Source: Thermogemmata fonticola
Lineage (GTDB): Bacteria > Planctomycetota > Planctomycetia > Gemmatales > Gemmataceae
Direction of reading: 5' to 3'
Length of the DNA stretch: 64,000 bases
Assembly: GCF_013694095.1 (NCBI RefSeq)
Contig: NZ_JACEFB010000008.1
Span: 1 to 64,000, forward strand
Part shown: positions 1 through 64,000 of the stretch, one piece after another
How positions within the stretch are numbered: the first letter of the stretch is position 1
Layout: every line of letters begins with the position of its first letter
The notes under the pieces: model-generated
Told to the model about the DNA's origin: nothing
Seen by the model: the letters and a program-made list of their open reading frames with translations, nothing else
Database searches by the model: none
Position numbers and translations under genes: made by a program

Positions 1-972
1 CACCACCCCCGCCAGCATCAGCCACAAATACCACCGCACCGGACGCTCCCACTCCACACCCACCGGCTCCGGCAATCCAAACGCCGACAACGTAAACTCC
101 CTCTCCAACGGCTCCACCCCTTCATCACGCAAATCATACTCGCTCGTAATTACTCCCCCATCGTTCTGCAGCGTCCGACGTACCGGAATCGGATACCCAG
201 ACTTCCCCACTCGCGTCTCCACTACCACCACCTCCGATACATCCTTCGGACCCTTATCCCCCAAATACTGACTCCGAATCTCCGCCCGACACAAACACCA
301 CTTCCGCGACGGGTCCAACACCAACACACCTCCCTGCTCCGGCACAAACGGCTGACGACTCATCGGATGCGGATTCTCAAACCGCACCGCCACGCACTCC
401 CGACCCTCATACTCCACACCCTTCACCTCCACCACCCGAAACGTCGATTGACCCACCAAATCCACCAACCGCGTCCGAACCGCCCGCACTGGAGCAGATG
501 AAGTGCTATCAATACCTTCGCGTGTCTCCTGACGTAATGCTATCTGATCGGCCTCGACACCATAACGCACCACCAGCCACTCCCCATCTAATGTCCGCCG
601 ACCCAACATAAAACTGTACTTTGAATTGTACGCCTTCAATTCCACAGCCAACCTCACTACATCTCCCTCCACCACCTCATATGTATACATCCCACATTCA
701 TTATTCTGTTTGATCTCAGTACGATGCAGCATCTTCTTCCCCGTTGAATGTATCAAGTATCGTGTTGTACAGCTTCCCTGCAAACAACGGGCAAACTCTG
801 CGTATTCCTTCCAGGCGGCGGGGGCTTCCCGCAGAAAGCGTTCCCGCCAACTTCCGTCCGCTTGGGCAACAGCCTGGCTCATCCCCTGTTGGCACAACAC
901 TGCCCACCACACCCCACCCACCACCACACCACCTAGCCACAAACTCAGCACCATAGACCGGAATGCCGCCAT
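1..972 (-). CDS. secreted or membrane-anchored protein, 3' end beyond the window
   Basis: An unbroken frame of 324 codons runs from ATG at 972 down to base 1 with no stop, so the gene continues past the left edge. The N-terminus is a signal peptide or anchor (MAAFRSMVLSLWLGGVVVGG). The mature part is charged, with a short Cys pair (residues about 63 and 68), and at the edge the protein enters a hydrophobic run (WYLWLMLAGVV), probably a C-terminal membrane segment. I do not recognise the family. It lies 55 bp downstream of the small Cys-rich gene and is probably its operon partner. Codon use is unusual: GTG, TTG, GGG and GGT dominate, so the plus strand here is strikingly poor in G compared with the genes further on. 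The frame is well supported; the function is unknown. Confidence 0.75.
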   Translation of the reverse strand, partial: MAAFRSMVLSLWLGGVVVGGVWWAVLCQQGMSQAVAQADGSWRERFLREAPAAWKEYAEFARCLQGSCTTRYLIHSTGKKMLHRTEIKQNNECGMYTYEVVEGDVVRLAVELKAYNSKYSFMLGRRTLDGEWLVVRYGVEADQIALRQETREGIDSTSSAPVRAVRTRLVDLVGQSTFRVVEVKGVEYEGRECVAVRFENPHPMSRQPFVPEQGGVLVLDPSRKWCLCRAEIRSQYLGDKGPKDVSEVVVVETRVGKSGYPIPVRRTLQNDGGVITSEYDLRDEGVEPLEREFTLSAFGLPEPVGVEWERPVRWYLWLMLAGVV

Positions 973-1027
973 GACTGTCGCCTCCAACAATATAGACAAA
1001 ATCGGGAATATTTGCTCCAAGTAACAT

Positions 1028-1309
1028 TTATTTACAAATGCAAGATTCATCAACATTGGTACAGACACAGAATAAACAATCATCGTTAGTACCCTGACTG
1101 CAATCTAATTTACTGGTTGTACAGTTGGGGGGATTTTGATTCCCACACCCACTGTTGCAAACCTTGTGTCCCGCACAGCCACCAGTAACAATATCGACCG
1201 GATCATTAGAGAGCAGCCGGTTTTGCGGTACGAGCACCAGACCGCACACCAGCAACGCTAAACCCAGGCTGCTTAGCAGCCAACCGACTGTGTCGTAGAG
1301 TCGCGTCAT
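1028..1309 (-). CDS. small exported Cys-rich protein (93 aa)
   Basis: The protein has one N-terminal membrane segment (residues about 9-28, VGWLLSSLGLALLVCGLVLV) followed by about 60 extracytoplasmic residues that hold ten cysteines, including CNSGC, CLFCVC and CICK. So many Cys in an exported peptide suggest several disulfides or metal binding. It lies between a MauE/DUF1573 protein (103 bp upstream) and another exported protein (55 bp downstream), all on the minus strand. MauE-type proteins belong to the DoxX/DsbD-like redox group and MauE itself is needed for maturation of the disulfide-rich small subunit of methylamine dehydrogenase. A substrate relation is therefore plausible but is inference. 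It is not recognisably the amine dehydrogenase beta subunit. Start ATG at 1309. Confidence 0.7.
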   Translation of the reverse strand: MTRLYDTVGWLLSSLGLALLVCGLVLVPQNRLLSNDPVDIVTGGCAGHKVCNSGCGNQNPPNCTTSKLDCSQGTNDDCLFCVCTNVDESCICK

Positions 1310-1412
1310 GACATCATCCTCCGTTCTGTCTCAGCAGCTTACTTCGGAGCTGCTTTTGCACCGGCTTGCCGCTTCTCCACCACAGAGAAGCCCCCAGCAA
1401 GCAGATGTTTCC

Positions 1413-2312
1413 TCACGGTGATGGCGTTCGCACTACGCGCCCGGCGTAGCGTGCCACCACAACGGGTTGGGAAGGGTGGTCCGTAAACAAAGCGAAGCGG
1501 TGCTGGAAGTATCCCGCCCCTCCAGAAAAGGTCATCAGGATATTGATCGGTCGCATTTCGTAAGGCGGCACGGTCACAGGCAAGTCTTGGGTGGCCGTAC
1601 AGGCACAGCTTGCCGTGCCTCCCACAACCCGGATGGGATGATCCGTGTGATTGACCAGATGAACCGTGAACCAGCGTTGAGTTCCGGCAGCGGCCTCACC
1701 CACTTCGCTGACAGCAGGTTCCACGGTGAGTGGCTCTCCGCGCAAGCGAGCCAAGGCATCTGCCGGGCGGTCCACCATCGCCAGAAAGAGAACGGCAACG
1801 AAGAGCGTCAAAAGTGCTGCCGCCATTCCGACCTTTGCCGCTCTTAGGCCATAGCTCATTTGGAATGATGGGGAAATGCCTCGAGGCCGAAATAGCAACA
1901 GGGCGGCCAGGATCGCCAGATCGAGCAGGAAGGTCACCCAGGGATTGACCGCGAGCCGGCCGAAACAACCGCAATCGGTTTGCCCCAGGAGTGCCAGATA
2001 CAGGCTGGCACTGGCCAAGACAGAGAAGAAGGCCAGACTTGCTATCCAAGCGGCACGCAACCATTGGCCGCTCAGTAACCAGGTGCCGAGCAGTAGTTCG
2101 GTCACAATTGCGGTCAGTTGCCAGCGAGGGGAAGACAAGGGCGACTCCTGAAGGGGAGAACTGACGAACAGGGCGTGCACTTTCAATCCCGCAGCACCGA
2201 CGAGGAACAATCCCAGGGTCAGGCGCAGAACCAGGAACTCCCTACCGATTCTTCCGCGGGGGGGGACTGTAGCGATTGGGAGGACATGATCGGCCTCCTC
2301 GCGGGAACCCAT
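1413..2312 (-). CDS. MauE/DoxX-like membrane protein with C-terminal DUF1573 domain
   Basis: The 299-residue protein has an N-terminal MauE-like part with about four membrane helices (residues 27-170). It contains the Cys motif DCGCFG near residue 113, typical of MauE and related thiol-redox membrane proteins. A further helix (about 158-180) leads to an extracytoplasmic DUF1573 domain (about 195-290) that contains SCACTA. Such MauE-DUF1573 fusions are common in planctomycetes. The likely role is moving electrons or disulfides across the membrane to fold exported proteins; the Cys-rich protein encoded next is the obvious candidate client. The start at 2312 is the first ATG after a strong promoter at 2342-2369. 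No clear Shine-Dalgarno is seen, so a nearly leaderless or weakly initiated message is possible. Confidence 0.82.
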   Translation of the reverse strand: MGSREEADHVLPIATVPPRGRIGREFLVLRLTLGLFLVGAAGLKVHALFVSSPLQESPLSSPRWQLTAIVTELLLGTWLLSGQWLRAAWIASLAFFSVLASASLYLALLGQTDCGCFGRLAVNPWVTFLLDLAILAALLLFRPRGISPSFQMSYGLRAAKVGMAAALLTLFVAVLFLAMVDRPADALARLRGEPLTVEPAVSEVGEAAAGTQRWFTVHLVNHTDHPIRVVGGTASCACTATQDLPVTVPPYEMRPINILMTFSGGAGYFQHRFALFTDHPSQPVVVARYAGRVVRTPSP

Positions 2313-2341
2313 ACATTCGAGATGGTTTTCGAGTTAGTGCG

Positions 2342-2369
2342 AGTATAACCGGTCCGGGGAGTCCGTCAA
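2342..2369 (-). promoter_or_regulatory. sigma70-type promoter of the MauE/Cys-rich operon
   Basis: Read on the minus strand, TTGACG (2369-2364) and TATACT (2347-2342) are separated by 16 bp, each one base from consensus. They lie about 30 bp before the ATG at 2312. Transcription would start near 2335. It is the best -35/-10 pair that I noticed in the window. Confidence 0.6.
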
Positions 2370-2772
2370 GAGGCAATCGGAATTTTTTTGTCGGGCGACG
2401 GCTGGGGGAACATCTGGATGGCATGCCATCGCGCGGGAAGATCGCCAAGGGTGCGAGACTAATGAGGCCACTTGCCCCTTAGCCGCTTGTGTGCTGGAGA
2501 TCAGCCGGGCGTTGAGGCATGCGGATAGGATGAGGGGTGGGTCGAAGGCGGGGCCGATTCGAGGGAGGCCTGGGTTTCTCGGCGCCGTTGCGGCATGGCT
2601 TGCTACCATATTTTCCTGGAGGGAGCGAGGGAGATGTTAGTCAAGGCGTGGGGCAGGCGTCATAACCATGAAACCTCCCTCCAAGCGAGGGGAAGGAGCT
2701 GTTATCGAGCTGACGCCCGATAACGACGGTGGGTAAGAAGAGATGCAGTATAGCCGCCTCTAAGGAGAAACC
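2370..2772. other. intergenic region between divergent operons, with inverted repeat
   Basis: No convincing gene is seen. An inverted repeat GTTATCG-N10-CGATAAC (2701-2724) lies about 50 bp before the moxR-like start and could be an operator or a 5' UTR hairpin. An AAGGAG ribosome binding site (about 2761-2766) precedes the ATG at 2773. Confidence 0.45.
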
Positions 2773-3846
2773 ATGAGCGAAACGAGCGCCGCCAATGCGT
2801 CTGCCATGCAGGAAAGCGACCTGGAAGCGATCCGAAAGTTCAAGGCTGCCTTCGATAGCATCAAGCAACAATTGCACCGGGTGATCGTGGGTCAGGAAGC
2901 GGTGATTGAGGAATTGCTCATCGCGTTGTTTGCACGGGGCCACTGTTTGCTAGAGGGGGTACCGGGGCTAGCCAAGACGTTGATGATCAGCACGCTGTCG
3001 CGGTGTTTGAACCTGGAGTTCAGCCGGATTCAGTTCACACCGGACTTGATGCCCGCAGACATTACGGGAACGGATTTCATCGAGAAGAACCCAGTCACGG
3101 GCACGTTCGAACTGCTGTTCCGCCCTGGGCCGCTGTTTGCCAACATGATTCTGGCGGACGAGATCAACCGGACCCCTCCGCGGACGCAAGCGGCCTTGCT
3201 GGAGGCGATGCAGGAGCGACAGGTATCCGTGGGGCGCGTCCGCCACAAGCTGGCCAATCCATTTTTCGTCCTGGCGACGCAGAACCCGATCGAGCAGGAA
3301 GGGACCTATCCCCTGCCGGAGGCGCAGCAGGACCGGTTCATGTTCAAAGTGTTCGTCAAGTATCCGAGCTATCAGGAGGAATTCGAGATCGCTCGGCGGA
3401 CAACCGGGGTGCAAACCGAGGAGATCACGCCGGTGCTCAACGGCGAGCAGATCATCGAGATTCAGACGCTGGTGCGGAAGGTGCCGGTCACGGACCATGT
3501 GATCAACTACGCGCTGGCCCTGGTCCGGCAAACGCGGGTGGGAGAACCGGGAGTACCGAAGTTCATCAAAGATTGGCTGAGCTGGGGCGCCGGGCCGCGT
3601 GCGGTGCAGAACCTCATTCTCGGCGGCAAAGCGCGCGCTCTGCTCTATGGACGTGCTCACGTCACCACCGATGACATCAAGGCCCTGGCCTATCCCGTCC
3701 TCCGTCACCGGATTCTGACCAATTTCACGGCGGCTTCGGAAGGGATCACGCCGGACCTGGTCATTCAAAAACTGCTCGAAGAAACCCCGGACAAGGAAGG
3801 CGCGCTGACCTCGGATGAGCGGTTCAAGAAGATTTTTGCGGCCTGA
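2773..3846 (+). CDS. MoxR-family AAA+ ATPase
   Basis: A 357-residue AAA+ ATPase of the MoxR group: Walker A GVPGLAKT (about residue 60), Walker B ILADEINR (about 125), sensor ATQNP (about 170), and the C-terminal lid. MoxR proteins act as chaperone-like ATPases with vWA-domain proteins to insert metals or assemble envelope complexes. It opens the cluster of DUF58, BatA-like and vWA proteins that follows, the standard partner set. The start is an ATG preceded by AAGGAG with 6-nt spacing. The next gene is 107 bp away. Length and motifs are normal for the family, and its particular client is unknown. Confidence 0.93.
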
Positions 3847-3953
3847 GATCGAAGCCAGCGTGTTGAGCACATTCTGGACCCACCCTGCCAACGGTTCCAA
3901 CGGGGGCCACACCTCGGTGGAACCTCGTTCAGAGCTTCCAGGGGACACCTGTT

Positions 3954-4898
3954 ATGGCGAAACGTGATGTGAGCGATCCCCGCCGCTTTTTGGACCCCAC
4001 GGTCATCGCCCGGATTTCGCCGTTGGATTTGCGCGCACGGCAAGCGGTGGAAGGCTTCCTCAGCGGCATGCATAAAAGCCCGGTTTATGGCCAGTCGGTC
4101 GAGTTCGTCCAGCACCGGGAGTATGTGCCGGGGGATGATCTGCGGCGGATCGACTGGAAAGTCTGGCAGCGGTCGGACAAGTTTGTGATCAAGCAATTCG
4201 AGGCGGAGACGAACCTGCGGGCGTATCTGGTGGTGGACAGCAGCGAGTCGATGCTCTACGGGGAAGCCCGGCATCGTAAAGCGGGGACGCTGCACAAGTA
4301 CGAATACGCAGCCACGGCGGCGGCCTGCCTGGCCTATCTGACCACGAAGCAGCAGGATTCCTGCGGCCTGATCACCTTTGACGAGGATGTGCGCGAGGTG
4401 GTGCCTCCCCGCAGCGGCCTGCCCCATGTGGACGCCATCACCAAGGCCTTGCACACCAGCCAGCCCCGCGCCAAAACCGACATCCGCAAAATCCTCCAGC
4501 GTGTGGCGGAGTCGATGCCGCAGCGGGGATTGGTCGTACTCTTTTCCGACCTTTTGGTCGATCGCCCGCCGCTGTTCCAGGGTCTGGAAATGCTCCGCCA
4601 CCGCCGGCACGATGTTATGGTCTTCCACATCCTCGATGACGACGAGCTGCTCTTTCCCTTTTCCGGCATGACCCGCTTCGAGGGACTGGAAGGCCAGCCA
4701 CACTTGCTCTGCGACCCCCGCGCTTTACGCGACAGTTACCTGGAGGTGCTGGAGGAATACTTGACGGAGGTGCGCCGCGGCTGTACCCGGATCGGCGTCG
4801 AGTACCATCTGGTCCGGACCAGCGACTACCTCGATGCCGTGCTAGCCCGCTTCCTCTTCCAACGCATGTCCCAGCGGAACTCGCTGGTTCGGCGTTGA
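3954..4898 (+). CDS. DUF58 domain protein (vWA-like)
   Basis: A 314-residue cytoplasmic DUF58 protein. The family core is clear: REYVPGDDLRRIDWKVWQRS (about residues 57-76), followed by a vWA-like MIDAS motif DSSES (about 99-103). DUF58 proteins are the usual partners of MoxR ATPases, and this gene follows the MoxR gene directly. It has no membrane segment, unlike the second DUF58 protein in this window (29476-30840). ATG at 3954 has only a weak AGGGG upstream. The 212 bp to the next gene hold nothing obvious. Confidence 0.92.
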   Translation: MAKRDVSDPRRFLDPTVIARISPLDLRARQAVEGFLSGMHKSPVYGQSVEFVQHREYVPGDDLRRIDWKVWQRSDKFVIKQFEAETNLRAYLVVDSSESMLYGEARHRKAGTLHKYEYAATAAACLAYLTTKQQDSCGLITFDEDVREVVPPRSGLPHVDAITKALHTSQPRAKTDIRKILQRVAESMPQRGLVVLFSDLLVDRPPLFQGLEMLRHRRHDVMVFHILDDDELLFPFSGMTRFEGLEGQPHLLCDPRALRDSYLEVLEEYLTEVRRGCTRIGVEYHLVRTSDYLDAVLARFLFQRMSQRNSLVRR

Positions 4899-5110
4899 GG
4901 ATACCTGGGGATGGACCTGCTGTGATCTTTTCCCTGCACACTGGGGCAAAGGTTGGGCAGACTTCTAGGGTGGGGCATACCCTGACGAGTACACGAGAGG
5001 AAATAGCCAACGGCGGGAACCGATTAGCGTCCGGACTGGTTGCTGCCGGCCCCATTGCCGCGTGGCTTGACATGGATTGATCCCGGAAACCGAAGGCGAG
5101 ACTTGGCACC

Positions 5111-7987
5111 ATGTGGTCGCTGTTCTTACACCCGGTGACGATGATGGTGGGCGCGGCACTGATCAGCGCTCCGATCATCATCCATCTGATCAACCGGATG
5201 CGCTTCCGGCGGATTCCTTGGGCAGCGATGGAGTTCCTGCTCAAGGCGCAGAAGCGGATGCGGCGCAAGCTGATCATCGAACAGCTCATTCTGCTGTTTC
5301 TGCGTTGCTTGCTGGTGTTTCTGGCCGCCTTGCTCTTCGCCCGCTTTCTGGGTCTGGACCCACTGGCCGGTAAGGAAACGCGACCGACCCTGCACATCGT
5401 GCTGCTGGACGACACCCCCAGTATGGGCGAAACCGGCGGCGATCCTCAGCGCAGCCAAGACGCTTACGCTCTCGCCCGCCAGCATCTGACGGAAAAAATC
5501 CTGCCGGCCACCTTGGAAGCCACGACGCCCCAATCCCTGCGTTTGTATCGCCTCAGCGACCTGACCGATCTGCTCCAGCCGGACCCGGCGGCGGATAGCG
5601 GGCCGCGCCGCATCACCTCGGAATTGATCGAAACCGTGCGCGCCACCCTGTCCCAGCAACCGAAAGTCTCAACCGTGCGGTCCAGCCTGGTTCGTGGGCT
5701 GGAGAAGGCAAAGCAGGAGTGCGACCAGGCAGGGGCTAGCGCCGATGTGGCTCGGATCGTCCACGTCCTGACCGACCTGCGCACCGTTGATTGGTCTCAG
5801 GAAGGGGAAGCCCTGCGGCAGAAGATTCAGGAGCTACACGATGCCGGGGTCCAGGTCCATCTGATCGATGTGGCCCAGCCGCCCCGCCCGGCAGACAAAA
5901 GCCGCCATTTGAATTACAGCGACAACGTCGGGATTGTGGAGTTCCGCCCTCGCACGCGCCTGGCCGCCCGCAATGACCCGGTGGACTTCGAAATTCGCTT
6001 GAAAAACTTCGGCAGCACGGACCTGCGGGACGTGCAAGTCTATTTCTTCCTCGACGGCGTCGGCCACATCATCCCCGAATTGCCGTTCGATCTCATCCCT
6101 GCGGGACAGGAACGCACCCAATTGATCCAGGTCCAGTTCCCCGATGCGGGGAATAAGGACAACCCCCTGTCCCGCTTCCACATTGTCACCGCCGTCCTGG
6201 CCAATGTGCCGAATGACGCTCTGGCGACGGACAACGTCCGGCATGCAGTCATCGAAGTCCGGGACAAACTGGCTGTGCTCGCTATCGTGGGACCGGATGA
6301 AGACCTGGCCAATCCCGACAAAAAGAGCAATGATTCCTTCTATCTCCGCCGCTTATTCCAGGAAGCGTTCAAGAGCGTAGAGTGGATTACGGCCCAGCCG
6401 GATGCCTTGGATAAGCAGGACCTGAGGCGGTATAGCACCATCTTCCTGCTCAACGTCCCCCAGTTGAGCGAGTCGCAAGTTCGCAAGCTCGAGGCCTACA
6501 TCCAGCAAGGGGGAGGGGTGGGCGTTTTCCTCGGCCCGCGCGTCAACCGCGAGGCTTACAACCGCCTGATGTTCCGGGATGGCCAGGGTTTCTTCCCCAT
6601 CGAATTGCGGAATGACCCCACCCCACCCCTCAGCGAGGAACAGCGCTTTCTCCGCAGCCTGTCGCTCAGTAAGCGCATCCTGGTCCGGGAAGCTTCCGCC
6701 CGACAACATCCGGCCATCGCCGGTCTGTACACCAATGAGCGGGGCGACCCGGACAAAGCTCAGGACATCGAACGCTTCTTCTTCTTCGTCAATATCGATC
6801 AGCACTGGCCGGTGTCGCGCCTGAGTTGGAAGTCGCGGGACGACCGCACGGTGCAGGAACTGTTCTGCCTGCCCAACGATCGACCGATAGCCCACTACGA
6901 AGCCCGCGTGATGGAGTTGCAAGATAAAGTTGTCAAGAAGTACGCCGAGCCGAAATTCGAGCCGTACCGTCCGTTGATTAGCGAACACTTTCAGAACATC
7001 CGCGCTTTGTTTGCCAATACGGAAATGCCGTTGACGGAGCTGGCCCGCCGCTTGGACCGCTTGCTAGCCGATGAGGTCAGCGAAGGGGACCCGCGCGAGG
7101 CTCAGTTGCGGGAGTTCTGGGGTCAGCCGGAAATGGCCGAGTTGCGGCGGGAAGCCCAGAACCTGCGGGATGACTGCAAATATGGCGACCCCCTCTACCT
7201 CGCCAAGCGTTTCGGCAGCGGCCGGGTCACCGTCATGACCACCACGGCGGGGGAACCTTGGACCGATTGGCCCAGCGGCGCCGGAGCCGCCGGTTGGGTC
7301 GCCGTCATGAAAGAGATGCAGAAATATCTCATCGGTGGCGGCCTGGATGAAAACCGCAGCGTCGGGGAACCGTTCACCCTCCGCCTGGAAGCGGGACGTT
7401 ACAAGCCCACGGCCCAACGCCTCTTCCTGACGAGCGATACTTCCCGCAATGACCGCGGTAAGGCAGAAGTCCTGCGGGAGGAACTCGGCGAACTGATTCT
7501 GTCTTTGGAGGGAGGCGAACTGAAACTGGAAACCACCGAGAAGCGGCCCGGCGCGCTGCTGCTGACACTGACGAGGCTGCGGCAGGAGGACGATCCCCCC
7601 AGCGAGCCCGCGGAAAAGCCGGAATATCTAGCCGCCGTCTTCAATCTGGATAGCCAGCGTGAAGGGGACTTGGCCCGCGCCCGCGGAACCGACCTGGCGG
7701 AACTGGCCCGAGGCGCGCTGGTCCACTCCGCAGCGGATGCCGACTGGCTGGACAGCCTCAAACAAAAGCCGACGGACTTGTCCAGCGGCCGCTGGCTCTA
7801 CCTGCTAATCCTGGTGATTCTGGTGTTGGAGCAGGCCATGGCGGTGCGTCTCAGTTATCACAGCCGTCCCGAAGACGTCGCCGCCCACGCTCCCAGTGCT
7901 GCCGCGGCCTACGCACGGGGCACTCCGCCGCCGGCACCCTCCGGCAATGGCGCCCCCGCTCCGTCGACACCAGTGGCCGCCTCCTGA
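5111..7987 (+). CDS. BatA-like membrane protein with vWA domain
   Basis: A 958-residue protein starting with the BatA N-terminal domain: a first membrane helix, then HLINRMRFRRIPWAAMEFLL (about residues 27-46) and a second helix (about 60-82). A vWA-like domain follows, with DDTPSMG in the MIDAS position (about 101). The middle contains a CARDB-like beta segment and a glutamine-amidotransferase-like fold (AYIQQGGGVGVFLGPRVN). A C-terminal membrane helix (about 895-915) and a Pro/Ala tail end the protein. In Bat systems such proteins work with MoxR in the envelope. Length is typical of the planctomycete version rather than the roughly 330-residue Bacteroides BatA. The ribosome binding site is weak. 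Confidence 0.88.
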   Translation: MWSLFLHPVTMMVGAALISAPIIIHLINRMRFRRIPWAAMEFLLKAQKRMRRKLIIEQLILLFLRCLLVFLAALLFARFLGLDPLAGKETRPTLHIVLLDDTPSMGETGGDPQRSQDAYALARQHLTEKILPATLEATTPQSLRLYRLSDLTDLLQPDPAADSGPRRITSELIETVRATLSQQPKVSTVRSSLVRGLEKAKQECDQAGASADVARIVHVLTDLRTVDWSQEGEALRQKIQELHDAGVQVHLIDVAQPPRPADKSRHLNYSDNVGIVEFRPRTRLAARNDPVDFEIRLKNFGSTDLRDVQVYFFLDGVGHIIPELPFDLIPAGQERTQLIQVQFPDAGNKDNPLSRFHIVTAVLANVPNDALATDNVRHAVIEVRDKLAVLAIVGPDEDLANPDKKSNDSFYLRRLFQEAFKSVEWITAQPDALDKQDLRRYSTIFLLNVPQLSESQVRKLEAYIQQGGGVGVFLGPRVNREAYNRLMFRDGQGFFPIELRNDPTPPLSEEQRFLRSLSLSKRILVREASARQHPAIAGLYTNERGDPDKAQDIERFFFFVNIDQHWPVSRLSWKSRDDRTVQELFCLPNDRPIAHYEARVMELQDKVVKKYAEPKFEPYRPLISEHFQNIRALFANTEMPLTELARRLDRLLADEVSEGDPREAQLREFWGQPEMAELRREAQNLRDDCKYGDPLYLAKRFGSGRVTVMTTTAGEPWTDWPSGAGAAGWVAVMKEMQKYLIGGGLDENRSVGEPFTLRLEAGRYKPTAQRLFLTSDTSRNDRGKAEVLREELGELILSLEGGELKLETTEKRPGALLLTLTRLRQEDDPPSEPAEKPEYLAAVFNLDSQREGDLARARGTDLAELARGALVHSAADADWLDSLKQKPTDLSSGRWLYLLILVILVLEQAMAVRLSYHSRPEDVAAHAPSAAAAYARGTPPPAPSGNGAPAPSTPVAAS

Positions 7988-8073
7988 AAACCCAACCATT
8001 ACCTCGCCCCTATGCGACTCCAAAACAACAAAAAGAGAGACCCGAACGGATTTCCTGATACGCCGAGACTGCA

Positions 8074-11000
8074 ATGACCCCAGAAACCACACGCGACACG
8101 GAATTCGTCTTCCGCCGACTCGGGGAATCATTCCCGCAGTTTCTCGCGGACTTGTGGGCCGCCTTGCCGCTGACGCTGGTGGTCCTGACTTTGCTGCTCT
8201 TCGCAGCCCGGATCGCCGCGCAGCGGTATTACTCTCGCGGGCCGGGAGCTGGCCCTGGCAAGCCGGCACCCATCGTGCGCTTGCTCAACGGGGCCATATT
8301 CCTAAGCAGTGCGACCTGCATCCTCTGGTTCCTCTACGCCTTTTATCAGCGAGACACAGCCCAGATCCGCAGCGGACAAGCGGAAGGCACGCCCGGTGAA
8401 AGCAACCCCGTGCTATGGTACATCAGCGTCGGAGTCTTATTCGCCTTAGCCGCCTTCTACGTCGCCGTGCAATACCTGCGGGATAGCCGCTCGATCCGCT
8501 GGTATTGGGCCACCCTGCTGGCTCTGGTGCGCTTGTCCGTCTACGCCATACTCCTCGCTGTCTTTCTGCTCCCTGCTCAGCAGACGTGGGAGAAGACGGA
8601 GAAGCGCTCGCGGGTTGTTGTGCTGCTGGATATTTCCCCCAGCATCACCCAGGTCAGCGATGAAGTTAGCAGTGGCGGCCCACGGACTCCCCGCACGCGG
8701 ATCGAACACCTCATCGAGTTTCTCACCGATGAGCAAGTGCAATTCGTCCACCGCCTGCTCCAGAATAACCCTGTGGTTGTTTATGCCTTCGGGACTCGAC
8801 TGGATGAGACACCCCAGGTGATGGAACGGGGAAGCGCCCCCTGGTCCCGTCAGGAGTGGGAAGCTTTCGCCCATTATGATTTCCGCCCATTTCTGTTGCG
8901 CGGTTTGTCACCGGCGGGCCAGCAAGCGTTGCAGAACACCACGACGCCGGACTGGAACGGACCGCGCCCCCCCGCCGGACAGCGCCGCGCGGGACCGCCC
9001 CAATGGGCAGACTGGGCTACCCAATGGTACGCTCGGCGTGACGAAGGACTCAGCCCCAACCCCCAGGAACCGCCTAAGCCCCTCGTCGCCGGCCTGTCCC
9101 CGGAAGATGACGCCATCCTGCGGGACAACTTGCGCAAGCTGGACCGCCGGATCGAAGTCGCTCGCGCCATCGTTCTGGGAACCAACATCCCTGATGCCAT
9201 CCTGACGGCGATCAACCGAGAAGCTCCGAACATGACACAAGGGATCATCGTCTTCTCCGATGGACGGAGCAACCTCGGCAGCGATGCCGTCATTCGTGAG
9301 GTCCGCCAGCGAGCCAGCCGGGAGAAAATCCCAATCTTCACCGTCGCTGTCGGCGTGGAACGCCGCTTCACGAGCATTGCCATCACCGAAGTGCAAACCG
9401 ATGACGTCGTCACTCCGGACCAGGGTTTCAAAGTGGCCGTCCATGCCGATGGCGTCAATCTGGCCCATCAGAGCGTTCCTGTAGAACTCGATGTTTTCTA
9501 CTTGGGCAAGGATGCTCGTGTTACAGACCTGAAAGACCGCCAGCCGGATTTCACTTTCAATGCTCAGACGCATCCTCGCAAGGAACCTTACCAGATCACC
9601 TTTACTCCCGGCGAGCCGCCTCACGGGCAGATCGAGTTCGAGATCGACCCGGCCAAACTCCAGCAGTATCCGCAAGGCAAAATCCTCACGGAAGAGTCCA
9701 AGGACACGGCGATCAAAAAGCCGGTGCTCAAGGAGGGAGTCTGGGCGGTCCGCGCCCGCATCCCCCGTCATCCTGACGAAGTCTTCCCCGAAGCGGAGCA
9801 CACCCGTGAGCGCCTCGGCATCCAGGTGCAGCAGAAGGTCCTGCGCGTGTTGCTCTGGGCTTCCGCCGCCAACCGGGAGTTCCAATTCCTGCGCACCTTC
9901 CTGATGCGGGAAGCCAAGGATAAACGGGTCGAGCTGACATTACTCGTGCAGAATGACGCGGGGCGCAGCGGCCAACTGACGCCCAATCCTGAAGAGCGGC
10001 TGATCAAGCGCTTCCCCGACCGCCTCGATCTGGCGGACAGGAAGGTCGCACCGGACGAGAAAGGCTACAACCTCAACGAGTATGACCTGATTGTGGCTTT
10101 CGATCCGGATTGGTCGGAAATTACGCAGCAGCAAGCCGAACAACTGCAAACGTGGGTCCAGCGGCAAGGAGGAGGACTGATCTTCGTCGCCGATCGGATC
10201 CACACGGCCCAACTGATCCGCCGGGGAATGGAAGCCGGCAGCCAGCTCAATCCGATCCTGGAAATCCTGCCGGTGCTTCCTGACGATATTATCGCGGTCA
10301 AAATCCGGGCCATATCTCGACACCCCCGCCGCCTGTATCTCAACCCCATTCCCGGTTCCGATCTGCTGCAACTGGAGGAAGTGGACCCGCTGACCCAGCC
10401 CTCGGACAAGGGCGTCTCTCCCCAGGATCCTGTGGCCGGGTGGGAGCAGTTCTTCACCGATCGCGAACGCTACAGCAAACATCCGGACTACAAGGTGGAA
10501 TTGTTCCCCCGGCGCGGTTTTTACTCCTGCTATCCTGTCAAGGAAGTTAAGCCGGGCGCGCATGTTCTCGCAGAGTTTGCGGAGATTGATGAGCGCGGCG
10601 AATTGGCCCGCCGGCCTTTCCTCGTCACGAACAACCCAGCAGCGGCTTGGCGCACCGCCTTCCTCGCCTCGCCCGAGCTTTACCGCTTGCAATCCTATCC
10701 CAGCAGAGGTCGGGAATACTATGAGCGGTTTTGGGGGAAATTCCTCCGCTACATGGCTGCCAAGCGGAATGTCAAGGCTAGCCGCGGACGCATTCTGATT
10801 AGCAAGGAGCTTCGCGTCGGCTCCCTCATCCGCGTTCAGGCGCAGATTCTCGATCCGAGTTCCCGGCCTTATCCGCTGGAAGGCGGCGGTGCTATCAGCC
10901 CCAAGTTCAGCATCTGGCGAATTGCCCCCACGAGCGAGCAACCGGAGTTGGTGGAAGCCGGCCTGCCACTGCAACCCAAACTCAGCGGCAACGATTTTGA

Positions 11001-11553
11001 AGGGTACTACACTGGCCAGGTCGTCGCCGACGCCCGCAAATTCCCTCCGGAAGGGGAATATCTGGTACGCATTGAAGTTCCGGACAGCGCCGGCGAAGTA
11101 CTGCAAAGCCGCTTCCACCTCGTGCGGGCCAACCCGGAGCTGGACAACACCACCCCGGACCATGCGGCCCTGCTAGCCCTGGCCAGCCCCTTCGATACCG
11201 ATCTGCAACGGCGCGTCCCCGAACGCGTTCGGACCCTCTGGAGCCAGCAGCTCCCTAAAGATGAAGGCGGAACTCCTAAACTGAAATTCACCCTGGACGA
11301 CCGCGCCCCGCTCAGCCTCATCCCGGACTGCTTCCGGGCGGAAGAGCAAAGCTCACTGATCCGCGGGCCGGTCAACGATCTCTGGGACCGGGGCATCCAA
11401 TTGCCTCAGCAGCGCGAAGATGGCTCCTGGTGGGAGCGTAACATTCCCAGCGCCTGGAGCGGCAAATACCTGCCCGTCAGTTGGGTGATGCTGGTGGTTA
11501 TCAGCCTGCTGTGTGTGGAATGGGCCGTGCGGAAATTGCTCCGTCTGGCCTGA
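8074..11553 (+). CDS. large vWA membrane protein of the MoxR cluster
   Basis: A 1159-residue protein with about four N-terminal membrane helices (residues 25-175) and a vWA domain. The MIDAS motif is DISPS near residue 190, and IIVFSDGRSNLGSD and FTVAVGVE continue the fold (390-430). A long extracytoplasmic part follows, including a glutamine-amidotransferase-like region (YDLIVAFDPDW and RQGGGLIFVADR, about 670-710). One C-terminal helix (about 1133-1150) ends it. The arrangement mirrors the preceding BatA-like protein, with which it probably forms a membrane complex. The gene is 86 bp downstream of it. Clients and substrate are unknown. Confidence 0.85.
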   Translation: MTPETTRDTEFVFRRLGESFPQFLADLWAALPLTLVVLTLLLFAARIAAQRYYSRGPGAGPGKPAPIVRLLNGAIFLSSATCILWFLYAFYQRDTAQIRSGQAEGTPGESNPVLWYISVGVLFALAAFYVAVQYLRDSRSIRWYWATLLALVRLSVYAILLAVFLLPAQQTWEKTEKRSRVVVLLDISPSITQVSDEVSSGGPRTPRTRIEHLIEFLTDEQVQFVHRLLQNNPVVVYAFGTRLDETPQVMERGSAPWSRQEWEAFAHYDFRPFLLRGLSPAGQQALQNTTTPDWNGPRPPAGQRRAGPPQWADWATQWYARRDEGLSPNPQEPPKPLVAGLSPEDDAILRDNLRKLDRRIEVARAIVLGTNIPDAILTAINREAPNMTQGIIVFSDGRSNLGSDAVIREVRQRASREKIPIFTVAVGVERRFTSIAITEVQTDDVVTPDQGFKVAVHADGVNLAHQSVPVELDVFYLGKDARVTDLKDRQPDFTFNAQTHPRKEPYQITFTPGEPPHGQIEFEIDPAKLQQYPQGKILTEESKDTAIKKPVLKEGVWAVRARIPRHPDEVFPEAEHTRERLGIQVQQKVLRVLLWASAANREFQFLRTFLMREAKDKRVELTLLVQNDAGRSGQLTPNPEERLIKRFPDRLDLADRKVAPDEKGYNLNEYDLIVAFDPDWSEITQQQAEQLQTWVQRQGGGLIFVADRIHTAQLIRRGMEAGSQLNPILEILPVLPDDIIAVKIRAISRHPRRLYLNPIPGSDLLQLEEVDPLTQPSDKGVSPQDPVAGWEQFFTDRERYSKHPDYKVELFPRRGFYSCYPVKEVKPGAHVLAEFAEIDERGELARRPFLVTNNPAAAWRTAFLASPELYRLQSYPSRGREYYERFWGKFLRYMAAKRNVKASRGRILISKELRVGSLIRVQAQILDPSSRPYPLEGGGAISPKFSIWRIAPTSEQPELVEAGLPLQPKLSGNDFEGYYTGQVVADARKFPPEGEYLVRIEVPDSAGEVLQSRFHLVRANPELDNTTPDHAALLALASPFDTDLQRRVPERVRTLWSQQLPKDEGGTPKLKFTLDDRAPLSLIPDCFRAEEQSSLIRGPVNDLWDRGIQLPQQREDGSWWERNIPSAWSGKYLPVSWVMLVVISLLCVEWAVRKLLRLA

Positions 11554-11652
11554 GCGAACAACCCCGATACTCCCGGTGAAGTGTCATCGCTCAATAGCGC
11601 AGGAGACCCAGCACCGCCACGCTACCTGTGCTCGCAGGAGAAAATGAGAACC

Positions 11653-14600
11653 ATGGCTACCTCTGTTCCTACTCCCTCGAGTCCCACCCGGCTGGATGAA
11701 CGCTTGGTCCATCCCCTGGAACAGCTCCGGGGATTGATCCGCCGTTATGTTGTGATCGAAGGGATTCTCGCCGCCCTGATCTTCCTCGGCGGCTGGTATG
11801 CCTTTCTCCTGCTGGTCGACTACGGCGTGTTCAAACTGTTCACCTGGGATTGGGTGGTGGAAAGTGGACGCTGGCTGCGAGGGGCCGCTTTGACGGCCGC
11901 TCTGATCCTCCTCGTCGCTCTCCTCGTGCGGCGGATCATTATCCGCTTGACAACCGAATTGTCGTATCCATCACTGGCCTTGGTTCTGGAACGACACTTC
12001 CCGGACTTGCTAGGAGACCGTCTCATCACCGCGGTCGAGCTGGCCGATGTGGAACGGATGGCTCGCTACGGTTATTCCCCAGCCATGATCCGGCAAACGA
12101 TTGCTGAAGCACGCGAGCTGGTGGGCCGGGTTGCCGTGTGGGAAGTTTTCAACTGGGAGCGTTTGCAGCGCATGGCAGTCTGGGCCATCGGCCTCCCCTT
12201 GCTCACGGTGCTATTGTCCTTCGCCATACATGCCGTGGCGGTCGGAGGCTTTCAGCCACGGGCGGCCGCCTGGAAACTCTGGCACGTGACGACCCTGCTC
12301 GTGGAACGCGACATCCTGCTCTGGGACACCCCCTGGCCCCGCCGCGCCTTGCTGATCCCTGATGAAGCCACGGCCCAAGGGCTGCGTATCGCACGAGATG
12401 GCGGGGCGGCCCGGCTGCGAGCCTACTCCTACCGCTGGGTCATCGCCGACCGCAACCGGCCGGAAGGATGGCGACCTCTGCTTTGGAGCGATGTAACCGA
12501 AAACTGGATTGGCCGGAGCATCCCAGCCATTCCTTTCCCGCTCCTGGGTTTGCCGGACGAACCCAACACCCGGACAGCTCTGGCAGGACTCGCCGGAGCA
12601 CCCCTCTTGCCTGCTCCTGGAAGCTTCCCGGAGACCAACCCAACTCTCCCCACAGATCCGTCAGCCTGGACGGTCGATGAACTCGAGCGTCGCCTTTTCA
12701 GCAAGGATGAAGCCCTCCAGCGGCGCTTACGCCAAGCTATGGGAGACCAGTATGGGGCGTTGCTGGCTGTGTTCCACCGCCTGGAAGCCTTGGCTAACGA
12801 TCCCGCCTGGGGCCGCACCCTACGGCACCTGGAGGTTCCCGCTCAGGTGTTCTACAGCTACAGCGGCCGGCGCACTGCCGGAAGCGGCCCCCTGGCTCCG
12901 GAAGGACATAACGCCTACGTGGGAGAGATCAGTGGTCTGAAGGAGGATGTCCGTTTTGTTCTCAAGGCCGAAGATTTCCGCACACCGCCGCGCCCGATCA
13001 CTCTGGTTCCTCCCCCCACGCTGACCCTCTTGACGGCCACCACCTACGAACCCGCCTATCTGCACCATCCCGCCCCGCAGGGCCGAGGTTACGAAGCCCT
13101 CCGCGGTCTGCGCCAGCGCATGCCGGAACAACGCCTCTCCCTCACCGGCGATAAGAGCATTCTGATCGTCCCCTCCGGGACAGAAGTGGTTCTCACGGCC
13201 ACCACGGAAGAGCCGATTGTCGCCGCCTATGTTCTCCCCAAGGTGGGACGACTTCCCGGTGCTAAACCGGGTTCTGCCGCTCCGGTCCCCTTGCCACTGA
13301 TTGACGCCAGGGCCGATCCGGACGCCCCCGCCGCGCCCCCGTCAGGCCGGACTTGCGTGCTGGAGTTCCGCAACGAGTTCCGCCTCACCGCTCCGGTTGA
13401 ATGCGAGTTGGAACTGGTCAATGCCGATGGCATTCGCTCCCGCCGAGAACTGCTCATCCAGGTGGTGGACGATCAACCGCCGACTGTGGAAATCGCTCCC
13501 GACATCATCCGCCGCGTTGGGAATCGCTACTACGTGACCCCGCGGGCTAAAATCCCCTTCCACCCAGACAGCTACCTGCGGGACGATCATGGATTGAGCA
13601 AGGTGGAGTATCTCGCCACCTTTTACCCGGAAGAAAGTGAATTCGGCCAGGGTTTACGCGCCGCCCACGCCCTGCGAGCCTTGGCTCCTCTCCCCGTGCC
13701 GGGAAGTCCCGCTCCGCTGGAAGCCGCTGTAATGACCCATTGGGCCCAGCGCACCACCCAACAACCCCCTGCGCAAGAAGCGGCCTTCCTCCTGGCCAAG
13801 TTCTATCGCCTCGAACAGGCCCTCCGCCGCGAAACGCCTGAACATCTAGCTACTCTCCTACAGCAACCCCTCTCTCGCGAAAACCGCGACCTGGTCCGGA
13901 CCTTCAAGCTGCGGACCGAAATCCTCCCCCGCCGCACCACTCGCTCCGACGGTTCCCTGGAATCATTCCGCTGGGAAGTGGATGGCGATTACTTCGATAT
14001 GAGCGGTCTGGGACTGGAAACCCCAACAGGCGAGGTCCAGCAGCGCTACCGCGTGGATCTGACCATCCGCGCCACGGATACCAACTTCGATACCGGACCG
14101 CAAACCGCAATCACGGCCGAACCGCTCCGCCTGCTGGTCGTCTCCCCGGCGGACCTGCTCGTCGAGATCGGCAAGGAGGAGGAAGCGCTGGCGGTCAAAC
14201 TCGACGATGCCTTGCGCCGCCTCAATGATGCCCAGCGTAAATACGCATACGTCCGCTCCGTCCACGAGAGCCAGCGCCTCGACGAGCTGGATCCTGCTCG
14301 GGTTCGTGCCAAAGATTGCGCTCAAGACCTCAGCAAAGCCCGCGAGCTGGTTCAGCAAGTCGCTCGCGAATTCCGGCGCATCGAACGGGAATGCATCGTC
14401 AATCAACTGGAAGAACGCACCCTCATCCACTACGGCACGTTCACCAACCGCCTCGATCGGGTCTTAGGTGATAATCCCCTGACCATCAGCCCGGAGGAAG
14501 ACGAACAATGGCGCAGCGGACGGCTGTTGCCCGAACAAACCTTCCCGGAAGTGGAAACGCTCCAGCAAAGGGTCTTGACCAGCCTCGAAGAAGGGCGGCT

Positions 14601-15093
14601 GGCCGAACCGCTCCTCGTCGTCCAGGCCGATAACGCTCTTCAGGCCCTCTACCGCGAATTGAGTAAAATCCGCTCTATCCTCGGCGAAGCCCAAAGCAAA
14701 GACCGCCTCATCCGCGAGCTGACGGCACTGATCGAGCGCCGCGAACGCATCCGTCAGGAACTGATCCGCTGGCGCGCAGAACTCGAAGCCGATCGCTTCG
14801 CCAAAGAACCGGCGATCGGCCCCGCTGGACCTGTCTTCCTCGCCAAAGGGGAAAGCAAGCGCCTCAAGCACACTATCCGCTGGCGTCAATACGAGGAAGA
14901 TGAATTGTCCATCCAATTGACCGTCTCCCAACCCCAGGCCTTGCAGGTACCCGCGCAACTGAAACTCAACTTCGAGACCCACCAGAATGAGTTTGACTAT
15001 GAAGTGCGCGCCGGCAACATCGAAGGGGAATTTACTATTACTCTCACCCCCAAGAGTGGGCAGCCCGTAACTGTCAAGGTTACAGTCAAATGA
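11653..15093 (+). CDS. large membrane protein with coiled coil (DUF4175-like position)
   Basis: About 1146 residues. Three hydrophobic helices lie near the N-terminus (about 35-60, 75-95 and 180-205), followed by a long beta-rich extracytoplasmic part. An alpha-helical, Glu/Arg/Leu-rich coiled coil (about 840-1070) comes next, and a short C-terminal domain rich in Thr and Val. Proteins with this layout follow the vWA genes in many planctomycete MoxR clusters and resemble DUF4175 proteins, but I cannot confirm family membership. The frame opens with a GTG at 11581. ATG at 11653 (12 nt after AGGAG) or 11644 (3 nt after it) are better starts, and I chose 11653. Confidence 0.8.
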   Translation: MATSVPTPSSPTRLDERLVHPLEQLRGLIRRYVVIEGILAALIFLGGWYAFLLLVDYGVFKLFTWDWVVESGRWLRGAALTAALILLVALLVRRIIIRLTTELSYPSLALVLERHFPDLLGDRLITAVELADVERMARYGYSPAMIRQTIAEARELVGRVAVWEVFNWERLQRMAVWAIGLPLLTVLLSFAIHAVAVGGFQPRAAAWKLWHVTTLLVERDILLWDTPWPRRALLIPDEATAQGLRIARDGGAARLRAYSYRWVIADRNRPEGWRPLLWSDVTENWIGRSIPAIPFPLLGLPDEPNTRTALAGLAGAPLLPAPGSFPETNPTLPTDPSAWTVDELERRLFSKDEALQRRLRQAMGDQYGALLAVFHRLEALANDPAWGRTLRHLEVPAQVFYSYSGRRTAGSGPLAPEGHNAYVGEISGLKEDVRFVLKAEDFRTPPRPITLVPPPTLTLLTATTYEPAYLHHPAPQGRGYEALRGLRQRMPEQRLSLTGDKSILIVPSGTEVVLTATTEEPIVAAYVLPKVGRLPGAKPGSAAPVPLPLIDARADPDAPAAPPSGRTCVLEFRNEFRLTAPVECELELVNADGIRSRRELLIQVVDDQPPTVEIAPDIIRRVGNRYYVTPRAKIPFHPDSYLRDDHGLSKVEYLATFYPEESEFGQGLRAAHALRALAPLPVPGSPAPLEAAVMTHWAQRTTQQPPAQEAAFLLAKFYRLEQALRRETPEHLATLLQQPLSRENRDLVRTFKLRTEILPRRTTRSDGSLESFRWEVDGDYFDMSGLGLETPTGEVQQRYRVDLTIRATDTNFDTGPQTAITAEPLRLLVVSPADLLVEIGKEEEALAVKLDDALRRLNDAQRKYAYVRSVHESQRLDELDPARVRAKDCAQDLSKARELVQQVAREFRRIERECIVNQLEERTLIHYGTFTNRLDRVLGDNPLTISPEEDEQWRSGRLLPEQTFPEVETLQQRVLTSLEEGRLAEPLLVVQADNALQALYRELSKIRSILGEAQSKDRLIRELTALIERRERIRQELIRWRAELEADRFAKEPAIGPAGPVFLAKGESKRLKHTIRWRQYEEDELSIQLTVSQPQALQVPAQLKLNFETHQNEFDYEVRAGNIEGEFTITLTPKSGQPVTVKVTVK

Positions 15094-15475
15094 TCCTAGT
15101 CCCTGCCGGCAGATCCCCCGTCCGGGAAAGCCCGGACAATCTCAAGGGCACCGGCCAGCATCCTGCCTCCGCACTCGGCCAATTGCCGTAATCCCGCACG
15201 AGCAGGCCGGCCAAGGGGGAGCAAGTCGGTCCAGGCAAAGGGGGGCGTAGCAACGTATAATCGTAACAAGGTGGATTGTTACAGTTGTCAAAAGGCAGGG
15301 TCAGTCGTCATAGTGATGACAGCATCGCTCGTCGTGCGACCTAGCCAGAGCACCAGGGGAATAGCCCGGCTCCAACGGCTGGGATCGAGAGCAAGCCCAA
15401 GGGATCGCTTGTGTCCGCCGTCGAAGGCGTACCGGACCAACTGAAACCGGACCCACTGAAGAGGAGAAAACATCC
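15094..15475 (+). other. intergenic region with small hairpin and a -10-like box
   Basis: No gene seen. A perfect 7-bp hairpin GTCCGGG-AAAG-CCCGGAC (15120-15137) lies 27 nt after the preceding stop but has no T-run, so it is only a weak terminator candidate. A perfect TATAAT (15256-15261) lies 215 bp before the next start, without a good -35. A ribosome binding site GAGGAG directly precedes the ATG at 15476. Confidence 0.4.
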
Positions 15476-17563
15476 ATGAACAGCCCGTGGTCACCCCTAC
15501 CCGTTCTGGGACGAATCGGTCGTGGCTGGGCCGTCGGGATTCTGGCCGTGTTGTGTTGGGGTGTCGGCTGGCTGGCCGCTCAGCAACCTCCCCCTGCTGA
15601 CCGCCTCAAGAGCACTGAAGAGGAAAACCTCAAGCTCTACAAGCGTTTCGCAGACGAAATGCTCCGACTGGCCCAACGCTGGGAAAAAAGCGACAACCCG
15701 GAGGATCGGGAACGCGCCAAGGTCCTGCGGGCGGCTCTCAACCTGGCGGAACAGCGCGGCGTGGAAAACCTCTACAAGGAACTGATCCAGGGACTGAGCC
15801 GCCCCAATCCGACCAGCAGTGACTTTGAAACACTCCTGGGAAAGGATGCTCGCCTCTTGGCTGCTCTGCGCGAAATCCTCCTCACCTTGACCACGGAAGA
15901 TGAAGCCGAACGCCTCCGCCGGCAAATCGCCGAAATGCAAAAAACCCTCGGCGAATTGAAGCAACTCAAGCGGGACCTGGAAAACGTCCGCGCCCGGACG
16001 GAAAACCCCCGAAGTGATAGCGACAAGATCGCCAAAGACCAGCGCGACCTAGCGAACCGAACCCAAGACCTGGCCAACCGGCTCGGCGGGCAGGAGGGTA
16101 AAGGCACCAGCGGCAACGCTCAGGCCGGTAAGGACGATCGGGCCGAAACCAAACCGGAAAGCAAGCCCGGTGAAGCCGCCCCCGAAGCCCGTCCCGATAC
16201 CCCCGATAGCAAAGGCGACACCAAGGCCGCGGGAGAGAATGCCGCCAATCCCGCGGAATCTCGTTCCGCTCCCCCTTCCGATGCTAATGCCGGAGAAGAC
16301 CGCGACGCTCCCAAAGACCCCCAGGCCGCCGGCTCCAAACCCTCCGAAGCCAAACCCTCGAATTCTGCCCAGAATCCCGGCAACGGCAATAATCCCTCTA
16401 ATCCGAACGCCGGGAACCAAAATCCCAATCAACCGGGCCAGAGCAGCAGCCAGAACCCCAACAACGCCAGCACCCCCAACGCTGGACAGCAACAGGCAGG
16501 AGCCAGCAAGTCCCAAGGGGAAGGCAAAGGAGAGTCCCGTTCCAGCAACGGGCAGCAAGGCGGCCAAGGCAAGCCGATGAACCAACAGGCCAGCGGCAGC
16601 CAGGGCAGCTCCGGCCAGCAACAAGCGGGTTCTTCCAAGCCCTCCGGCGGCCAGAGTGGCGGGCAAAGCGGCGGCCAGAGCGGCGGACAAAGCGGCGGAC
16701 AAAGTGGCGGACAACAAGGAAATAATTCCTCGCAACGGGACCCCGCCCAGCAAAACGTCCAGGAGGCCGTGCCACCCCAACAGGGCGCGGAACAAGATAT
16801 CCGCAATAACAAGCGGGAGGAAGCCTCCAAGAAACAGGATGACGCCATCCGCAAGATCGAAGAAGCCATCCGGGAACTGGAAAAACGCCTCAAACAAATG
16901 CGGGAAAAGGAACTCCTCAAACTCCTCGCCAACCTCGAAGAGCGAATCAACCGCATGCTCCGCATGCAGATCGAAGTCCGGGAAGCCACCATCCGGATTG
17001 ATCAGGGCATTCAGCGGAATAACGGTCAACGAACGACTGCGGACCTGCAAAAAGCCCAGGTCGAGGCGGAAAAGGAAATGCAAATCATCCTGGAAGCGGA
17101 CAAAGCCCTCCAACTGATGGAAAACGAAGGGTCCGCCGTGGTCTTTGCCGGCGTCCTGCGTGAAGTCCGCAGCGACATGGAAACAGTCCGCAAACGCCTC
17201 GAAGCCGGCCGGGTCGAAAAGCAAACCCAGGACATCGAGCAGGACATCATCGATCAACTGCTCATGATGCGCGAAGCCCTCAAAAAGGCCCGCCAGGACA
17301 TGGAAAACCAGGCCAACAACAGCCAGCCTTCGGATCCCAACGCCCGCCAAGGCAAACCGAAACTGATCGACCTGCTCAACGAACTGAAACTGGTCCGTTC
17401 CTTACAGGACCAGGTCAATAAACGGACGATTAGCTACAACAAACAGGAGCCGGGAGAACAAGCCAAAGACCCCCTCCTTCAGGAAGAGATTCGCAAACTC
17501 GGCGAACGCCAGCGCATCATCCAGGAGATGCTCCACAAAATCGCCACGCAGGCGAACCAGTAA
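15476..17563 (+). CDS. exported low-complexity / coiled-coil protein
   Basis: A 695-residue protein with an N-terminal signal or anchor (about residues 15-35, ending AAQQ). A charged helical region follows (40-210), then a disordered Asn/Gln/Gly/Ser/Pro-rich stretch (about 215-430), then long Glu/Lys/Arg-rich coiled coils (about 440-695). The disordered part includes six GGQS-type repeats. I recognise no enzyme domain. It is the sixth gene of the MoxR/vWA cluster and probably a periplasmic scaffold or partner of the preceding coiled-coil membrane protein (inference). Start ATG with GAGGAG upstream. The composition means database hits to its middle part would be unreliable. Confidence 0.82.
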   Translation: MNSPWSPLPVLGRIGRGWAVGILAVLCWGVGWLAAQQPPPADRLKSTEEENLKLYKRFADEMLRLAQRWEKSDNPEDRERAKVLRAALNLAEQRGVENLYKELIQGLSRPNPTSSDFETLLGKDARLLAALREILLTLTTEDEAERLRRQIAEMQKTLGELKQLKRDLENVRARTENPRSDSDKIAKDQRDLANRTQDLANRLGGQEGKGTSGNAQAGKDDRAETKPESKPGEAAPEARPDTPDSKGDTKAAGENAANPAESRSAPPSDANAGEDRDAPKDPQAAGSKPSEAKPSNSAQNPGNGNNPSNPNAGNQNPNQPGQSSSQNPNNASTPNAGQQQAGASKSQGEGKGESRSSNGQQGGQGKPMNQQASGSQGSSGQQQAGSSKPSGGQSGGQSGGQSGGQSGGQSGGQQGNNSSQRDPAQQNVQEAVPPQQGAEQDIRNNKREEASKKQDDAIRKIEEAIRELEKRLKQMREKELLKLLANLEERINRMLRMQIEVREATIRIDQGIQRNNGQRTTADLQKAQVEAEKEMQIILEADKALQLMENEGSAVVFAGVLREVRSDMETVRKRLEAGRVEKQTQDIEQDIIDQLLMMREALKKARQDMENQANNSQPSDPNARQGKPKLIDLLNELKLVRSLQDQVNKRTISYNKQEPGEQAKDPLLQEEIRKLGERQRIIQEMLHKIATQANQ
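16646..16717 (+). repeat. 12-bp tandem repeat coding for (GGQS)n
   Basis: Six consecutive 12-bp units, each coding Gly-Gly-Gln-Ser (the last Gly-Gly-Gln-Gln), lie in the disordered part of the exported coiled-coil protein. Units differ mostly at third codon positions (GGC/GGG/GGA, CAG/CAA), so the array is not freshly amplified, but copy number could still vary between strains. Confidence 0.85.
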
Positions 17564-17582
17564 TCTGTCTCCGAGGACGGAA

Positions 17583-17606
17583 AGAGGGGGATGACCTTCC
17601 CCCTCT
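17583..17606 (+). terminator. hairpin after the coiled-coil gene
   Basis: A perfect 9-bp stem AGAGGGGGA / TCCCCCTCT with a 6-nt loop lies 20 nt after the stop at 17563. There is no T-run after it, so it may be a weak or factor-dependent terminator, or an mRNA-stabilising hairpin. Confidence 0.4.
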
Positions 17607-17653
17607 CCCATGGAGCGGCTGAGCAAACCCTGTTGTGATCTTACGTCCAACCG

Positions 17654-17682
17654 GTTATCCTGAATGAGGATACAATGATAAC
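17654..17682. promoter_or_regulatory. palindromic sequence upstream of the 369-residue exported protein
   Basis: The region holds the inverted repeat TATCCT-GAATG-AGGATA (17656-17672), and GTTATC (17654-17659) is matched by a GATAAC at about 17677-17682. It may be an operator overlapping a -10-like TACAAT. The rest of 17607-17876 shows no gene; AGGAG precedes the GTG start. Confidence 0.3.
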
Positions 17683-17876
17683 AGAATCACCGACCTGTGA
17701 GGAATGACCCCTTCAACCGTCTTCAGAGGTGAAGGAGTTAGAGCCGCAGGGTGGCGCCTGACCAGGCGGCGGTTAGTTCCTGTGAAACACACTTAGCGAA
17801 CAAAGTTTCACCAGCAATTGGGCCAGAGTGGCAAAGTGATGGAATCCTACTATAGACCTTCCGGAGGAGATTAGCC

Positions 17877-18986
17877 GTGTCCGCTCGCATTCTCTCTTGG
17901 ACGCTTCTGACGGCGGGTTGTGCCTGGGTGCTCTCCGCCAGCACGATGGCTCGTGCCGCCGAGCCGAACAAGTCCGGGCGCACTCCGACTTTCGGCTTCA
18001 GCACCCTCCGCACGATGACGGAGGAAGCTGCCAAGACCCAAGCCCTGGAGTGGCTCCGCAGCACGGGACGCTATGATGCCGCCACCTTCGACCGGATTTG
18101 GAATGATCAGGGGCGCTCGCTCATCGACCGCACGGCGGATGTGCTAGCTCTGGGACTGCCCCAAGCTCAGGCCGCTCTCCAGCAGGTCCGCGATCCCAAC
18201 GCTCCTCCTCCGGAAGCAGCCCCCGCCTTCCTTCGGGACAGCAGTCTGGATCCGTTCGTGCGGACCAACCTTGCGTTGGCTTTCGCCAAGGCTGCGGTCA
18301 ATCGCAAGGTTTACGAAGAAGCATTGGAAGCTCTCAACGGAGGAGTGGTGGAGAAGGCTGTGGACCCCGCCGCCTTCCTCTTCTACAAGGCCGTGTGCGA
18401 ACATGCCACGATCCAAAAGAGCGCCGCTACCCGTTCTATCCTCCGCTTGCTCGATGAAGTGGCCGACGCCCCAGATCGCTACAAGCTCGTCGCCTCCCTG
18501 ATGTTCTTCGAGATGCAAAATTGGTCTCCTGATCCGAAAGACCTGGCCAACATCGAACGGTTGATGGACAACAGCGGGCGGCGCCTGGAACTGGCCCGCG
18601 CCGGCGAAAAAACCCAAGACATCCAGCGTAAAATCATCTTCCGCCTCGATGAGCTGATCAAGGAACTGGAAAATCAGCAGAAAAACGGCGGCGGCCAATG
18701 CAACGGCGGCAACTGCCCCAATGGCGGCCAACCCAACGGGAATCGCCCCGGCAGCCAGCAGAATGCCAGCAACCCGGCCCCCGATAGCGTCATCATGGGC
18801 GGCTCCGGAAAAGGAATCGTCGATGAAAAGGAACTCCGCAAGATCGCCGAGAGCTGGGGTACTCTTCCCCCCGACAAGCGCGCCAAGATCATCGAAGACA
18901 TCAACCGCGACCTGCCGCCCAAGTACAAGCCGATCATCGACGAGTATTTCAAGGCCCTCAACCGGATTCACGGCTACAGCAAATAA
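17877..18986 (+). CDS. exported helical protein, last gene of the MoxR/vWA cluster
   Basis: A 369-residue protein starting at GTG (GGAGGAG at about 17862-17868). A signal peptide (LLTAGCAWVLSASTMARAAE) ends near residue 34. The mature protein is helical, with a Gly/Asn-rich linker containing CNGGNC (about 270-300) and a conserved-looking C-terminal segment (about 305-365) rich in Lys, Asp and Pro. I do not recognise the family. Similar exported proteins close MoxR/BatA clusters in planctomycetes, so a role in the same envelope complex is the best guess. It is separated by about 310 bp from the previous gene and may have its own promoter. Confidence 0.78.
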   Translation: MSARILSWTLLTAGCAWVLSASTMARAAEPNKSGRTPTFGFSTLRTMTEEAAKTQALEWLRSTGRYDAATFDRIWNDQGRSLIDRTADVLALGLPQAQAALQQVRDPNAPPPEAAPAFLRDSSLDPFVRTNLALAFAKAAVNRKVYEEALEALNGGVVEKAVDPAAFLFYKAVCEHATIQKSAATRSILRLLDEVADAPDRYKLVASLMFFEMQNWSPDPKDLANIERLMDNSGRRLELARAGEKTQDIQRKIIFRLDELIKELENQQKNGGGQCNGGNCPNGGQPNGNRPGSQQNASNPAPDSVIMGGSGKGIVDEKELRKIAESWGTLPPDKRAKIIEDINRDLPPKYKPIIDEYFKALNRIHGYSK

Positions 18987-19254
18987 GCGTGGGCCAGGCG
19001 GCGGGATGGATCCCCCTCCCGCTTCAAAACCCCGTCATGACCAGGCTATGACCAGGTTCACAACGGACTCTCAAGCGGTGACCCCCTGCGGTCACCGCTC
19101 GGCTCAACGGATGGAGGAACCGCTGGACGCTCGTGCTCCCTCCCATCATCTTGGAGTGGGTAGAGTCTTGTTTCCATTCGGGCCACTGGCACGCCGGTCT
19201 GGAAGCCGCCCTTTCCTAGCTTTTCTGGTTCCAAACATTCATCGCCAAGCTCTC

Positions 19255-20514
19255 ATGCCACACGGAATAACAGCCTGGTGCCGCTTTTTGGGAACTGTGA
19301 TGCTCGTGCTTTGGGGTGCGGCTCTGTCCCTCTCCGCTGCCGAGGTGATCACCCTGGATGGGAAGAAATTGGCCGGCGACCTTCTCGCCGTCGAGAAGGA
19401 GCGGATCACCCTCCGGGTCGGCCAGGTTCAAGTCCAGATTCCCAACAACTCCCTCCTCGCTGTGGAGTTCGGGCGAACGGTTCCGCCTCTGCCCAAAGGG
19501 GCAAGATACCACGAAATCGAACTGACGGACGGTTCCACTCTGCGGGTGAGCCGCTTTAGCATCAAACAGCGGCAGGTGGAATGCGAACTGCTCAGCGGTC
19601 CCGAGGATGTTCCTCTTCCCCGTTATGATTTGTCCCTCGATGTCGTCTTTTTTATGATGAAGGGTGCGGAAGACCCCACCGTGCGGACGGCGTGGAAGAA
19701 AATGCTCAATGCACGAGGCAAACGGGATCTCTACGTGATCCGGGAAGGAGATACCTTGAACTTCCTGCAAGGCACCATTCACGGCGGCACGCCTGACGGA
19801 GCACGCCTGGACTTTGAACGTGCCGAGGGAGAGCGAGTTTCCCTCCTTCAGTCCCGCGCTACGGGAGGGTTGGTCCTGGCGCACCCGCCCCGGGGAAATC
19901 TTCCCCCCAAACTGTGCAAAGTGCTGGATGTGTTTGGCAATCAACTGGTCGCTCAAAGTGTGGAATTGACGGAGGGGGGCGTCCTGGTCACCACCGTGGC
20001 TGGCGTGCGCTTCCACTATCCCAAGCTGGCGGCCCTGGCCCGCCTCGATTTTTCGCTCGGCAACCTGGCCTACCTCTCGGACTTACCGCTGCAAATTACA
20101 GCTCCAGAGCTTCCGGCAGAAGAGAAGGAACTGCGCCTGCACCTGCATTTGCCCGTTCTCAAGGACCGAGGACTGTCCGGGGAGGTTTTGAAGGTGGCAG
20201 GCCAGCCTCCCTTCACCAAAGGCCTACTGATCGCGCCGGATACCGTCATCACTGTCGAGCCGGGGGGTGAATATCGCGAATTTCAGGCCATCGCTGGGTT
20301 GCCGGAGTCGGTTCTCGACGGGCAACTGGCCGTTCAGCTCACCGTGGAAGGAGACGGCCGGGTCCTCTTCCAGCAAACCCTCCGCCGCAAGGACCCTCCC
20401 AAGCCGTTGGCCTTGGACATCCAAGGCGTGCGCCAATTGCGGCTGATCGTGGAAGGAGATTTTGCTGTCAATGGCAATCGACTGATCCTGGGCAATGCTC
20501 GATTCGTCAAATGA
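19255..20514 (+). CDS. exported protein with C-terminal NPCBM-like domain
   Basis: The frame is open further upstream, but the only N-terminus with a signal peptide is ATG at 19255 (GTVMLVLWGAALSLSAAE), giving 419 residues. The middle is beta-rich. The last 140 or so residues resemble an NPCBM/NEW2 carbohydrate-binding jelly roll: an AIAGLPESVLDGQLAVQLTV segment, VLFQQTL, then a closing LALDIQGVRQLRLIVEGD and ILGNARFVK. NPCBM domains occur in many planctomycete exported proteins and bind glycans or act as a beta-sandwich adaptor. It stands before three HtrA-like genes. The specific ligand is unknown. Confidence 0.72.
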   Translation: MPHGITAWCRFLGTVMLVLWGAALSLSAAEVITLDGKKLAGDLLAVEKERITLRVGQVQVQIPNNSLLAVEFGRTVPPLPKGARYHEIELTDGSTLRVSRFSIKQRQVECELLSGPEDVPLPRYDLSLDVVFFMMKGAEDPTVRTAWKKMLNARGKRDLYVIREGDTLNFLQGTIHGGTPDGARLDFERAEGERVSLLQSRATGGLVLAHPPRGNLPPKLCKVLDVFGNQLVAQSVELTEGGVLVTTVAGVRFHYPKLAALARLDFSLGNLAYLSDLPLQITAPELPAEEKELRLHLHLPVLKDRGLSGEVLKVAGQPPFTKGLLIAPDTVITVEPGGEYREFQAIAGLPESVLDGQLAVQLTVEGDGRVLFQQTLRRKDPPKPLALDIQGVRQLRLIVEGDFAVNGNRLILGNARFVK

Positions 20515-20654
20515 TAGGAAGAGTGTGAGTCGGGAGGCAGCTTCCCACAGAGGCGTGAGTGAGGACCGGCGCAGTTTCTGCACTCTTCGCCTCCAGAACA
20601 TAGAGGGCTGAGGGTATCTTCACTCTCGAAACATAACATAAGGCGCAGTCAGCC

Positions 20655-22508
20655 ATGAAACAGAATCCGAGGAGCAATCGCTACACCGCAAGCAGGGGAT
20701 GGTTGGCCGCCATCGTCCTGGGGCTTGGGGGAATAGCTGTCTCATTCTCGTGGGAGCGACCGGTTGTTAGTCAGGCTAGAGCAGAAGTCGAGCCGGCGGT
20801 GATGCAAGCCCAGGCCCAGCGCATCGCCGTGATCCAGAAAGTGGCTCCGGCGGTAGTGGCCGTCTGCATGCGCGGCGGGCAGGGAGTCGGTTCCGGTGTG
20901 CTGATCTCCCCGGACGGCTACGCCCTGACCAACTTCCACGTGGTGCAACCCACCGGACCTATCCTGCAAGCGGGACTGCCCGATGGCGTTCTTTACGACG
21001 CCGTGGTGGTGGGCATCGACCGGGTCGGCGATGTCGCTTTGATCAAACTGCTGCCCAAGGAGCCGGGCAAACCTTTCCCCTATGTGCCGTTAGGCGATAG
21101 CGACAAGGTCCGCATCGGCGACTGGTCCCTGGCGATGGGTAACCCCTTCTCACTCGCCCTGGATTTCACACCGACTGTCACCTACGGCATCGTCAGCGGC
21201 ACCAACCGCTATCAGCCTCCCGAAGGGCGCGGACTGCTGGAATACACCGATTGTATTCAGATTGAAACGTCCATCAATCCAGGTAACTCCGGCGGCCCGC
21301 TTTTCAACATGCAAGGCGAGTTGATCGGCATCAATGGCCGGGGATCGTTCGAGAAACGCGGACGAGTCAATTCCGGCGTGGGATACGCTATCTCCATCAA
21401 CCAGATCAAAAACTTCTTGGGCCATCTCTACGCCGGCCTGGACGCTGACCATGCCACTTTGGGAGCCATTGTGCAAACGGCGGCCGAGGACGCCCCTCTC
21501 TCCCAAATGGTGATCACCCAGATGCTGGAAGAATCCGATGCCTACCGCCGCGGCTTGCGCAGCGGCGATCAACTGGTCTCCTTTGCCGGCCGCATCGTGA
21601 CCAGCACCAACCAATATAAAAACATCCTGGGCATTTTCCCCAAGGAATGGCGCGTGCCCATCGTCATCCGCCGCAATAATGAACGGATGGAACTCCTGGT
21701 GCGCCTGATGGGCAATTTGCCCCAAGAGATTGAACCCGGAAAACGCCCTGTTCCGGAGAAGCCCCCCGTTCCTATTCCGCTTCCCGGCAAGGAACCGCGA
21801 GCCTTACCCCCTAGCCCTGCTGCCCAACTGTACAAACCCAAAAAAGGGTATGCCAACTGGTACTTCAACGAATTGGAACGAGACAAGCTGCTCTCGGCTT
21901 TCCGCAAGCATGGCGACTTCAGCTCCCTGGCGGGAAACTGGACCTTGGAAGGCCAGTATCAGCGGGGCGAGCAGAAGGGCAACTTCCGCTGCGAAATCCT
22001 CACGAGCGGGGAAGAACCGCTGGTGAAGATGCTCCTGAACGCCTCCTATGAATTGGCCCCCTTGAAAACGTCCGATCCCGCTTTGCTCCGGGAACCTGTC
22101 GGCAGCGGGGGCCTGATGGCCGCCCTGTACCACTATCAGCGCCTGCTGACTCAAGGACCCAAAGGGTTTGAAGGGGAATGCGCCCACGGCGGCCACGAAC
22201 CCTTCTACCCCTTCCCGCTGGAGGGCCCGCCTCCCGGCTCGCTTGCCAGCCTGCGTGTCGATTGCGCCGTCCTACGGACCCGGCATGGTGCCGTCGAGTG
22301 CAAGTGGTACTTCGACCGCAAAGACTCCCGCCTGCTCGGCTTTGAAACTTACACCACCAAGGACTCCGACCCCTGCGAAGTTTACTGCCACGACTACCGG
22401 CCGGTCGAGGGACGCCTGTTGCCCCACCGCCTGGAAGTCCGCCACGGCGACCGCCGCTATGCCGTCATTACCGTCGAGAAATACTCCTTCTCGGCTCCGC
22501 CGCGCTGA
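20655..22508 (+). CDS. HtrA/DegP-type serine protease with PDZ and extra C-terminal domain
   Basis: A 617-residue exported trypsin-fold protease. An N-terminal signal or anchor (about 14-32) is followed by a protease domain with an intact triad: His95 (TNFHVV), Asp126 (RVGDVAL) and Ser212 (GNSGGP). A PDZ domain lies at about 260-355, a Pro-rich linker at about 360-395, then about 220 residues of unknown beta-rich domain, longer than usual DegP-like proteins. It would degrade or refold misfolded envelope proteins. It is the first of three tandem HtrA paralogues and the only one with all catalytic residues. ATG at 20655; the upstream ribosome binding site is poor. Confidence 0.9.
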   Translation: MKQNPRSNRYTASRGWLAAIVLGLGGIAVSFSWERPVVSQARAEVEPAVMQAQAQRIAVIQKVAPAVVAVCMRGGQGVGSGVLISPDGYALTNFHVVQPTGPILQAGLPDGVLYDAVVVGIDRVGDVALIKLLPKEPGKPFPYVPLGDSDKVRIGDWSLAMGNPFSLALDFTPTVTYGIVSGTNRYQPPEGRGLLEYTDCIQIETSINPGNSGGPLFNMQGELIGINGRGSFEKRGRVNSGVGYAISINQIKNFLGHLYAGLDADHATLGAIVQTAAEDAPLSQMVITQMLEESDAYRRGLRSGDQLVSFAGRIVTSTNQYKNILGIFPKEWRVPIVIRRNNERMELLVRLMGNLPQEIEPGKRPVPEKPPVPIPLPGKEPRALPPSPAAQLYKPKKGYANWYFNELERDKLLSAFRKHGDFSSLAGNWTLEGQYQRGEQKGNFRCEILTSGEEPLVKMLLNASYELAPLKTSDPALLREPVGSGGLMAALYHYQRLLTQGPKGFEGECAHGGHEPFYPFPLEGPPPGSLASLRVDCAVLRTRHGAVECKWYFDRKDSRLLGFETYTTKDSDPCEVYCHDYRPVEGRLLPHRLEVRHGDRRYAVITVEKYSFSAPPR

Positions 22509-22674
22509 AATACCCGTGCAAATAAAGACGCGGGGGTATGTACCGCGGATACACCCATGATCCCTCACGGTGAGAACAAGCAATAATCCTCAACCCCCAA
22601 ACTAGTGAAACACGACGAATACGAGCCTCTGGACAACGTCTCCCTTTCGCCCTCTTTGGAAGTGATGGACGACC

Positions 22675-23922
22675 ATGACCCGTACCTGGACCGGTTTCTG
22701 CCATCGACTGGCTGCTTGGGGACTAGGCTTTTGGCTAGGATTCAGCTTGTGGCTATCGGCAGGTCCGCTTCTGGCAGCCGACCCATTCCATGAAGTGGCG
22801 GAAAAAACGAACAAGAAGTTGGTCAAGCTCTTCGGGGCGGGCGGTTTCTCCCGGCTCAATAACTTTGGCACAGGGATTATTGTCAGCCGCGAGGGGCATA
22901 TCCTGACCGTGGCCAGTCAATTGCTGGACACGCCTGATCTGGTGGTCCACCTCTACGACGGCCAGCGGTTGCGCGCTCAGGTGCTGGTGATCGAACCGGA
23001 GTTGGATGCTGCCCTGTTGAAGATTCGCGTGGAAGGAAAGCGGCCCGATGAACCCTCCGGTTTGGACCTGGATTATTTCGATATCGAGGAGGCTGCCCGC
23101 CGGCCGCGTGCTCAGGTAGGCGACTGGGTCCTGGCTCTCAGCAACACCTTCGAGATCGCCTTGCGTGATGAGCCGCTCAGCCTGCAACGGGGCGTCATCA
23201 TGGCCTACACGAAGATGGCCGGCCGCCGCGGAGTCTTCGAGTTTCCCTACACCGGCGAAGTGTACATTGTGGACGCCATCACCAACAACCCCGGTGCCGC
23301 CGGCGGTGCCCTGATTGATCGCAAAGGGAATCTTCTGGGAATCATTGGGCGGGAATTGCGGAACACACTCAGCGACACCTGGATGAACTATGCCATTCCA
23401 GTGCAGGCCAGCGTGGAGCTGAAAATCCGCGAACTGGTCAAGGACAACCAAGGCCGCGAGAGCGAACAGGAACGGACAGTCCGGATTTCCTTGCCGGAAT
23501 TCGTCCAAAAGGGGATGCGAGGAGAGTACAAGCCGATCTCCCGGCCGCGGACCGTAGCTGGCGAAGGCGGCTGGCATGGGATCATTTTTGTGCCCAACAT
23601 TCTGGAGCGCACGCCCGCCTATGTGGAGGATGTGGTGCCCGGTTCCCCCGCCGCTCAAGCCGGCTTGAGACCCGATGACCTGATCAGCTTCGTCGATGGG
23701 GAACCCGTGGTGAGCATCAAGGCCTTCCAGGAATGGATTCGCAAGAACACACGACCCGGCACGACCATCCGCCTGGAGGTCCGCCGCGGCGAGGCCTTGC
23801 AAACCGTGGAACTGACGTTGACGGCCCCTCCCTCCTCGCGCCCGCAACCGCCGCGCCAGCCTTCCCCTGCCCCGGACCCCAAGACCCCGCCGTCCCCGCT
23901 AGTGCCCAAAAAGAACCCCTAG
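22675..23922 (+). CDS. HtrA-like pseudoprotease with PDZ domain
   Basis: A 415-residue exported protein (signal peptide to about residue 38, FSLWLSAGPLLAAD). It keeps the HtrA trypsin fold and one PDZ domain (about 300-385) but not the catalytic machinery: the His position is Ser81 in ILTVASQL, and the GNSGG loop reads GAAGG, so Ala209 replaces the nucleophile. The Asp is still present (ELDAALLK). It therefore should not cleave peptide bonds and may act as a chaperone, adaptor or regulator of the active paralogue upstream, using its PDZ domain (inference). The reading frame is clean and the fold motifs conserved, so this looks like a selected pseudoenzyme rather than decay. The C-terminal tail is Pro-rich. 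Confidence 0.85.
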   Translation: MTRTWTGFCHRLAAWGLGFWLGFSLWLSAGPLLAADPFHEVAEKTNKKLVKLFGAGGFSRLNNFGTGIIVSREGHILTVASQLLDTPDLVVHLYDGQRLRAQVLVIEPELDAALLKIRVEGKRPDEPSGLDLDYFDIEEAARRPRAQVGDWVLALSNTFEIALRDEPLSLQRGVIMAYTKMAGRRGVFEFPYTGEVYIVDAITNNPGAAGGALIDRKGNLLGIIGRELRNTLSDTWMNYAIPVQASVELKIRELVKDNQGRESEQERTVRISLPEFVQKGMRGEYKPISRPRTVAGEGGWHGIIFVPNILERTPAYVEDVVPGSPAAQAGLRPDDLISFVDGEPVVSIKAFQEWIRKNTRPGTTIRLEVRRGEALQTVELTLTAPPSSRPQPPRQPSPAPDPKTPPSPLVPKKNP

Positions 23923-23990
23923 GACTCACGCTTTCCACCCTGGTTTTTGGGATTTGCATGACCCGGATTCGCCTGTTCGAGACACCACCC

Positions 23991-26426
23991 ATGATGACCA
24001 TGACACGGCACACCCTCTGGCTCACGGTCCTGATCGGAATGTCCGGCTTGGCTGCGCCAGCGGCGCGGGGCCAGACTCCGGGCAACTCGACGGATGTCAA
24101 CGAGGCCACCGAGCGCGCTCTCAAAGCCGCTGCGGCTCGTGTGGCTCCGTGTGTGGTCAAAATCGACACCGTCGGCGGAACCGAAGTGATCCCCGGCGGA
24201 GGCAAGAAAGGGCCGCCTGGCAAAGGGGGCATCATCCGCAAGGGAACCGGCCCCACCACGGGCTTGATCGTCTCACCTGACGGCTACATCATCACCAGCT
24301 CTTTCAACTTTGCCCACAAGCCCACCGACATTTACGTGACCATCCCCGGCAAGTCCACCCCCTTCGTTGCTAAGGTGGTCGCTCACGACCACAGCCGCAT
24401 GCTGGTCTTGTTGAAGGTCAATGCGACGGACCTGCCCGTTCCTGCGCCGGTGCTTAAGGGAGAAATCCAGGTCGGGCAGTGGGCCATCGCTTTGGGCCGC
24501 ACTTCGGACCCCGACATCGAACATCCTCCGTCGATGAGTATCGGCATCATCAGCGCCCTCAACCGAATCCACGGCAAGGCAATCCAGACGGATGCCAAGA
24601 CATCCCCCGTGAACTACGGCGGGCCGCTGGTCGCTGTTGATGGCCGTGTCTTTGGCGTGATCGTTCCCATGTCCAGCCGTGCCGAGGGAGAGACCGCCGG
24701 CGTGGAATGGTATGACTCCGGGATTGGCTTCGCCGTGCCGTTGGAAGACATCCTGCGCGTCTTGCCGCGTATGAAGCAAGGCCAGGACCTCCGCCGCGGC
24801 CTGTTGGGCATTACGCCCCAAAGCACCGATCTCTACTCCGCTCCGCCAGCGATCGGTTCGATTATGCCGGATTCGGCAGCGGCTCGGGCCGGCCTGCAAG
24901 TCGGCGACGTCATCCTGGAAGTCAACGGCAAACCCGTGCCCCATTACATCGCCTTGCAGCACCTGCTTGGCCCCCTTTACGAAGGAGACACCATCCGCCT
25001 GAAGGTCCGCCGAGGTGACAAGGAGCTGACTTTTCCCCAAATCACGTTGTTGGGCAGTAGTCCGGCCTTCGTCATGGCCTTCCTGGGAATCCTGCCGCTT
25101 CGAGATGATCCGGGACCGGGAGTGGTGGTGCGCTACGTCTATCCCAACAGTCCCGCCGCAGCCGCTGGCCTGCGCAGCGGCGACCGCATTCTTAAGTTCG
25201 GCCCCGCCGATGCCAAGGTTCTTCCCCCTGTAGCCAATCGGGCTGCCCTGCATAGCTTGTTGCAACGCCTCCCGCCTGGCACAGAAGTGAAGCTGGAAAT
25301 CCAGCGTCCCGCTGGCAAGGATGCCCCCCCCAAAGCTCCCCAGCCTGATCCTGCCAGCCCGCCGGACTCCAAGGAGGCTCAGACTCCCAAAGATGACTCC
25401 AAGCCCGGCAGCGATCCCAAGGCCACACTGACTCTCAAAGCCAAACTCATCCCCATGCCGGATGTGTTACCGGAGCAATTGCCCCTGCCCTCTTCGGCTG
25501 GCCGGGCGCTAGAAAAGCCCAAGGGTGCTCCTTCCGTTCCCTTGCCTCCGGGTTTTCCCAAGGGTCCCCTGCCGATCCCCAAAGGCCCACCAACCCCGGC
25601 TCCTAGCCCCCGCGAGGGAAGCAGTCTGTCCCTTCCTCCGGCAACTCCTGAGTATCGTCCTGGAGGAAACGGCGAGTTGGCGGAGAAGTGGGCCGGCACG
25701 CCCGTGCTTCCGGTGCTTGCTCAAACTCCGCAACAGCCGCCATCGTCTAGCCGGTCTGAGGACCCCCCAGGAGGCAAACCGGCGGATAAACCCAAGGTGG
25801 AAACCGGCCTGCTCCAGCGACTCAACGAAGCCCTGGGGCGGGAATACTGGCTTTACATCCCGGACAACTACGATCCGAATATCTCTCACGGCCTGATCGT
25901 CTGGTTCCACGACCGCGGCCCTGCTAAAGATCATGAACGCCTCAGTGCCCTGTTCCGGGAGTTCTGCGAGGATCACCATTTCATTCTGATGGGCCCCAAG
26001 TCGGCCAGCCGGGACGGTGCCTGGCTGCCCAGCGAGATGGACTTTGTCCTGCAAGATGTGCGTGCGGTGCTGAGCGCTTATACCATCGACCGCAATCGCA
26101 TCGTCGCCCACGGAGCCGGTCAGGGAGGGCAAATGGCTTTTTACGTCGGCTTCAATGCACGGGACCTGTTCCGCGGCGTGGCCGTGGTCGGCGCTACGTT
26201 GGGCACAAACCCCAAAGAGAACCTGGCGAATCAGCCGCTGTCCTTTTTCATTGCCGCCGGGGACAAGGACCCAGCCTTGGCCGAAATTAAGGAAAGCGTC
26301 CAGCTTCTGCGCGAGCGCCGCTTCCCCCTCATCTATCGAGAAATGAAGAATATCGGCCGGGAATACCTCGATGCCGACGCCTTCCACGATCTGCTGCTCT
26401 GGCTGGATTCCTTAGACCGCCTCTAG
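23991..26426 (+). CDS. HtrA-like pseudoprotease with two PDZ domains fused to degenerate alpha/beta hydrolase
   Basis: About 811 residues. The frame is open further upstream but overlaps the previous gene; ATG at 23991 gives a good signal peptide (LWLTVLIGMSGLAAPAARGQ), and 23958 is an alternative. The trypsin-like domain lacks all three catalytic residues: the His position is Phe (ITSSFNFA), the Asp is lost (HSRMLVLLK), and GNSGG reads VNYGG (Tyr209). Two PDZ domains follow (about 280-360 and 375-455), then a Pro/Lys-rich linker (about 460-595). The C-terminal alpha/beta-hydrolase fold (about 605-811) resembles feruloyl/PHB-depolymerase esterases, but its nucleophile elbow is HGAGQGG (Gly710 instead of Ser) and the usual GH before the last helix is GR. 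It appears to be a binding protein built from two inactivated enzymes. Confidence 0.8.
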   Translation: MMTMTRHTLWLTVLIGMSGLAAPAARGQTPGNSTDVNEATERALKAAAARVAPCVVKIDTVGGTEVIPGGGKKGPPGKGGIIRKGTGPTTGLIVSPDGYIITSSFNFAHKPTDIYVTIPGKSTPFVAKVVAHDHSRMLVLLKVNATDLPVPAPVLKGEIQVGQWAIALGRTSDPDIEHPPSMSIGIISALNRIHGKAIQTDAKTSPVNYGGPLVAVDGRVFGVIVPMSSRAEGETAGVEWYDSGIGFAVPLEDILRVLPRMKQGQDLRRGLLGITPQSTDLYSAPPAIGSIMPDSAAARAGLQVGDVILEVNGKPVPHYIALQHLLGPLYEGDTIRLKVRRGDKELTFPQITLLGSSPAFVMAFLGILPLRDDPGPGVVVRYVYPNSPAAAAGLRSGDRILKFGPADAKVLPPVANRAALHSLLQRLPPGTEVKLEIQRPAGKDAPPKAPQPDPASPPDSKEAQTPKDDSKPGSDPKATLTLKAKLIPMPDVLPEQLPLPSSAGRALEKPKGAPSVPLPPGFPKGPLPIPKGPPTPAPSPREGSSLSLPPATPEYRPGGNGELAEKWAGTPVLPVLAQTPQQPPSSSRSEDPPGGKPADKPKVETGLLQRLNEALGREYWLYIPDNYDPNISHGLIVWFHDRGPAKDHERLSALFREFCEDHHFILMGPKSASRDGAWLPSEMDFVLQDVRAVLSAYTIDRNRIVAHGAGQGGQMAFYVGFNARDLFRGVAVVGATLGTNPKENLANQPLSFFIAAGDKDPALAEIKESVQLLRERRFPLIYREMKNIGREYLDADAFHDLLLWLDSLDRL

Positions 26427-26592
26427 GGAAGGGACCGACCCCCTGACAGAAGCTGAGCCATTTCATGGCGTGCAATGGCCTCACGCCATCGCTTCCCGCC
26501 CTTGGCTTAAACCGAAATACTAGCACTCCGGAAGGCAGCTCTTCCTCGACTTTCGAGGATCGGCGCCGGTACCTTTCCTGCCGCGGGCAAGT

Positions 26593-28329
26593 TCAGCCTT
26601 CAAAGTCGCGGGCAAAGGCGGCGGCATTCAGTTCTTGCCCCGTGGCGTGTCGAGTTAGGGCATTCCAGGGCATCGTCCGGCCCGGAGCGATCACCTTGTG
26701 CTTCATGAACTCGCCCACTCGCTTGTCACCCACATAGACCACTTGTTTGGGGTCCGCTCGGAACACTTCGCGGGACAAAGCATGATGTACTTGCGAGGCG
26801 AAGAGCTGCCCCATCATGTAATTGTGGTAATAGACGGGTGCCGAGCAGATGTGAATCTTGCTCGCGTAGTCTGGGGCGTTGCGTTGCGGCGGACGGCGAA
26901 GCTGCTGATATTCTTCGACCAAGTCCCACCAGAGGCGGTTGAGGTCCTGCTGCGGATTCTCATACATGCTCTTCTCGAAGCGAAGCATGACTTGGCACCA
27001 GCGGCTGAAGATGAGCAGGCCGTTGCGCTGGACTTTTTCCGCAGCGGCGGCGAAAGCGGCGGCGTCGTCCAGCTTTACCCCCATCTTTTCCAGCCACAGG
27101 CGTGACTTGGAGAACCGCTCCATCTGCATCGCCACCCCTTCCGTGGTGAGGATATGGGCCGCATCCCGCAGGACGTAGGGAACCGTGGCTGGAATGTAAA
27201 GACTGGAATACACTGCATGGCCCAATTCGTGCAACATGGTTCCCATCCATAGCTCATTGGGCACGATGTTGGCCAGCACGCGCACATCCCCTTCCCGATC
27301 GATGTCGATGCAGAACGCATGCGGGCTTTTGCCCTTCTTCTCATAAAGGTCGCTCTGGGCCAGCACTCGATCCACAGGCAGGCCGATGCCTGCGTAAAAA
27401 TCACGGCACAGTTGCAGAATGTCCGCCCGGCGATACGGAGCATCCAAGTCGGCATCAAAGACCGCCGGCGATTCCTGGAAGAAGGGATCATGATAGTGCC
27501 AGGGCATCAGCTCCTTGGGGCTGAGATTATAAGTCTTGGCCAAGCGGGTATCGATTTCCGCCTTGGCACGCTCGAAGGGTTGGCGGGTCAACTTGTCCAG
27601 CTCGTCGAAGAGCTTGACGATTTGAGCGCCATCCTGCTCATTGAGGTGGAGCATCATGGCGTGGTAGTTGGCGAAGCCGAGTTGGCGGGCGGCCTGATTG
27701 CGGAGCTGAACCAGTTCCGCCAGGTCTGCTGCGACGACAGCGCCGACTCCCTTGCTGGCCTCCCATACTTTGCGGCGTTCCTCCGAGCTTTTCGACTCCT
27801 TGAGCACCGCCCGCACGCGGCTATCGGTCCACTCTTGCCCATCGACTTTGGGCCGGTACACGTTGAAGGCCTGCTCGACCGCATTCGCCTTGGCCGTGAT
27901 CTTGCGCAACAATTCCGGCGGCACCTGCTTTTCCAAGTACTGCAAATAGAGCAGATCGATTTGCCGGACAATCAAGGGATCCGCGAGGCGTCCCGCATCG
28001 CGCGCCGTCTTTAGCTCCTTGAGGCGGGCAAATGTCTTGGCGTCCGACAGGACGGCGTCGATCTTGTTCTGCAACTCCTCCTTGCGCTTGAAATCTTCAT
28101 CCTTGCCGCTGATATTGGCATCCCACCAGGCCCGCGCCGCGGCGACCTCCAAGGGGCGGAGCTTCGCCTCGTGCTGCGCAATGAACTCTTTGGCGGCTGC
28201 CAAGGGGTCCGCCTGAACCGCCGCCAGCCATTCGGCTGCTGCCATGCTGCTCACAACTCCTCCTCCCCAAACCAGAAATTGACGGCGAGTCAACGCCGCT
28301 TTCCCATCACCATGATGAAACGGGCCCAT
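26593..28329 (-). CDS. Tat-exported zinc metallopeptidase, M2/M3-like (HELGH)
   Basis: A 578-residue gluzincin. The N-terminus has a twin-arginine signal (TRRQFLVWGG, about residues 14-23, followed by a hydrophobic run and an Ala-rich end). The zinc site is HELGH (about residue 363), with a second-helix Glu in TEGVAMQMERF. The helical architecture and spacing resemble peptidyl-dipeptidase/oligoendopeptidase families M2 and M3; I cannot separate the two by eye. It would trim peptides in the periplasm. It lies downstream of the UbiA-like gene on the same strand, 214 bp away. The Tat signal fits the tatA gene at the right end of the window. Start ATG at 28329 with an AGGA-like site. Confidence 0.85.
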   Translation of the reverse strand: MGPFHHGDGKAALTRRQFLVWGGGVVSSMAAAEWLAAVQADPLAAAKEFIAQHEAKLRPLEVAAARAWWDANISGKDEDFKRKEELQNKIDAVLSDAKTFARLKELKTARDAGRLADPLIVRQIDLLYLQYLEKQVPPELLRKITAKANAVEQAFNVYRPKVDGQEWTDSRVRAVLKESKSSEERRKVWEASKGVGAVVAADLAELVQLRNQAARQLGFANYHAMMLHLNEQDGAQIVKLFDELDKLTRQPFERAKAEIDTRLAKTYNLSPKELMPWHYHDPFFQESPAVFDADLDAPYRRADILQLCRDFYAGIGLPVDRVLAQSDLYEKKGKSPHAFCIDIDREGDVRVLANIVPNELWMGTMLHELGHAVYSSLYIPATVPYVLRDAAHILTTEGVAMQMERFSKSRLWLEKMGVKLDDAAAFAAAAEKVQRNGLLIFSRWCQVMLRFEKSMYENPQQDLNRLWWDLVEEYQQLRRPPQRNAPDYASKIHICSAPVYYHNYMMGQLFASQVHHALSREVFRADPKQVVYVGDKRVGEFMKHKVIAPGRTMPWNALTRHATGQELNAAAFARDFEG

Positions 28330-28543
28330 AGGATTCCTCCGGCTGCGAACGATGCCACAGATGTTGCAAACGATTCCACAGAGGGCACGGACTCCATCCT
28401 ACCTTGTCTGAACAATTCCCCGATGCCACAGAGGGCCGCTCGAATTCTCAGCAGTCCCTTTTCCTCCCAGGCTCCTGGGCGCACAGGCCATCGTTTCCTG
28501 GCTTCCCAAGCACCGGCGGGGATGGAACTCCCCTGCAGCGGAT

Positions 28544-29479
28544 TCACGTAGCATAGACCCATTTTCCCAGCCAGACAGCGGGGAGCAACAGAAAAAGAAG
28601 AATCAAGCCAGGTAACCCTACAAAGGCGACGGCCAGGACGGCGTCCAATAGGATTAGGCCGCGCAGGCAGCGGGTGACCGCCGCTTGCACAATCGGGGGC
28701 TGGGGTTGACGTATTGCCGTCACCAGAGCATCCCCCAGATACACGCCGAAAGCTGCCAGCAAATAAGGGAACAAGACACTGCCGCTCTGTTCCGGAAGGC
28801 GGGCACGCAGGGTCAAAGCCAGTAGCAGTGCTCCCACGATGAGGGCCGCCGCAACCCGCAGTTGTCCCGGCTCGCTCCGCCCCTCCTCCCGCCGTGCAAG
28901 CCAGGTCACGCCCACGATGTAGAGGCCGACCACCGCCGCCAGATGCAAGCGCCACACCCAGGGCAAGGCGTCGCCGGGAATTAAGGAGACTCCCAGGAGG
29001 ACATTCCCAAAACGGCATCCCCCCATCAGCCACGGCCCAATCCAGGTGGCTTTCCACACTCCGTCATACAGCATGATGAGCATAGCCAGAAACGTGGCTA
29101 TCCAGCCCGGATGCTCGAATCCCACCTCCAGGCTCAGTCCCTCTCCGGCAGCCACTCCCCAGGCGGCGGCGATTCCCGCGATCAACAAGCCGCTGCCGAG
29201 CAGAATGGCAGCACGTGTCGACACACGCCGGGAGGGCAAAGGCCGCTGGGGGCGGGTGCGGGCATCCTCGTGGCGATCGAAGATGTCATTCCAGACCATG
29301 CCAGCCAGGTACAGGCTTCCCGAAGCGACAAACAGGCCAGCCCAGGCCAGCCAGGATCGCTCCGTATCTGCCGCCAAAGCCTCAAAGACCATCACCCCCA
29401 AGGCGATATCCGCGAAGGCCGTAAAAACATTGGGAAGCCGCAACAGTTGAGCATACGCCAGCCAACAGGAGCGTGTCAT
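28544..29479 (-). CDS. UbiA-family prenyltransferase (EboC-like)
   Basis: A 311-residue membrane protein with about eight to nine helices. The prenyl-diphosphate/Mg binding motif NDIFDRHED lies near residue 64, followed by RPQRPLPSRRVS as in UbiA proteins. The second region, YDGVWKATWIGPWLMGGCR, resembles EboC-type members more than ubiquinone or heme O enzymes. The acceptor substrate is not known. Its ATG overlaps the stop of the DUF58 gene upstream by an ATGA junction, so the two are translationally coupled. It may make a prenylated lipid used in the envelope (inference). Confidence 0.85.
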   Translation of the reverse strand: MTRSCWLAYAQLLRLPNVFTAFADIALGVMVFEALAADTERSWLAWAGLFVASGSLYLAGMVWNDIFDRHEDARTRPQRPLPSRRVSTRAAILLGSGLLIAGIAAAWGVAAGEGLSLEVGFEHPGWIATFLAMLIMLYDGVWKATWIGPWLMGGCRFGNVLLGVSLIPGDALPWVWRLHLAAVVGLYIVGVTWLARREEGRSEPGQLRVAAALIVGALLLALTLRARLPEQSGSVLFPYLLAAFGVYLGDALVTAIRQPQPPIVQAAVTRCLRGLILLDAVLAVAFVGLPGLILLFLLLPAVWLGKWVYAT

Positions 29480-30840
29480 GCTATTGGTATATCGAGGGCG
29501 TAAGGGGCGGGACCGCTGTCTGCTCCCACAAATTGTCCCCCTCGGATCACATCGGCTTCGGACGTGATAACCCGGACATCATGGATTCCCTCGGCGGTCA
29601 GGCGGCCATACGCCTCCCACACATGGACTTCCTCCGGCAAAATCAGCAGCACACTGACGGCGAATCCCAAACGGCGGAGCAGACCCAAAGCGACCGACGC
29701 TTCCACGGGGACTAGGGGCAGAATGGCCAAGATGGTCGCATCACGGGGCAGGCGAGGTGCCATCAAGGACACCATCGCTCCGAAGGTTAGGCCATCATTC
29801 AACTCCAGGCGTGCCAGGGTTTCCCGCACTTGGATCAACTGATCGACTCCCCGCCGCGTCTCCACGACCACAGGGCGCAGCCGCAGTTCCGCTTGCCCTA
29901 AAGCGTAGCGCTGATGCAGCCGATCCCGGTCCTGCTCCACCGCCGTTGGGCTGGCCGCCTGCTGGCTTTCTTCGCGAATCCGGGCCGCGGCATCCCGACC
30001 GTTGCTGACCAAACCCAGGGGCTGTTTCTGCAAGGACAAGGCATAGGCCAGGCTCGCCGCCGTGGTGATCGCCAACTCGGAGCGATATGGCTCGCTGCGC
30101 GCGGGATAACTCCCTCGGTGAAAATCTAGCAGCAGTGTTGCTCCCGCCAGGCTGGTCGGTTCATACACCCGGCAGTGCAACTGTCCCATCCGGGCCGTCA
30201 CCTTCCAGTGCACCCGTGACAAGGGGTCACCCGTCTGATACTCGCGCACACCGGCAGTGCGGGTGGGGTCCTCGAAGAGGCGGTGATGCAGTCGAATTTC
30301 CCCGATGGGCCGGCGGGAAATGAAATCGTAGCGTTGGATAGGTAACATCCGCGGCAGCACCAGGATGTACACAGGCTGGCCCACCACCCGGAAGCGGCGA
30401 TGCAAGCCGAACACGTCCCCGCTTTCCAGAAGCGTCGGGCCGATCGGATAGTAGCCGCGCCGCAAAAAAGTGATGCGGTAACGGAGGGTTCGTTCCTGTC
30501 CCGGTCCCAGGCTCACGACCTGCAAGCGGCTCCCCTTCACTTGGACGGCGGGGGGGCGCTGCCGCCAAAACTCCTCCGGCACGAAATCTTCCACCAACAC
30601 CCACAGAATGGGCCAGTACCCGGCGTTGCGCACGTGCACGGTGACTTCGAGGGAGTCCCCGACCTCCCGCGGCTCCACTTCACACTGCCGCACAGCTGCC
30701 AAGTCCTCGATCCAGCGGCGGGACAACCAGCGGGACAGCACGTAACTGCCCAGGACCACATAGCCCGCAAAGGCCGCCAAACCGGCCTGGAGGACCAACG
30801 CCAGCCCCACCAACAGCACCAAAATCAGCACCCACCGCAT
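29476..30840 (-). CDS. membrane-anchored DUF58 protein
   Basis: A 454-residue DUF58 protein with an N-terminal hairpin of two hydrophobic helices (about residues 2-38). A beta-sandwich segment follows (about 45-130), then the DUF58 core: REYQTGDPLSRVHWKVTARM (about 203-222) and a vWA-like strand LLLDFHRGS in which the MIDAS motif is not conserved. It is the longer, membrane-bound type, unlike the soluble DUF58 at 3954-4898. A MoxR gene lies upstream on the same strand but a sulfatase gene intervenes. It overlaps the UbiA-like gene by 4 bp. Confidence 0.88.
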   Translation of the reverse strand: MRWVLILVLLVGLALVLQAGLAAFAGYVVLGSYVLSRWLSRRWIEDLAAVRQCEVEPREVGDSLEVTVHVRNAGYWPILWVLVEDFVPEEFWRQRPPAVQVKGSRLQVVSLGPGQERTLRYRITFLRRGYYPIGPTLLESGDVFGLHRRFRVVGQPVYILVLPRMLPIQRYDFISRRPIGEIRLHHRLFEDPTRTAGVREYQTGDPLSRVHWKVTARMGQLHCRVYEPTSLAGATLLLDFHRGSYPARSEPYRSELAITTAASLAYALSLQKQPLGLVSNGRDAAARIREESQQAASPTAVEQDRDRLHQRYALGQAELRLRPVVVETRRGVDQLIQVRETLARLELNDGLTFGAMVSLMAPRLPRDATILAILPLVPVEASVALGLLRRLGFAVSVLLILPEEVHVWEAYGRLTAEGIHDVRVITSEADVIRGGQFVGADSGPAPYALDIPIA

Positions 30841-30915
30841 GGGCAGTACTCATCCTCCGCATCACGGGTATCCGGCCGCGAATGATTCTCTCCTCATCTT
30901 TCCCCTCGTTCTTCG

Positions 30916-32343
30916 CTACCTCTTCGGCGTATCGATGGCGGGCAAGGGGAAATCGGGATGGGGTGTATGCTGCTCTTGCATCAAGCGCTCCAGCCGTGCC
31001 GCCACTTCCGGATGTTGGGCAGCCAGATCATGCTTTTCCCCTTCATCCTGTCCCAAATGGTACAACTCGGTCTTGATTATCCCGCGGGCCAAGTTCTGCC
31101 GGACGGCCTTCCACTCGCCGGCAATAATCGCCTGCTGGCCGCCGTAACCCGGAAACTCCCAGTAGAGGAACTGGTGCAATTCCTGCTTTCCCTTCCCGCA
31201 GAGTGTTGGCCAGAAACTGATGCCATCGATGGGATGGCGGACTTCAATACCGGCCGCCTCGCAGATCGTCGGCAATATGTCAGGGAAGTAAAAGCGATGG
31301 CGGCAAACCGATCCCGCGGGAATCACGCCCGGCCAGGAAGCAATGAAGGGAACCCGGATACCGCCTTCGTAAAGGCTCCCTTTCAGACCCCGTAGAGGTC
31401 CGGCGGATTGGAAGAAGACGGAATCCGCCCCGCCCACATTGTGCGTCGGTCCATTGTCACTGGTGAACAGAACGAGGGTCTTCTTTTCCAGTCCCAACTC
31501 CCGCAGTTTGGCCACAATCCGCCCGACACTCCGATCCATTCGGGTGACCATCGCGGCGTATCCAGCACGCGGCGTGGGATGGGGCAGATATCCCTTACCC
31601 CCCGTATAAGGCGGGTCTTCCCCCAGCTTGCCGCGATACTCCTTAAGGGAATCCTCTGGGACCTGAATCGCTACATGAGGCACGATAAACGGCAGATACA
31701 GAAAGAAGGGGCGATCTTTGTTCCGCTCCAGAAAGGCCAACGCCTCCGCCTCGAAGAGGTCCTGCGTGTATTGCCGTCCTGTCTTCCCGTCATTCCCTGG
31801 TAAATCCACCCGCTGGCCGTTGCGATACACGTAGGTGGGGTAATGACTATGGGCATGGGCTTGGCAGTTGTAACCGAAGAAATAGTCGAAACCTTGCTTG
31901 AGGGGACTGCCCGTGGTGTCCCAGTTGCCTAATCCCCACTTGCCCATTGCCGCCGTGACGTAACCCTTGCTCTTGAGCAATTCGGCCAGGGTCACGTCCT
32001 CCGCTCGCAAAGGGAACTGGCCTTCCTGCCCTTTGCGGTACTGCCGATTGTCGCGCACGGTAGCATGCCCCATGTGCCGCCCGGTCATCAAAGCACAGCG
32101 GGAAGGAGCGCAGACAGCACTCCCGGCATAAAAATGCGTCCACTTCATGCCCTGGGCTGCCAGTTGATCGATGTGCGGCGTCCTGATCTTCGTCTGGCCG
32201 TAACAGCCCAGCTCATAGCACCCCAGATCGTCTGCCACAATGAGCACAATGTTGGGCAACACTTCCTGGGCCTGGGCGGGGGACACTGCCCATTCCCCTA
32301 TCACTGCCAGCAGCAGCACGCCATTGGCGATTCCGTATCTCAT
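30916..32343 (-). CDS. exported type I sulfatase
   Basis: A 475-residue sulfatase with a signal peptide (MRYGIANGVLLLAVIGEWAV, cleaved after AQA). The metal-binding start is LIVADDLG (about 33-40), and the signature CAPSRCALMTGRH (about 77-89) holds the Cys that is converted to formylglycine. TSDNGPTHN (about 294) supplies further metal ligands. Planctomycetes encode many such enzymes to desulfate polysaccharides. Its position between moxR and DUF58 genes is unusual. Start ATG at 32343 with AAGGAG 6 nt upstream. The 210 bp upstream, before the MoxR stop, hold no gene. No sulfatase-maturing enzyme lies in the window. Confidence 0.93.
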   Translation of the reverse strand: MRYGIANGVLLLAVIGEWAVSPAQAQEVLPNIVLIVADDLGCYELGCYGQTKIRTPHIDQLAAQGMKWTHFYAGSAVCAPSRCALMTGRHMGHATVRDNRQYRKGQEGQFPLRAEDVTLAELLKSKGYVTAAMGKWGLGNWDTTGSPLKQGFDYFFGYNCQAHAHSHYPTYVYRNGQRVDLPGNDGKTGRQYTQDLFEAEALAFLERNKDRPFFLYLPFIVPHVAIQVPEDSLKEYRGKLGEDPPYTGGKGYLPHPTPRAGYAAMVTRMDRSVGRIVAKLRELGLEKKTLVLFTSDNGPTHNVGGADSVFFQSAGPLRGLKGSLYEGGIRVPFIASWPGVIPAGSVCRHRFYFPDILPTICEAAGIEVRHPIDGISFWPTLCGKGKQELHQFLYWEFPGYGGQQAIIAGEWKAVRQNLARGIIKTELYHLGQDEGEKHDLAAQHPEVAARLERLMQEQHTPHPDFPLPAIDTPKR

Positions 32344-32553
32344 CGCTTTCTCCTTGCACGTGCAGGTTAGGTTCTAGACACATGGGACCGCCACGGCCGC
32401 CACGGAGTGGGTGCGGCAAGCATATCCGGCAGAGGAACATGGAATCTCGCGGCCTGGCCGGAAGGCCTGCCCCCACAGACCGCACCACCGCCACCTTGGC
32501 TGTATTTCCCTTCCGCTGCCTCTTCCTCCCGGATCATACCCTCCGTCCTCCTC

Positions 32554-33537
32554 TCAACGGGCGAAGTAGTCCTCCGCCAGAGCGCGCTGGCGATCCGTCA
32601 CAGGAACACGGACATCGGCGACCAACTCCTGTACCACCAGTTGGGGCGTCCGCTTGCGCAACCGGCTCTCCGGTTTGAGGATGAGGCGATGGGCCAGCAC
32701 GGGAATGGCGAGGCGCTTGACATCATCCGGCACGACAAAGTCGCGTTCCTGGATCGCGGCCAAGGCTTGAGCGGTCCGATAGAGCGCCAGCGTGGCCCGC
32801 GGACTGGCACCTAGCAGAACATCCTCATGTTCCCGGCTGGCATGGATGATGTCCAGAATATACCGGCGCACCTTCTCATCCACGTGCACGTCCCGCACGG
32901 CAGCTTGGGCGGCCAGAACCTCATCGGCTGTCGCCACGGGTTTGATCTCGTCGATCGGATGGCCTTTCTGAAGCCGCTGGAGCATCTGGCCTTCTTCTTC
33001 CAAAGTCGGATAACCCAGCGACAGCCGCACCAGGAAGCGGTCCAACTGAGCCTCCGGCAGGGGAAACGTTCCTTCCTGATCGATGGGGTTTTGCGTGGCG
33101 ATCACCAGAAAGGGAGGCTTGAGCAGATAGGTCTGGCCGTCCACACTCACGCGCCGCTCGGCCATCGCTTCTAACAGCGCCGACTGCGTTCGAGGCGTGG
33201 CTCGGTTGATCTCATCAGCCAGCAATGTCTGGGCGAAAATCGGACCAGGGCGAAACTCGAACTCGCCGCTTTTCTGATTGAAGATCGACACCCCCGTCAC
33301 ATCGCTCGGAAGCAAGTCCGGCGTGCATTGCAACCGCTTGAAGGTGCATCCCACGCTCCGCGCCAGGGCGCGGGCCAACATGGTCTTGGCCACACCGGGC
33401 ACATCTTCCAGCAAAATATGTCCCTCGCTCAAATATGCCGCCCAGGCTATCATCAGCACCGTGCGCTTGCCGATGATGACCTTCTCCATGTTCGCCAAAA
33501 CACGCTGCGTCAGCTCTGCCACCTCGTGGACCGTCAT
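32554..33537 (-). CDS. MoxR-family AAA+ ATPase (second copy)
   Basis: A 327-residue MoxR ATPase: Walker A EDVPGVAKT (about residue 40), Walker B LLADEINRATPRTQ (about 105), sensor IATQNPIDQEGTFPLPEAQL (about 148). An upstream in-frame start exists at 33588, but ATG at 33537 has a better site (GGGAGAAAGGG) and the family's usual N-terminus. It shares only the generic family motifs with the first copy (2773-3846), so the two define separate systems. Its likely partner is the DUF58 protein encoded two genes downstream. Confidence 0.92.
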   Translation of the reverse strand: MTVHEVAELTQRVLANMEKVIIGKRTVLMIAWAAYLSEGHILLEDVPGVAKTMLARALARSVGCTFKRLQCTPDLLPSDVTGVSIFNQKSGEFEFRPGPIFAQTLLADEINRATPRTQSALLEAMAERRVSVDGQTYLLKPPFLVIATQNPIDQEGTFPLPEAQLDRFLVRLSLGYPTLEEEGQMLQRLQKGHPIDEIKPVATADEVLAAQAAVRDVHVDEKVRRYILDIIHASREHEDVLLGASPRATLALYRTAQALAAIQERDFVVPDDVKRLAIPVLAHRLILKPESRLRKRTPQLVVQELVADVRVPVTDRQRALAEDYFAR

Positions 33538-33919
33538 CCCTTTCTCCCTTGCCCGATGTCCGACGCTTACCCTTGTCCTCTCCCCCAACCTTGGACGAGT
33601 TCGTTGCCGTTGATTCCCAGTCCCAACTCTGCCCTTATCTTACCACTCTTGCTCCTCAAAACCTGCCCGACTCGTAGAAATAGACCTTTGGGGACAACTT
33701 CGATAACCTCGGCCCCTTTCCCTCACGCGCGCTGGCAAGGGATGCCCCATGCCACCAGCCATTCGATCACGTGATTCATCCCCCCGCTGGATGCGATCAG
33801 CCGGGATTCGCCGGCTCACCTTTCTCCTAAAGGCCCCAGGGAACAGCCCCGCCGCAGGAACACCCCGTGCAAGCCGCAGAGAAATCGTGTATGTTGAATG
33901 TTAGGAGGATAAGAAAATT
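33538..33919. other. divergent intergenic region
   Basis: About 380 bp between the minus-strand MoxR gene and the plus-strand YdjY-like gene. No gene is seen. The plus-strand gene has a strong AGGAGG at 33903-33908. No clear -35/-10 pair was found. Confidence 0.4.
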
Positions 33920-34966
33920 ATGGAGCCATCTGCAACTCGGCCTACGCCGAAAGTCACTCGTCCTCACATTCCATCGGGGCACCCATCGATGCGTGGCTGG
34001 CGCAGTACATTTCTGATTGGGACATTGGCCGCGGGGTTATTGCTGGCCGCGTTGGCATTCCTCCGCACCACCCCCACCGATTCCTGGCCGTCGCCCCCTC
34101 CATCCGCTTCACTGGACGATGTACCCCGTGGCGATCCCCACGCACCCCCTGCCGATCCCCCACCCGTTTCTTCCTTCGTCAGGAACACTTCCTCGGATCA
34201 AAATTCCACGTCCTCCACCGAGGCTCTCGAGGTGGGATCAGCCGGTATGGAAACACCCACAGGAGCGACCCAAGAGGACAAGCCGGAACCCCTGCCCGAA
34301 TACCCCAAATTGAATCCTCAGAATACCCTCACGGCCTTGAATCCAGAGAAAACTCTCTTTGCCGAAATTGGCGTAGTCGATGGGAAGAAGAAAGTCATCC
34401 GGGTCGGCTTGGTATGCGAGGTTTGTCTGCGGGAAGGTCCTCTGGAAGTGTTTCTGTGCAAGAAGGGAACCAAGGAGCACGAAGGGATCGTCCGAGTCGA
34501 TGCGGATGCCCAATTCATCCATGCCGCTTTGGAGGCGGCGGGAGCCAAACCTGGTAAACCCACGCAATTTGTCAATCCGACCACCGAGCAGCCAGAATAC
34601 AAGCCGGCCACGGGTGACAAGATCAAAGTCCTCGTCCACTACCGCCACCGCGGTCAGACACGCACCCATCCCGCCCAGGAGTGGATCTGGGACCGTAACA
34701 AAAAGATGGTTCTTCCCCACGATTGGGTCTTCGCAGGCAGCGTCACCATCGTGGACCCGGATACGGGCCGGAAATTCTACGGTGCCAACAGCGGCGACAT
34801 CATCAGCATCTCGAACTTCCCCTATTCCCTTCTGGAAATCCCCGCGGAAATCTCCAAGGACGATGCCAACCTCACCTACGAAGCCCGGACGGCTCAAATC
34901 CCTCCGCTGTGGTCCAAAGTCTGGGTCATCCTGCAACCCGCCTCAGCGGATAGCTCTGGCCGGTGA
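33920..34966 (+). CDS. membrane-anchored YdjY-like domain protein
   Basis: A 348-residue protein with one N-terminal anchor (about residues 30-50), a Ser/Pro/Thr-rich spacer (about 52-120) and a C-terminal domain (about 135-345). That domain resembles YdjY-type domains of planctomycete proteins: EVCLREGPLEVFLCKKGTKE, VDADAQFIHAALEAAGAKPG, and a conserved HPAQEWIWD followed by WVFAGS. The function of this domain is unknown. Start ATG with AGGAGG 11 nt upstream, one of the best ribosome binding sites in the window. It stands alone, divergent from the MoxR gene and convergent with the SulP gene. Confidence 0.78.
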   Translation: MEPSATRPTPKVTRPHIPSGHPSMRGWRSTFLIGTLAAGLLLAALAFLRTTPTDSWPSPPPSASLDDVPRGDPHAPPADPPPVSSFVRNTSSDQNSTSSTEALEVGSAGMETPTGATQEDKPEPLPEYPKLNPQNTLTALNPEKTLFAEIGVVDGKKKVIRVGLVCEVCLREGPLEVFLCKKGTKEHEGIVRVDADAQFIHAALEAAGAKPGKPTQFVNPTTEQPEYKPATGDKIKVLVHYRHRGQTRTHPAQEWIWDRNKKMVLPHDWVFAGSVTIVDPDTGRKFYGANSGDIISISNFPYSLLEIPAEISKDDANLTYEARTAQIPPLWSKVWVILQPASADSSGR

Positions 34967-35494
34967 TCAATTGCTAGTCCATTCCTTCCAAACGAATCTG
35001 GAAAAGGTGTGCTGAGCTTTTCCCCGCAACATTCCCCGAGCCTACAAACCTGCAAACGGTCGACTGATTGTGCCGGAAGAGAGGGAGAAGGGCCGTATTC
35101 GGATGCGATCCTGGCTGCAAAGCGCCAATGGCCAAGCGCCGGTAGGATTCATTCATCCCCCAGCGGAGGCATCATTTCCCGACGCATCATTCCCCCCGAT
35201 AACGGACGACGTTCCTAAATAGGGGATTAAGGGATTAGGAAAAAAGAATCGGTCTGCCGACAGCCTCTCCCCCCGCCGACAGACCGATTGCGGCTCTCGC
35301 CATTGGGGTATAGGCAGTTGCCGTGCCAATCCTTCCGATCCGCCGATTTTCTGCTAAGGGGGCGACAATTTCCTGGGAATCGTTGGGGTTTTCGAGTGGG
35401 GGAAGGAATGAGGCTACTCAGAGAGCCGCGAATTCCTTTGCTAGCATATTGAGCACGATTGCATTGAAAGAGTGCAATCCTGCCGCACATGGCA
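34967..35494. other. intergenic region between convergent genes
   Basis: About 530 bp without a convincing gene; short open frames here show no family features. It holds the terminator at 35238-35289 for the minus-strand SulP transcript. Confidence 0.45.
35238..35289 (-). terminator. intrinsic terminator of the SulP transcript
   Basis: On the minus strand a perfect 10-bp stem AATCGGTCTG / CAGACCGATT (35247-35256 with 35280-35289) with a 23-nt loop is followed directly by CTTTTTTCC. It lies about 205 nt after the SulP stop. The loop is long for an intrinsic terminator, and GCCGACAG occurs twice within it. Confidence 0.55.
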
Positions 35495-37165
35495 TCAATG
35501 GACCGATTTCACGGGCTGCACTCGGTTGGGTGTATTGCACTTGTCTGAGGAGTTCGCCTCACCCTGTGGGACGGCCAGAGCTGCGGATTCCGAACCCGAT
35601 CGGCTTTCCGTCTGGGAATTGCCGTTGGTTTCGCCCTCCTTCCGGAAGCGAGCGTGGAGCGAGTCCCAGTCTATGATGAGGCGTCCTCCCTGCTTTTCAT
35701 GTTGCTTGGCCCAGTTGACCAGAAGCTCGAAACAGGCGTGATCGATGTAGGTCAGATGTTTGAGATCCACATGCAGTTCCACATCGGGCCGGATGTTTTC
35801 CAGAACGGCGGCGAGTTTCGGCAAGCGGAGGAATGTCGCGGCCCCTTCCAGGCGGAGCCAGGCCCGTTGGTGCTCCGGCTGCTCGATCAGGTGAACCCCC
35901 AAATGACTGACCCGGTAGAGCAGTTGCAGCAGGGCCAGGCCAATTCCGGCCAAGATACCTGTGAGCAAGTCTACGACTATCACCGTTCCCAATGTGACTG
36001 CATAGGTCGCCACTTCCCCCTTACCGACCTCCCAGAGCGCACGGATGGCTTTGGGATTGAACAGTTTCCAGCCGGTATAAACGAGAATGGCGGCCAGACT
36101 GGCAATGGGAATGTGGCGCAAAACCTCCGGGAAGAACCAGGCAAAGATCAACAACCACAGGCCGTGCAGGATGGTGGAAAGTCGGGTTCGGGCGCCGGCG
36201 AGGATATTGGCTGTGGTGCGGACAATCACCCCTGTCATCGGCAAAGCACCGAGCAATCCACAGCAGATGTTTCCTACTCCTTGGGCCGCCAATTCCCGAT
36301 CGTAGCGGGTGCGAGGAGCATGTTGTTGCAAGGCGTCCGCAGCGGTGGCCGTCAGGAGGGACTCCGCACTGGCCACAAAGGCAAGGGCTACTCCCGCCAG
36401 GATAATGGACCCATCCAAAAGTTTGGGCCACAGATCCGGCGTCGGCAGTTGGATGGCATCCAATAGGTTGTCCGGCACACTGATAAACTTCACTGACAGG
36501 TTAAGGGCATTGACGACCAGACTGGCCAAAATCACCCCAACCAGCGGCGCAGGGAAGAATCGCAGCCGCCGGGGAGCCAAAACCGACCACGCCACCACCG
36601 AGAGAATGGTCAGGACCCCTGTGAGGGCCGCCGCCTGGTGCGGTCCTTCCGTCAGGCCTTTCCACACTGCCTCTGGAATCGTGTAGAGATTGATTATGCC
36701 TCCGAATTCGACGCCCGTGCCCGGCGGAGTGTCATCGACCATCACATGGAATTGGGCTGCAAAAATCAGCACGCCGATCCCGGCCAGCATCCCCTGAATC
36801 ACCGCCGGGACCACAGCCCGAAAAATCTGCCCCAAACCGAAGGCCCCGGCCAGGAGTTGCACCACCCCCGCGATCAAAACAATCACTCCCAACGTGGCAA
36901 AACCATAATCCGCGATGTATTGCCCGACGATCACCGCCAACCCTGCCGCCGGCCCGGAGACTTGCAAGGGACAACCCGCCAACAGGCCGACCAGGACGCC
37001 GCCGATGATGCCGGTGATAATACCCACCGCCGCTGCCCGGTCCTCCGGAACTCCTGAAGCAATGGCAATACCCATACACAGGGGCAGGGCCACAAGAAAC
37101 ACCACGATCGAGGCTAAAAAGTCAGCCCAGAGTGTGGACCAGCGCGATGCTCTTGTTGACACCAT
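35495..37165 (-). CDS. SulP-family anion transporter with STAS domain
   Basis: A 556-residue SulP/SLC26-type transporter: about 10-12 membrane helices (residues 12-425), with the typical N-terminal GLLAGCPLQVSGPAAGLAVI and the helix pair LALAFVASAESLLTATAADA. A cytoplasmic STAS domain (about 440-530) follows, with DLKHLTYIDHACFELLVNW. SulP proteins carry sulfate, bicarbonate or other anions. The gene lies 230 bp downstream of a beta-carbonic anhydrase on the same strand, which favours bicarbonate as substrate (inference). Start ATG at 37165 after GGAGAGGAACA. Confidence 0.92.
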   Translation of the reverse strand: MVSTRASRWSTLWADFLASIVVFLVALPLCMGIAIASGVPEDRAAAVGIITGIIGGVLVGLLAGCPLQVSGPAAGLAVIVGQYIADYGFATLGVIVLIAGVVQLLAGAFGLGQIFRAVVPAVIQGMLAGIGVLIFAAQFHVMVDDTPPGTGVEFGGIINLYTIPEAVWKGLTEGPHQAAALTGVLTILSVVAWSVLAPRRLRFFPAPLVGVILASLVVNALNLSVKFISVPDNLLDAIQLPTPDLWPKLLDGSIILAGVALAFVASAESLLTATAADALQQHAPRTRYDRELAAQGVGNICCGLLGALPMTGVIVRTTANILAGARTRLSTILHGLWLLIFAWFFPEVLRHIPIASLAAILVYTGWKLFNPKAIRALWEVGKGEVATYAVTLGTVIVVDLLTGILAGIGLALLQLLYRVSHLGVHLIEQPEHQRAWLRLEGAATFLRLPKLAAVLENIRPDVELHVDLKHLTYIDHACFELLVNWAKQHEKQGGRLIIDWDSLHARFRKEGETNGNSQTESRSGSESAALAVPQGEANSSDKCNTPNRVQPVKSVH

Positions 37166-37395
37166 TGTTCCTCTCCATCGATCAATGTTGGGGGGTATCT
37201 CCGCAACTCAGGCACTCAAACCATTCCTTGGCGAATACGTGTTCGCAGTCACGTGTTCGCCTGCTCAAGCCGGACGCGTTCTCAACGGCCCGAATCGTCC
37301 CATGCCGATCCTGCGGGGTAATATCCCTCTCGCATTCCGGCACCCCTTGCGGACGAGCCGAAGGCGGTTACACACTCTCCACGGCGGAATCCCGT

Positions 37396-38097
37396 TTACA
37401 GGTCCACACACGCGTGGCGTACTCCTTGAGGCGAGGCAAGGGGCGGTTCGTGGGACCATCCCGATGTGGCTTCGCGGTCCCTTCGCAGGAGTTCGAACTG
37501 ACCAGACGAGGAGTCATAGGCGAAGACCTCGCCGGTCTCCATTTTGTACACCCAGGCGTGGAGGGTCAGTTGCTGCGAGGCGAGAGCGGCAGCGACGGCG
37601 GGATGAGTGCGCAAATGCTCCAGTTGCACGAGCACGTTCTCTTGGACCACCACGCGCCGCTGCTTATCAGGAGGAAGATGCTGATAACACGTGCGGACAA
37701 TGCTCGCGGATGCCTGAGCGTACCCTAACCATTGGCGCACACTCGGCAGTTCCGCCGTCATCTCGATATCCATGACAGCATTCATGGCGCCACAATTCGT
37801 ATGCCCGCACACCACGATGTGGGGAATCTTCAAAACCTTCAGGCCATACTCCACCGTGGCAGCCACACCGCATGACGTTCCCGGCACATAGGGCGGGATG
37901 ATATTGCCCGCATTACGGATCACGAACAGATCGCCGGGGTCCGTTTGGCATATGAGGTCCGGCACCACGCGCGAGTCCGAGCAGGTGATGAACAGCGCTT
38001 GGGGAGCTTGCCCCTCCGCCAGCTTGCGGAAAAAGTCCTGCCGCGGAGCGAACACCATATCTTGGAAGCGGTGAATTCCCTGAATGAGTTTTTGCAT
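37396..38097 (-). CDS. beta-carbonic anhydrase
   Basis: A 233-residue beta-class carbonic anhydrase interconverting CO2 and bicarbonate. Zinc-site motifs are intact: CSDSR (Cys39, Asp41, Arg43) and HTNCGAM (His and Cys near 99-102), with GDLFVIRNAGNI between them. The C-terminal 25 or so residues are beyond the usual core. Start: a TTG at 38115 overlaps the ribosome binding site, while ATG at 38097 lies 10 nt after GGGAGGAG, so I chose the ATG. It precedes the SulP transporter and probably supplies or uses its bicarbonate. Confidence 0.93.
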   Translation of the reverse strand: MQKLIQGIHRFQDMVFAPRQDFFRKLAEGQAPQALFITCSDSRVVPDLICQTDPGDLFVIRNAGNIIPPYVPGTSCGVAATVEYGLKVLKIPHIVVCGHTNCGAMNAVMDIEMTAELPSVRQWLGYAQASASIVRTCYQHLPPDKQRRVVVQENVLVQLEHLRTHPAVAAALASQQLTLHAWVYKMETGEVFAYDSSSGQFELLRRDREATSGWSHEPPLASPQGVRHACVDL

Positions 38098-38310
38098 GTC
38101 AATGACTCCTCCCAACGTTTTGTCCGTATATCTTCCCAGCAGTCTCGCATCCCCGCCGCCTGTCCCTGGGGACAGAACGACACACTATATTCCGCCCATA
38201 TTCCCACTTCGTAACGGCGTCTAGCTGTTCCACGGGTTGTGGAAACCTCGCCCTCGCCCAAAATTAGGCCAGGGGTACACTTGGCGGGACAAAACTACTA
38301 GAAAGGGAGT

Positions 38311-38718
38311 CTAACAAAGATAGGGAGCGCCTAGACCGTTGCAGAACGGATCCGGCCAGGCCAGAGACATAGGCCTGACACACGACAGGAGATACCGCAG
38401 AGCAGCAGACGATGAACGAGCTGGCAAATGTTTCCTACACTGGGAAGCGCGAGGATGATCACGCCGGATGCGGTCCGAGGAATGGATTCCCTTGTGCTGG
38501 TGCCGCCAACCGTCGGACGTTCGCTGTTCCTCTTCCTCCTCGCTCTCATTCACTGGAGCAGGAACACTGGGTAGCTTAGTATGGAGAGGCGCACTGTTGG
38601 GTCGGGTCACGAGCCGTAGGAATGGGACGGCCCGGCTGCCCAAGAGGGACAAAACACAAGCCATGACTGCCAGCCAGTAAAGCGCTGACCGCAACCGTTG
38701 GCTTCGTGTCTGCCTCAT
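38311..38718 (-). CDS. hypothetical small membrane-anchored protein
   Basis: A 135-residue frame starting at ATG 38718, 11 nt after GGGAGGG. It has one N-terminal hydrophobic helix (YWLAVMACVLSLLG, about residues 14-27), a Pro-containing spacer and an acidic run ESEEEEEQ; the rest is basic without recognisable motifs. No family known. Codon use in the second half is poor, and another frame is also open there, so the true 3' end may differ through a frameshift. Weak support. Confidence 0.38.
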   Translation of the reverse strand: MRQTRSQRLRSALYWLAVMACVLSLLGSRAVPFLRLVTRPNSAPLHTKLPSVPAPVNESEEEEEQRTSDGWRHQHKGIHSSDRIRRDHPRASQCRKHLPARSSSAALRYLLSCVRPMSLAWPDPFCNGLGAPYLC

Positions 38719-39168
38719 TGCACTTCTCACCCTCCCTCGCCATCCCAGCGGCATCACCTCTATCCTCGGTTGATGCCATTCATTGTATAGCATCTTTGTA
38801 CAATTTGCCAGCCGAGCTGGACTGACCTTGCGTGGATGCCCCCCCAGTGCGACTCCTTTGCCCCGGCCACGTTAGACTTCTCCCCCGGAAGAACAGGCCG
38901 ATTTCTCTCGCGGGGCAACACGTTTTGATGGGAATGAGAGAAACTCGATCCAGCCGCGGGAGTATAAAATTGGTAACCCCCCGCATTGTCTCGAGGAAAA
39001 AGGGCGAAAAGGGGAGATGCAGCCTGGCGCTCGGCACAAGGGTGAGCATAGCCCTGCACCATCGGAAGGGGAATCCGTTCAGGTGGCCGAGAGTCATCGG
39101 AGAGGCTTGCCAACAGGTAAGGAGTAAAGAAAGAGCAGGGAGCAAGGATAGGAGAGGAGATAAGGGTA
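38719..39168. other. intergenic region upstream of mnmA
   Basis: About 450 bp, no convincing gene. An A/T-rich patch GAGTATAAAATTGG (about 38958-38971) could hold a promoter for mnmA. GAGGAG precedes the mnmA ATG. Confidence 0.4.
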
Positions 39169-40266
39169 ATGGCCCGTGTGGTGCTGGCGATGAGTGGAGG
39201 GGTGGATAGCTCGGCCTCAGCGGTGCTTTTACGCCGTCAGGGGCATGAGGTCATCGGCTTGTTCATGCGCACCGGCGTGCAACACCCTGGGGGGGAAGGA
39301 GCCGTCTCTCCGCGAGCCGAGCACAAGAAAGGGTGCTGCTCAGTCCAGGATGCGTGGGATGCCCGGCGAGTTGCCGACCGGCTGGGAATACCGTTTTACG
39401 CCCTCGATTTTCGGGCAGAATTTGATCGCATCATTGACTACTTTGCGGACGAATACGTGCGGGGACGGACGCCCAATCCCTGCGTGGTGTGCAATACCTG
39501 GCTCAAATTCGGCCAGTTGTGGGAGTTTGCTCGGCAATTGGAGGCCGATTACATCGCCACCGGACACTATGCCCGGATCGTCGCCGGACCGGAGGGAGCC
39601 GAGTTGCACCGAGGCGTGGATTTGTCCAAAGATCAAAGCTACGTGCTCTGGGGAATTCGGCGGGAGATTCTGGAGCATATCCTCTTCCCCGTCGGAGGAT
39701 CTACCAAAAGCGAAATTCGATCCTTGGCACGGGAGGCGGGTTTGGAGCATGTGGCCAGCAAGCCGGATAGTGTGGAGATTTGCTTCGTGCCCGGCGGGCG
39801 TCCCAGCGAAGTGGTCCGCGCTCGACGGCCGGAGGCGATCCGGAGAGGGCCAATCGTGGATCGGCAAGGCCGGATTCTCGGAGAACATGACGGCATCGAT
39901 CGCTTCACGATCGGCCAGCGGAAGGGTTTAGGAGTGGCCAGCGGGCGGCGGCAATTCGTCCTGGAATTGCTCCCCGAAACCCAGACAGTCGTCGTGGGAG
40001 ATTACCACGAACTTCTCGCGGCCGGCTTGGAAGCGGAAGGGGTCAATTGGCTCTGTGTCCCGCCTACCGGACAAGTCGAAGGCTGGGTCAAAATCCGCTA
40101 TCGCCATCCCGGTGTGGCGGCGGTCATTCGTCCTCAAGGCGAGGGGCGGGTCCTGGTGCGCTTTGCCTTGCCCCAAGCCGCGGTGACGCCGGGCCAAGCG
40201 GTGGCGTTCTACGCGGCAGATCGTCTATTGGGCGGCGGCTGGATTACCCGTGCTCTGCGGGAGTAG
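39169..40266 (+). CDS. mnmA: tRNA-specific 2-thiouridylase
   Basis: A 365-residue MnmA, which uses ATP and relayed sulfur to thiolate U34 of tRNA(Lys), tRNA(Glu) and tRNA(Gln) in the cytoplasm. The PP-loop is LAMSGGVDSS (residues about 6-15), the catalytic Cys lies in TPNPCVVCNTWLKFG (about 104-118), and the second Cys in SVEICFVPGG (about 201). KDQSYVLWG and the C-terminal beta-barrel RFTIGQRKGLG are present. Length is normal. Start ATG with GAGGAG upstream. The DcuC-like gene begins 6 bp after its stop, so the two are probably cotranscribed though functionally unrelated. Confidence 0.96.
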   Translation: MARVVLAMSGGVDSSASAVLLRRQGHEVIGLFMRTGVQHPGGEGAVSPRAEHKKGCCSVQDAWDARRVADRLGIPFYALDFRAEFDRIIDYFADEYVRGRTPNPCVVCNTWLKFGQLWEFARQLEADYIATGHYARIVAGPEGAELHRGVDLSKDQSYVLWGIRREILEHILFPVGGSTKSEIRSLAREAGLEHVASKPDSVEICFVPGGRPSEVVRARRPEAIRRGPIVDRQGRILGEHDGIDRFTIGQRKGLGVASGRRQFVLELLPETQTVVVGDYHELLAAGLEAEGVNWLCVPPTGQVEGWVKIRYRHPGVAAVIRPQGEGRVLVRFALPQAAVTPGQAVAFYAADRLLGGGWITRALRE

Positions 40267-40272
40267 CCCGTG

Positions 40273-41625
40273 ATGGAAGGCACCAGCCTGATAGCGCTCG
40301 GCGTCGTAGTCCTCTCCGCCGTGTTGATCCTCCGGGGTTGGGATGTCCGGCTGGTGCTTCTGAGCGCCGCCCTGCTGCTCGGGGCCGTCACTGGGGAATG
40401 GCCGCGAATTATACGCACCTTTCTCACCACCCTGGCCAACGAAAAGTTCGTCGTCCCGATCTGTTCCGCTATGGGGTTTGCTTATGTTTTGCGGCACACC
40501 GGTTGCGATCAGCATTTGGTGCGGCTGCTGCTGCGCCCCCTGCGGCCAGTGCGGGCCTTGCTGATTCCGGGGGTGATCCTGGCGGCTTTCATCGTCAACA
40601 TCCCTGTGATCAGTCAGACGAGTACAGCAGCATGTGTCGGACCCGTGGCCATACCCTTGCTGCGAGCTGCCGGTTACTCGGCTACCACGAGTGGTGTGTG
40701 TCTGCTGCTGGGTTCATCCGTGGGCGGGGAGTTGCTCAATCCCGGAGCACCGGAGTTGCTCACGATCGCCGCTGCTAATGAAGGCCATCCGCTGGCCCCT
40801 CCGACCGAACAGGCACGGACGACTTTACCGCCGGTGGTGCTCGTCCAATTGAGCGTGGCCTTGTTGGTCTGCTGGCTGCTCTGCCGCTGGTGGTGGGAGC
40901 GAGCGGAGACAAATCAGGGGCCGCAGAACTCCGAAACTTCGACCGCACCGATCCGCCTGTCGGCGGCCCTGGTGCCCTTAGTTCCCCTGCTCCTGCTCTT
41001 TGCTACCGGTCCACCGCTGCACTGGCTGGAAATTCCCCAATCCTGGGTGGCTCCCGCTCGCCCAGATGGCTCGCGGGACCCCGCTTATCACACCCGCGTG
41101 ATTGGTCTGGCGATGCTGGTAGGAGTAGCCGCTGCTGCCCTGGTGGTTCCCCAGAAGGCGAGGGATTGCATGCAGCAGTTTTTCGAGGGAGCGGGTTATG
41201 GTTTTGCGCACATAGTCAGTCTGATCGTTACGGCCCATTGTTTCGGGACGGCGATGGAAGCCGCGGGAGTGGCTCAGTCTCTGGGTCACTTAATCACTCT
41301 GGCGCCAGAGTTGCTCGTGCCCCTGGCTGCCCTCGTCCCGCTGCTGTTTGCGGCTCTCTGCGGTTCAGGTATGGCTAGCACCCAGAGCCTCTACGGTTTT
41401 TTTCACGAACCGGCCCTCGCGGTGGGAGTCGATCCGGTGGAGTTGGGAGCGTTGACCGCCGTCGGGTCTGCCGCCGGCCGCACCATGTCTCCCGTGGCCG
41501 CCGTGACCTTGATGTGTGCTCAGTTGACCGGCAGCCAGCCTTTATCCCTGGCTTGTCGCGTCTGCTGGCCGCTGCTCGCCGGCATCGCCACCGTGATCTG
41601 TCTACGCTGCTTCGCTGGGCTTTGA
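40273..41625 (+). CDS. DcuC-like C4-dicarboxylate carrier
   Basis: About 450 residues with ten to twelve hydrophobic helices. Segments such as ICSAMGFAYVLRHTGCDQHL, NIPVISQTSTAACVGPVAIP and LLGSSVGGELLNPGAPE match the DcuC/C4-dicarboxylate carrier family, as does CGSGMASTQSLYGFF near the C-terminus. It would exchange or take up fumarate, succinate or similar acids; the substrate is inferred from family only. GTG (40270) and ATG (40273) are adjacent possible starts; I give the ATG. It follows mnmA by 6 bp. Confidence 0.85.
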   Translation: MEGTSLIALGVVVLSAVLILRGWDVRLVLLSAALLLGAVTGEWPRIIRTFLTTLANEKFVVPICSAMGFAYVLRHTGCDQHLVRLLLRPLRPVRALLIPGVILAAFIVNIPVISQTSTAACVGPVAIPLLRAAGYSATTSGVCLLLGSSVGGELLNPGAPELLTIAAANEGHPLAPPTEQARTTLPPVVLVQLSVALLVCWLLCRWWWERAETNQGPQNSETSTAPIRLSAALVPLVPLLLLFATGPPLHWLEIPQSWVAPARPDGSRDPAYHTRVIGLAMLVGVAAAALVVPQKARDCMQQFFEGAGYGFAHIVSLIVTAHCFGTAMEAAGVAQSLGHLITLAPELLVPLAALVPLLFAALCGSGMASTQSLYGFFHEPALAVGVDPVELGALTAVGSAAGRTMSPVAAVTLMCAQLTGSQPLSLACRVCWPLLAGIATVICLRCFAGL

Positions 41626-41797
41626 AGAACTCTCGGCGCGTTTCCGCAGTTTCGAATGGGCTTTGAACTCTCGCCGGAGCTTCCTCACGAGTCACGGCCG
41701 TGTTGGAATCCGTGCAGAGCTTGATTGAATAAAAGCAATCACCGCGCAGATTATATCCCGAATGTCCTTTCCGATTATATGAAAAAGGAGATGGTCC

Positions 41798-43042
41798 ATG
41801 ATACGAAGGATCGAAGTGTTCTCCTACAAATGTTTGCGTTACATTCGTCAGGATTTAGCATCTTTCCAAATCCTGGTAGGTCCCAATGCAAGTGGAAAGA
41901 GCACCTTTTTGGATACACTCGTTTTCTTGCGCGATCTCTTGAATAGCGGACTTGAACGGGCTGTGCGCATCCGGGCACGCACTCTACAGGAGCTGACTTG
42001 GCGGATGCAGTCCAACGCCTTTGAAATCGCCGTTGAGTTCGAGTTGCCACAAAGCCTCCGAAAGAACGGCAAGTTGGCCGACTATCCGCGGGTGCGTTAC
42101 GAAATTCAAGTCGGGCTGAGCGATCAAGGCAGTATGACGCTTTCGGGCGAAAACCTATGGTTTCGCAAAGAGGACGAGGAACAGGTGCCTCCGCCTAAAC
42201 GCTTTCCCAAGGAAAGTCGGCCACCCCAAGGAATCATTATCAAGCCGGGCCGACATACGCCATCGGGCTTTCGCAAGATCATGGGACGCACGGCAGAAGG
42301 ACGGCTCTACTTTCGCTCTGAAACCACGGATTGGAATTTCCCTCTTCGTCCAAGCCGTGACCAGGCTGGCCTGGGGCTAATTCCTGAAGAGGAACGTTTT
42401 CCCGCCAGTTCGTGGGTCAGAAGATTGCTTCTGGAGAATCTTCGCTTCCTGATGCTGGATAGTCGTGCGATGCGCCATCCCTGCCCACCCGATGCTCCGG
42501 AACGTTTTCAGCCGGATGGCTCAAATCTCCCGATTGTCGTGAGTTGGATGCAAAAAAATGACCAGAGACGATTCAAGCACTGGATTGAGCATGTTCAAAC
42601 CGTTCTCCCGGAAATTCAGGACATAGAAGTTCACGAACGGTCGGAGGATCGTTACCGTTATCTGGTGGCGCGCATGGTGCAGGGCACGCGTGTTCCCTCT
42701 TGGCTTCTCTCCGACGGCACCTTGCGTTTTCTGGCGCTCACACTCTTGGCTTATCTAGGAGAACCTGGCTTTTACATCATCGAAGAGCCCGAAAACGGCA
42801 TCCACCCGAAAGCCCTGGAAGCGGTATATCAATCGCTCTCTTCTATTTACGAGGGGCAGGTGTTTTGCGCCACGCATTCGCCCATCTTCTTGAATCTAGC
42901 CCGCCCTGTGGAACTGTTGTGTTTTGTGCGCACCGAATCAGGAGCAACGGATGTTGTGCGCGGCGACCAGCATCCCGCTCTAGCAGCATGGAGAAAAGAG
43001 GTGACCCTAGGCGATCTGCTGGCGAGCGGAGTACTAGGATGA
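41798..43042 (+). CDS. AAA/RecF-OLD-like ATPase of a two-gene cassette
   Basis: A 414-residue ABC-type (AAA_21/RecF-like) ATPase: Walker A GPNASGKST (about 29-37), a signature-like LSDGTLRFLALTLLAYL (about 302), Walker B FYIIEEPENGIHP (about 324-336), and the switch His in CATHSPIFLNL (about 358). This arrangement is that of ATPases in OLD-, RloA- and PARIS-type defence pairs. The next gene overlaps it by an ATGA junction and codes for a TOPRIM-like partner, now broken by a MITE. ATG with AAGGAG upstream. Base composition is less GC-rich than its neighbours, in line with horizontal origin. A defence role is inference; no phage data can be read from sequence. Confidence 0.85.
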   Translation: MIRRIEVFSYKCLRYIRQDLASFQILVGPNASGKSTFLDTLVFLRDLLNSGLERAVRIRARTLQELTWRMQSNAFEIAVEFELPQSLRKNGKLADYPRVRYEIQVGLSDQGSMTLSGENLWFRKEDEEQVPPPKRFPKESRPPQGIIIKPGRHTPSGFRKIMGRTAEGRLYFRSETTDWNFPLRPSRDQAGLGLIPEEERFPASSWVRRLLLENLRFLMLDSRAMRHPCPPDAPERFQPDGSNLPIVVSWMQKNDQRRFKHWIEHVQTVLPEIQDIEVHERSEDRYRYLVARMVQGTRVPSWLLSDGTLRFLALTLLAYLGEPGFYIIEEPENGIHPKALEAVYQSLSSIYEGQVFCATHSPIFLNLARPVELLCFVRTESGATDVVRGDQHPALAAWRKEVTLGDLLASGVLG

Positions 43043-43750
43043 AAGACCTTGTTGTGCTTGTGGCAGACAAGAACATGGAGCATGCCCTAAAGGGTATTTT
43101 AGGGCGGCCCGCAGCCCTACATATCAGGCCAATCACTTTTGACATTTTCATCCACCCGCGGCGAGATCCGGGAGTTCTCAACTATGCGCCCAATTTTTTG
43201 AGACTGCACATGGCCAAATACCGCTATGCTCTCGTGCTGTTCGGGTGCAACCAAATTCTCTGGGGGTTCCCTGCCGGGCAGCTCTGCTAGTCTGGGGAAA
43301 CACCTCGCGGGTTCAGCCCCCACCCCCAGAAAATCTGGTTACACCCTGCTGTTCGATCGAGAAGGATGCAGGTGCAATGAAACAGCCGAAGTGTTAGAAG
43401 AGCGAGTAAAACGTGAATTACAACAATCAGGATGGCAAAACGCAGAGGCGGTAATACTTGACCCTGAGTTGGAAGTGTGGGTATTCGTAGATTCACCTCA
43501 CGTGCCGCAAGTTATCGCCGATGGTGATGAGCAGTTGTACTCACAAAAGCTCACCCATGCTGAAAAGAGTAGGCTGAACAAGCCCGCGCGGCCCAAGGAG
43601 CTTATGGAAGCATTGCTGCGGGAGAAACGAATCCCGCGCTCCTCGTCTCTCTACCTCAAATTGGCTCAAAAAGTAAGCTTGAGCAATTGCAGCGATCCCG
43701 CCTTTCTCAAGCTACGCCAGATTCTACAAGAGTGGTTTCCTCCGAGGTGA
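43039..43750 (+). pseudogene. TOPRIM-like partner of the ATPase, split by a MITE
   Basis: The gene begins at ATG 43039, overlapping the ATPase stop. The first 68 codons (MKDLVVLVADKNMEHALKG to YRYALVLF) run to 43242, where a 104-bp element plus one 8-bp duplication (112 bp) shifts the frame and brings a stop at 43290. Reading resumes at 43355 with DREGC and continues to 43750. Joining 43039-43242 to 43355-43750 gives an intact 199-residue protein. Motifs DKNME near the N-terminus, ALVLFDREGC and DPELEVWVF resemble the acidic sites of TOPRIM-like nucleases associated with ATPases. No other lesion is seen, so the insertion looks recent. As it stands the product is truncated and probably inactive. 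Confidence 0.85.
43243..43346. mobile_element. 104-bp MITE with 8-bp target-site duplication
   Basis: The ends are inverted repeats of at least 25 bp matching at 22 positions: the left end begins GGGTGCAACCAAATTCTC, the right end, reverse-complemented, begins GGGTGTAACCAGATTTTC, and both continue TGGGGGT. TGCTGTTC flanks the element directly on both sides (43235-43242 and 43347-43354; 9 bp if the following G is counted). It has no coding capacity and must have been moved by a transposase in trans. An 8-9 bp duplication fits several families (for example IS256, ISL3, IS66), so I do not assign one. No second copy was noticed in this window. Confidence 0.88.
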
Positions 43751-43833
43751 AGATTCATCGACAACAACGAGGGGGTCGCGAAGGGGAAAGGAAAGACGCC
43801 TCTCTCCCTTCGCCAAGCCGAGCGATGCCTTCA

Positions 43834-43861
43834 GTCCTTAGGTAGGACCGCACCTAAGGAC
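43834..43861. terminator. hairpin between convergent genes
   Basis: A perfect 10-bp stem GTCCTTAGGT / ACCTAAGGAC with an 8-nt loop lies between the broken plus-strand gene and minus-strand rsfS, followed by a second small hairpin GCCCTT-AGG-AAGGGC (43863-43877). Neither has a T-run. The position suggests a bidirectional transcription end. Confidence 0.45.
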
Positions 43862-43896
43862 CGCCCTTAGGAAGGGCCGCTCCCGTCGGAGCCGAT

Positions 43897-44304
43897 TCAG
43901 CCGATTTCTTTTTCCCAATCGATCCGCGGGGCATCCGCCCACAATTCCTCGAGTTTGTAGTAGTCCCGGGTGTCAGGATCGAAGACATGCACGACGACAT
44001 CGCCGTAGTCCTGGACGACCCACCGGCTGGATTCGTACCCTTCGATCCCCAAGCGGCTATCGCCGACAGCCCGCAGGGCCGCATCGGTCTCCTCGACCAC
44101 GGTGTGAATCTGCCGGCGGCTGATCCCCGTGGAGATCACAAAGAAGTCGTACAGCGGGGTCAAGCCTCGCATGTCGAGGACGAGGATGTCTTGACCTTTG
44201 TTGTCGGCGGCCACCTTGGCAGCAAGACAGGCCCGATGCAGGGCACTGGGAAGAGGACGAGACAGCAGACGAGGCGCAGGAACAGTCATCACGGCGGTAC
44301 TCAA
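43897..44304 (-). CDS. rsfS: ribosome silencing factor RsfS
   Basis: A 135-residue RsfS/Iojap protein that binds ribosomal protein L14 (uL14) on the large subunit and blocks subunit joining when nutrients are scarce. Family core seen: DILVLDMRGLTPLYDFFVIS (about 40-59), RQIHTVVEETD, EGYESSRWVVQDYGDVVVHV (about 88-107), and YYKLEELWADAP near the end. The reported start is a TTG five nt after AAGGAG; ATG at 44289 is an alternative. It is not next to nadD as in many bacteria; a long non-coding stretch lies upstream. Confidence 0.93.
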   Translation of the reverse strand: MSTAVMTVPAPRLLSRPLPSALHRACLAAKVAADNKGQDILVLDMRGLTPLYDFFVISTGISRRQIHTVVEETDAALRAVGDSRLGIEGYESSRWVVQDYGDVVVHVFDPDTRDYYKLEELWADAPRIDWEKEIG

Positions 44305-45056
44305 GACACCTCCTTCAGGTCATGGGTTGGATTTCCGGAGGCGCTGGACGCCGGATCATCTCCTAACGGAAACCTTCCTTTCCAACGGATCGTGGCTGCG
44401 CCTCCGGGGTCTGGACCGACCATGCCATGCCTGGATAGGCTGAGGACCATTCCCCAACCTACTTCCATCATCCACGCGCCGCGGCAGAAAGTCAAGCACC
44501 TACCCACTGACTCCCCGCTCATCCGCGGACAGGTCGGACTGTCCCACCGGCTCACCCCCATAGGGACTCACATTGGATATCTGCTTCGATTGTCCCACCA
44601 CCTGTATTCTGCTTCGATTGGTCCGCTGCCTGTTCCATCGGCTTGGTGGGGCAAGGGCAAGATACCATGATATGTCCTCTCCTTCTGCTCGCAAAGCCGA
44701 CCAGAGTTCACCCCTCTGACCGGCTATGGATTCCTAACGTAGGCTAGACACCACAGATGGAGTGTCCCTCAGCGGAGCGTTGCGGCCGGTGCCCACAACA
44801 CAAGGCCAACAAACCGTAGGATGGAAGGCCCGCAGGATGGAAGGCAGCCGGCAACAGGGCAAGGCGAGAGGGGTTGCAGGGGAGGGAGGGATGTTGGCCG
44901 GGAATCAAGGAGTAGCGACAGAGCTAGCTGGAAGGAGTCGAGGCAGCGGCTTGAATTCCCGATTTCTTCCAGGGTATCCTTTGGTCTCTAGGGAATCACA
45001 GCGGCATCCTCCAGGGAATAAGACTGGCACCGAAGACACAAGTGGAGTCAGGCATC
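44305..45056. other. long intergenic region
   Basis: About 750 bp between the divergent rsfS and dehydrogenase genes with no convincing gene. It holds a direct repeat CTGCTTCGATTG (44581-44592 and 44609-44620). Open frames on the plus strand near 44762-45334 lack coding character and overlap the dehydrogenase in another frame. Confidence 0.45.
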
Positions 45057-46091
45057 ATGAGTGGGGCACGCGGTCGGGTCCTGGTCGGTCCAGCACCTTT
45101 ACGCCAAATCGAATCCGTGTTTGGGCCGATTTTGCGGGAAGCGGGTCTGGAAGTGGAATATCCTCCGCGGCGCCAGATATTGGAAGAAGTTCAAATGACA
45201 GAGGAGGAATTGCTGGAGCAACTGCCGGGATGCGTGGCGGCAATTGCGGGAAGCGAGCCGTACACGCGCCGTGTGATCGAGCGTGCTGCTGCCGCCGGTT
45301 TGCTGGTGATCGCTCGGGCCGGTGTGGGTTATGATGGAGTCGATGTGGCGGCGGCGAGTGAACACGGCGTCGCCGTCTGTTATGCACCGGGTACCAATCA
45401 CGAGGCGGTCGCCGAGCATACCTTCGCCCTGATGCTGGGATGGTTGCGGAACATTCGCGGCCAGGATCAGGCGATCCGCCGGGGGGAGTGGCCCCGGCGA
45501 GTGGTCGAACCGGCCCGCGGCAAGGTTCTGGGAATCATCGGATTGGGACGGATTGGCAAGGCCGTCGCTCGGCGCGGACGGGCCTTCGGCATGACTGTCC
45601 TGGCTTACGATATCGCCCCGGATCACGCCTTCGCCGCCGCGGAGGGAGTGGAGCTGGTCCCTTTGGAAACCCTCTTGCGTCAAGCCGATGTCGTGTCCCT
45701 GCACGTGCCCAAAACGCCCCAAACGGTCAATTTGCTCTGCCGCCAAACCCTTCAGTGGATGAAGCCTACTGCCCTGTTGATCAACACAGCCCGAGGTGGC
45801 ATAGTAAATGAGAGCGACCTGTACGAAGCTCTGCAATCGGGACGACTCGCCGGAGCAGCGCTGGATGTGTTTGCTGAGGAACCGCCCCTCGGCAGTCCGC
45901 TGTTACAATTGGACAATGTCCTGCTGACAGCCCACACCGCGGGAGTGGACCGCCGCTCGCGGGAAGAGATGGCCCGGATCCCCGCTCAGGCGATTGCCCG
46001 CTTGCTGGCGGGAGAGTGGCCAGCCGAGTGGATCGTCAATCCCCAGGTCCAAGCCGCCTTCGTCCGGCGCTGGCGGCAATGGAAGGGCTAA
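45057..46091 (+). CDS. D-isomer-specific 2-hydroxyacid dehydrogenase (phosphoglycerate dehydrogenase-like)
   Basis: A 344-residue NAD-dependent dehydrogenase. The nucleotide fold is GIIGLGRIGKAVARR (about 156-170); the substrate loop is IARAGVGYDGVDV (about 84-96); catalytic Arg lies in INTARGGIVNE (about 241), Glu in AEEPP (about 276), and His in TAHTAGVDRRS (about 296). It resembles D-3-phosphoglycerate dehydrogenases lacking the ACT regulatory domain, but glycerate or other 2-hydroxyacid substrates are possible. GTG at 45042 is an in-frame alternative; ATG at 45057 with TGGAG upstream is preferred. It precedes the ABC exporter genes by 110 bp. Confidence 0.88.
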   Translation: MSGARGRVLVGPAPLRQIESVFGPILREAGLEVEYPPRRQILEEVQMTEEELLEQLPGCVAAIAGSEPYTRRVIERAAAAGLLVIARAGVGYDGVDVAAASEHGVAVCYAPGTNHEAVAEHTFALMLGWLRNIRGQDQAIRRGEWPRRVVEPARGKVLGIIGLGRIGKAVARRGRAFGMTVLAYDIAPDHAFAAAEGVELVPLETLLRQADVVSLHVPKTPQTVNLLCRQTLQWMKPTALLINTARGGIVNESDLYEALQSGRLAGAALDVFAEEPPLGSPLLQLDNVLLTAHTAGVDRRSREEMARIPAQAIARLLAGEWPAEWIVNPQVQAAFVRRWRQWKG

Positions 46092-46201
46092 CGCCGAGAG
46101 AATACCTCGCACGGAGGTGGTCGGGAGGCCCGAAACGCTGATTCCTTTCGCGCTCCAAGGATGGTATGCTGAGCGATGGGCTATGCCATCGAGGAATGAG
46201 C

Positions 46202-47179
46202 ATGTCACACCACGATGACGTGATCGTGCTGGAGCGTGTGGTTGTGCGTTATCGGCAGCGCCTGGTGCTCAATCACCTGGATTTGCGGGTGCCACGGGGG
46301 GCTTTCTTTGCCTTTCTGGGGGACAACGGCGCTGGCAAAACCACTACGATGAAACTGCTCACCGGCTTGCTGCCTCCCGACGCCGGTCAGGCCCGCATTC
46401 TCGGTCTGGATTGCTGGGCCCGCGCCACCCAACTGCGCCATCTGGTCGGTTACATGCCGGAGCGGCCTCGATTTTACGAATGGATGACGGTCGAAGAGAT
46501 CGGTTGGTTCACAGCGGCTTTCCATCGCCCCGGTTTCCTCGCTCGCTATCGCGAGTGGACGGGTCGGCTAGGACTGGACCCCGCCATGCCCCTGAAAAAC
46601 CTCTCGAAAGGGGGCTACGCAAGAGTTGGTCTGGCCCTGGCCCTGGCCCCCGATCCGCCGATCCTGCTCCTGGATGAACCGACCTCCGGCCTGGATCTGC
46701 TGACCCGGCGGGAATTCCTCGCCCACCTGCGCCACTTGGCCTCGGAAGGGCGCACCATCTTCATCTCCAGCCATTCCATCGCCGAGCTGGAAAACGTCTG
46801 CACCCACGTCGGACTGTTGCGCGACGGCCAGATGCTCCTGACAGCTACCCTCGAAGAATTGCGCCAGAAAGTGCGACGGCTCAGCCTGCGCTTTGCCGAG
46901 ACGGCACCGGACCCCACCGGTCTGGGCACGATTTTGCTCCGCAACGGTACGGGACGCTTCTGGCAAGTCATTGTCCACGAGCCGAATCCGCGGGCTGTTG
47001 CGGCCTTGCAAGCCCAGCCGGGGATCACGGACTTTGAAGATACCCCCGTATCGCTGGAAGAAGTGTATGCCTTGTTCATGAGCCGCTCGCGCAATGGAGT
47101 CCCAGAGGACAGTGCGGAGATTCCCTGGGTGCAACGATGCGATGGGACCCTGCCCCGCCGACGGGAGGCCATTCCGTGA
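46202..47179 (+). CDS. ABC transporter ATP-binding protein
   Basis: A 325-residue ABC ATPase: Walker A GDNGAGKTT (about 37-45), signature LSKGGYARV (a Lys/Gly variant of LSGGQ, about 137), Walker B ILLLDEPTSGLD (about 155-166), H-loop SSHSIAELE (about 193). It is of the CcmA/NatA type that drives ABC-2 exporters. The permease gene starts within its stop codon (TGATG at 47177-47181), so they are coupled. Start chosen at 46202, six nt after GAGGAATGAGC; 46196 is an alternative. The cargo is unknown. Confidence 0.93.
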   Translation: MSHHDDVIVLERVVVRYRQRLVLNHLDLRVPRGAFFAFLGDNGAGKTTTMKLLTGLLPPDAGQARILGLDCWARATQLRHLVGYMPERPRFYEWMTVEEIGWFTAAFHRPGFLARYREWTGRLGLDPAMPLKNLSKGGYARVGLALALAPDPPILLLDEPTSGLDLLTRREFLAHLRHLASEGRTIFISSHSIAELENVCTHVGLLRDGQMLLTATLEELRQKVRRLSLRFAETAPDPTGLGTILLRNGTGRFWQVIVHEPNPRAVAALQAQPGITDFEDTPVSLEEVYALFMSRSRNGVPEDSAEIPWVQRCDGTLPRRREAIP

Positions 47180-50106
47180 TGCTCATCCGGGCCATGCTCT
47201 GGAAGGAATGGCGTGAGCACAGCTCCGTGGTCCTGGTGCTGGCGATCTTTAGCATCAGCATGCTCGTGGCCGTCGCGCTGCTGGCTCAGCCGCCGAATCC
47301 CTCCGCGCCCGCCACGGAGATCGTCCGGCATCTGGGTCTAGGCCGCCTGGCGACGGTCATGCTCGTGGTCACGACCGGCATGGTCTGCGGCAGCGCCTTG
47401 TTTGCCAGCGAACGGGAAAATGGGACTTCCACCTTCCTCGATACTTTGCCGGTTTATCGTGCCCCCCTCTGGCTGGCGAAGTTCCTCGCCGGCCTTGTCC
47501 TGACAGCCGGGTTATCGAGCATCATCATTCTCACCGCCGCGGTTCTGGGACTCATTCAGTCCTGGTCCTCCGTCGCCGCCTTGGGAATCTATACGGCGAT
47601 GGCCTACGCCTGGGGCGTGCTCGGCTCGACGTGGACCCGCTCCACCCTGGCAGCCGTCGGTGTGGGGGTGCTGGCTGCTTTGGCTGCTGCGGTGCTCCTC
47701 GTGATTCCTCTCATGCTCTGGTGGACCTCCCCCGGCCAATTCTGGCTTCGCCCCCGCGGCCTGTATCTCTTCGTGGTTTCGATGCTGCTTTTGCCCCTGG
47801 TTCTGTCCCTGTGGCATTTCACGGGGGTGGATCGCCACCGGCTTGCGGAGGATCGGCAAGCCTCGCTCCGCCTCTTACCATTTCAACGCTGGACATCCCG
47901 GCTCAGCGCTTGTGCCTGGCTCACGCGCCGCCAACTCCGGCGTTCCGCTCTCTTCCTGCTCCCTCTAGCTCTGTTTTGGGGCCTAATGCTGCTGGTGCCG
48001 CCGCTCGTCCCCTGGCTTTACTGGCCGCCTCTGGCCCTGCTTTTGGGCGTACTCGTAGCCGTGCTCAGCACGAGCGATGAGCAAACACAGCAGGTGTACC
48101 GCTATTGGGGGGAACAGCGCTTGCCGTTGGGCAGCCTGGTCGTGACGAAACTGCTGGGAAGCGCTCTGTTGCTACTCCTGCTGCTGGCGGCCTTGGCCCT
48201 GCCTCTGTTCCTGCGCAGCCAGTTGAGCGGTTCCATGCAAGCCCTGCGCGGCTACACCCTGCTGGCTGGCCTATTCCGCTCGCCGTTGTTCGATGAACTG
48301 GGCTGGCATGGCTGGCGCTACATGCTGCTGCCGGCGGTGTACGGCTTTGCCGCCGGCTGGCTCTGCGGACTGCTTATTCGCAAGCGGGTGCCGGCCACGG
48401 GAGTGGCAATGTTCCTGGGCGGCGTAGGTACCCTCGCTTGGGTTCCCTCCCTGCTCGCGGGCGGAACCCAACATTGGCAGTTGTGGACACCCCCGCTGGT
48501 GTGGCTTTTCACCGCCGCTGCCCTGCTCTCCCCTTGGGTCAAGGATCGCTTGTGGCATGCACGCGGCCTGACCACTCTCGGCCTCGGTCTGAGCGGTTCT
48601 GTCCTGGTGCTTGCCGCTGGTTTAGGCTGGCGTGTGCTGGAAATCCCCGATTCGTCCGATGGCGAGGCGGACCTCGCCTATATCGCGGCGCTTCCTCCCT
48701 TCGATGACAACCTCGCCGGCCGGGATATGCGCATGGCAGCCGAAGCGTGCGCTCGCCAAGCCGCTTTGCTGGCCAACCGCTATGATCAGCCCCCGCCTAC
48801 CTCCCGCGAACCGGCTGGACGGCGCCAACAGTTGGAGGAGCGGCTAGACAACGCTCTTCGCCTTGGCTGGCCCACCCCCCAGGAGGACCCCGCCCTCAAC
48901 GAATGGCTCGAAGCTCTCTTCCGCGAGGCCGCTCCACCCTCTTCCTCCCCTGCCGCGCCCACGAGTTCCGCCTGGCCGGCCCTGGCCCACCAGGCCGCAC
49001 GCGACCCCGCCGGCATCTACGAATACCCGCAACTCCTCGCCGGAACCACCACCTCGACGACTTACAACAATGCCCGCCGACTGGCGGCTGTCCTGCTAGG
49101 CCGCGGCCTGCAACTCCAAAGCCAAGCCCAACCGGACCGCTTTCCCGATCATCTCCACACCTGCCTTGGATTGGTCCGCCACCTGCGCAACGCCGCTCCC
49201 CTCCAAGGTTTCTACACCGCCCTCGACGTGGAACGCCTCACCCTCAGTGCCTTGGATCGCTGGTTGGAAGCCGAATGTGCCCCCTCCCACCAAGCCCTCC
49301 AGCAAGCGGCTCAACTCCTGGAATACCACGACCGCCAAACTGCCCCGACGCATCACTTCGATCCAACACCCCACTTCCTCGCCGAACGCTACCTGTTGCG
49401 GGAAGCGCTCAATGCTCCAAGCCAATGGTTAGGCAGCTATTTGGGACTGAATCCTTCCTCCCTGGAACAAGACCCGCCGGAAGTCGAGGCGATCCTGCTA
49501 GCCTGGGCGGTCCCTTGGGAACGAGAGCGCACGCGCCGCATCGTCGGCCTGGGATTGGAAAGCGGCCTGCGTCACGACCCCGTGTATCTCTACGGCCGGC
49601 CCGGCTTCAGCCTCATTCTCGGACGCATGCGCAACCCCACGGAAATGCAGGAACACGAACGCTACATCCGCACCTTACGCCGAGTCGCCTGCATCCGCCT
49701 CGCCACGCTCCACTACCACCGCCAATTCCAGCACTATCCCCCCACCCTCGACACGCTGCTGCGGCACCACTTGCTCCAGTCCCTCCCCGCCGATCCTTAC
49801 GCCTCTCAGGCTCAGCCTCTGCGTTATCGCTTGGTTCAGGCGGAAGTCACCACCGATGAAGGACGCCGGGGCGAACTCCTCCGCAATCCGCCTCCCGCCC
49901 TCAATCAACGCTACCTGCTCCAGGGCACCGCCAGCCTGCCGGCGGAACTTTTCGTCCCGGCGGGGGAACCGCTCCTCTGGAGTGTCGGTCCCGATCAGGT
50001 GGACCAGGGCGGGCGCAACGTCCCCATCAGCTCCACCTTCAACATCGGTCGGCCCCCGGACCTCGTCTTTCTGATCGCTATCCCCCCGCGCCGCACAGCA
50101 CAGTGA
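47179..50106 (+). CDS. ABC-2-type permease with large C-terminal domain
   Basis: About 975 residues, far longer than usual ABC-2 permeases. The first 510 or so residues hold about 12-14 hydrophobic helices, with the EREN-containing ASERENGTSTFLDTLP segment typical of ABC-2 permeases. The last 450 or so residues are mostly soluble, Pro/His/Gln-rich and helical, ending in a motif known from planctomycete and verrucomicrobial exported proteins: RLATLHYHRQFQHYPPTLDT followed by LPADPYASQAQPLRYRL. The second half is strongly C-rich, including GC-rich third positions. Start at the TGATG junction with the ATPase. Probably the membrane part of an exporter; the C-terminal domain's role is unknown. Confidence 0.85.
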   Translation: MLIRAMLWKEWREHSSVVLVLAIFSISMLVAVALLAQPPNPSAPATEIVRHLGLGRLATVMLVVTTGMVCGSALFASERENGTSTFLDTLPVYRAPLWLAKFLAGLVLTAGLSSIIILTAAVLGLIQSWSSVAALGIYTAMAYAWGVLGSTWTRSTLAAVGVGVLAALAAAVLLVIPLMLWWTSPGQFWLRPRGLYLFVVSMLLLPLVLSLWHFTGVDRHRLAEDRQASLRLLPFQRWTSRLSACAWLTRRQLRRSALFLLPLALFWGLMLLVPPLVPWLYWPPLALLLGVLVAVLSTSDEQTQQVYRYWGEQRLPLGSLVVTKLLGSALLLLLLLAALALPLFLRSQLSGSMQALRGYTLLAGLFRSPLFDELGWHGWRYMLLPAVYGFAAGWLCGLLIRKRVPATGVAMFLGGVGTLAWVPSLLAGGTQHWQLWTPPLVWLFTAAALLSPWVKDRLWHARGLTTLGLGLSGSVLVLAAGLGWRVLEIPDSSDGEADLAYIAALPPFDDNLAGRDMRMAAEACARQAALLANRYDQPPPTSREPAGRRQQLEERLDNALRLGWPTPQEDPALNEWLEALFREAAPPSSSPAAPTSSAWPALAHQAARDPAGIYEYPQLLAGTTTSTTYNNARRLAAVLLGRGLQLQSQAQPDRFPDHLHTCLGLVRHLRNAAPLQGFYTALDVERLTLSALDRWLEAECAPSHQALQQAAQLLEYHDRQTAPTHHFDPTPHFLAERYLLREALNAPSQWLGSYLGLNPSSLEQDPPEVEAILLAWAVPWERERTRRIVGLGLESGLRHDPVYLYGRPGFSLILGRMRNPTEMQEHERYIRTLRRVACIRLATLHYHRQFQHYPPTLDTLLRHHLLQSLPADPYASQAQPLRYRLVQAEVTTDEGRRGELLRNPPPALNQRYLLQGTASLPAELFVPAGEPLLWSVGPDQVDQGGRNVPISSTFNIGRPPDLVFLIAIPPRRTAQ

Positions 50107-50472
50107 CCCACTTCCTCAGCCAGAAAGCTACACCCTAGATCAACCTTTCGCCTCAGCCAGAAAGCTGCACTCTAGACCGGGCTTCGCCTTTTTTGCTGAA
50201 TCCGGAACCGTGACACCGTTCGCCACGGAGGCATTCTCCCCGTGAAGGGCAACAAACCTGATGGCAAGACATACAGCAGCCATGACCGAAACCAGACTTG
50301 CCGAGTAAGATTTCACAATGTGATTGTTATACAAACATCATTATTGCCATACATGAATTCCCATGCTAAATGTCAATTTTTTTCGCCAACTCCACTTGTA
50401 GTTCCAATTTTAGCAGTGTAACCTGATTTGCGGGCAGTGCTGCAGGAATCGACACCGAAAGGAGAATGCCCA
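50107..50472. other. A/T-rich intergenic region upstream of the PEP-CTERM gene
   Basis: No gene seen. The first part has a tandem repeat (50114-50176). From about 50300 on it is A/T-rich and probably holds the promoter, but I see no clear -35/-10 pair. AAAGGAG precedes the ATG at 50473. Confidence 0.4.
50114..50176. repeat. two 26-bp direct repeats, 37 bp apart
   Basis: CCTCAGCCAGAAAGCT followed by ACACCCTAGA (50114-50139) recurs as the same 16 bases plus GCACTCTAGA (50151-50176), differing at two positions. The origin is unknown; it may be a local duplication. Confidence 0.7.
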
Positions 50473-51312
50473 ATGTCCACACGCTTGATCCTACCTGTTT
50501 GGGCGGTCCTAGCCGTGGCCGTGTTCCCCACCGTGGCCCACGCCGCCCCCATCTACTCCAACAACTCCACGGGAGACTTTTACAACTTCACTGGATCCAC
50601 CACTACCTACGTGCCGTTGGTTGGTTCCAGCGGCTGGTCCTACTTCGGCCAGGGTGGGTCCACCGTGGGTATTAATTACACCTACCCCCGCAATGGCAAC
50701 GGCTCCGTGTACCTCAACGGCACGAGCGGCTCGTCGCAAGGCGGCATTCTTTACACCACTGGTAGCGCGCTGGGAAGCCTCTCCCAACTGCAAAGCGTGT
50801 CTTACGACTGGTATCGGGACAGTAGTAGCACGAACCCGAATGTCCAGGCTCCCGCCTTGGGTATCCGGATCGACGCCGATGGCGACCTCACTACCATTAA
50901 TGACCAGGGATCACTGATTTTTGAACGGGTTTACAACACCTCTGGTGCTGTACCTACCAACACCTGGACAAGCGAGAACATCACATCCAGTACCTACCTG
51001 TGGAACACGAGGATTGGTTCTCTTCCCTTCGCTTCCAACATCAACTCGACACCCTACGCCTACGATGCCAGCTTATCAGAGTGGCAGGCGTACTTCCCGA
51101 ACGCCGTGGTGATTGGTTTCTTCGGTTTCTTCGGCAGCGGCTGGAATGGCCAATTCAGCGGTGCTGTCGATAACATCACCTGGCAATTTCAGAACCAGCC
51201 GCCCGTGTCCTTCAATTTTGAGGTCCAGGTTCCGGAACCCGCCAGCCTGGCTTCCCTCGCCGTGGGTCTCGTGGGATTGGGTGCGTACCTGCGCCGCCGG
51301 CGAGCCGCATGA
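50473..51312 (+). CDS. PEP-CTERM sorting domain protein
   Basis: A 279-residue exported protein. A signal peptide (LILPVWAVLAVAVFPTVAHA) ends near residue 25. The mature part is Ser/Thr/Asn/Tyr/Gly-rich and beta-rich, with no enzyme motif. It ends in a PEP-CTERM sorting signal: VPEPASLASLAVGLVGLGAY followed by LRRRRAA. Such proteins are processed by an exosortase and attached at the surface or in exopolysaccharide; no exosortase gene lies in this window. An earlier in-frame GTG exists, but ATG at 50473 follows AAAGGAG and gives the signal peptide. Confidence 0.9.
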   Translation: MSTRLILPVWAVLAVAVFPTVAHAAPIYSNNSTGDFYNFTGSTTTYVPLVGSSGWSYFGQGGSTVGINYTYPRNGNGSVYLNGTSGSSQGGILYTTGSALGSLSQLQSVSYDWYRDSSSTNPNVQAPALGIRIDADGDLTTINDQGSLIFERVYNTSGAVPTNTWTSENITSSTYLWNTRIGSLPFASNINSTPYAYDASLSEWQAYFPNAVVIGFFGFFGSGWNGQFSGAVDNITWQFQNQPPVSFNFEVQVPEPASLASLAVGLVGLGAYLRRRRAA

Positions 51313-51512
51313 TGGCGCAAGCACCCCGCTAGTCTCTTAGCCGGGTGGATGAGGGAAAGGCCCTTCCATCGTTGAATCGCCCTGCAGCATCGCCCAAGCG
51401 GAAGCTAGCCAGCCCCTCTCCACCCGCGTGCTTTTTCGAGCCTATCATGCCGGCACTTTCGCTGAAGCTACGAGGTATCTCCTGGAATAGTCTTCACCCC
51501 ATCCTCGTCCTG

Positions 51513-52310
51513 TCATCGCCGGGCCAGTTCGCGCCACAGGGATCGCTCGATGGCATAGTCGATCCAACGGACCGAGCCGTCGGCGAAGAGGGCTTGAAAG
51601 CCGCCGGGGTGGGCACTGCCGAACTGCCGTCCCGTGCCTGAGCGGTGATCCGGTTCCGGAGGCACCGTGGTTTCACGGATGACGTCAGCATCCCAGCCAT
51701 TGGCCCAGGTTGCATCATCGAACCACAAGCCGCCGCCGTAACCCGACGTGGGGACCCACTTTTCCCCGGCAAGCAGAATGTTGGACAATCCCCGTGAACA
51801 ACTTTCTGGGCGGACGCTGCGAGGCAGTCCTCCCCGCCGAACGATGACTCCGCCATAAAGGGTCTGCGGTGCCGGGGCAATGTAGGGATTCATCCCGGTG
51901 CTCTGGTAAATGTCTTCGGGGGTCGCGGCGGCATAATCGCTGAGCGTGCCGTGTTGGCCCTGGACAATCCCCCACACCGTGCAGAGAGTCAGGGGGCGGC
52001 GCGAAGGACAGGAGGCCAGGCGATTGGCTGTCCAGTAGATGGATGGTCCCTCATAATCCGGCGCCAGTTGCCCAAGCCAGCCGTCCTGGACAAACCATCC
52101 CGTCCCGCCATCCGGAAACCGGCCCTCACGACTGACATACGAATGACAAGCCAAGCCGATTTGGCGGAGATTGTTGCTACAGCGAATGCGATTGGCGGCT
52201 TCACGCACCTTCTGAATTGCCGGAAGAATCAGCCCCAAGAGCAAACTGACTACAGCCGTCGCTACCAGCAATTCCGCCAAAGTATACGCCGGGCGATTCC
52301 AATGAACCAT
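51513..52310 (-). CDS. DUF1559-family prepilin-like protein, variant N-terminus
   Basis: A 265-residue protein of the planctomycete DUF1559 (SBP_bac_10-like) group. The N-terminal prepilin-like helix reads AYTLAELLVATAVVSLLLGL followed by ILPAIQKVREAANRIRCSNN, so the usual G-F-T-L-I-E cleavage motif is altered (A-Y-T-L-A-E). The C-terminal family motif is SAHPGGFQALFADGSVRWID. These proteins are thought to form pseudopilus-like or surface structures and are present in tens of copies in planctomycetes. Start: TTG at 52319 or ATG at 52310; I chose the ATG. Minus strand, with another DUF1559 gene at 54141. Confidence 0.85.
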   Translation of the reverse strand: MVHWNRPAYTLAELLVATAVVSLLLGLILPAIQKVREAANRIRCSNNLRQIGLACHSYVSREGRFPDGGTGWFVQDGWLGQLAPDYEGPSIYWTANRLASCPSRRPLTLCTVWGIVQGQHGTLSDYAAATPEDIYQSTGMNPYIAPAPQTLYGGVIVRRGGLPRSVRPESCSRGLSNILLAGEKWVPTSGYGGGLWFDDATWANGWDADVIRETTVPPEPDHRSGTGRQFGSAHPGGFQALFADGSVRWIDYAIERSLWRELARR

Positions 52311-52511
52311 GCGTTCCAACCCCCCGTTGCCCTCTGGGGTGACGGGGAAGCCCGAGGAACAATCCGAGTCGTCAGAGATTGAGGGGGGAAGCAGCCTGTG
52401 ACTCTAAAATGAGCATCGATAAGCCGACAGACTTTTTGCCTGGACCAAACGATCCCAAGCTTCGGTGAGATGTCAGCGAGAAAATTCGTGGTCCCCTCAG
52501 TCTGTCGGTGT

Positions 52512-54020
52512 TCACTGTAAGGAAGCCGGCCAAAAGATGTGAGGATAAGACAGGGGGTGGCGAAAGCGGCGGCGTAATGGCGTTTTTCCCAAGAGTCGGC
52601 AGGCTCCCAGGTTCAGAAGGCGAAGGTTGTGGCAATGCCGAGCCACCAAATCTTGGACGCTCGAAGCAGACACAGCAAGACCGCTCAGGCCGAGATGGAG
52701 AAGATGGGGCAGGGATCCGTAGCGGAATAATGTCCGCACCGTCTGAGGAGCTTCCGGGGCGGACCAGACTCCTCCAAGGTGCAAGTAACGTAATTGCTGT
52801 AGATCAGGATGGGAACGGATGGCTTGCCAGAGGCGGACCGAAGCCACTGGCCCCCAGAGAGACAAGCTCCGCAAGGCTGGCCAACGCGTACCGGTGAAGA
52901 ATTGGACCAATAGCTGCTTGGGGAAATCTGCCGGTAACATCAGGCTCAATTCCTGCAACTGGGTGCATAGCGGCTGGGCTTGCAGGGCGCCTAGCAGGGC
53001 AGGCGCATTCCTGGAAGGTCGCAAATCCAGGAAGCGAAGGTGGGGCCAGGCACCGGATGATTCCTGGGCCTTGCCGGGAGTTGCCAGGCCGCCCATGACG
53101 CGCAAACCCCGGAGATTCGGAAAGGCTTGCGCCAAGTGGCCCAGGGGCACCTCTACCTGCTCTACGTGGGCCAGAAGATCCAACAAATCCCATTCCAGCC
53201 ATTGCACGTGGGGCCAAGGGCCGCAAGCGAGCAAGGATTCGTAAGCCTGGGGAGATGGAAGTTGCAACCGCAAGCCGCGTAAGTGGCGGAGCCAGTGCGC
53301 CTGGTACAAGCGCTGCCAGAGGTGCGGTTCATCCAGACCGCTGGTCGGAAACACGAGCAAGTGAAGATGCCGTAGTCCCTGCCAGGCCGGGGCTTCCTGG
53401 AGCCATTCGACGATCTCCGCCGTCCAGTCGCTACACTCCAGGAACAAGGTCTTCCAGCGGACTGGGGGCGGGAAGTGGGTCAAAGCCTGAAGGGCAGGCC
53501 GCACCCACCGAGCTTCCTCTGTCATCAGTCTGACGATCAGGATGTCATAGTCCCCCAATTCTGGAATCTCTTGCAGCCTGTGGAGGGGACGGGCATTCCG
53601 ATTCACGAGGATTTCCACAGCGCGATACAAACCTTTCTGCCGGACTTTGTTGACATGCCGTCGGGCTGCCTGGACATCCTGGCAACAAGACAGTGCACAC
53701 AAGACAGGAGGTGTGGGCTGCTGGTAGCATCGTTCCCTCTGAGGCCAATGCCAGAAATCCACCTCGGTGAAGCGGCGGTGGACAGCCAGCCAGGCGGAAG
53801 GAAGCGCCAGGGATAATTCGATGCGCCGGTGGATGCCGTCCAGCAACTCTGAATCATGGCCTGCGAGTTGCCGCAAGCGACATTCCAAGCGCAGATATTC
53901 CGCCTGGGCTGCTTCTCCCCGTTCTTCTAACCAATCCGCGTAAATTAGGTAAGGCAGATCGTCGTCGGGGTTGTTCCAGAGCAACTGCTGGAAGTGATTG
54001 TGCTCATTCATACGCGTCAT
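52512..54020 (-). CDS. TIGR02996-domain leucine-rich-repeat-like protein
   Basis: A 502-residue cytoplasmic protein. The N-terminus is a TIGR02996 repeat-companion domain (NPDDDLPYLIYADWLEERGE, about residues 17-36), characteristic of Gemmata-type planctomycetes. The rest contains irregular leucine-rich repeats, seen as LRGLRV, LRFLDL, LQELSL, LRSLSL, LRYLHL, LLHLGL and LRLLNL at roughly regular spacing (about 300-490). These proteins are thought to be protein-binding; no partner is known. Start ATG at 54020, with 54011 an alternative. It lies between two DUF1559 genes on the same strand. Confidence 0.85.
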   Translation of the reverse strand: MTRMNEHNHFQQLLWNNPDDDLPYLIYADWLEERGEAAQAEYLRLECRLRQLAGHDSELLDGIHRRIELSLALPSAWLAVHRRFTEVDFWHWPQRERCYQQPTPPVLCALSCCQDVQAARRHVNKVRQKGLYRAVEILVNRNARPLHRLQEIPELGDYDILIVRLMTEEARWVRPALQALTHFPPPVRWKTLFLECSDWTAEIVEWLQEAPAWQGLRHLHLLVFPTSGLDEPHLWQRLYQAHWLRHLRGLRLQLPSPQAYESLLACGPWPHVQWLEWDLLDLLAHVEQVEVPLGHLAQAFPNLRGLRVMGGLATPGKAQESSGAWPHLRFLDLRPSRNAPALLGALQAQPLCTQLQELSLMLPADFPKQLLVQFFTGTRWPALRSLSLWGPVASVRLWQAIRSHPDLQQLRYLHLGGVWSAPEAPQTVRTLFRYGSLPHLLHLGLSGLAVSASSVQDLVARHCHNLRLLNLGACRLLGKTPLRRRFRHPLSYPHIFWPASLQ

Positions 54021-54140
54021 CGTAAGCTGCTATGCATTGCATGCCAAGCGAATGTCAGGCGGACTGATGCCGAATCACCGGCTCTCGGCACAACCCCTGC
54101 GTATTGGGCAAACTTTCTTGACCGTCCTCTGGCTAACCTG

Positions 54141-55151
54141 TCATTCGAGAGTGGCCAGATCACCAGCGGCTCGCGTGCTGAGAGCTGCCAGAGTCGGCAG
54201 TGAAGTCGTAGCCGAGAGGAAACGGATGGAACCATCCGCTAGAGCCACATTGACTCCGTGGGGATGGAAGCTGCCGTAGGCGGCCAAGCGTGCCCACCAT
54301 TGGGGACCGAGCGTGCTCCACGGAACAGGCGGCGGAGGCGGCGGTGGTACGCCGGGAAAGGGGGAAGCCGGCGGCGACCAGATCGTCCCATGCCGATAAT
54401 TGATCGGCGCTGTCGCTCCCAATAACCCGCCCGCGGCGTTGGGACCCGGCGGCGGCGCCCAAACGGCGTAAGCGGCGACGCTCTGCAGCGGAGGGTCTGG
54501 CGGCGGAGTTATGACCCCGGCAGACCACGCCCCCAAAAACGTGTCCAGATTACCATCCCCAATGATCCGCTCCCCCAGCATCAGCGTGTTGCTCGTCCCA
54601 TCCTTGATGTGTTCCAACTTCACGCCCCGTTGATTCGGTACTGGTTGCGAACCAGGCCCTGTGGTGTGAAACACCCCGTCTACGGGCGAGAGTGCCGGCG
54701 GAAAGGGCCGGGTTCCGCCGTTGCCACCATAAGTCGTGAAGGCATACGCTCCGCTGCCGAGGGTTATCGTGCGATCCGCCTCTGGATGACTCGGACAGAG
54801 GTAAACCTTAATCCGCGTGGCAGACCGGCCCGTGGTTCCATTCGTCAACGGTGTCGTGAAATCCCACTGCTTGTAAAGTGGGTCCTGCTCAATGTAAGGC
54901 AGAACCTCCACGAACAGCGAACTGTAACGGCCACCTCCTTGCTCGACAGCTCCGGGTAAACGTTCGTTACTGTCGTGGTAACTATGCAGGGCTAAGGCCA
55001 ATTGCTTCAAGTTGTTGGCGCAGGTCATCCGCGATGCAGCTTCACGCACCTTCTGCACAGCCGGTAGGAGCAGTCCAATAAGGATGGCGATAATCGCAAT
55101 CACCACCAATAGCTCAATCAGAGTAAATCCCGGCTTGCCCCGTGGTCCCAT
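54141..55151 (-). CDS. DUF1559-family prepilin-like protein
   Basis: A 336-residue protein with a canonical type IV prepilin-like N-terminus (GFTLIELLVVIAIIAILIGL followed by LLPAVQKVREAA). A family core follows (CANNLKQLALALHSYHDSNE), then Pro/Gly-rich loops including a run of PPPPPPPVP, and the closing motif HPHGVNVALADGSIRFLSAT. Earlier GTG at 55166 exists, but ATG at 55151 lies after GGAGGGACGG. Upstream 370 bp are A/T-rich and likely carry its promoter. Confidence 0.92.
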   Translation of the reverse strand: MGPRGKPGFTLIELLVVIAIIAILIGLLLPAVQKVREAASRMTCANNLKQLALALHSYHDSNERLPGAVEQGGGRYSSLFVEVLPYIEQDPLYKQWDFTTPLTNGTTGRSATRIKVYLCPSHPEADRTITLGSGAYAFTTYGGNGGTRPFPPALSPVDGVFHTTGPGSQPVPNQRGVKLEHIKDGTSNTLMLGERIIGDGNLDTFLGAWSAGVITPPPDPPLQSVAAYAVWAPPPGPNAAGGLLGATAPINYRHGTIWSPPASPFPGVPPPPPPPVPWSTLGPQWWARLAAYGSFHPHGVNVALADGSIRFLSATTSLPTLAALSTRAAGDLATLE

Positions 55152-55517
55152 GGTCCGTCCCTCCACCGTGGCTCTCTCCGCCGGCTGTAATCCACGATAT
55201 TCACGAACTGCCGCTGTCTGTCTGTCTATCTTTCTGGAAGTACTCCTGCCCCGTCAGGAACCGCGACTCTCTCCCCGTCGCTCCACCTCCCATCATCTCC
55301 GTGCTCAGCAGTTTTGTCTATCCCTTTGGAATATCTTAATTGCTGATTGTCTTGTTATTATTACCTTACATATTGAAACCCAAATTAATCATGTGTATTA
55401 CCATGACTTCATCACCAGGTAATGGATTTACCATGATTAACTTGCATATTGCACACTCACACCCCATCCGTTGATGGGGACGCTGAAGTTAGGCCAGCCG
55501 CCAGAGCGAGGACCAGG
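55152..55517. other. A/T-rich intergenic region
   Basis: About 365 bp upstream of the DUF1559 gene and downstream of the esterase fusion gene. No gene seen. It includes GGTAA-TGGAT-TTACC (about 55420-55435), a small inverted repeat that might be an operator. Confidence 0.35.
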
Positions 55518-58500
55518 TCAGTCCCGACTTCGAGGCGGCCAGAGGATTCGGCCAGGTGTCGTGGTACGAATGCTGTAGAGAATCCCGCCGGCGGTGATGA
55601 ACAAGGTACGCCGGTCGTCGCCGCCAAAGGCGCAGTTCGTCACTTCGTCGGTGGGAACGGGTAGGAATGCCAGGAGTTGCCCCTCTGCTGGATCGATGAC
55701 ATAGATGCCGCCCGGAACATTGGTTGCAGGTTCGGCTGGGGGATGAGGCCGATTCAAACCGGCGGCGACATAGAGGCGGCCCTGCACATCCTGTTTGATC
55801 CCGTCAGGACCACGTCCTTGACCCCAGTCGTAAAGCAGTTTCTGGCTCTTCGGCTCCACCGTGCCGTCGGGCTTAAGGCGGAAGCGCCACAGTTTGCGTG
55901 CCCCGCCAACCGTATCGTTGTTGTTGTCGGCCACGAACAGATAGCGGTCATCCGCCGACACCAGCACGCCGTTGGCACGCTCGACCTCTCGGCCCAGAAC
56001 GCGATGGACGCTCCCATCCGGGTCAATGCGGTAAACTCCTTCGATGGTCCGTCCCTGCTCGTCCCGCTGTTGCATATCTGAGCGGTCGCCATAACGGGGA
56101 TCGGAAAAGTAGATCCGTCCACGGGAATCAATAGTGAGATCGTTGGGCTGATTGTACTTCTTGCCGTTGAAGCGATCGGTCAGGACGGTCCGTTTGCCCT
56201 GGCGGTCGATGCGCGAGACGGAGCGGAAGGCGGGTTCACAGCAGACAAGGGTGCCATCCCGGTCGAAGAGCAGGCCATTAGTGCCCGCTTTTTCCCTCCA
56301 GAGGCGTGACTGGCCATCCGGCGTCCACTGATAGATGCCTTTGGCGCCACTGGTAAGTACGCCCCATTGCGGGTCCCAAGCCGGTCCTTCGCCAGCGGTT
56401 CCCGGTGCACTCAGGACTTGCAATCTGGCCCCTGGCTCGAAGATGGGATGATTGGTAAACTCCTGGACCGTAGCTACTCCGAGGTCCACAAACAGTTTCT
56501 CCGGGGTAGTGAAGATGATGCGCCGCTGGACCTGCTTATCGCGTTGGGCCGCTTCCACGGTGCGGCGGTAGGCGGCTTGAACTTCGGCACTCCCCAGGGG
56601 TCGGCCTTGCGGATCTGTCCCCCCTGCGATGGCCAAGGGGGTGATCCGCGCGAGGGCTGCCAGGTGAGGCACATCGCCGCACATGCGGAACAAGCCCGGT
56701 ACGATCAGGCCAAGGCGGAAATTCTCGTAAGGGCGATCGGTCATCAGGGTGACAGGACTGTTGACAGCGGCGGCTCCGTACTCCACGCCATCCTGACTGA
56801 CGGCAGCAGCGGCCAGAGCCAGTAGCCCCGCTGGCCCCTCTCCCACGTAGAGAATGCTGCGTTCGGCGACCTCCCCCATGTCCCGCAGGACCCGTACCAG
56901 GGAGTGGATATCCCACAGCCATTGCTGGAAGAGCGGCCGGCCCAGCCATAGGCCCCACTGGGCGGCATTATGATCGACCGCCCGGCCTACGCGATTGCGT
57001 TCTGGCGCCAAGGGTCCGGTCGCGCGCAAATCCAGGGTCACCACGCGCAAACCGGAACGCTGGGCCAGGTGGTATAGCTGGCTCTGCCGGGCAGCCTGGG
57101 CGCCATCCATATGCAGGAGCATCACAATCACCTGGGACTTTCCGGATTCCAGCCGCGCTGTCAAGGTGATGCCAGGGGCAGGTTGCCACTGGACAGTGCG
57201 GCTCCCGTCGGCATGTTTCTCGACCTGAGGATGCAGCTTTCCGCCACAGGCTCGACTTTCCTCTTCAAGCCAACGCTGCAACCACCCCCGTGCCTCGTCC
57301 CACTTACCGGCTTGTAGCCGCTGATCGGCTGCCTCCACCGCTCGCCGAGCCTCCTGGAAGGCCAGTTTCGGGACCGTCACAAATTCCTTGGGCCGGGTGT
57401 CATTCGGATAGCAGCGGAGGTCTTCCGGTTTTTCGGGTGTGGCAGGCGGTTCAGGAATCGGACTGCCATCTCCTTCTCCTTTGAGGTGCAGGCACATAAA
57501 GCCGTACATCGCTTCCCGCATCGCTTTGCTATAACCGTGTCCTTCATCGAAAATCACATGCCGCAGGCGGTCCGCCTGGCCGTAAAGCTGGTACACGGGT
57601 GCGACGCGTGCCAGGGATTTTTTCGCCTCGCCGGGGGAGAATTGGATACTATCTTTGGCAGCATTGATGACCATGAGCGGTCGCGGTGCGATCAAGGCCA
57701 GCACAGCCCATTCTTCGGTCCAGCTTAAGGCTCCTGGCACCACTTCGCACATGCAGCAGGCGGTGTGAAGGTAAGCCTGGTAGTTTCCCACGGAGCAGAC
57801 CGGCACCGCACAGCGCAAGCGGGTGTCCCACGCCGCGGCATACATCGTTTGGTTTCCCCCGCCACTGGCTCCGGTGATGCCGATGCGGGATTTATCCACC
57901 TCCGGGCGAGTTTCCAGATAATCGACGGCGCGCATGTTCTCATACACCTGCAAACCGCAGAGGGTCAGGCCGGAGGGCAGAAGGGTCGCCGCCGTCATCT
58001 CGCCGTGGTATTCGCCCAGCGCCGTGCCGATGCCGCGTTCGCCAGCACCGAAGGCGTCCACACATAGCACCACAAAGCCCAACTTGGCAGCACCGATACA
58101 CCGCATCTGAACCGTGGGCTCCTGCTTGGCCAGCCGCCAATGTCCGTGGACCATCAGGATCGCCGGTGCAGGTTTCTTCCGGGCGGCGTCGGGAATGTAC
58201 AGGTTGGCGGTCATCCGCACGCCGGGGCGAGTTTGGAAGCTGATCTTTTCCACGGTGTAACCTTCCCGCCGGAGCGGCTCGCCGTGCTGCTGCGGTTCCA
58301 GGGGACAAGGCGGCGTCACAAAACAGGCGGCCCCACCCCACGCCTCGTAGAGCCGCCGGCGTATCTCGGCCGCTTGCTTCTCCCATTCCGCACGGGTTGT
58401 AGGGACCCGATCCTGGCTCCGTTTCTCTGCCGCCTCGCGCAGGACAAAGGCCTGATACTGCTTGTTACTGGCTCCTGGAGCGCCCACTGCTGCCGTCCCA

Positions 58501-58646
58501 GGGCTTTTCGGTTGTTCCTGTCCAGAAGGTACTGGCTGCTGCCAACCCAAGGCCATCCCGCCGATCCACGCCAGGCCGATGGCCAGCCACGCAGCGGGCA
58601 ATCGCTGGAATTGTTTCCGCATCCGCCGACTGTTGCCGTATCGCAT
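55518..58646 (-). CDS. acetyl-xylan-esterase-like / degenerate hydrolase / SMP-30 fusion
   Basis: A 1042-residue exported protein (signal about 13-35) with three domains. First (about 85-400) an alpha/beta hydrolase like acetyl-xylan or cephalosporin esterases: nucleophile GASGGG, Asp in NAAKDSIQ, His in DEGHGYSK, so probably active. Second (about 480-740) another alpha/beta-hydrolase-like domain whose elbow reads VGEGPAG, with Gly in place of Ser, so probably inactive. Third (about 750-1040) an SMP-30/gluconolactonase beta-propeller with GEGPAWDP, QPNDLTIDSRG and GPDGIKQD carrying the metal-binding Glu, Asn and Asp. It could act on sugar esters or lactones outside the cytoplasm. Each pair is known in planctomycetes; the triple fusion is less usual. 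Start ATG at 58646. Confidence 0.85.
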   Translation of the reverse strand: MRYGNSRRMRKQFQRLPAAWLAIGLAWIGGMALGWQQPVPSGQEQPKSPGTAAVGAPGASNKQYQAFVLREAAEKRSQDRVPTTRAEWEKQAAEIRRRLYEAWGGAACFVTPPCPLEPQQHGEPLRREGYTVEKISFQTRPGVRMTANLYIPDAARKKPAPAILMVHGHWRLAKQEPTVQMRCIGAAKLGFVVLCVDAFGAGERGIGTALGEYHGEMTAATLLPSGLTLCGLQVYENMRAVDYLETRPEVDKSRIGITGASGGGNQTMYAAAWDTRLRCAVPVCSVGNYQAYLHTACCMCEVVPGALSWTEEWAVLALIAPRPLMVINAAKDSIQFSPGEAKKSLARVAPVYQLYGQADRLRHVIFDEGHGYSKAMREAMYGFMCLHLKGEGDGSPIPEPPATPEKPEDLRCYPNDTRPKEFVTVPKLAFQEARRAVEAADQRLQAGKWDEARGWLQRWLEEESRACGGKLHPQVEKHADGSRTVQWQPAPGITLTARLESGKSQVIVMLLHMDGAQAARQSQLYHLAQRSGLRVVTLDLRATGPLAPERNRVGRAVDHNAAQWGLWLGRPLFQQWLWDIHSLVRVLRDMGEVAERSILYVGEGPAGLLALAAAAVSQDGVEYGAAAVNSPVTLMTDRPYENFRLGLIVPGLFRMCGDVPHLAALARITPLAIAGGTDPQGRPLGSAEVQAAYRRTVEAAQRDKQVQRRIIFTTPEKLFVDLGVATVQEFTNHPIFEPGARLQVLSAPGTAGEGPAWDPQWGVLTSGAKGIYQWTPDGQSRLWREKAGTNGLLFDRDGTLVCCEPAFRSVSRIDRQGKRTVLTDRFNGKKYNQPNDLTIDSRGRIYFSDPRYGDRSDMQQRDEQGRTIEGVYRIDPDGSVHRVLGREVERANGVLVSADDRYLFVADNNNDTVGGARKLWRFRLKPDGTVEPKSQKLLYDWGQGRGPDGIKQDVQGRLYVAAGLNRPHPPAEPATNVPGGIYVIDPAEGQLLAFLPVPTDEVTNCAFGGDDRRTLFITAGGILYSIRTTTPGRILWPPRSRD

Positions 58647-58844
58647 GATCCATCCTCCGTGGCAAAACCAGATGAGGGAAAGTCGCCCCGCGAATCACCC
58701 TCCATGTCCCGCAAGCCGTCCGGCATCTCCAGTGTGCGTCCGACAAGCGCAGCCGGCAAGAGGCAAGGTCCAGCCTCCGCCGCTGGCCTCCGTTCTTGCA
58801 GCCCAAGCGGTCCCATCAAGGGCGTGTGCAGTTCGGAGACGGAA

Positions 58845-60047
58845 CTATTTCAAGGTGTAGCGCAAATGGAGACGTTGGCCGTTGCGCAGGATATTCAGGG
58901 TGATCGTATCCCCCACGAGGTAATTGCGTCGCACGTGGGCCAGCAACAGCTCTCCGCCTCCCTGGAAGGTTTGGCCGTCGATGCCGATGAGAATATCGCC
59001 TCCCCGCAGCCCGATCCGTTCGAGACTTTCATGCACCCGCTGCTGTTGTCGCAGAGCGGCTTGATTGGCGGGTAGTCCCAAGGCTCTCTTTTCCTCCGGC
59101 GTCAGATCATCGCCGACCACGGGGAGCGAGGGAAGGATGTCTAGCAGCGAGGGGCGCCACGTGATGTTGGTTTTCCGCCAGCCGGGGGGCAGTTTGAGCG
59201 TCGCGGAGAACTGCCGCTCGCCTCGCTTCCAGATCACCGGGATGCTTCCCTGCTTCGGGGCTTTGTGCAGGGCATAGGAGGCATCGGCGAAGGAGGCAAC
59301 GGAATAACCGTTGAGCTGCACGAGGCGATCCCCCGCTTGCAAGCCGGCCTCGGCTGCCGGCGAGCGAGGTTGTACCGCCTGGACCAAATCGCCTTGGTCC
59401 TTGTGCAACACGATCCCGATATTCTCCGGCAAGGGATAGGACCAAATGCTGTCCCGGTCCCACGTGCCGGCGGCCTGTTCCGCAGCGCGGCGGAACTCGT
59501 TGACATTATGGCAGTGGATGCAGCCGCGATGGCGGCGGGCGGCGGGATAGTCCTCGGGCCGCACGGGAGGACCGCTCAGCCGCACAGCGGGGGGCGGCTG
59601 CTGGTGCTTCTCCAGCGCCCGTTCCAGGGCATAGCGCAAGCCCGCCAGGGACAAGCGCCCCTCACTATCGGAGGCGTCACGCCCCCCATAGCGGCCATAG
59701 ATCGTCTCATCCGCGTTGAGGAAAAAGGCGTACCAGGTCACATCATAGTCGAACTCGAAGCGCCGCAGGTCCATCCCGGCAATCTTGATCAGACGCACGC
59801 GAATGAACCGCTCCGCCACATCCCGAATCTCTTTCGGCAGACGCACCACCTGTGCGTCGAACTCCGCGCAGTCCAGTCACGGCTCGCAACGGAACACCAG
59901 GAAGATCGGCTTGCCGCTCCGGCGGGCTTCGGCCCGGGCCGCCTCGTAATCCGAAAACCAGCCGTACCGGGCTGGGTCCAGCTTCTGCACATTGGACGCT
60001 CCGCTTGAAGCTAACACGCCGATCCACAGCCAGCTCATCGCCATCAT
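58845..60047 (-). CDS. candidate selenoprotein: thioredoxin-like UxxC, CxxCH heme motif, two PDZ domains
   Basis: Without recoding, two fragments lie in the same frame, 60047-59877 and 59849-58845, separated by a single TGA at 59879-59877. Read through as Sec, they give a 400-residue exported protein. Signal peptide (MMAMSWLWIGVLASSGAS), then a thioredoxin-like segment GKPIFLVFRCEP-U-LDCAEFDAQ: Sec57 and Cys60 occupy the CxxC of thioredoxin, with Cys54 before them. A C176IHC179H180 c-type heme motif follows, then PDZ domains (about 215-270 and 335-400). The domain structure continues without a break across the TGA. A 7-bp hairpin lies 18 nt after it. The alternative is a TGC-to-TGA nonsense mutation. 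GTG at 60095 is another start. Selenocysteine genes are not in this window. Confidence 0.72.
59840..59858 (-). promoter_or_regulatory. SECIS-like hairpin downstream of the in-frame TGA
   Basis: On the minus strand GACGCAC-AGGTG-GTGCGTC forms a perfect 7-bp stem with a 5-nt loop containing GGU. It starts 18 nt after the TGA (59879-59877), within the distance known for bacterial SECIS elements, and the loop resembles that of E. coli fdhF. Chance occurrence in GC-rich DNA cannot be excluded. Confidence 0.55.
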
Positions 60048-60158
60048 GATGCTTACCACTCCGAACACTTCGCATTGAACCCAGGAACACACCATCTCCG
60101 GGAACCTTTCCTGCCGCGCCCGGTTCCCGAAGCTTCTCCGACGTTTGTCCGCGAGGGC

Positions 60159-60833
60159 TTACTTCCTCTCGCCCGTGCGCAGGACCTGGAAGCGGACGAT
60201 CGCGGGGCCATGACCCGTGGCCGCCCATTCCAGATGGACCTGGGAGCCGACCGGCGCTGCCCGGACTGCTTGCAGCACTTCCGGGATCGGCCCCTGCACT
60301 TTGGGGTCGAACTGGACGAAGTAGGAGCGAGCCTTTTCCTCGCCGGGCGCCTGGACTTCCAGGACGACATTCTTGCCCTGCTCCTTCTTGGAACGGAGCA
60401 CTCCCGTGACCGTCCCGGAGCGTTGCAGCTCGCTGACGCCGTGCTCCTTCGACTTGTCCTTGGGTTGCTCCCCGGCTTTCTTGAGCAGCTCCAGTTTCAC
60501 GACCCTCGGACGCTCCTCGAATTCCCATTCCAGGCGCACCCGGCTTCCCACCGGTGTCGCCCGAATCTGGGCCACCATGGCCTTGTCCGGCCCCCCGCCC
60601 TGAGCCGGTGCACCGCCACGCCAGTGGGGAACATACCGCCGGGCCTTCTCCTCCCCGTCCGCCTTGACCTCGATCCAATTCTCGCCCTTCGCCGTGACCA
60701 CACCCACAACGGTCCCTTTCCGCTGTCCCTCTTTCGGCTCCTTGGGTTCCTGCACCGCAGCGGCGGTCGCAGCGACGCTCAGCCATCCGAGCAGCAGACC
60801 CAAACCGACCATCGGCATTGTCGTACCTCGCAT
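60159..60833 (-). CDS. exported protein with two copies of a domain
   Basis: A 224-residue protein with a signal peptide (MPMVGLGLLLGWLSVAATAA). The mature part is an internal duplication: the first copy (about 38-118) runs KGTVVGVVTAKGENWIEV, GEEKARRYVPHW, ATPVGSRVRLEWEFEERPRV; the second (about 138-222) runs SGTVTGVLRSKKEQGKNV, GEEKARSYFVQF, AAPVGSQVHLEWAATGHGPA. I do not know the family. Upstream in-frame start at 60905 exists, but ATG at 60833 follows AAGGAGAAG and gives the signal peptide. It lies 111 bp upstream of the candidate selenoprotein on the same strand, so the two may be cotranscribed. Confidence 0.75.
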   Translation of the reverse strand: MRGTTMPMVGLGLLLGWLSVAATAAAVQEPKEPKEGQRKGTVVGVVTAKGENWIEVKADGEEKARRYVPHWRGGAPAQGGGPDKAMVAQIRATPVGSRVRLEWEFEERPRVVKLELLKKAGEQPKDKSKEHGVSELQRSGTVTGVLRSKKEQGKNVVLEVQAPGEEKARSYFVQFDPKVQGPIPEVLQAVRAAPVGSQVHLEWAATGHGPAIVRFQVLRTGERK

Positions 60834-61389
60834 GGCAACTTCTCCTTGGGGATCCCTCCGCCCACCGGTCATGACCGGCACGACGGAAAACTTTTTCGCC
60901 CTCATTGCTGGAAACCCCGCTTGTTACGGCAGAGTTCTGGCTCTTTACCCTGTTGTTACACAGGCATCCCTTGCCCGGCCATTCCCCCGCCCCTTTCTTT
61001 TGTCTTTTTTGTCCACAGCGGCAGGCGGAGGCAGTCCTTCGCGTTTCCTGGCTCACACGGCCCGTCTCAGGAACCTGTCCAGCCCCCGAACCGTTCGCCT
61101 TGGCCGTCCCCTTCACTGCTGCCCTCATGACCCACCTCCTTCTGGAAATTGGAAATCCTGGGAGTTGTCACCCGAACCTTTCGTCGGGGGGTTTTGACCT
61201 CTGGGAAACCCCGCCCGTGGGCGGTTTCGCCGGTCCGCTCCACTGCGCGACCTCGGCTTCCCGCCTTTACTGAACATATGCACCATAAATTTCCAGAAGT
61301 CAAATCGGATGCGGAAAAATTTTTCCCTTTTTTTCTCTCCCGCCGCCGGAAATGCTTATCTATAAATATGTTCCGTTGACATGGGAAAG
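60834..61389. other. intergenic region with a 12-bp direct repeat
   Basis: About 555 bp, no convincing gene; a long open minus-strand frame spanning it is a GC-driven shadow. AAGTCAAATCGG occurs at 61297-61308 and again at 61387-61398 (the second overlaps the end of the next gene). Read on the minus strand both contain TTGACT, possible -35 boxes, with A/T-rich DNA after them. Confidence 0.45.
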
Positions 61390-61977
61390 TCAAATCGGGT
61401 CATTTTTTTCTTCCGGAGTCGCCGGAGTCTGGCCTTCGGAGGTCCGGCGGAAGATCGAGATGCCCAGGAGGCGGAGCAATTGCTGCCCAGCGACGAAAAA
61501 ACCAACCGTTAGCAGAAACATAAGCAAGCCCGCGAAGCGCTTTTGTCCCCGGCTCCAATTTTGCATGTCCAGGAAGGCGCTGGCGACGAAGATGATCAGC
61601 CTCAAAAAGCCCAATGTTCCGAAGAAGAGAAGCCAGCCGACCCAGTTCAACTGGTTCAAATCAAACATCTGGATACGGGCCAGAAGACCTCGGACCGGAT
61701 CCGCAGGGGCAGGGGTCGGGATGCCCGTCGACGCTGGAGTCGGCGGCGTTCCAGGCTCTGCCAGGGCGGTCTCCGCTGCGGCTGCCTGCGCCCTGGTTCG
61801 ATCCTCGGCCCGGCGGATGAGCAGGATGCCCAACACGATCATCGGCAGCGGCACCAAAGCCATACAGGCGAGCCAACCCAGGAGAGCACGCCCCGTCTCG
61901 GCATTCGCCACCGGGAAAATGCTCATGATCAGCAGGACGATTCCCAACCCCAGGATGACCATCCCGAACGTGCGCAT
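61390..61977 (-). CDS. hypothetical integral membrane protein
   Basis: A 195-residue protein with about four membrane helices: residues 5-25, 32-52, 114-135 and 147-168. A Pro/Ala/Thr-rich loop (about 68-92) separates the two pairs. No catalytic motif is seen, and I do not recognise the family. It lies about 550 bp upstream of the duplicated-domain gene on the minus strand. The first two helices resemble generic small membrane proteins, so only topology can be stated. Confidence 0.72.
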   Translation of the reverse strand: MRTFGMVILGLGIVLLIMSIFPVANAETGRALLGWLACMALVPLPMIVLGILLIRRAEDRTRAQAAAAETALAEPGTPPTPASTGIPTPAPADPVRGLLARIQMFDLNQLNWVGWLLFFGTLGFLRLIIFVASAFLDMQNWSRGQKRFAGLLMFLLTVGFFVAGQQLLRLLGISIFRRTSEGQTPATPEEKNDPI

Positions 61978-62087
61978 GGTGTGATCTCTTCTTTCAGCCG
62001 TTGGTTTGGTTTTTTATTCTCAATTTTACCAAAGCGACGGTTCAAGGGAGCGACGCCATTTTGTCATCCTCCAGTCCGTGGGGAGGA

Positions 62088-63131
62088 TCAGCGTGGATTC
62101 AGGTCGCGGAGGTGGCGGGCGACGGCGGCTTGGACCTGTTGCGGCGATTCGTAGGGCAGATAGACGATCCGCAGGACAAACTGATACCGCTTTTTGATCT
62201 GGACATCGGGTATCAGAAACTGGAAATCCCAGGCAGGGTTTCCTTTGCCGCCGCCGGAGGGAGATTGGGAGAAGCGGACTTGATCCTCCTTGCGGAACAC
62301 GAAGGCTAAGGCCATACCGTGGCTGACACCGAAGTACCACGGCTCGGCATAGCGGTAATCCGACAGGTTGAAGACCAACGTCAGCGGGAATGGCTCCTGA
62401 CGGGGAAACTCGCGGCGGTCTTCCGCACTCAAGTGGGTGGCCCATTTCCCATGCGCGGGGCTGACGCTGTGGATCCATTGGGCGGGGGCTGCCGGAGGTT
62501 TCCCTCCGTTTTGTGGGAGCAAGCGGCTGGGCCAACCGAGGAAGTGAATCCCGCCGTTTTCTGGCTGGTGGATGTAACTGGCCCAAAACAGCCCCAGGTA
62601 GCCGAAGCGAAAGGCCTTTTTGTGAGGGATGACTTCGATGGTCAATTGCAAGGCACCGTCGTCGAGCAGCTCGAACCGCTGGCAGCTTTCCACACCATAG
62701 GTGGGAGTGGGGGATTGGTACAGCTCCACAATATGGGGATGGATCTGGCGGAGTTCCATCGGCCAACGGCGGGGTTCAAACAGCCGATCCCGATCCTGAT
62801 GGGCCGTGCCATCGATGATATGCTCGAAGTTCAGGCCCGCATAAGTCGGCACGAAGAGATTATCCTTACGCTGGGTATGGGTCAGCTTGGCCAGGCCGCT
62901 GTAACCGGCCTGATGGCCTGGCAGTACGTCGTCATCGACGGCGCGGTGGTCGACGATCACCGCTTCGATCGGCCCCCGCCGCAGGACCACATAAGGCTTT
63001 TTGGGCACCACATAGCGAATTGTGGGGTCCGAAAGCGTCGTGGCTTTTGGCGGCTCTCCTGACTTCTCTCCAGCGCCGGCCCAGCCGGCCCAAGCGCACG
63101 AACATACCGCTATTGCGAAAGCCCTGATCAT
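62088..63131 (-). CDS. exported protein of unknown function
   Basis: A 347-residue exported protein. ATG at 63131 (GGGGAG upstream) gives a signal peptide (MIRAFAIAVCSCAWAGWAGA); an in-frame start exists earlier at 63203. The mature protein is beta-rich with many aromatic residues, such as YVVLRRGPIEAVIVDHRAVD, LFEPRRWPMELRQIHPHIVE and FLGWPSRLLPQ, resembling galactose-mutarotase-like or glycan-binding planctomycete proteins of unknown role. No catalytic site can be named. It stands between a membrane protein and tatA on the minus strand. Confidence 0.75.
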   Translation of the reverse strand: MIRAFAIAVCSCAWAGWAGAGEKSGEPPKATTLSDPTIRYVVPKKPYVVLRRGPIEAVIVDHRAVDDDVLPGHQAGYSGLAKLTHTQRKDNLFVPTYAGLNFEHIIDGTAHQDRDRLFEPRRWPMELRQIHPHIVELYQSPTPTYGVESCQRFELLDDGALQLTIEVIPHKKAFRFGYLGLFWASYIHQPENGGIHFLGWPSRLLPQNGGKPPAAPAQWIHSVSPAHGKWATHLSAEDRREFPRQEPFPLTLVFNLSDYRYAEPWYFGVSHGMALAFVFRKEDQVRFSQSPSGGGKGNPAWDFQFLIPDVQIKKRYQFVLRIVYLPYESPQQVQAAVARHLRDLNPR

Positions 63132-63370
63132 CGTCGGCTTCTCCCCGAGAGAAATGGCTGGGGGCAGCTCGTAACGGCTGAAGTTGTCGGTGGGCCAATC
63201 CACCCCCGCGCGATGCTTGAATTCCCATTGTGAGCAGGGAATGGGGAGTTTTCAAGACTCGACCGTGCCGAGGCCGATAGTCGAGGTCCTCGGTCTTCGG
63301 CGGCAGAAGACGGCGGAGCTAGAGGGGCAGTCGTAGTCCTGGAAGGTGAGCGGCATCAGACCTGCGGGGA

Positions 63371-63682
63371 TCAAACCTGCGGGGGGACGGAGGGTGTCGG
63401 GGGTTGGGCCGGGGCATCGTCGAAGGTCGGCTTGGATGCCGTGGGGGTGACCCGCTGCGGCGGCTTGACTGGTTCCGGTTCGATCGCCCCGCGCGGTTGC
63501 GGCGTCTCACTGATCTCTTCCTCCAGGCCGCGCATGCCTCGCTTGAACTCGACGGTCGCTTTGCCGAGGGAACGGGCCACTTCCGGCAGTTTGCGGCCGA
63601 ACAGCAGAATCCCCAGGATGATCAAGAGCAGGATTTCCGGTCCGCCCAGATTGAAAAAGGCCAAGAGCGTTGGTGTGGACAT
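63371..63682 (-). CDS. tatA: Sec-independent (twin-arginine) translocase subunit TatA/TatB
   Basis: A 103-residue TatA-type protein. The N-terminal helix FNLGGPEILLLIILGILLFG (about 10-29) is followed by the FGRKLPEVARSLGKA hinge and an amphipathic helix (about 35-52), then a Pro/Thr-rich tail. It forms the pore part of the Tat system for folded proteins, such as the Tat-signal peptidase at 26593-28329. No tatC lies in the window. The frame extends upstream to 63847, but ATG at 63682 with GAGGAGG directly upstream is the right start. TatA versus TatB cannot be settled; the length and motif favour TatA. Confidence 0.85.
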   Translation of the reverse strand: MSTPTLLAFFNLGGPEILLLIILGILLFGRKLPEVARSLGKATVEFKRGMRGLEEEISETPQPRGAIEPEPVKPPQRVTPTASKPTFDDAPAQPPTPSVPPQV

Positions 63683-64000
63683 TGCTCCTCCTCGTGGAAG
63701 GAAAGGGTGGTGTGGTCTGCGGGAGGAGGTTGAAGGTAACCCCAACCACGTGGTGTGTCTGGCGTGCTCGCCTGAAGATAGGCACAATCGCCACGAGTAC
63801 CTTACATCGCCACAGGTACTATATAGGGCCGAAGGTCTCCCAGGCAAGGGGAATAGCAGCGGCGGCAGAAAAGCGGCTACACCCAGCAGGCGAGGGCAAC
63901 GCGGGCCAACCGTTACCGGCGAACCGAGGAGGCGGAGGCCAGGATAGAACCGACAGGTCGAAATCAGGGCGGCGGTTGCACGCGGAGGGTGAGGAGGACA
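63683..64000. other. right edge, no gene seen
   Basis: About 320 bp upstream of tatA, without a convincing coding frame. Open frames at its left end are upstream extensions of tatA in frame. A further gene could begin beyond the edge. Confidence 0.35.

Follow-up and report, generated by a model that had tools for sequence, protein, structure and literature searches.

The envelope of Planctomycetota is unusual, and in one member of the phylum, Thermogemmata fonticola, a gene for an HtrA protease is followed by two others of the same fold that have lost catalytic residues. What could two dead copies do beside a working protease? The window analyzed here comprises 64,000 nt (NZ_JACEFB010000008.1, positions 1 to 64,000, forward strand), and the three genes, in their order along it, are referred to below as g1, g2, and g3 (Table 1).

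One intact and two degenerate HtrA genes

All three products match Trypsin_2 above the Pfam cut-off. PDZ domains reach the cut-off once in g2 and twice in g3, while the PDZ_6 match of g1 is weak (E 0.005) and falls below it; hence, the initial annotation, which gave the HtrA fold and PDZ domains to all three genes, stands for the fold and for the PDZ domains of g2 and g3 but not for a PDZ domain in g1. No relative of the C-terminal domain of g1 was found in PDB or Pfam. Monomer structure predictions resembled DegQ, with a Z score of 23.6 against 4ynn for g2 and of 26.7 over 360 residues against 3pv3 for g3. The mechanical ORF of g3 opens at 23733, within g2; considering the signal peptide and the spacing, we place the start at 23991, with 23958 as the alternative.

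The His/Asp/Ser triad of active HtrA/Deg (S1C) peptidases is complete in g1 and reads S/D/A in g2 and F/M/Y in g3. It had been claimed that g1 is the active member, that the second gene has Ser81 and Ala209 at the His and Ser positions, and that the third lacks all three catalytic residues. The same letters were read here (His95, Asp126, and Ser212 intact in g1; Phe105, Met137, and Tyr209 in g3), to which we add the retained Asp111 of g2, omitted from the earlier wording. An alternative placement of His and Ser was looked for and rejected from the motif alignments, in which no other pair fits; the His found at +1 in many g2 relatives is missing here and there is no nucleophile. We classify g2 and g3 as putative pseudoproteases of the HtrA fold rather than as peptidases; they would be catalytically inactive in vitro.

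Table 1. Positions in the window of the three HtrA-fold genes, their diagnostic residues and domains, and the genes upstream
Feature	Position	Strand	Match, motif, or basis
MoxR AAA+ ATPase, opening gene of conserved operon	2773..3846	+	AAA_3, E 2.5e-61; synteny
DUF58 protein	3954..4898	+	synteny
BatA-type membrane protein	5111..7987	+	synteny
Membrane protein, 1159 aa, weak VWA match	8074..11553	+	synteny
1170-aa protein, no Pfam match	11581..15093	+	synteny
Exported protein, 695 aa, low-complexity/coiled-coil	15476..17563	+	related ORF in 36/47 relative loci
369-aa protein, no Pfam match	17877..18986	+	present in 36/47 relative loci
NPCBM-domain protein	18721..20514	+	PF08305, E 1.3e-16; in 39/47 relative loci
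g1, active HtrA (S1C) protease, 617 aa	20655..22508	+	Trypsin_2, E 4.9e-31
g1 layout: export signal at the N-terminus, weak PDZ, C-terminal domain with no Pfam match	20655..22508	+	
g1 catalytic His95	20937..20939	+	TNFHVV
g1 catalytic Asp126	21030..21032	+	GDVALI
g1 catalytic Ser212	21288..21290	+	NPGNSGG
g2, first putative pseudoprotease, HtrA fold and one PDZ, export signal, 415 aa	22675..23922	+	Trypsin_2, E 8.2e-17
g2 Ser81 at His position	22915..22917	+	TVASQL
g2 Asp111, sole triad residue retained	23005..23007	+	LDAALL
g2 Ala209 at Ser position	23299..23301	+	NPGAAGG
g2 PDZ domain	23614..23820	+	PDZ_6, E 1.1e-12
g3, second putative pseudoprotease, HtrA fold, two PDZ, proline-rich linker, dead hydrolase-like domain	23991..26426	+	
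g3 Phe105 at His position (numbered from ATG 23991)	24303..24305	+	TSSFNF
g3 Met137 at Asp position	24399..24401	+	SRMLVL
g3 Tyr209 at Ser position	24615..24617	+	SPVNYGG
g3 PDZ1	24801..25034	+	RGLLGI loop, both glycines invariant
g3 PDZ2	25122..25313	+	
g3 alpha/beta-hydrolase-like domain, esterase/PHA-depolymerase type	25788..26423	+	NF050058, E 9.5e-11; esterase 3wyd, E 6e-8
g3 Ala709 at hydrolase nucleophile (codon)	26115-26117	+	

Fixation and co-retention across the phylum

The same substitutions are conserved in relatives. In an alignment of Planctomycetia the triad of g1 is complete in 79/79 covered rows, the His position of g2 holds His in 0/89 aligned rows and its Ser position holds Ser in one row out of 91, itself without the His, and the nucleophile position of g3 is Tyr in 100/100. 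Among 294 genomes drawn across Planctomycetota, the g1 triad is complete wherever it was read, g2 has neither Ser nor His at the catalytic positions in 68 genomes, and g3 has Tyr in all 77 in which the position was read. The oxyanion-hole Gly, two residues ahead of Ala209, is retained by g2 in 68/68 genomes of this sample and is gone from g3 in 77/77. The PDZ loop glycines are present in 100/100 rows of g3 and in the 91/91 rows of g2 with a letter there. A full triad was restored in g2 or g3 of no relative examined, nor did any homologue examined keep the triad with this genome alone mutated; a mutation private to T. fonticola was rejected, as the same losses are found in relatives across the phylum.

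Within the sample of 294 genomes, g3 was found in 78, g2 in 77, g1 in 77, and all three in 76, and there was no case of g1 or g2 in the absence of g3. Each of the three forms one clade in a tree spanning classes (g2 and g3 at 100/99), and the order g1-g2-g3 is maintained in all 112 loci that contain the three genes. Adjacency is not essential, since g1 and/or g3 lie away from g2 in several genomes, and one genome (G132) retains all three genes even though they are 0.3 to 2.9 Mb apart on one contig. Seven genomes carry an in-frame fusion of g1 and g2 into a single polypeptide, with no internal signal peptide seen ahead of the g2 part; among the loci read, none has g3 joined to either of the other two. 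An apparent loss of g1 in G084, G178, G187, G225, G233, G255, and G298 was rejected, as these are g1-g2 fusions in which the second domain had been read; gaps in other rows stem from retrieved stretches that end inside g1.

Both dead domains, in g2 and in g3, are under purifying selection, with dN/dS values of about 0.06-0.10 for the genes and about 0.05-0.1 for the dead domains that are only approximate because dS is close to saturation (1.6-1.9). Together with the conservation across classes, the co-occurrence, and the fixed replacement residues, these values strongly support the selected role that the initial annotation had proposed for both copies. Judged from sequence, the active-dead-dead trio has been retained since before several Planctomycetota classes diverged, with its dead residues fixed.

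The upstream MoxR operon

In 8 of the 16 fully read relatives, the trio closes an 11-gene MoxR/DUF58/BatA/VWA operon that has kept its full order. The trio of G001, the sister species, does not adjoin the eight upstream genes, so the link to MoxR may be a loose one. The NPCBM-domain protein of this operon probably has its true start near 19250. In openly accessible papers we found nothing specific to inactive HtrA proteins in planctomycetes or to the MoxR operon described here.

Candidate roles for the dead copies

We consider it fairly probable that g1 is the sole protease, g2 a partner similar to a substrate trap, and g3 a plugged scaffold, all in one envelope module tied to the MoxR operon. 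Because g2 and g3 have lost the cutting machinery, yet are carefully preserved beside one working protease, the evidence suggests that they hold substrates for g1 or control it. In this envelope proteolysis module g1 would be the single peptidase and do the cutting. With the fold, the oxyanion Gly, and the PDZ peptide loop and neither nucleophile nor general base, g2 could be a natural counterpart of the Ser-to-Ala trap of DegP, most likely a subunit without catalysis of its own, binding substrate for g1 or controlling g1 in a mixed assembly. The site of g3 is plugged by the invariant Tyr, its oxyanion Gly is lost, and its two PDZ domains are retained; it would most likely act as a scaffold or adaptor recognizing C-terminal or unfolded segments. 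The module may act together with the MoxR AAA+/DUF58/BatA/VWA genes, an assembly machine for which it would probably provide quality control in the periplasm. The hetero-oligomers suggested in the initial annotation, in which dead copies would modulate the active enzyme or deliver substrates, have indirect support for g1-g2 from the seven fusions and the co-retention of dispersed genes. Substrate binding by g2 and g3 and a link of the trio to MoxR function are presumed, as is any physical association among the three, above all that of g3. A bolder version, possible but doubtful in our opinion, is an ancient planctomycete hetero-oligomeric HtrA with one catalytic and two pseudoprotease subunits (one trap, one plugged), coupled across the membrane to MoxR AAA+/VWA; if so, mechanical or regulatory coupling would unite an assembly factor driven by ATP with a protease of the periplasm in one quality-control system.

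The closest parallel comes from magnetotactic bacteria, where a single gene cluster encodes the active HtrA MamE together with MamO, a trypsin-like protein that has been inactivated (PMC4794232). MamO activates MamE non-catalytically, the inactive partner being needed for the proteolysis of the active one; this pairing arose several times in magnetosomes, and a selective pressure for it has been proposed (PMC4794232). MamO is similar to g3 in its degenerate triad and in the non-glycine at position 193 (PMC4794232). However, the NCBIfam MamO equivalog NF040961 gives g2 and g3 only 21.4 and 23.6 bits against a cut-off of 800, which indicates a different family; moreover, there are two pseudoproteases here, inactivated in two ways, neither g2 nor g3 has a Pfam match to a TauE-like transporter domain, g3 terminates in a hydrolase-like domain, and the genes belong to a MoxR/VWA operon rather than a magnetosome island and are spread over several classes of the phylum. 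DegP, DegQ, and DegS (Do-like HtrA, MEROPS S1C) share with g2 and g3 the fold, the PDZ domains, and the motif positions (Z 23-27) but are catalytically active, whereas g2 and g3 lack the catalytic triad. That one complex can contain two distinct Deg proteins is known from Arabidopsis Deg5/Deg8 (PMC4877387), described as hetero-oligomers assembled from the homotrimers of two Deg proteases, while in the putative complex here two of the three members lack the triad. The trio offers a clean, testable case of how a pseudoprotease serves the active member of its family, brings HtrA active/inactive pairing, known mainly from magnetosomes, into a different lineage, and places it in a MoxR/VWA operon widespread in Planctomycetota.

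The main competitor, which we find unlikely, is that g2 and g3 have independent non-catalytic jobs (binding metal, a cell-surface polymer, or unfolded protein) with shared expression and no action on g1. The protease domain of MamO, which binds metal separately from MamE activation, would be a model for this, the extra hydrolase-like domain of g3 is in line with it, and the function of g3 need not concern peptides, since its site is fully plugged. However, the near-perfect co-occurrence of the three genes, kept even when dispersed, and the retained PDZ loops of g2 and g3 argue for the module around g1, to which at least g2 is bound by the seven cases of fusion with g1.

The co-location of MoxR/VWA genes and inactive trypsin-like proteins also resembles MoxR-vWA conflict systems, in which inactive trypsin domains would be decoys (Kaur et al. 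2020); such domains have been reported in effector position in these ternary systems, found also in planctomycetes (PMC7159879). Membership of the trio in one of them seems very improbable, since those systems are variable, whereas the envelope operon here is stable, with a fixed order inherited vertically without effector swapping, the trio proteins bear export signals, and the window MoxR matches AAA_3 (206 bits) far above bpMoxR (44 bits). The general Pfam profiles recognized no VMAP-type, iSTAND, FtsH, or beta-propeller third component in the cluster. That g2 or g3 retains hydrolase activity via a rearranged active site is scarcely credible: a His does stand one residue past the canonical site in about half of the relatives of g2 (e.g., TVNNHIL), but the window g2 has Gln there, no Ser, Cys, or Thr nucleophile is conserved at or adjacent to the nucleophile position of g2, and g3 has neither the triad residues nor the oxyanion Gly. 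Decaying duplicates or sequencing artefacts, which the loss of all three catalytic residues in g3 might evoke, have a negligible probability given the open frames and the recurrence of identical replacements in many families belonging to several classes, and pseudogene decay was rejected by this conservation and the dN/dS values.

The C-terminal hydrolase-like domain of g3 was absent from the initial annotation. In place of the nucleophile-elbow serine of the esterase/PHA-depolymerase type it has Ala709, and among 99 rows this column contains Met in 46, Leu in 16, Gln in 8, His in 6, and Ser in 3. The added domain is a feature of g3 in Planctomycetia.

Architecture of the trio and its replaced catalytic residues

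The three tandem genes, g1, g2 and g3, all encode HtrA protease domains, with PDZ in g1 found only at sub-threshold level in Pfam. The arrangement and substitutions read in the initial annotation proved exact: where g1 carries His95/Asp126/Ser212, g2 has Ser81 and Ala209, and g3 has Phe105/Met137/Tyr209. That reading left out, however, that g2 retains the Asp (Asp111) and that g3 ends in an alpha/beta-hydrolase-like domain, the nucleophile of which is likewise replaced. Judged by these residues, g2 and g3 are predicted to be catalytically dead. Models computed from class-wide alignments indicate that both adopt the HtrA fold (g2: pLDDT 85, structural-similarity Z of 23.6 to DegQ, 4ynn, and 21.1 to the pseudoprotease MamO, 5hma; g3: pLDDT 81, Z of 26.7 to DegQ, 3pv3, across 360 residues). 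Both thus share the HtrA fold, but neither has the trait by which HtrA peptidases are defined, and a MamO family test placed them outside that family. Trp, Gly and Pro positions are conserved in the C-terminal domain of g1 (window 21795-22508, roughly residues 380-617), which matches nothing in Pfam, has no sequence relative in the PDB and is possibly an undescribed domain.

Coordinates of the trio, the upstream MoxR gene and the g1-g2 fusions in genomes of other classes
Feature	Coordinates	Strand	Domains (Pfam)
MoxR AAA+, upstream of trio	2773-3846		
g1	20655-22508	+	HtrA protease domain, Trypsin_2
g2	22675-23922	+	HtrA protease domain, Trypsin_2, one PDZ
g3	about 23991-26426	+	HtrA protease domain, Trypsin_2, two PDZ
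g1-g2 fusion	L193:7219-10554		
g1-g2 fusion	L191:3159-5945		
g1-g2 fusion	L240:1183-4137		
g1-g2 fusion	L241:1237-4200		
g1-g2 fusion	L251:1246-3900		
g1-g2 fusion	L250:1273-3855		
g1-g2 fusion	L252:197-3223		

Conservation of the dead sites in class and phylum

The class sample joined a search of 59 relatives to a named-genome scan covering the best 80 of 326 relatives (among them Limnoglobus roseus, Zavarzinella formosa, Gemmata sp. and a Blastopirellula MAG); it yielded 128 loci with g3, and wherever all three genes were present the order and strand were g1-g2-g3 (112/112). With duplicates removed, the g1 triad was intact in all 79 covered rows. The His position of g2 held Ser, Asn, Thr, Gly or Ala (His in 0/89), and its Ser position Ala (71), Gly (12), His (4) or others, with Ser in one of 91 rows, which has no His at the His position. 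In g3, Phe (93), Tyr (5) or Trp (1) replaced His, Asp was found at the Asp position in none of the rows, and Tyr replaced Ser in 100/100; the dead-site columns QTDAKxSPxNYGGP and YDSGIGF rank among its most conserved. Against the congeneric genome G001, dN/dS was 0.09 for g1, 0.06 for g2 and 0.10 for g3; the two dead domains of g3, each measured separately, gave 0.06 and 0.05. All values are approximate because dS is 1.6-1.9.

Profile searches of 294 genomes sampled evenly across the phylum found g3 in 78, g2 in 77 and g1 in 77. Their scores stood apart from those of ordinary HtrAs, by a narrow margin only in the lowest-scoring g3 (G211) and the lowest-scoring g1 rows. All three genes occurred in 76 genomes, and g1 or g2 without g3 in none; in the two genomes with incomplete trios, a contig ends beside g3 (G105) or a fused g1 falls under the threshold (G255). 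About two thirds of the trio genomes are Planctomycetia and the remainder belong to families of other classes; outside Planctomycetia, most g3 copies are short and have no hydrolase-like domain. Tyr stood at the nucleophile position of g3 in 77/77, and g2 lacked both Ser and His in 68/68. Since the oxyanion-hole glycine (chymotrypsin 193) is kept in g2 (68/68) but lost from g3 (77/77, with Ala, Val, Asn or Ile instead), and the nucleophile replacements differ, the two were disabled differently: from its residues, g2 resembles a Ser-to-Ala trap with an intact oxyanion glycine, whereas g3 appears plugged. The glycines of the PDZ peptide loop never vary in g3, nor in those g2 rows that have a letter there.

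In a maximum-likelihood tree, g1, g2 and g3 each form one group (support 100/99 for g2 and g3, 86/93 for g1), which points to a trio older than the split of the sampled classes, barring possible transfer. One genome assigned to another class (G101, locus L206) has g1, g2 and g3 that group with Gemmatales copies, reflecting either misbinning or the transfer of all three genes together.

Genomic context and a proposed division of labor

Besides MoxR, the genes upstream of the trio encode DUF58, BatA, a protein of 1159 aa that matches VWA weakly, a protein of 1170 aa, a coiled-coil protein of 695 aa, one of 369 aa and one that carries an NPCBM domain. This cluster (window 2773-20514) is collinear across Planctomycetia families, and nothing specific to it was found in the open-access papers searched. 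When the upstream 20 kb was read in 16 relatives, eight showed the full set of eight ahead of g1-g2-g3 with the order unchanged, others had just the closest two to five, and two genomes (G001, which is the sister species, and G058) had none; the closest three are likewise found ahead of g1 in several genomes from other classes. The sister species (L051, L183) keeps the trio and downstream genes; either its DNA was rearranged immediately ahead of g1 or the assembly breaks there. MoxR proteins paired with VWA partners, as in NorQ/NorD and RavA/ViaA, are chaperones for cofactor insertion and complex assembly (PMC9976466, PMC10585395). On the most economical interpretation, the HtrA trio would serve the envelope side of a MoxR/VWA-type machine.

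Seven genomes from three families carry g1 and g2 as a single open frame, in which a long linker joins an intact protease at the N-terminus to a dead protease and PDZ at the C-terminus (G255 being read without the g1 His region); hydropathy revealed no internal signal peptide in the linkers examined. Elsewhere the trio is dispersed with all three members retained (e.g., G132, G058, G227, G250 and G331), spaced 0.3 to 2.9 Mb on one contig in G132. Fusion and retention despite dispersal argue for functional coupling of the trio beyond shared transcription, and for g1 and g2 the fusions argue for it directly.

We propose a division of labor in which g1 would be the sole peptidase, g2 would bind substrate segments or g1 itself, presenting substrates or setting activity, and g3 would be a scaffold or adaptor with two PDZ domains. 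MamE/MamO offers a precedent: there, proteolysis by the active member requires its dead partner (PMC4794232). Active/inactive protease pairing has evolved repeatedly (PMC4794232), and two Deg proteins, Deg5 and Deg8, form hetero-oligomers (PMC4877387). We found no paper on g2 or g3 in the open literature, of which coverage was incomplete; what appears new here is an active-dead-dead HtrA module spanning several classes of one phylum and associated with a MoxR/VWA operon.

A second tandem in the same genome

The T. fonticola genome (G000) holds another tandem, independent of the first, that pairs an intact HtrA-like protease with a dead one (L163:577-2803, contig C1 144300-148000). The dead partner, of 389 aa, has Ser at the His position, keeps Asp, and has Cys at the Ser position (SDCGGP), with a PDZ domain that lies within the protease fold, between its Asp and Ser positions. 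Cys occupied the nucleophile position in 19/19 rows of this type, and the intact gene adjoins in most loci.

Follow-up and report, generated by a model that had tools for sequence, protein, structure and literature searches.

A predicted thioredoxin-fold/PDZ selenoprotein in Thermogemmata fonticola and the distribution of Sec and Cys at its active site

The gene, its in-frame TGA, and its family

The window analyzed here is a stretch of 64,000 nucleotides from Thermogemmata fonticola. On its minus strand, which an earlier sequence-only reading of this DNA had not specified, lies a 400-residue frame interrupted only by the TGA at 59879-59877, which corresponds to residue 57 (context FRCEPULDC when the TGA is translated as a residue), in agreement with the claim of that reading that one TGA interrupts an otherwise continuous 400-codon gene. 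The features recognized within this gene are as follows.

60047..58845, minus: Trx7/PDZ selenoprotein gene (predicted), 400 codons, ATG start at 60047 and TAG stop, open with the TGA read through
59991..60047, minus: probable N-terminal hydrophobic export signal, residues 1-19, a hydrophobic stretch judged by eye from the translation, where model confidence is low
59685..59960, minus: thioredoxin-fold domain, about residues 30-121 (Pfam Thioredoxin_7 at residues 30-86; model; structural matches with Z up to 13.7)
59886..59888, minus: C54 codon; all relatives have Cys or Sec here
59877..59879, minus: UGA codon, predicted Sec residue 57, with a TGA or Cys codon at 110/110 loci
59868..59870, minus: C60 codon, retained as Cys by most relatives
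59840..59858, minus: 7-bp SECIS-like hairpin with an AGGUG loop, spanning nt 18-36 past the UGA (fold, and stem conserved in Sec-type relatives only)
59508..59522, minus: residues 176-180, a CIHCH motif that may bind c-type heme (no change at C176, C179, or H180 among 52 aligned sequences)
59190..59426, minus: PDZ domain 1, about residues 208-286 (Pfam PDZ_2 and PDZ; model)
58854..59096, minus: PDZ domain 2, about residues 318-398 (second Pfam PDZ stretch; model secondary structure)

The window is G+C rich, and 18 other long frames interrupted by one TGA occur in it under the same length rule. Thus, a TGA-broken frame is by itself weak evidence, and the case for selenocysteine (Sec) has to rest on homology and on the decoding machinery. 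In a comparison with the relative L058, residues 20-56 gave difference rates of 0.03/0.11/0.59 at codon positions 1/2/3, and residues 75-400 gave 0.19/0.10/0.61. This constraint both before and after residue 57 confirms that the protein is not decayed on either side of the TGA, as had been proposed; the residues on both sides are translated and under purifying selection.

Profile searches revealed that the protein belongs to NCBIfam NF041199, "Trx7/PDZ domain-containing (seleno)protein" (454 bits with a cutoff of 300; residues 29-398 against profile positions 2-389 of 390), and that C54 and U57 occupy the Cys and Sec positions of the CxxU site of this family. A 2026 inventory lists the NF041199 family in its Table 1 as CxxU with one Sec (MCX6587993.1), citing a 2008 GOS marine survey (PMC13188914). 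The prediction of a CxxU selenoprotein family, labeled "putative secreted serine protease MucD," goes back to 2008 (PMC2398784), and Thioredoxin_7 also occurs in an entry listed elsewhere as a CxxU "PDZ domain-containing protein" (PMC9312934). Because the inventory cites the 2008 study, and given the latter entry, we equate NF041199 with the family that carried the MucD name. The suggestion that the gene encodes a new type of redox selenoprotein is therefore not upheld, as the protein matches NF041199 and the selenoprotein prediction dates from 2008. Rather, the gene is a well-supported new member of an already catalogued selenoprotein family, with which it shares the full-length match, the CxxU site, and the combination of thioredoxin and PDZ domains, and from which it differs in nothing essential. 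With it, a family known only through prediction gains a planctomycete member that is strongly supported and backed by comparative evidence on the hairpin.

Evidence for the probable reading of UGA-57 as selenocysteine

Named relatives were fetched with a pattern located elsewhere in the protein, so that the residues at the site itself were not selected for. Positions 54/57 are C/C in 62, C/U in 27, and U/U in 21 of the 110 loci counted, some of which represent one genome present in two collections; U at 54 followed by C at 57 occurs in none of the 110, nor does any of them have a residue other than Cys or Sec at either position. The alignment of homologues, which the sequence-only reading had named as a check, thus has a TGA or Cys codon at residue 57 in all 110 loci. 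The clade of the window gene itself (L058-L065, about 50 to 78% identity) is C/U throughout, and the TGA or Cys codon extends to relatives beyond this group. C54, a further Cys three residues before the TGA that had gone unmentioned, makes the site CxxUxxC, and conservation is stronger at position 54 than at C60, which is lost in 5 of the 110 loci, 4 of them of the Sec type. Mapping the C/U and U/U labels onto the tree requires nine changes for each, of which eight are forced by well-supported branches, and the Cys-only copies fall mostly within two large clades. One copy, L071, is titled Alphaproteobacteria and groups tightly with Verrucomicrobiota, and it is probably a misbinned contig. Another, L085, carries Cys at positions 54 and 57, and its one TGA lies within PDZ domain 1 (match residue 228), where the surrounding sequence suggests a frameshift and not Sec.

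A search of the T. fonticola genome (4.8 Mb, 97% complete) for selA, selB, selC, and selD found all four, namely, tRNA-Sec (74.9 bits, anticodon TCA, or UCA in the RNA), SelB (396 bits), SelD (291 bits), and SelA (533 bits). More broadly, SelA is above the cutoff in 46 of 50 surveyed genomes with TGA-type copies versus 9 of the 26 whose copies are all of the Cys type (P = 2.6e-7, uncorrected for kinship). No VPGUxxT selenoprotein was found above the cutoff elsewhere in the same genome.

The 7-bp hairpin with GGU in its loop that had been noticed downstream of the TGA is present at 59858-59840; its RNA reads GACGCAC-AGGUG-GUGCGUC, with a G in the apical loop. Its folding energy is unremarkable (z of -0.49) and uninformative as evidence, and we used a synonymous-shuffle test of the named stem instead, so that the significance of the hairpin derives from its conservation across relatives. 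Of eight fixed stem pairs, 6.1 are formed in the C/U relatives versus 4.3 in synonymous shuffles and 6.7 versus 4.6 in the U/U relatives, whereas the Cys-type relatives form 1.5 versus 1.7; i.e., they lack the stem. Relatedness inflates this statistic, but the contrast between Sec-type and Cys-type sequences is nonetheless large. Among Sec-type members, one rung of the stem varies as C-G, A-U, or G-C. In a subset of C/U relatives (L027, L033, L037, L042, and L126), the downstream sequence departs from the common stem, and these may use a shifted or different SECIS.

These observations can be set against the view that the TGA stems from a sequencing error or from a recent TGC-to-TGA nonsense mutation in a Cys-type gene that is truncated or decaying. 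TGC and TGA are indeed one base apart, and the other TGA-broken frames of the window indicate that such interruptions arise by chance. However, eight separate close relatives have a TGA at the same codon, which makes a misread TGC very unlikely, and the purifying pattern before and after the TGA, the complete Sec machinery in the genome, and a hairpin conserved only alongside the TGA are likewise at odds with an error or decay. On the strength of the shared TGA and the two-sided constraint, we reject a pseudogene or read error as extremely improbable and take UGA-57 to be read as Sec with a probability of about 0.97.

Domain architecture, the CxxCH motif, and a two-Sec form

The structure model of the full-length protein (pLDDT 92.9) and the Pfam matches agree with the earlier proposal of a thioredoxin-type domain and two PDZ domains, and the N-terminal hydrophobic stretch in the translation suggests that the protein is likely exported. 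The N-terminal domain finds its best structural matches in 3f9u, Thermus thioredoxin, TXNDC12, AGR2, and DsbH. In a profile alignment to the solved structure 3fk8, the WCxxC pair is matched by U57 and C60, with C54 as an additional residue, so that both "UxxC" and "CxxU" are apt descriptions of the site. Hence, the placement of the TGA at the first Cys of a thioredoxin motif holds with respect to the WCxxC alignment, but in published work the family is classed as CxxU, and the better conservation of position 54 than of C60 also speaks against that description. The fold, and the correspondence of U57 and C60 to WCxxC, are shared with proteins of the Thioredoxin_7/TXNDC12/AGR2/DsbH type, from which the window protein is distinguished by the extra C54, Sec at 57, the added CxxCH and PDZ segments, and a cis-Pro region without Pro: residues 104-105 are T and W, and just 2 of 52 relatives have Pro at 104. 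Given this lack of Pro in 50 of the 52, ordinary thioredoxin activity should not be assumed.

The PDZ pair is related to those of DegP, DegQ, and RseP and thereby resembles that of HtrA/DegP-type proteases, including MucD. Unlike in those proteases, the N-terminal half of the window protein has a thioredoxin fold, and HtrA matches are confined to the PDZ part; no trypsin-like protease domain was found, Thioredoxin_7 and PDZ being the only Pfam families above the cutoff.

Between the thioredoxin and PDZ parts lies the CxxCH motif, which the sequence-only reading had taken for a c-type heme motif. The motif is there, with both of its cysteines and its His invariant in the 52 aligned sequences, but no cytochrome c family was matched in Pfam. 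A further residue, H148, is His in 49 of the 52. The genome of the window encodes a fused protein of the ResB/CcsA type, at least 895 residues long (L138, G000 C1:809010-809213), which is likely a heme c attachment enzyme. Because of this candidate synthase, heme attachment to the CxxCH is possible, and the segment could, on the basis of its motif, bind covalent heme.

About 40% of the Sec-type relatives have a second Sec at position 54, giving a UxxUxxC form in place of the Cys found at this position in the window gene. They are mainly from Planctomycetota and Poribacteria and include L026, L032, L035, L039, L049, L053, L086, L092, L093, L094, L101, L103, L110, L121, and L133, among others. 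Because the same codon recurs in many separate genomes, an error at these second TGAs is unlikely. As the inventory (PMC13188914) gives the family one Sec, UxxUxxC looks like an undescribed two-Sec variant; together with the invariant CxxCH of the relatives, a two-Sec form that is common and yet missing from the inventory is what the relatives add to the picture of this family. We regard as doubtful, though worth stating, the joint proposal that a Sec thioredoxin center and a covalent c-type heme occur in one PDZ-guided exported protein and that, in the UxxUxxC form, both Secs, which might form a diselenide center, are directed by one hairpin whose loop lies about 26 nt past the second UGA and about 35 nt past the first.

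Proposed function and gene neighborhood

On balance, we favor a role for the protein as an exported Trx7/PDZ thiol/selenol oxidoreductase that acts on clients found via its PDZ domains, and we consider this redox function, taken as a whole, somewhat more probable than not. The family, the machinery, and the hairpin were established computationally; building on them, SelB with Sec-tRNA(Sec) would decode UGA-57 as Sec, aided by the downstream hairpin. The U57 selenolate might then attack a disulfide or other oxidized group on an extracytoplasmic client, with C54 or C60 resolving the selenenylsulfide. The two PDZ domains could hold the client in the fashion of HtrA proteases without a protease domain, and the CxxCH segment would probably serve as a c-type heme carrier or a second thiol relay.

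Sec confers a large gain in peroxide chemistry, which could instead point to a selenoperoxidase of the cell envelope, with U57 reducing peroxides, C54 or C60 resolving, and protein clients being secondary. A substrate unlike that of thioredoxin would also fit the missing cis-Pro; nevertheless, the profile searches matched Thioredoxin_7 and no peroxidase family, and the two PDZ domains suggest protein clients, so we view a selenoperoxidase as rather unlikely. The absent cis-Pro, the CxxCH, and the nearly invariant H148 and H178 could also be reconciled with apocytochrome or metal handling, in which the CxxUxxC and CxxCH would bind and pass on metal or heme in the manner of a maturation chaperone, with no disulfide turnover. 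The nearest structural match, the C-terminal domain of 3f9u, is titled cytochrome c biogenesis-related, but this match is to a common fold and no heme- or metal-pathway gene is a conserved neighbor, making this an improbable explanation. No paper giving NF041199 a function was found in the literature searched, and PMC12013277 makes no mention of it; a biochemical test of any kind would thus be informative.

Across the family relatives examined, no conserved gene neighbors hinting at a substrate were found. Gene neighborhood was accordingly set aside as a clue to function, since it offered only an uncharacterized repeat protein upstream, in the nearest clade alone. This gene (60159-60905, minus), directly upstream on the same strand, encodes a 248-residue repeat-bearing protein without a Pfam family; related genes lie upstream in L058-L063, and the protein may be a functional partner in that clade. 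Also on the minus strand, a gene at 55518-58646 encodes a protein of 1042 residues that combines an acetyl xylan esterase/dienelactone hydrolase-like part with an SMP-30 (gluconolactonase-like) domain and is syntenic in L058 with 73% identity.

Follow-up and report, generated by a model that had tools for sequence, protein, structure and literature searches.

In a 64,000-nucleotide stretch of the Thermogemmata fonticola genome (contig NZ_JACEFB010000008.1; hereafter the window), a minus-strand hairpin at positions 59858-59840 almost certainly serves a trx7_PDZ selenoprotein gene as its bacterial SECIS element: SelB would bind its loop, and selenocysteine (Sec) would be inserted at the preceding UGA, within a C-x-x-Sec-x-x-C site. 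The original prediction had proposed such an element, and the proposal is supported by a stem kept with TGA and lost with Cys codons, by the Sec machinery, and by membership in a curated protein family. For the sequences compared here, the weight of evidence is comparative, comprising covariation, codon conservation and the contrast between Sec and Cys homologues, which together are much stronger than single-sequence folding tests.

Position and structure of the hairpin

The gene occupies positions 58845..60095 of the minus strand, on which all features described below are located, and comprises 416 codons when TGA is read as Sec; its frame is open and contains a single in-frame TGA. The likely start, with a signal peptide, is an ATG at 60047 or 60044. 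The Sec codon (59877..59879) specifies residue 73 of the 416-residue ORF, the U of the motif C70-x-x-U73-x-x-C76. It is followed by an 18-nt spacer encoding LDCAEF (59859..59876), the 5' arm of the stem, GACGCAC (59852..59858), the apical loop AGGTG (59847..59851), which in relatives is mostly AGGTT and also AGTTG or AGGTC, and the 3' arm, GTGCGTC (59840..59846); both arms were assigned by RNAfold and covariation. RNAfold gives a perfect 7-bp stem with a 5-nt loop, and the hairpin alone has an energy of -10.4 kcal/mol. On re-reading the minus strand, the predicted perfect stem (GACGCAC-AGGTG-GTGCGTC), its coordinates and the 18-nt gap after the in-frame TGA were all found to be exact, and the hairpin retains coding sense as had been claimed: the peptide D-A-Q-V-V-R is read in frame through it.

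The SECIS element of E. coli fdhF has a bulged U in its stem and a six-nucleotide loop. Like that element, the hairpin described here lies within the coding region just 3' of the UGA, and its loop starts with AGGU; unlike it, the stem is a perfect 7-bp helix without the bulged U, and the loop is 5 nt long. Thus, the previously proposed likeness to the fdhF loop holds for the AGGU part, but does not extend to the stem.

The numerical constraints on bacterial SECIS (bSECIS) elements are a loop of 3-9 nt, a stem of 4-16 bp, a distance of 16-37 nt from the UGA and an MFE <= -7.5, and one of the first two loop positions is G, with G or U often coming next (PMC13188914). The window hairpin lies within every numerical limit, including the distance, which is 25 nt from the UGA to the apical loop and agrees with the earlier statement that the stem is correctly spaced. 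The G is second in AGGTG, and AGG or AGT is present in 120/129 TGA-containing family members. In addition, and as expected of a bSECIS element, compensatory changes maintain the structure among Sec homologues, whereas Cys homologues do not conserve it.

An Rfam scan of the window gave zero matches at the gathering cut-offs. A covariance model of the hairpin, applied to 41 genomes, produced 25 matches at E < 1e-4, all of them in trx7_PDZ family genes; therefore, the element is specific to this gene family. Two weaker matches (L232 and L233) were considered as other selenoproteins and rejected, as neither has a convincing selenoprotein frame.

Conservation and covariation of the stem

Homologues were collected from 59 relatives, a GTDB contig collection and 392 Planctomycetota genomes. 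For the region of the site, this gave a comparison set of 178 distinct sequences, of which 129 have TGA and 49 have a Cys codon in the same alignment column. At least six of the seven pairs are formed in 108/129 TGA homologues (all seven in 85, exactly six in 23), versus 2/49 Cys homologues (six pairs each), with all seven pairs in 0/49. Under a synonymous null, in which the protein is kept and synonymous codons are redrawn, the mean z was -1.58 for the Sec set and +0.13 for the Cys set, where excess structure is absent. The Cys revertants L030/L031 and L172, which are nested in TGA clades, have broken stems, and the genomes of L030/L031 are without tRNA-Sec and without SelB over the cut-off. 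The proposed check, namely whether the stem is kept with TGA and not with Cys, was therefore borne out, and neither of the outcomes named in advance as refuting, equal conservation with Cys or absence from other TGA homologues, occurred.

Two fixed registers account for the well-paired TGA sequences. In the main register, bases 18-24 pair with 36-30 (95 TGA sequences, mostly with loop AGGTT); in the second, the same bases pair with 35-29 (13 TGA sequences with loop AGTT, e.g., GACGGCC-AGTT-GGCCGTC). The second register, with its 3' side shifted by one base, goes with the replacement of CAG-GTT (Gln-Val) by CAG-TTG (Gln-Leu), as observed in L147, L164, L166, L177, L181 and others. Fewer than six pairs are formed in either register in 21/129 TGA members, most of which nevertheless have a shorter hairpin at this position; L088 and L096 are among the few that do not fit the family pattern. 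In these two and in L075, L077, L081 and L083, all with TGA, the hairpin is shorter or displaced, and their SECIS elements may differ from the family pattern.

Among 24 diverse members, the covariation score of the stem was 0.376, compared to 0.163 +/- 0.028 for shuffled alignments, and 0/500 shuffles reached it; 94% of cells were paired, versus only 28-54% in slid registers. The most informative case is pair 22/32, formed by base 2 of codon 8 and base 3 of codon 11 after the UGA, which was observed in the states G-C, A-U, C-G, G-U and U-A. On a tree for which the residues encoded by the SECIS element had been masked, parsimony assigned 34 changes to this pair, about 23 of them clean double changes from one Watson-Crick pair to another. 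The base in codon 8 is amino-acid-changing and that in codon 11 is silent (the third position of a Val or Ala codon), and the residue at codon 8, Gly, Glu, Ala or Val, predicts the silent base C, T, G or A in 72/78, 19/25, 15/16 and 4/5 sequences, respectively. As judged from these codons, the linkage is inexplicable by protein-level selection. Codon choice is also biased at the hairpin: GTT makes up 67/90 of Val codons at codon 10 versus 70/683 elsewhere in the sequences, and CGT is used in 85/102 cases at codon 12 versus 36/449 elsewhere. Codon p-values treat sequences as independent, so it is safer to rely on the tree count.

The family thus provides an unusually clean natural case of selection on a SECIS element, in which amino-acid-changing and silent bases change together and the stem decays upon reversion from Sec to Cys.

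Alternative readings of the TGA and the hairpin

Three other explanations were weighed against a SECIS element. The TGA could be an ordinary stop codon, produced by a pseudogene, a frameshift or an assembly error, next to a hairpin formed by chance in GC-rich DNA. This would agree with standard ORF calling, which yields a 334-aa ORF from a GTG at 59849, after the TGA, and with dinucleotide shuffles, than which the 56-nt stretch folds no better (z -0.23, not significant), although this single-sequence test is uninformative because the gene is GC-rich. Tested against the synonymous null, the window gene has p = 0.006 when folding energy is scored and p = 0.08 when only stem length is. An ordinary stop is nevertheless extremely improbable, as TGA occupies the same column, a Cys position, in 129 distinct homologues across dozens of genera, similarity runs on both sides of it, and the stem covaries. 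As the hairpin encloses this same GTG start codon, it might instead attenuate translation or belong to an internal start site; we give this reading equally little credence, since the stem occurs together with the TGA and is gone in Cys forms, nested revertants whose genomes lack Sec machinery among them, and since its location, its loop G and its distance from the UGA are those of a bSECIS element. Moreover, initiation at GTG 59849 would cost the protein both its thioredoxin active site and its signal peptide.

Slightly less remote, but still very unlikely, is the explanation that nucleotide conservation merely mirrors a peptide needed by the protein: Sec members do conserve D-x-Q-V-V-R, and a different peptide (DDELV...) occupies the hairpin site in the Cys paralogues. 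However, conservation extends to silent bases, which also covary with non-silent ones; Sec members, unlike Cys members, exceed the synonymous-codon null; and residue 8 is free to vary (G/E/A/V) while the pair is kept. A SECIS element remains the preferred reading, and the support for TGA as Sec means that one selenoprotein of 400-416 residues should be annotated here instead of a truncated PDZ protein. By analogy with the established bacterial pathway, a ribosome would reach the UGA at 59879 while SelB, carrying GTP and Sec-tRNA-Sec, binds the AGGU apical loop 25 nt downstream and delivers selenocysteine, which would give this secreted protein, with its CxxCH motif and two PDZ domains, an active site of the thioredoxin type, C-x-x-Sec-x-x-C.

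The protein family, Sec machinery and members with two UGAs

At its N terminus, the encoded protein has a signal-like segment, followed by a Thioredoxin_7 domain, a CxxCH motif and two PDZ domains. The Thioredoxin_7 domain (residues 46-102, 59790..59960; Pfam PF13899, E 3e-11) holds the CxxU motif, and the first PDZ domain (residues 226-302, 59190..59420) matches Pfam PF13180/PF17820. The AlphaFold2 model has a mean pLDDT of 91.9; among the Foldseek matches listed from the PDB, only the PDZ part was covered (DegP, DegQ, RseP), with nothing on the thioredoxin part. Between the thioredoxin and PDZ domains lies CIHCH (residues 192-196, 59508..59522), resembling a c-type haem-binding site; this CxxCH motif (CxHCH) is present in 82/83 long sequences, Sec and Cys forms alike, and the sole exception, L069, has an interrupted frame. 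The motif raises the possibility that this secreted selenoprotein carries covalently bound haem, and the whole protein is probably a periplasmic thiol/selenol redox enzyme. The gene is flanked by an esterase/gluconolactonase-like fusion downstream and an unassigned secreted protein upstream, and these neighbours gave no sign of a Sec or redox operon. A plasmid search for homologues matched only the PDZ parts of HtrA-type proteases.

The protein matches NCBIfam NF041199 (trx7_PDZ_seleno, "Trx7/PDZ domain-containing (seleno)protein") with 454.1 bits against a cut-off of 300, over profile positions 2-389 of 390, and has the defining arrangement, a Trx_7 domain that carries Sec/Cys in its CxxU/C motif and precedes PDZ. 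This is a whole-length equivalog match that does not set the gene apart from its family. VPGUxxT thioredoxin-like selenoproteins (NF041382/NF041383) show weak similarity, but only over the thioredoxin domain and far below their cut-offs, and their active-site motif differs by name. The family is already listed as "PDZ domain-containing protein" (pfam13899, CxxU) in a 2022 review (PMC9312934) and as "Trx7/PDZ domain-containing protein", a CxxU selenoprotein, in a 2026 review (PMC13188914). By its sequence, the gene therefore adds a new and well-supported member to a family of secreted thioredoxin-like selenoproteins that is already catalogued, and does not represent a new type.

The SelA, SelB, SelC and SelD components are present in the same genome, all over their cut-offs (SelA 532.6 bits, SelB 396.3, SelD 291.4, tRNA-Sec 74.9). 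The SelD match (G000:C3:143392-144300) sits in a 776-aa open frame, which suggests a fusion of SelD to another domain. tRNA-Sec was found in 20/23 genomes with TGA genes versus 1/11 with Cys forms only; G003, a TGA genome that is 75% complete, has an assembly without tRNA-Sec and SelB.

The reviews describe one Sec (CxxU), whereas about half of the TGA members in our wider sample are of the UxxU type: in 65/129 TGA sequences, two UGAs 9 nt apart are followed by one downstream hairpin at the same place. Examples include L016, L033, L038, L069 and 60+ phylum members. With at least six pairs formed in 58/65 UxxU and 50/64 CxxU members, the hairpin is kept equally well in both; the first UGA of the UxxU members is 34 nt from the loop, within the 16-37 nt range, and the first motif position (C/U) changed 19 times on the tree. 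UxxU is known from other bacterial selenoprotein families (PMC13188914). We consider it an even call whether the family as a whole represents a selenol-haem redox protein that is secreted and whose one or two UGAs are served by a single hairpin, in either of two registers; UxxU would then have been gained or lost many times, and the two-Sec variant would go beyond the reviews. Since the number of UGAs under one hairpin often switches between one and two, it is directly testable how a single SECIS element serves two UGAs. In addition, L183 (genome G136, contig C148:7958-8860), a partial homologue, appears to have three in-frame TGAs over its match.
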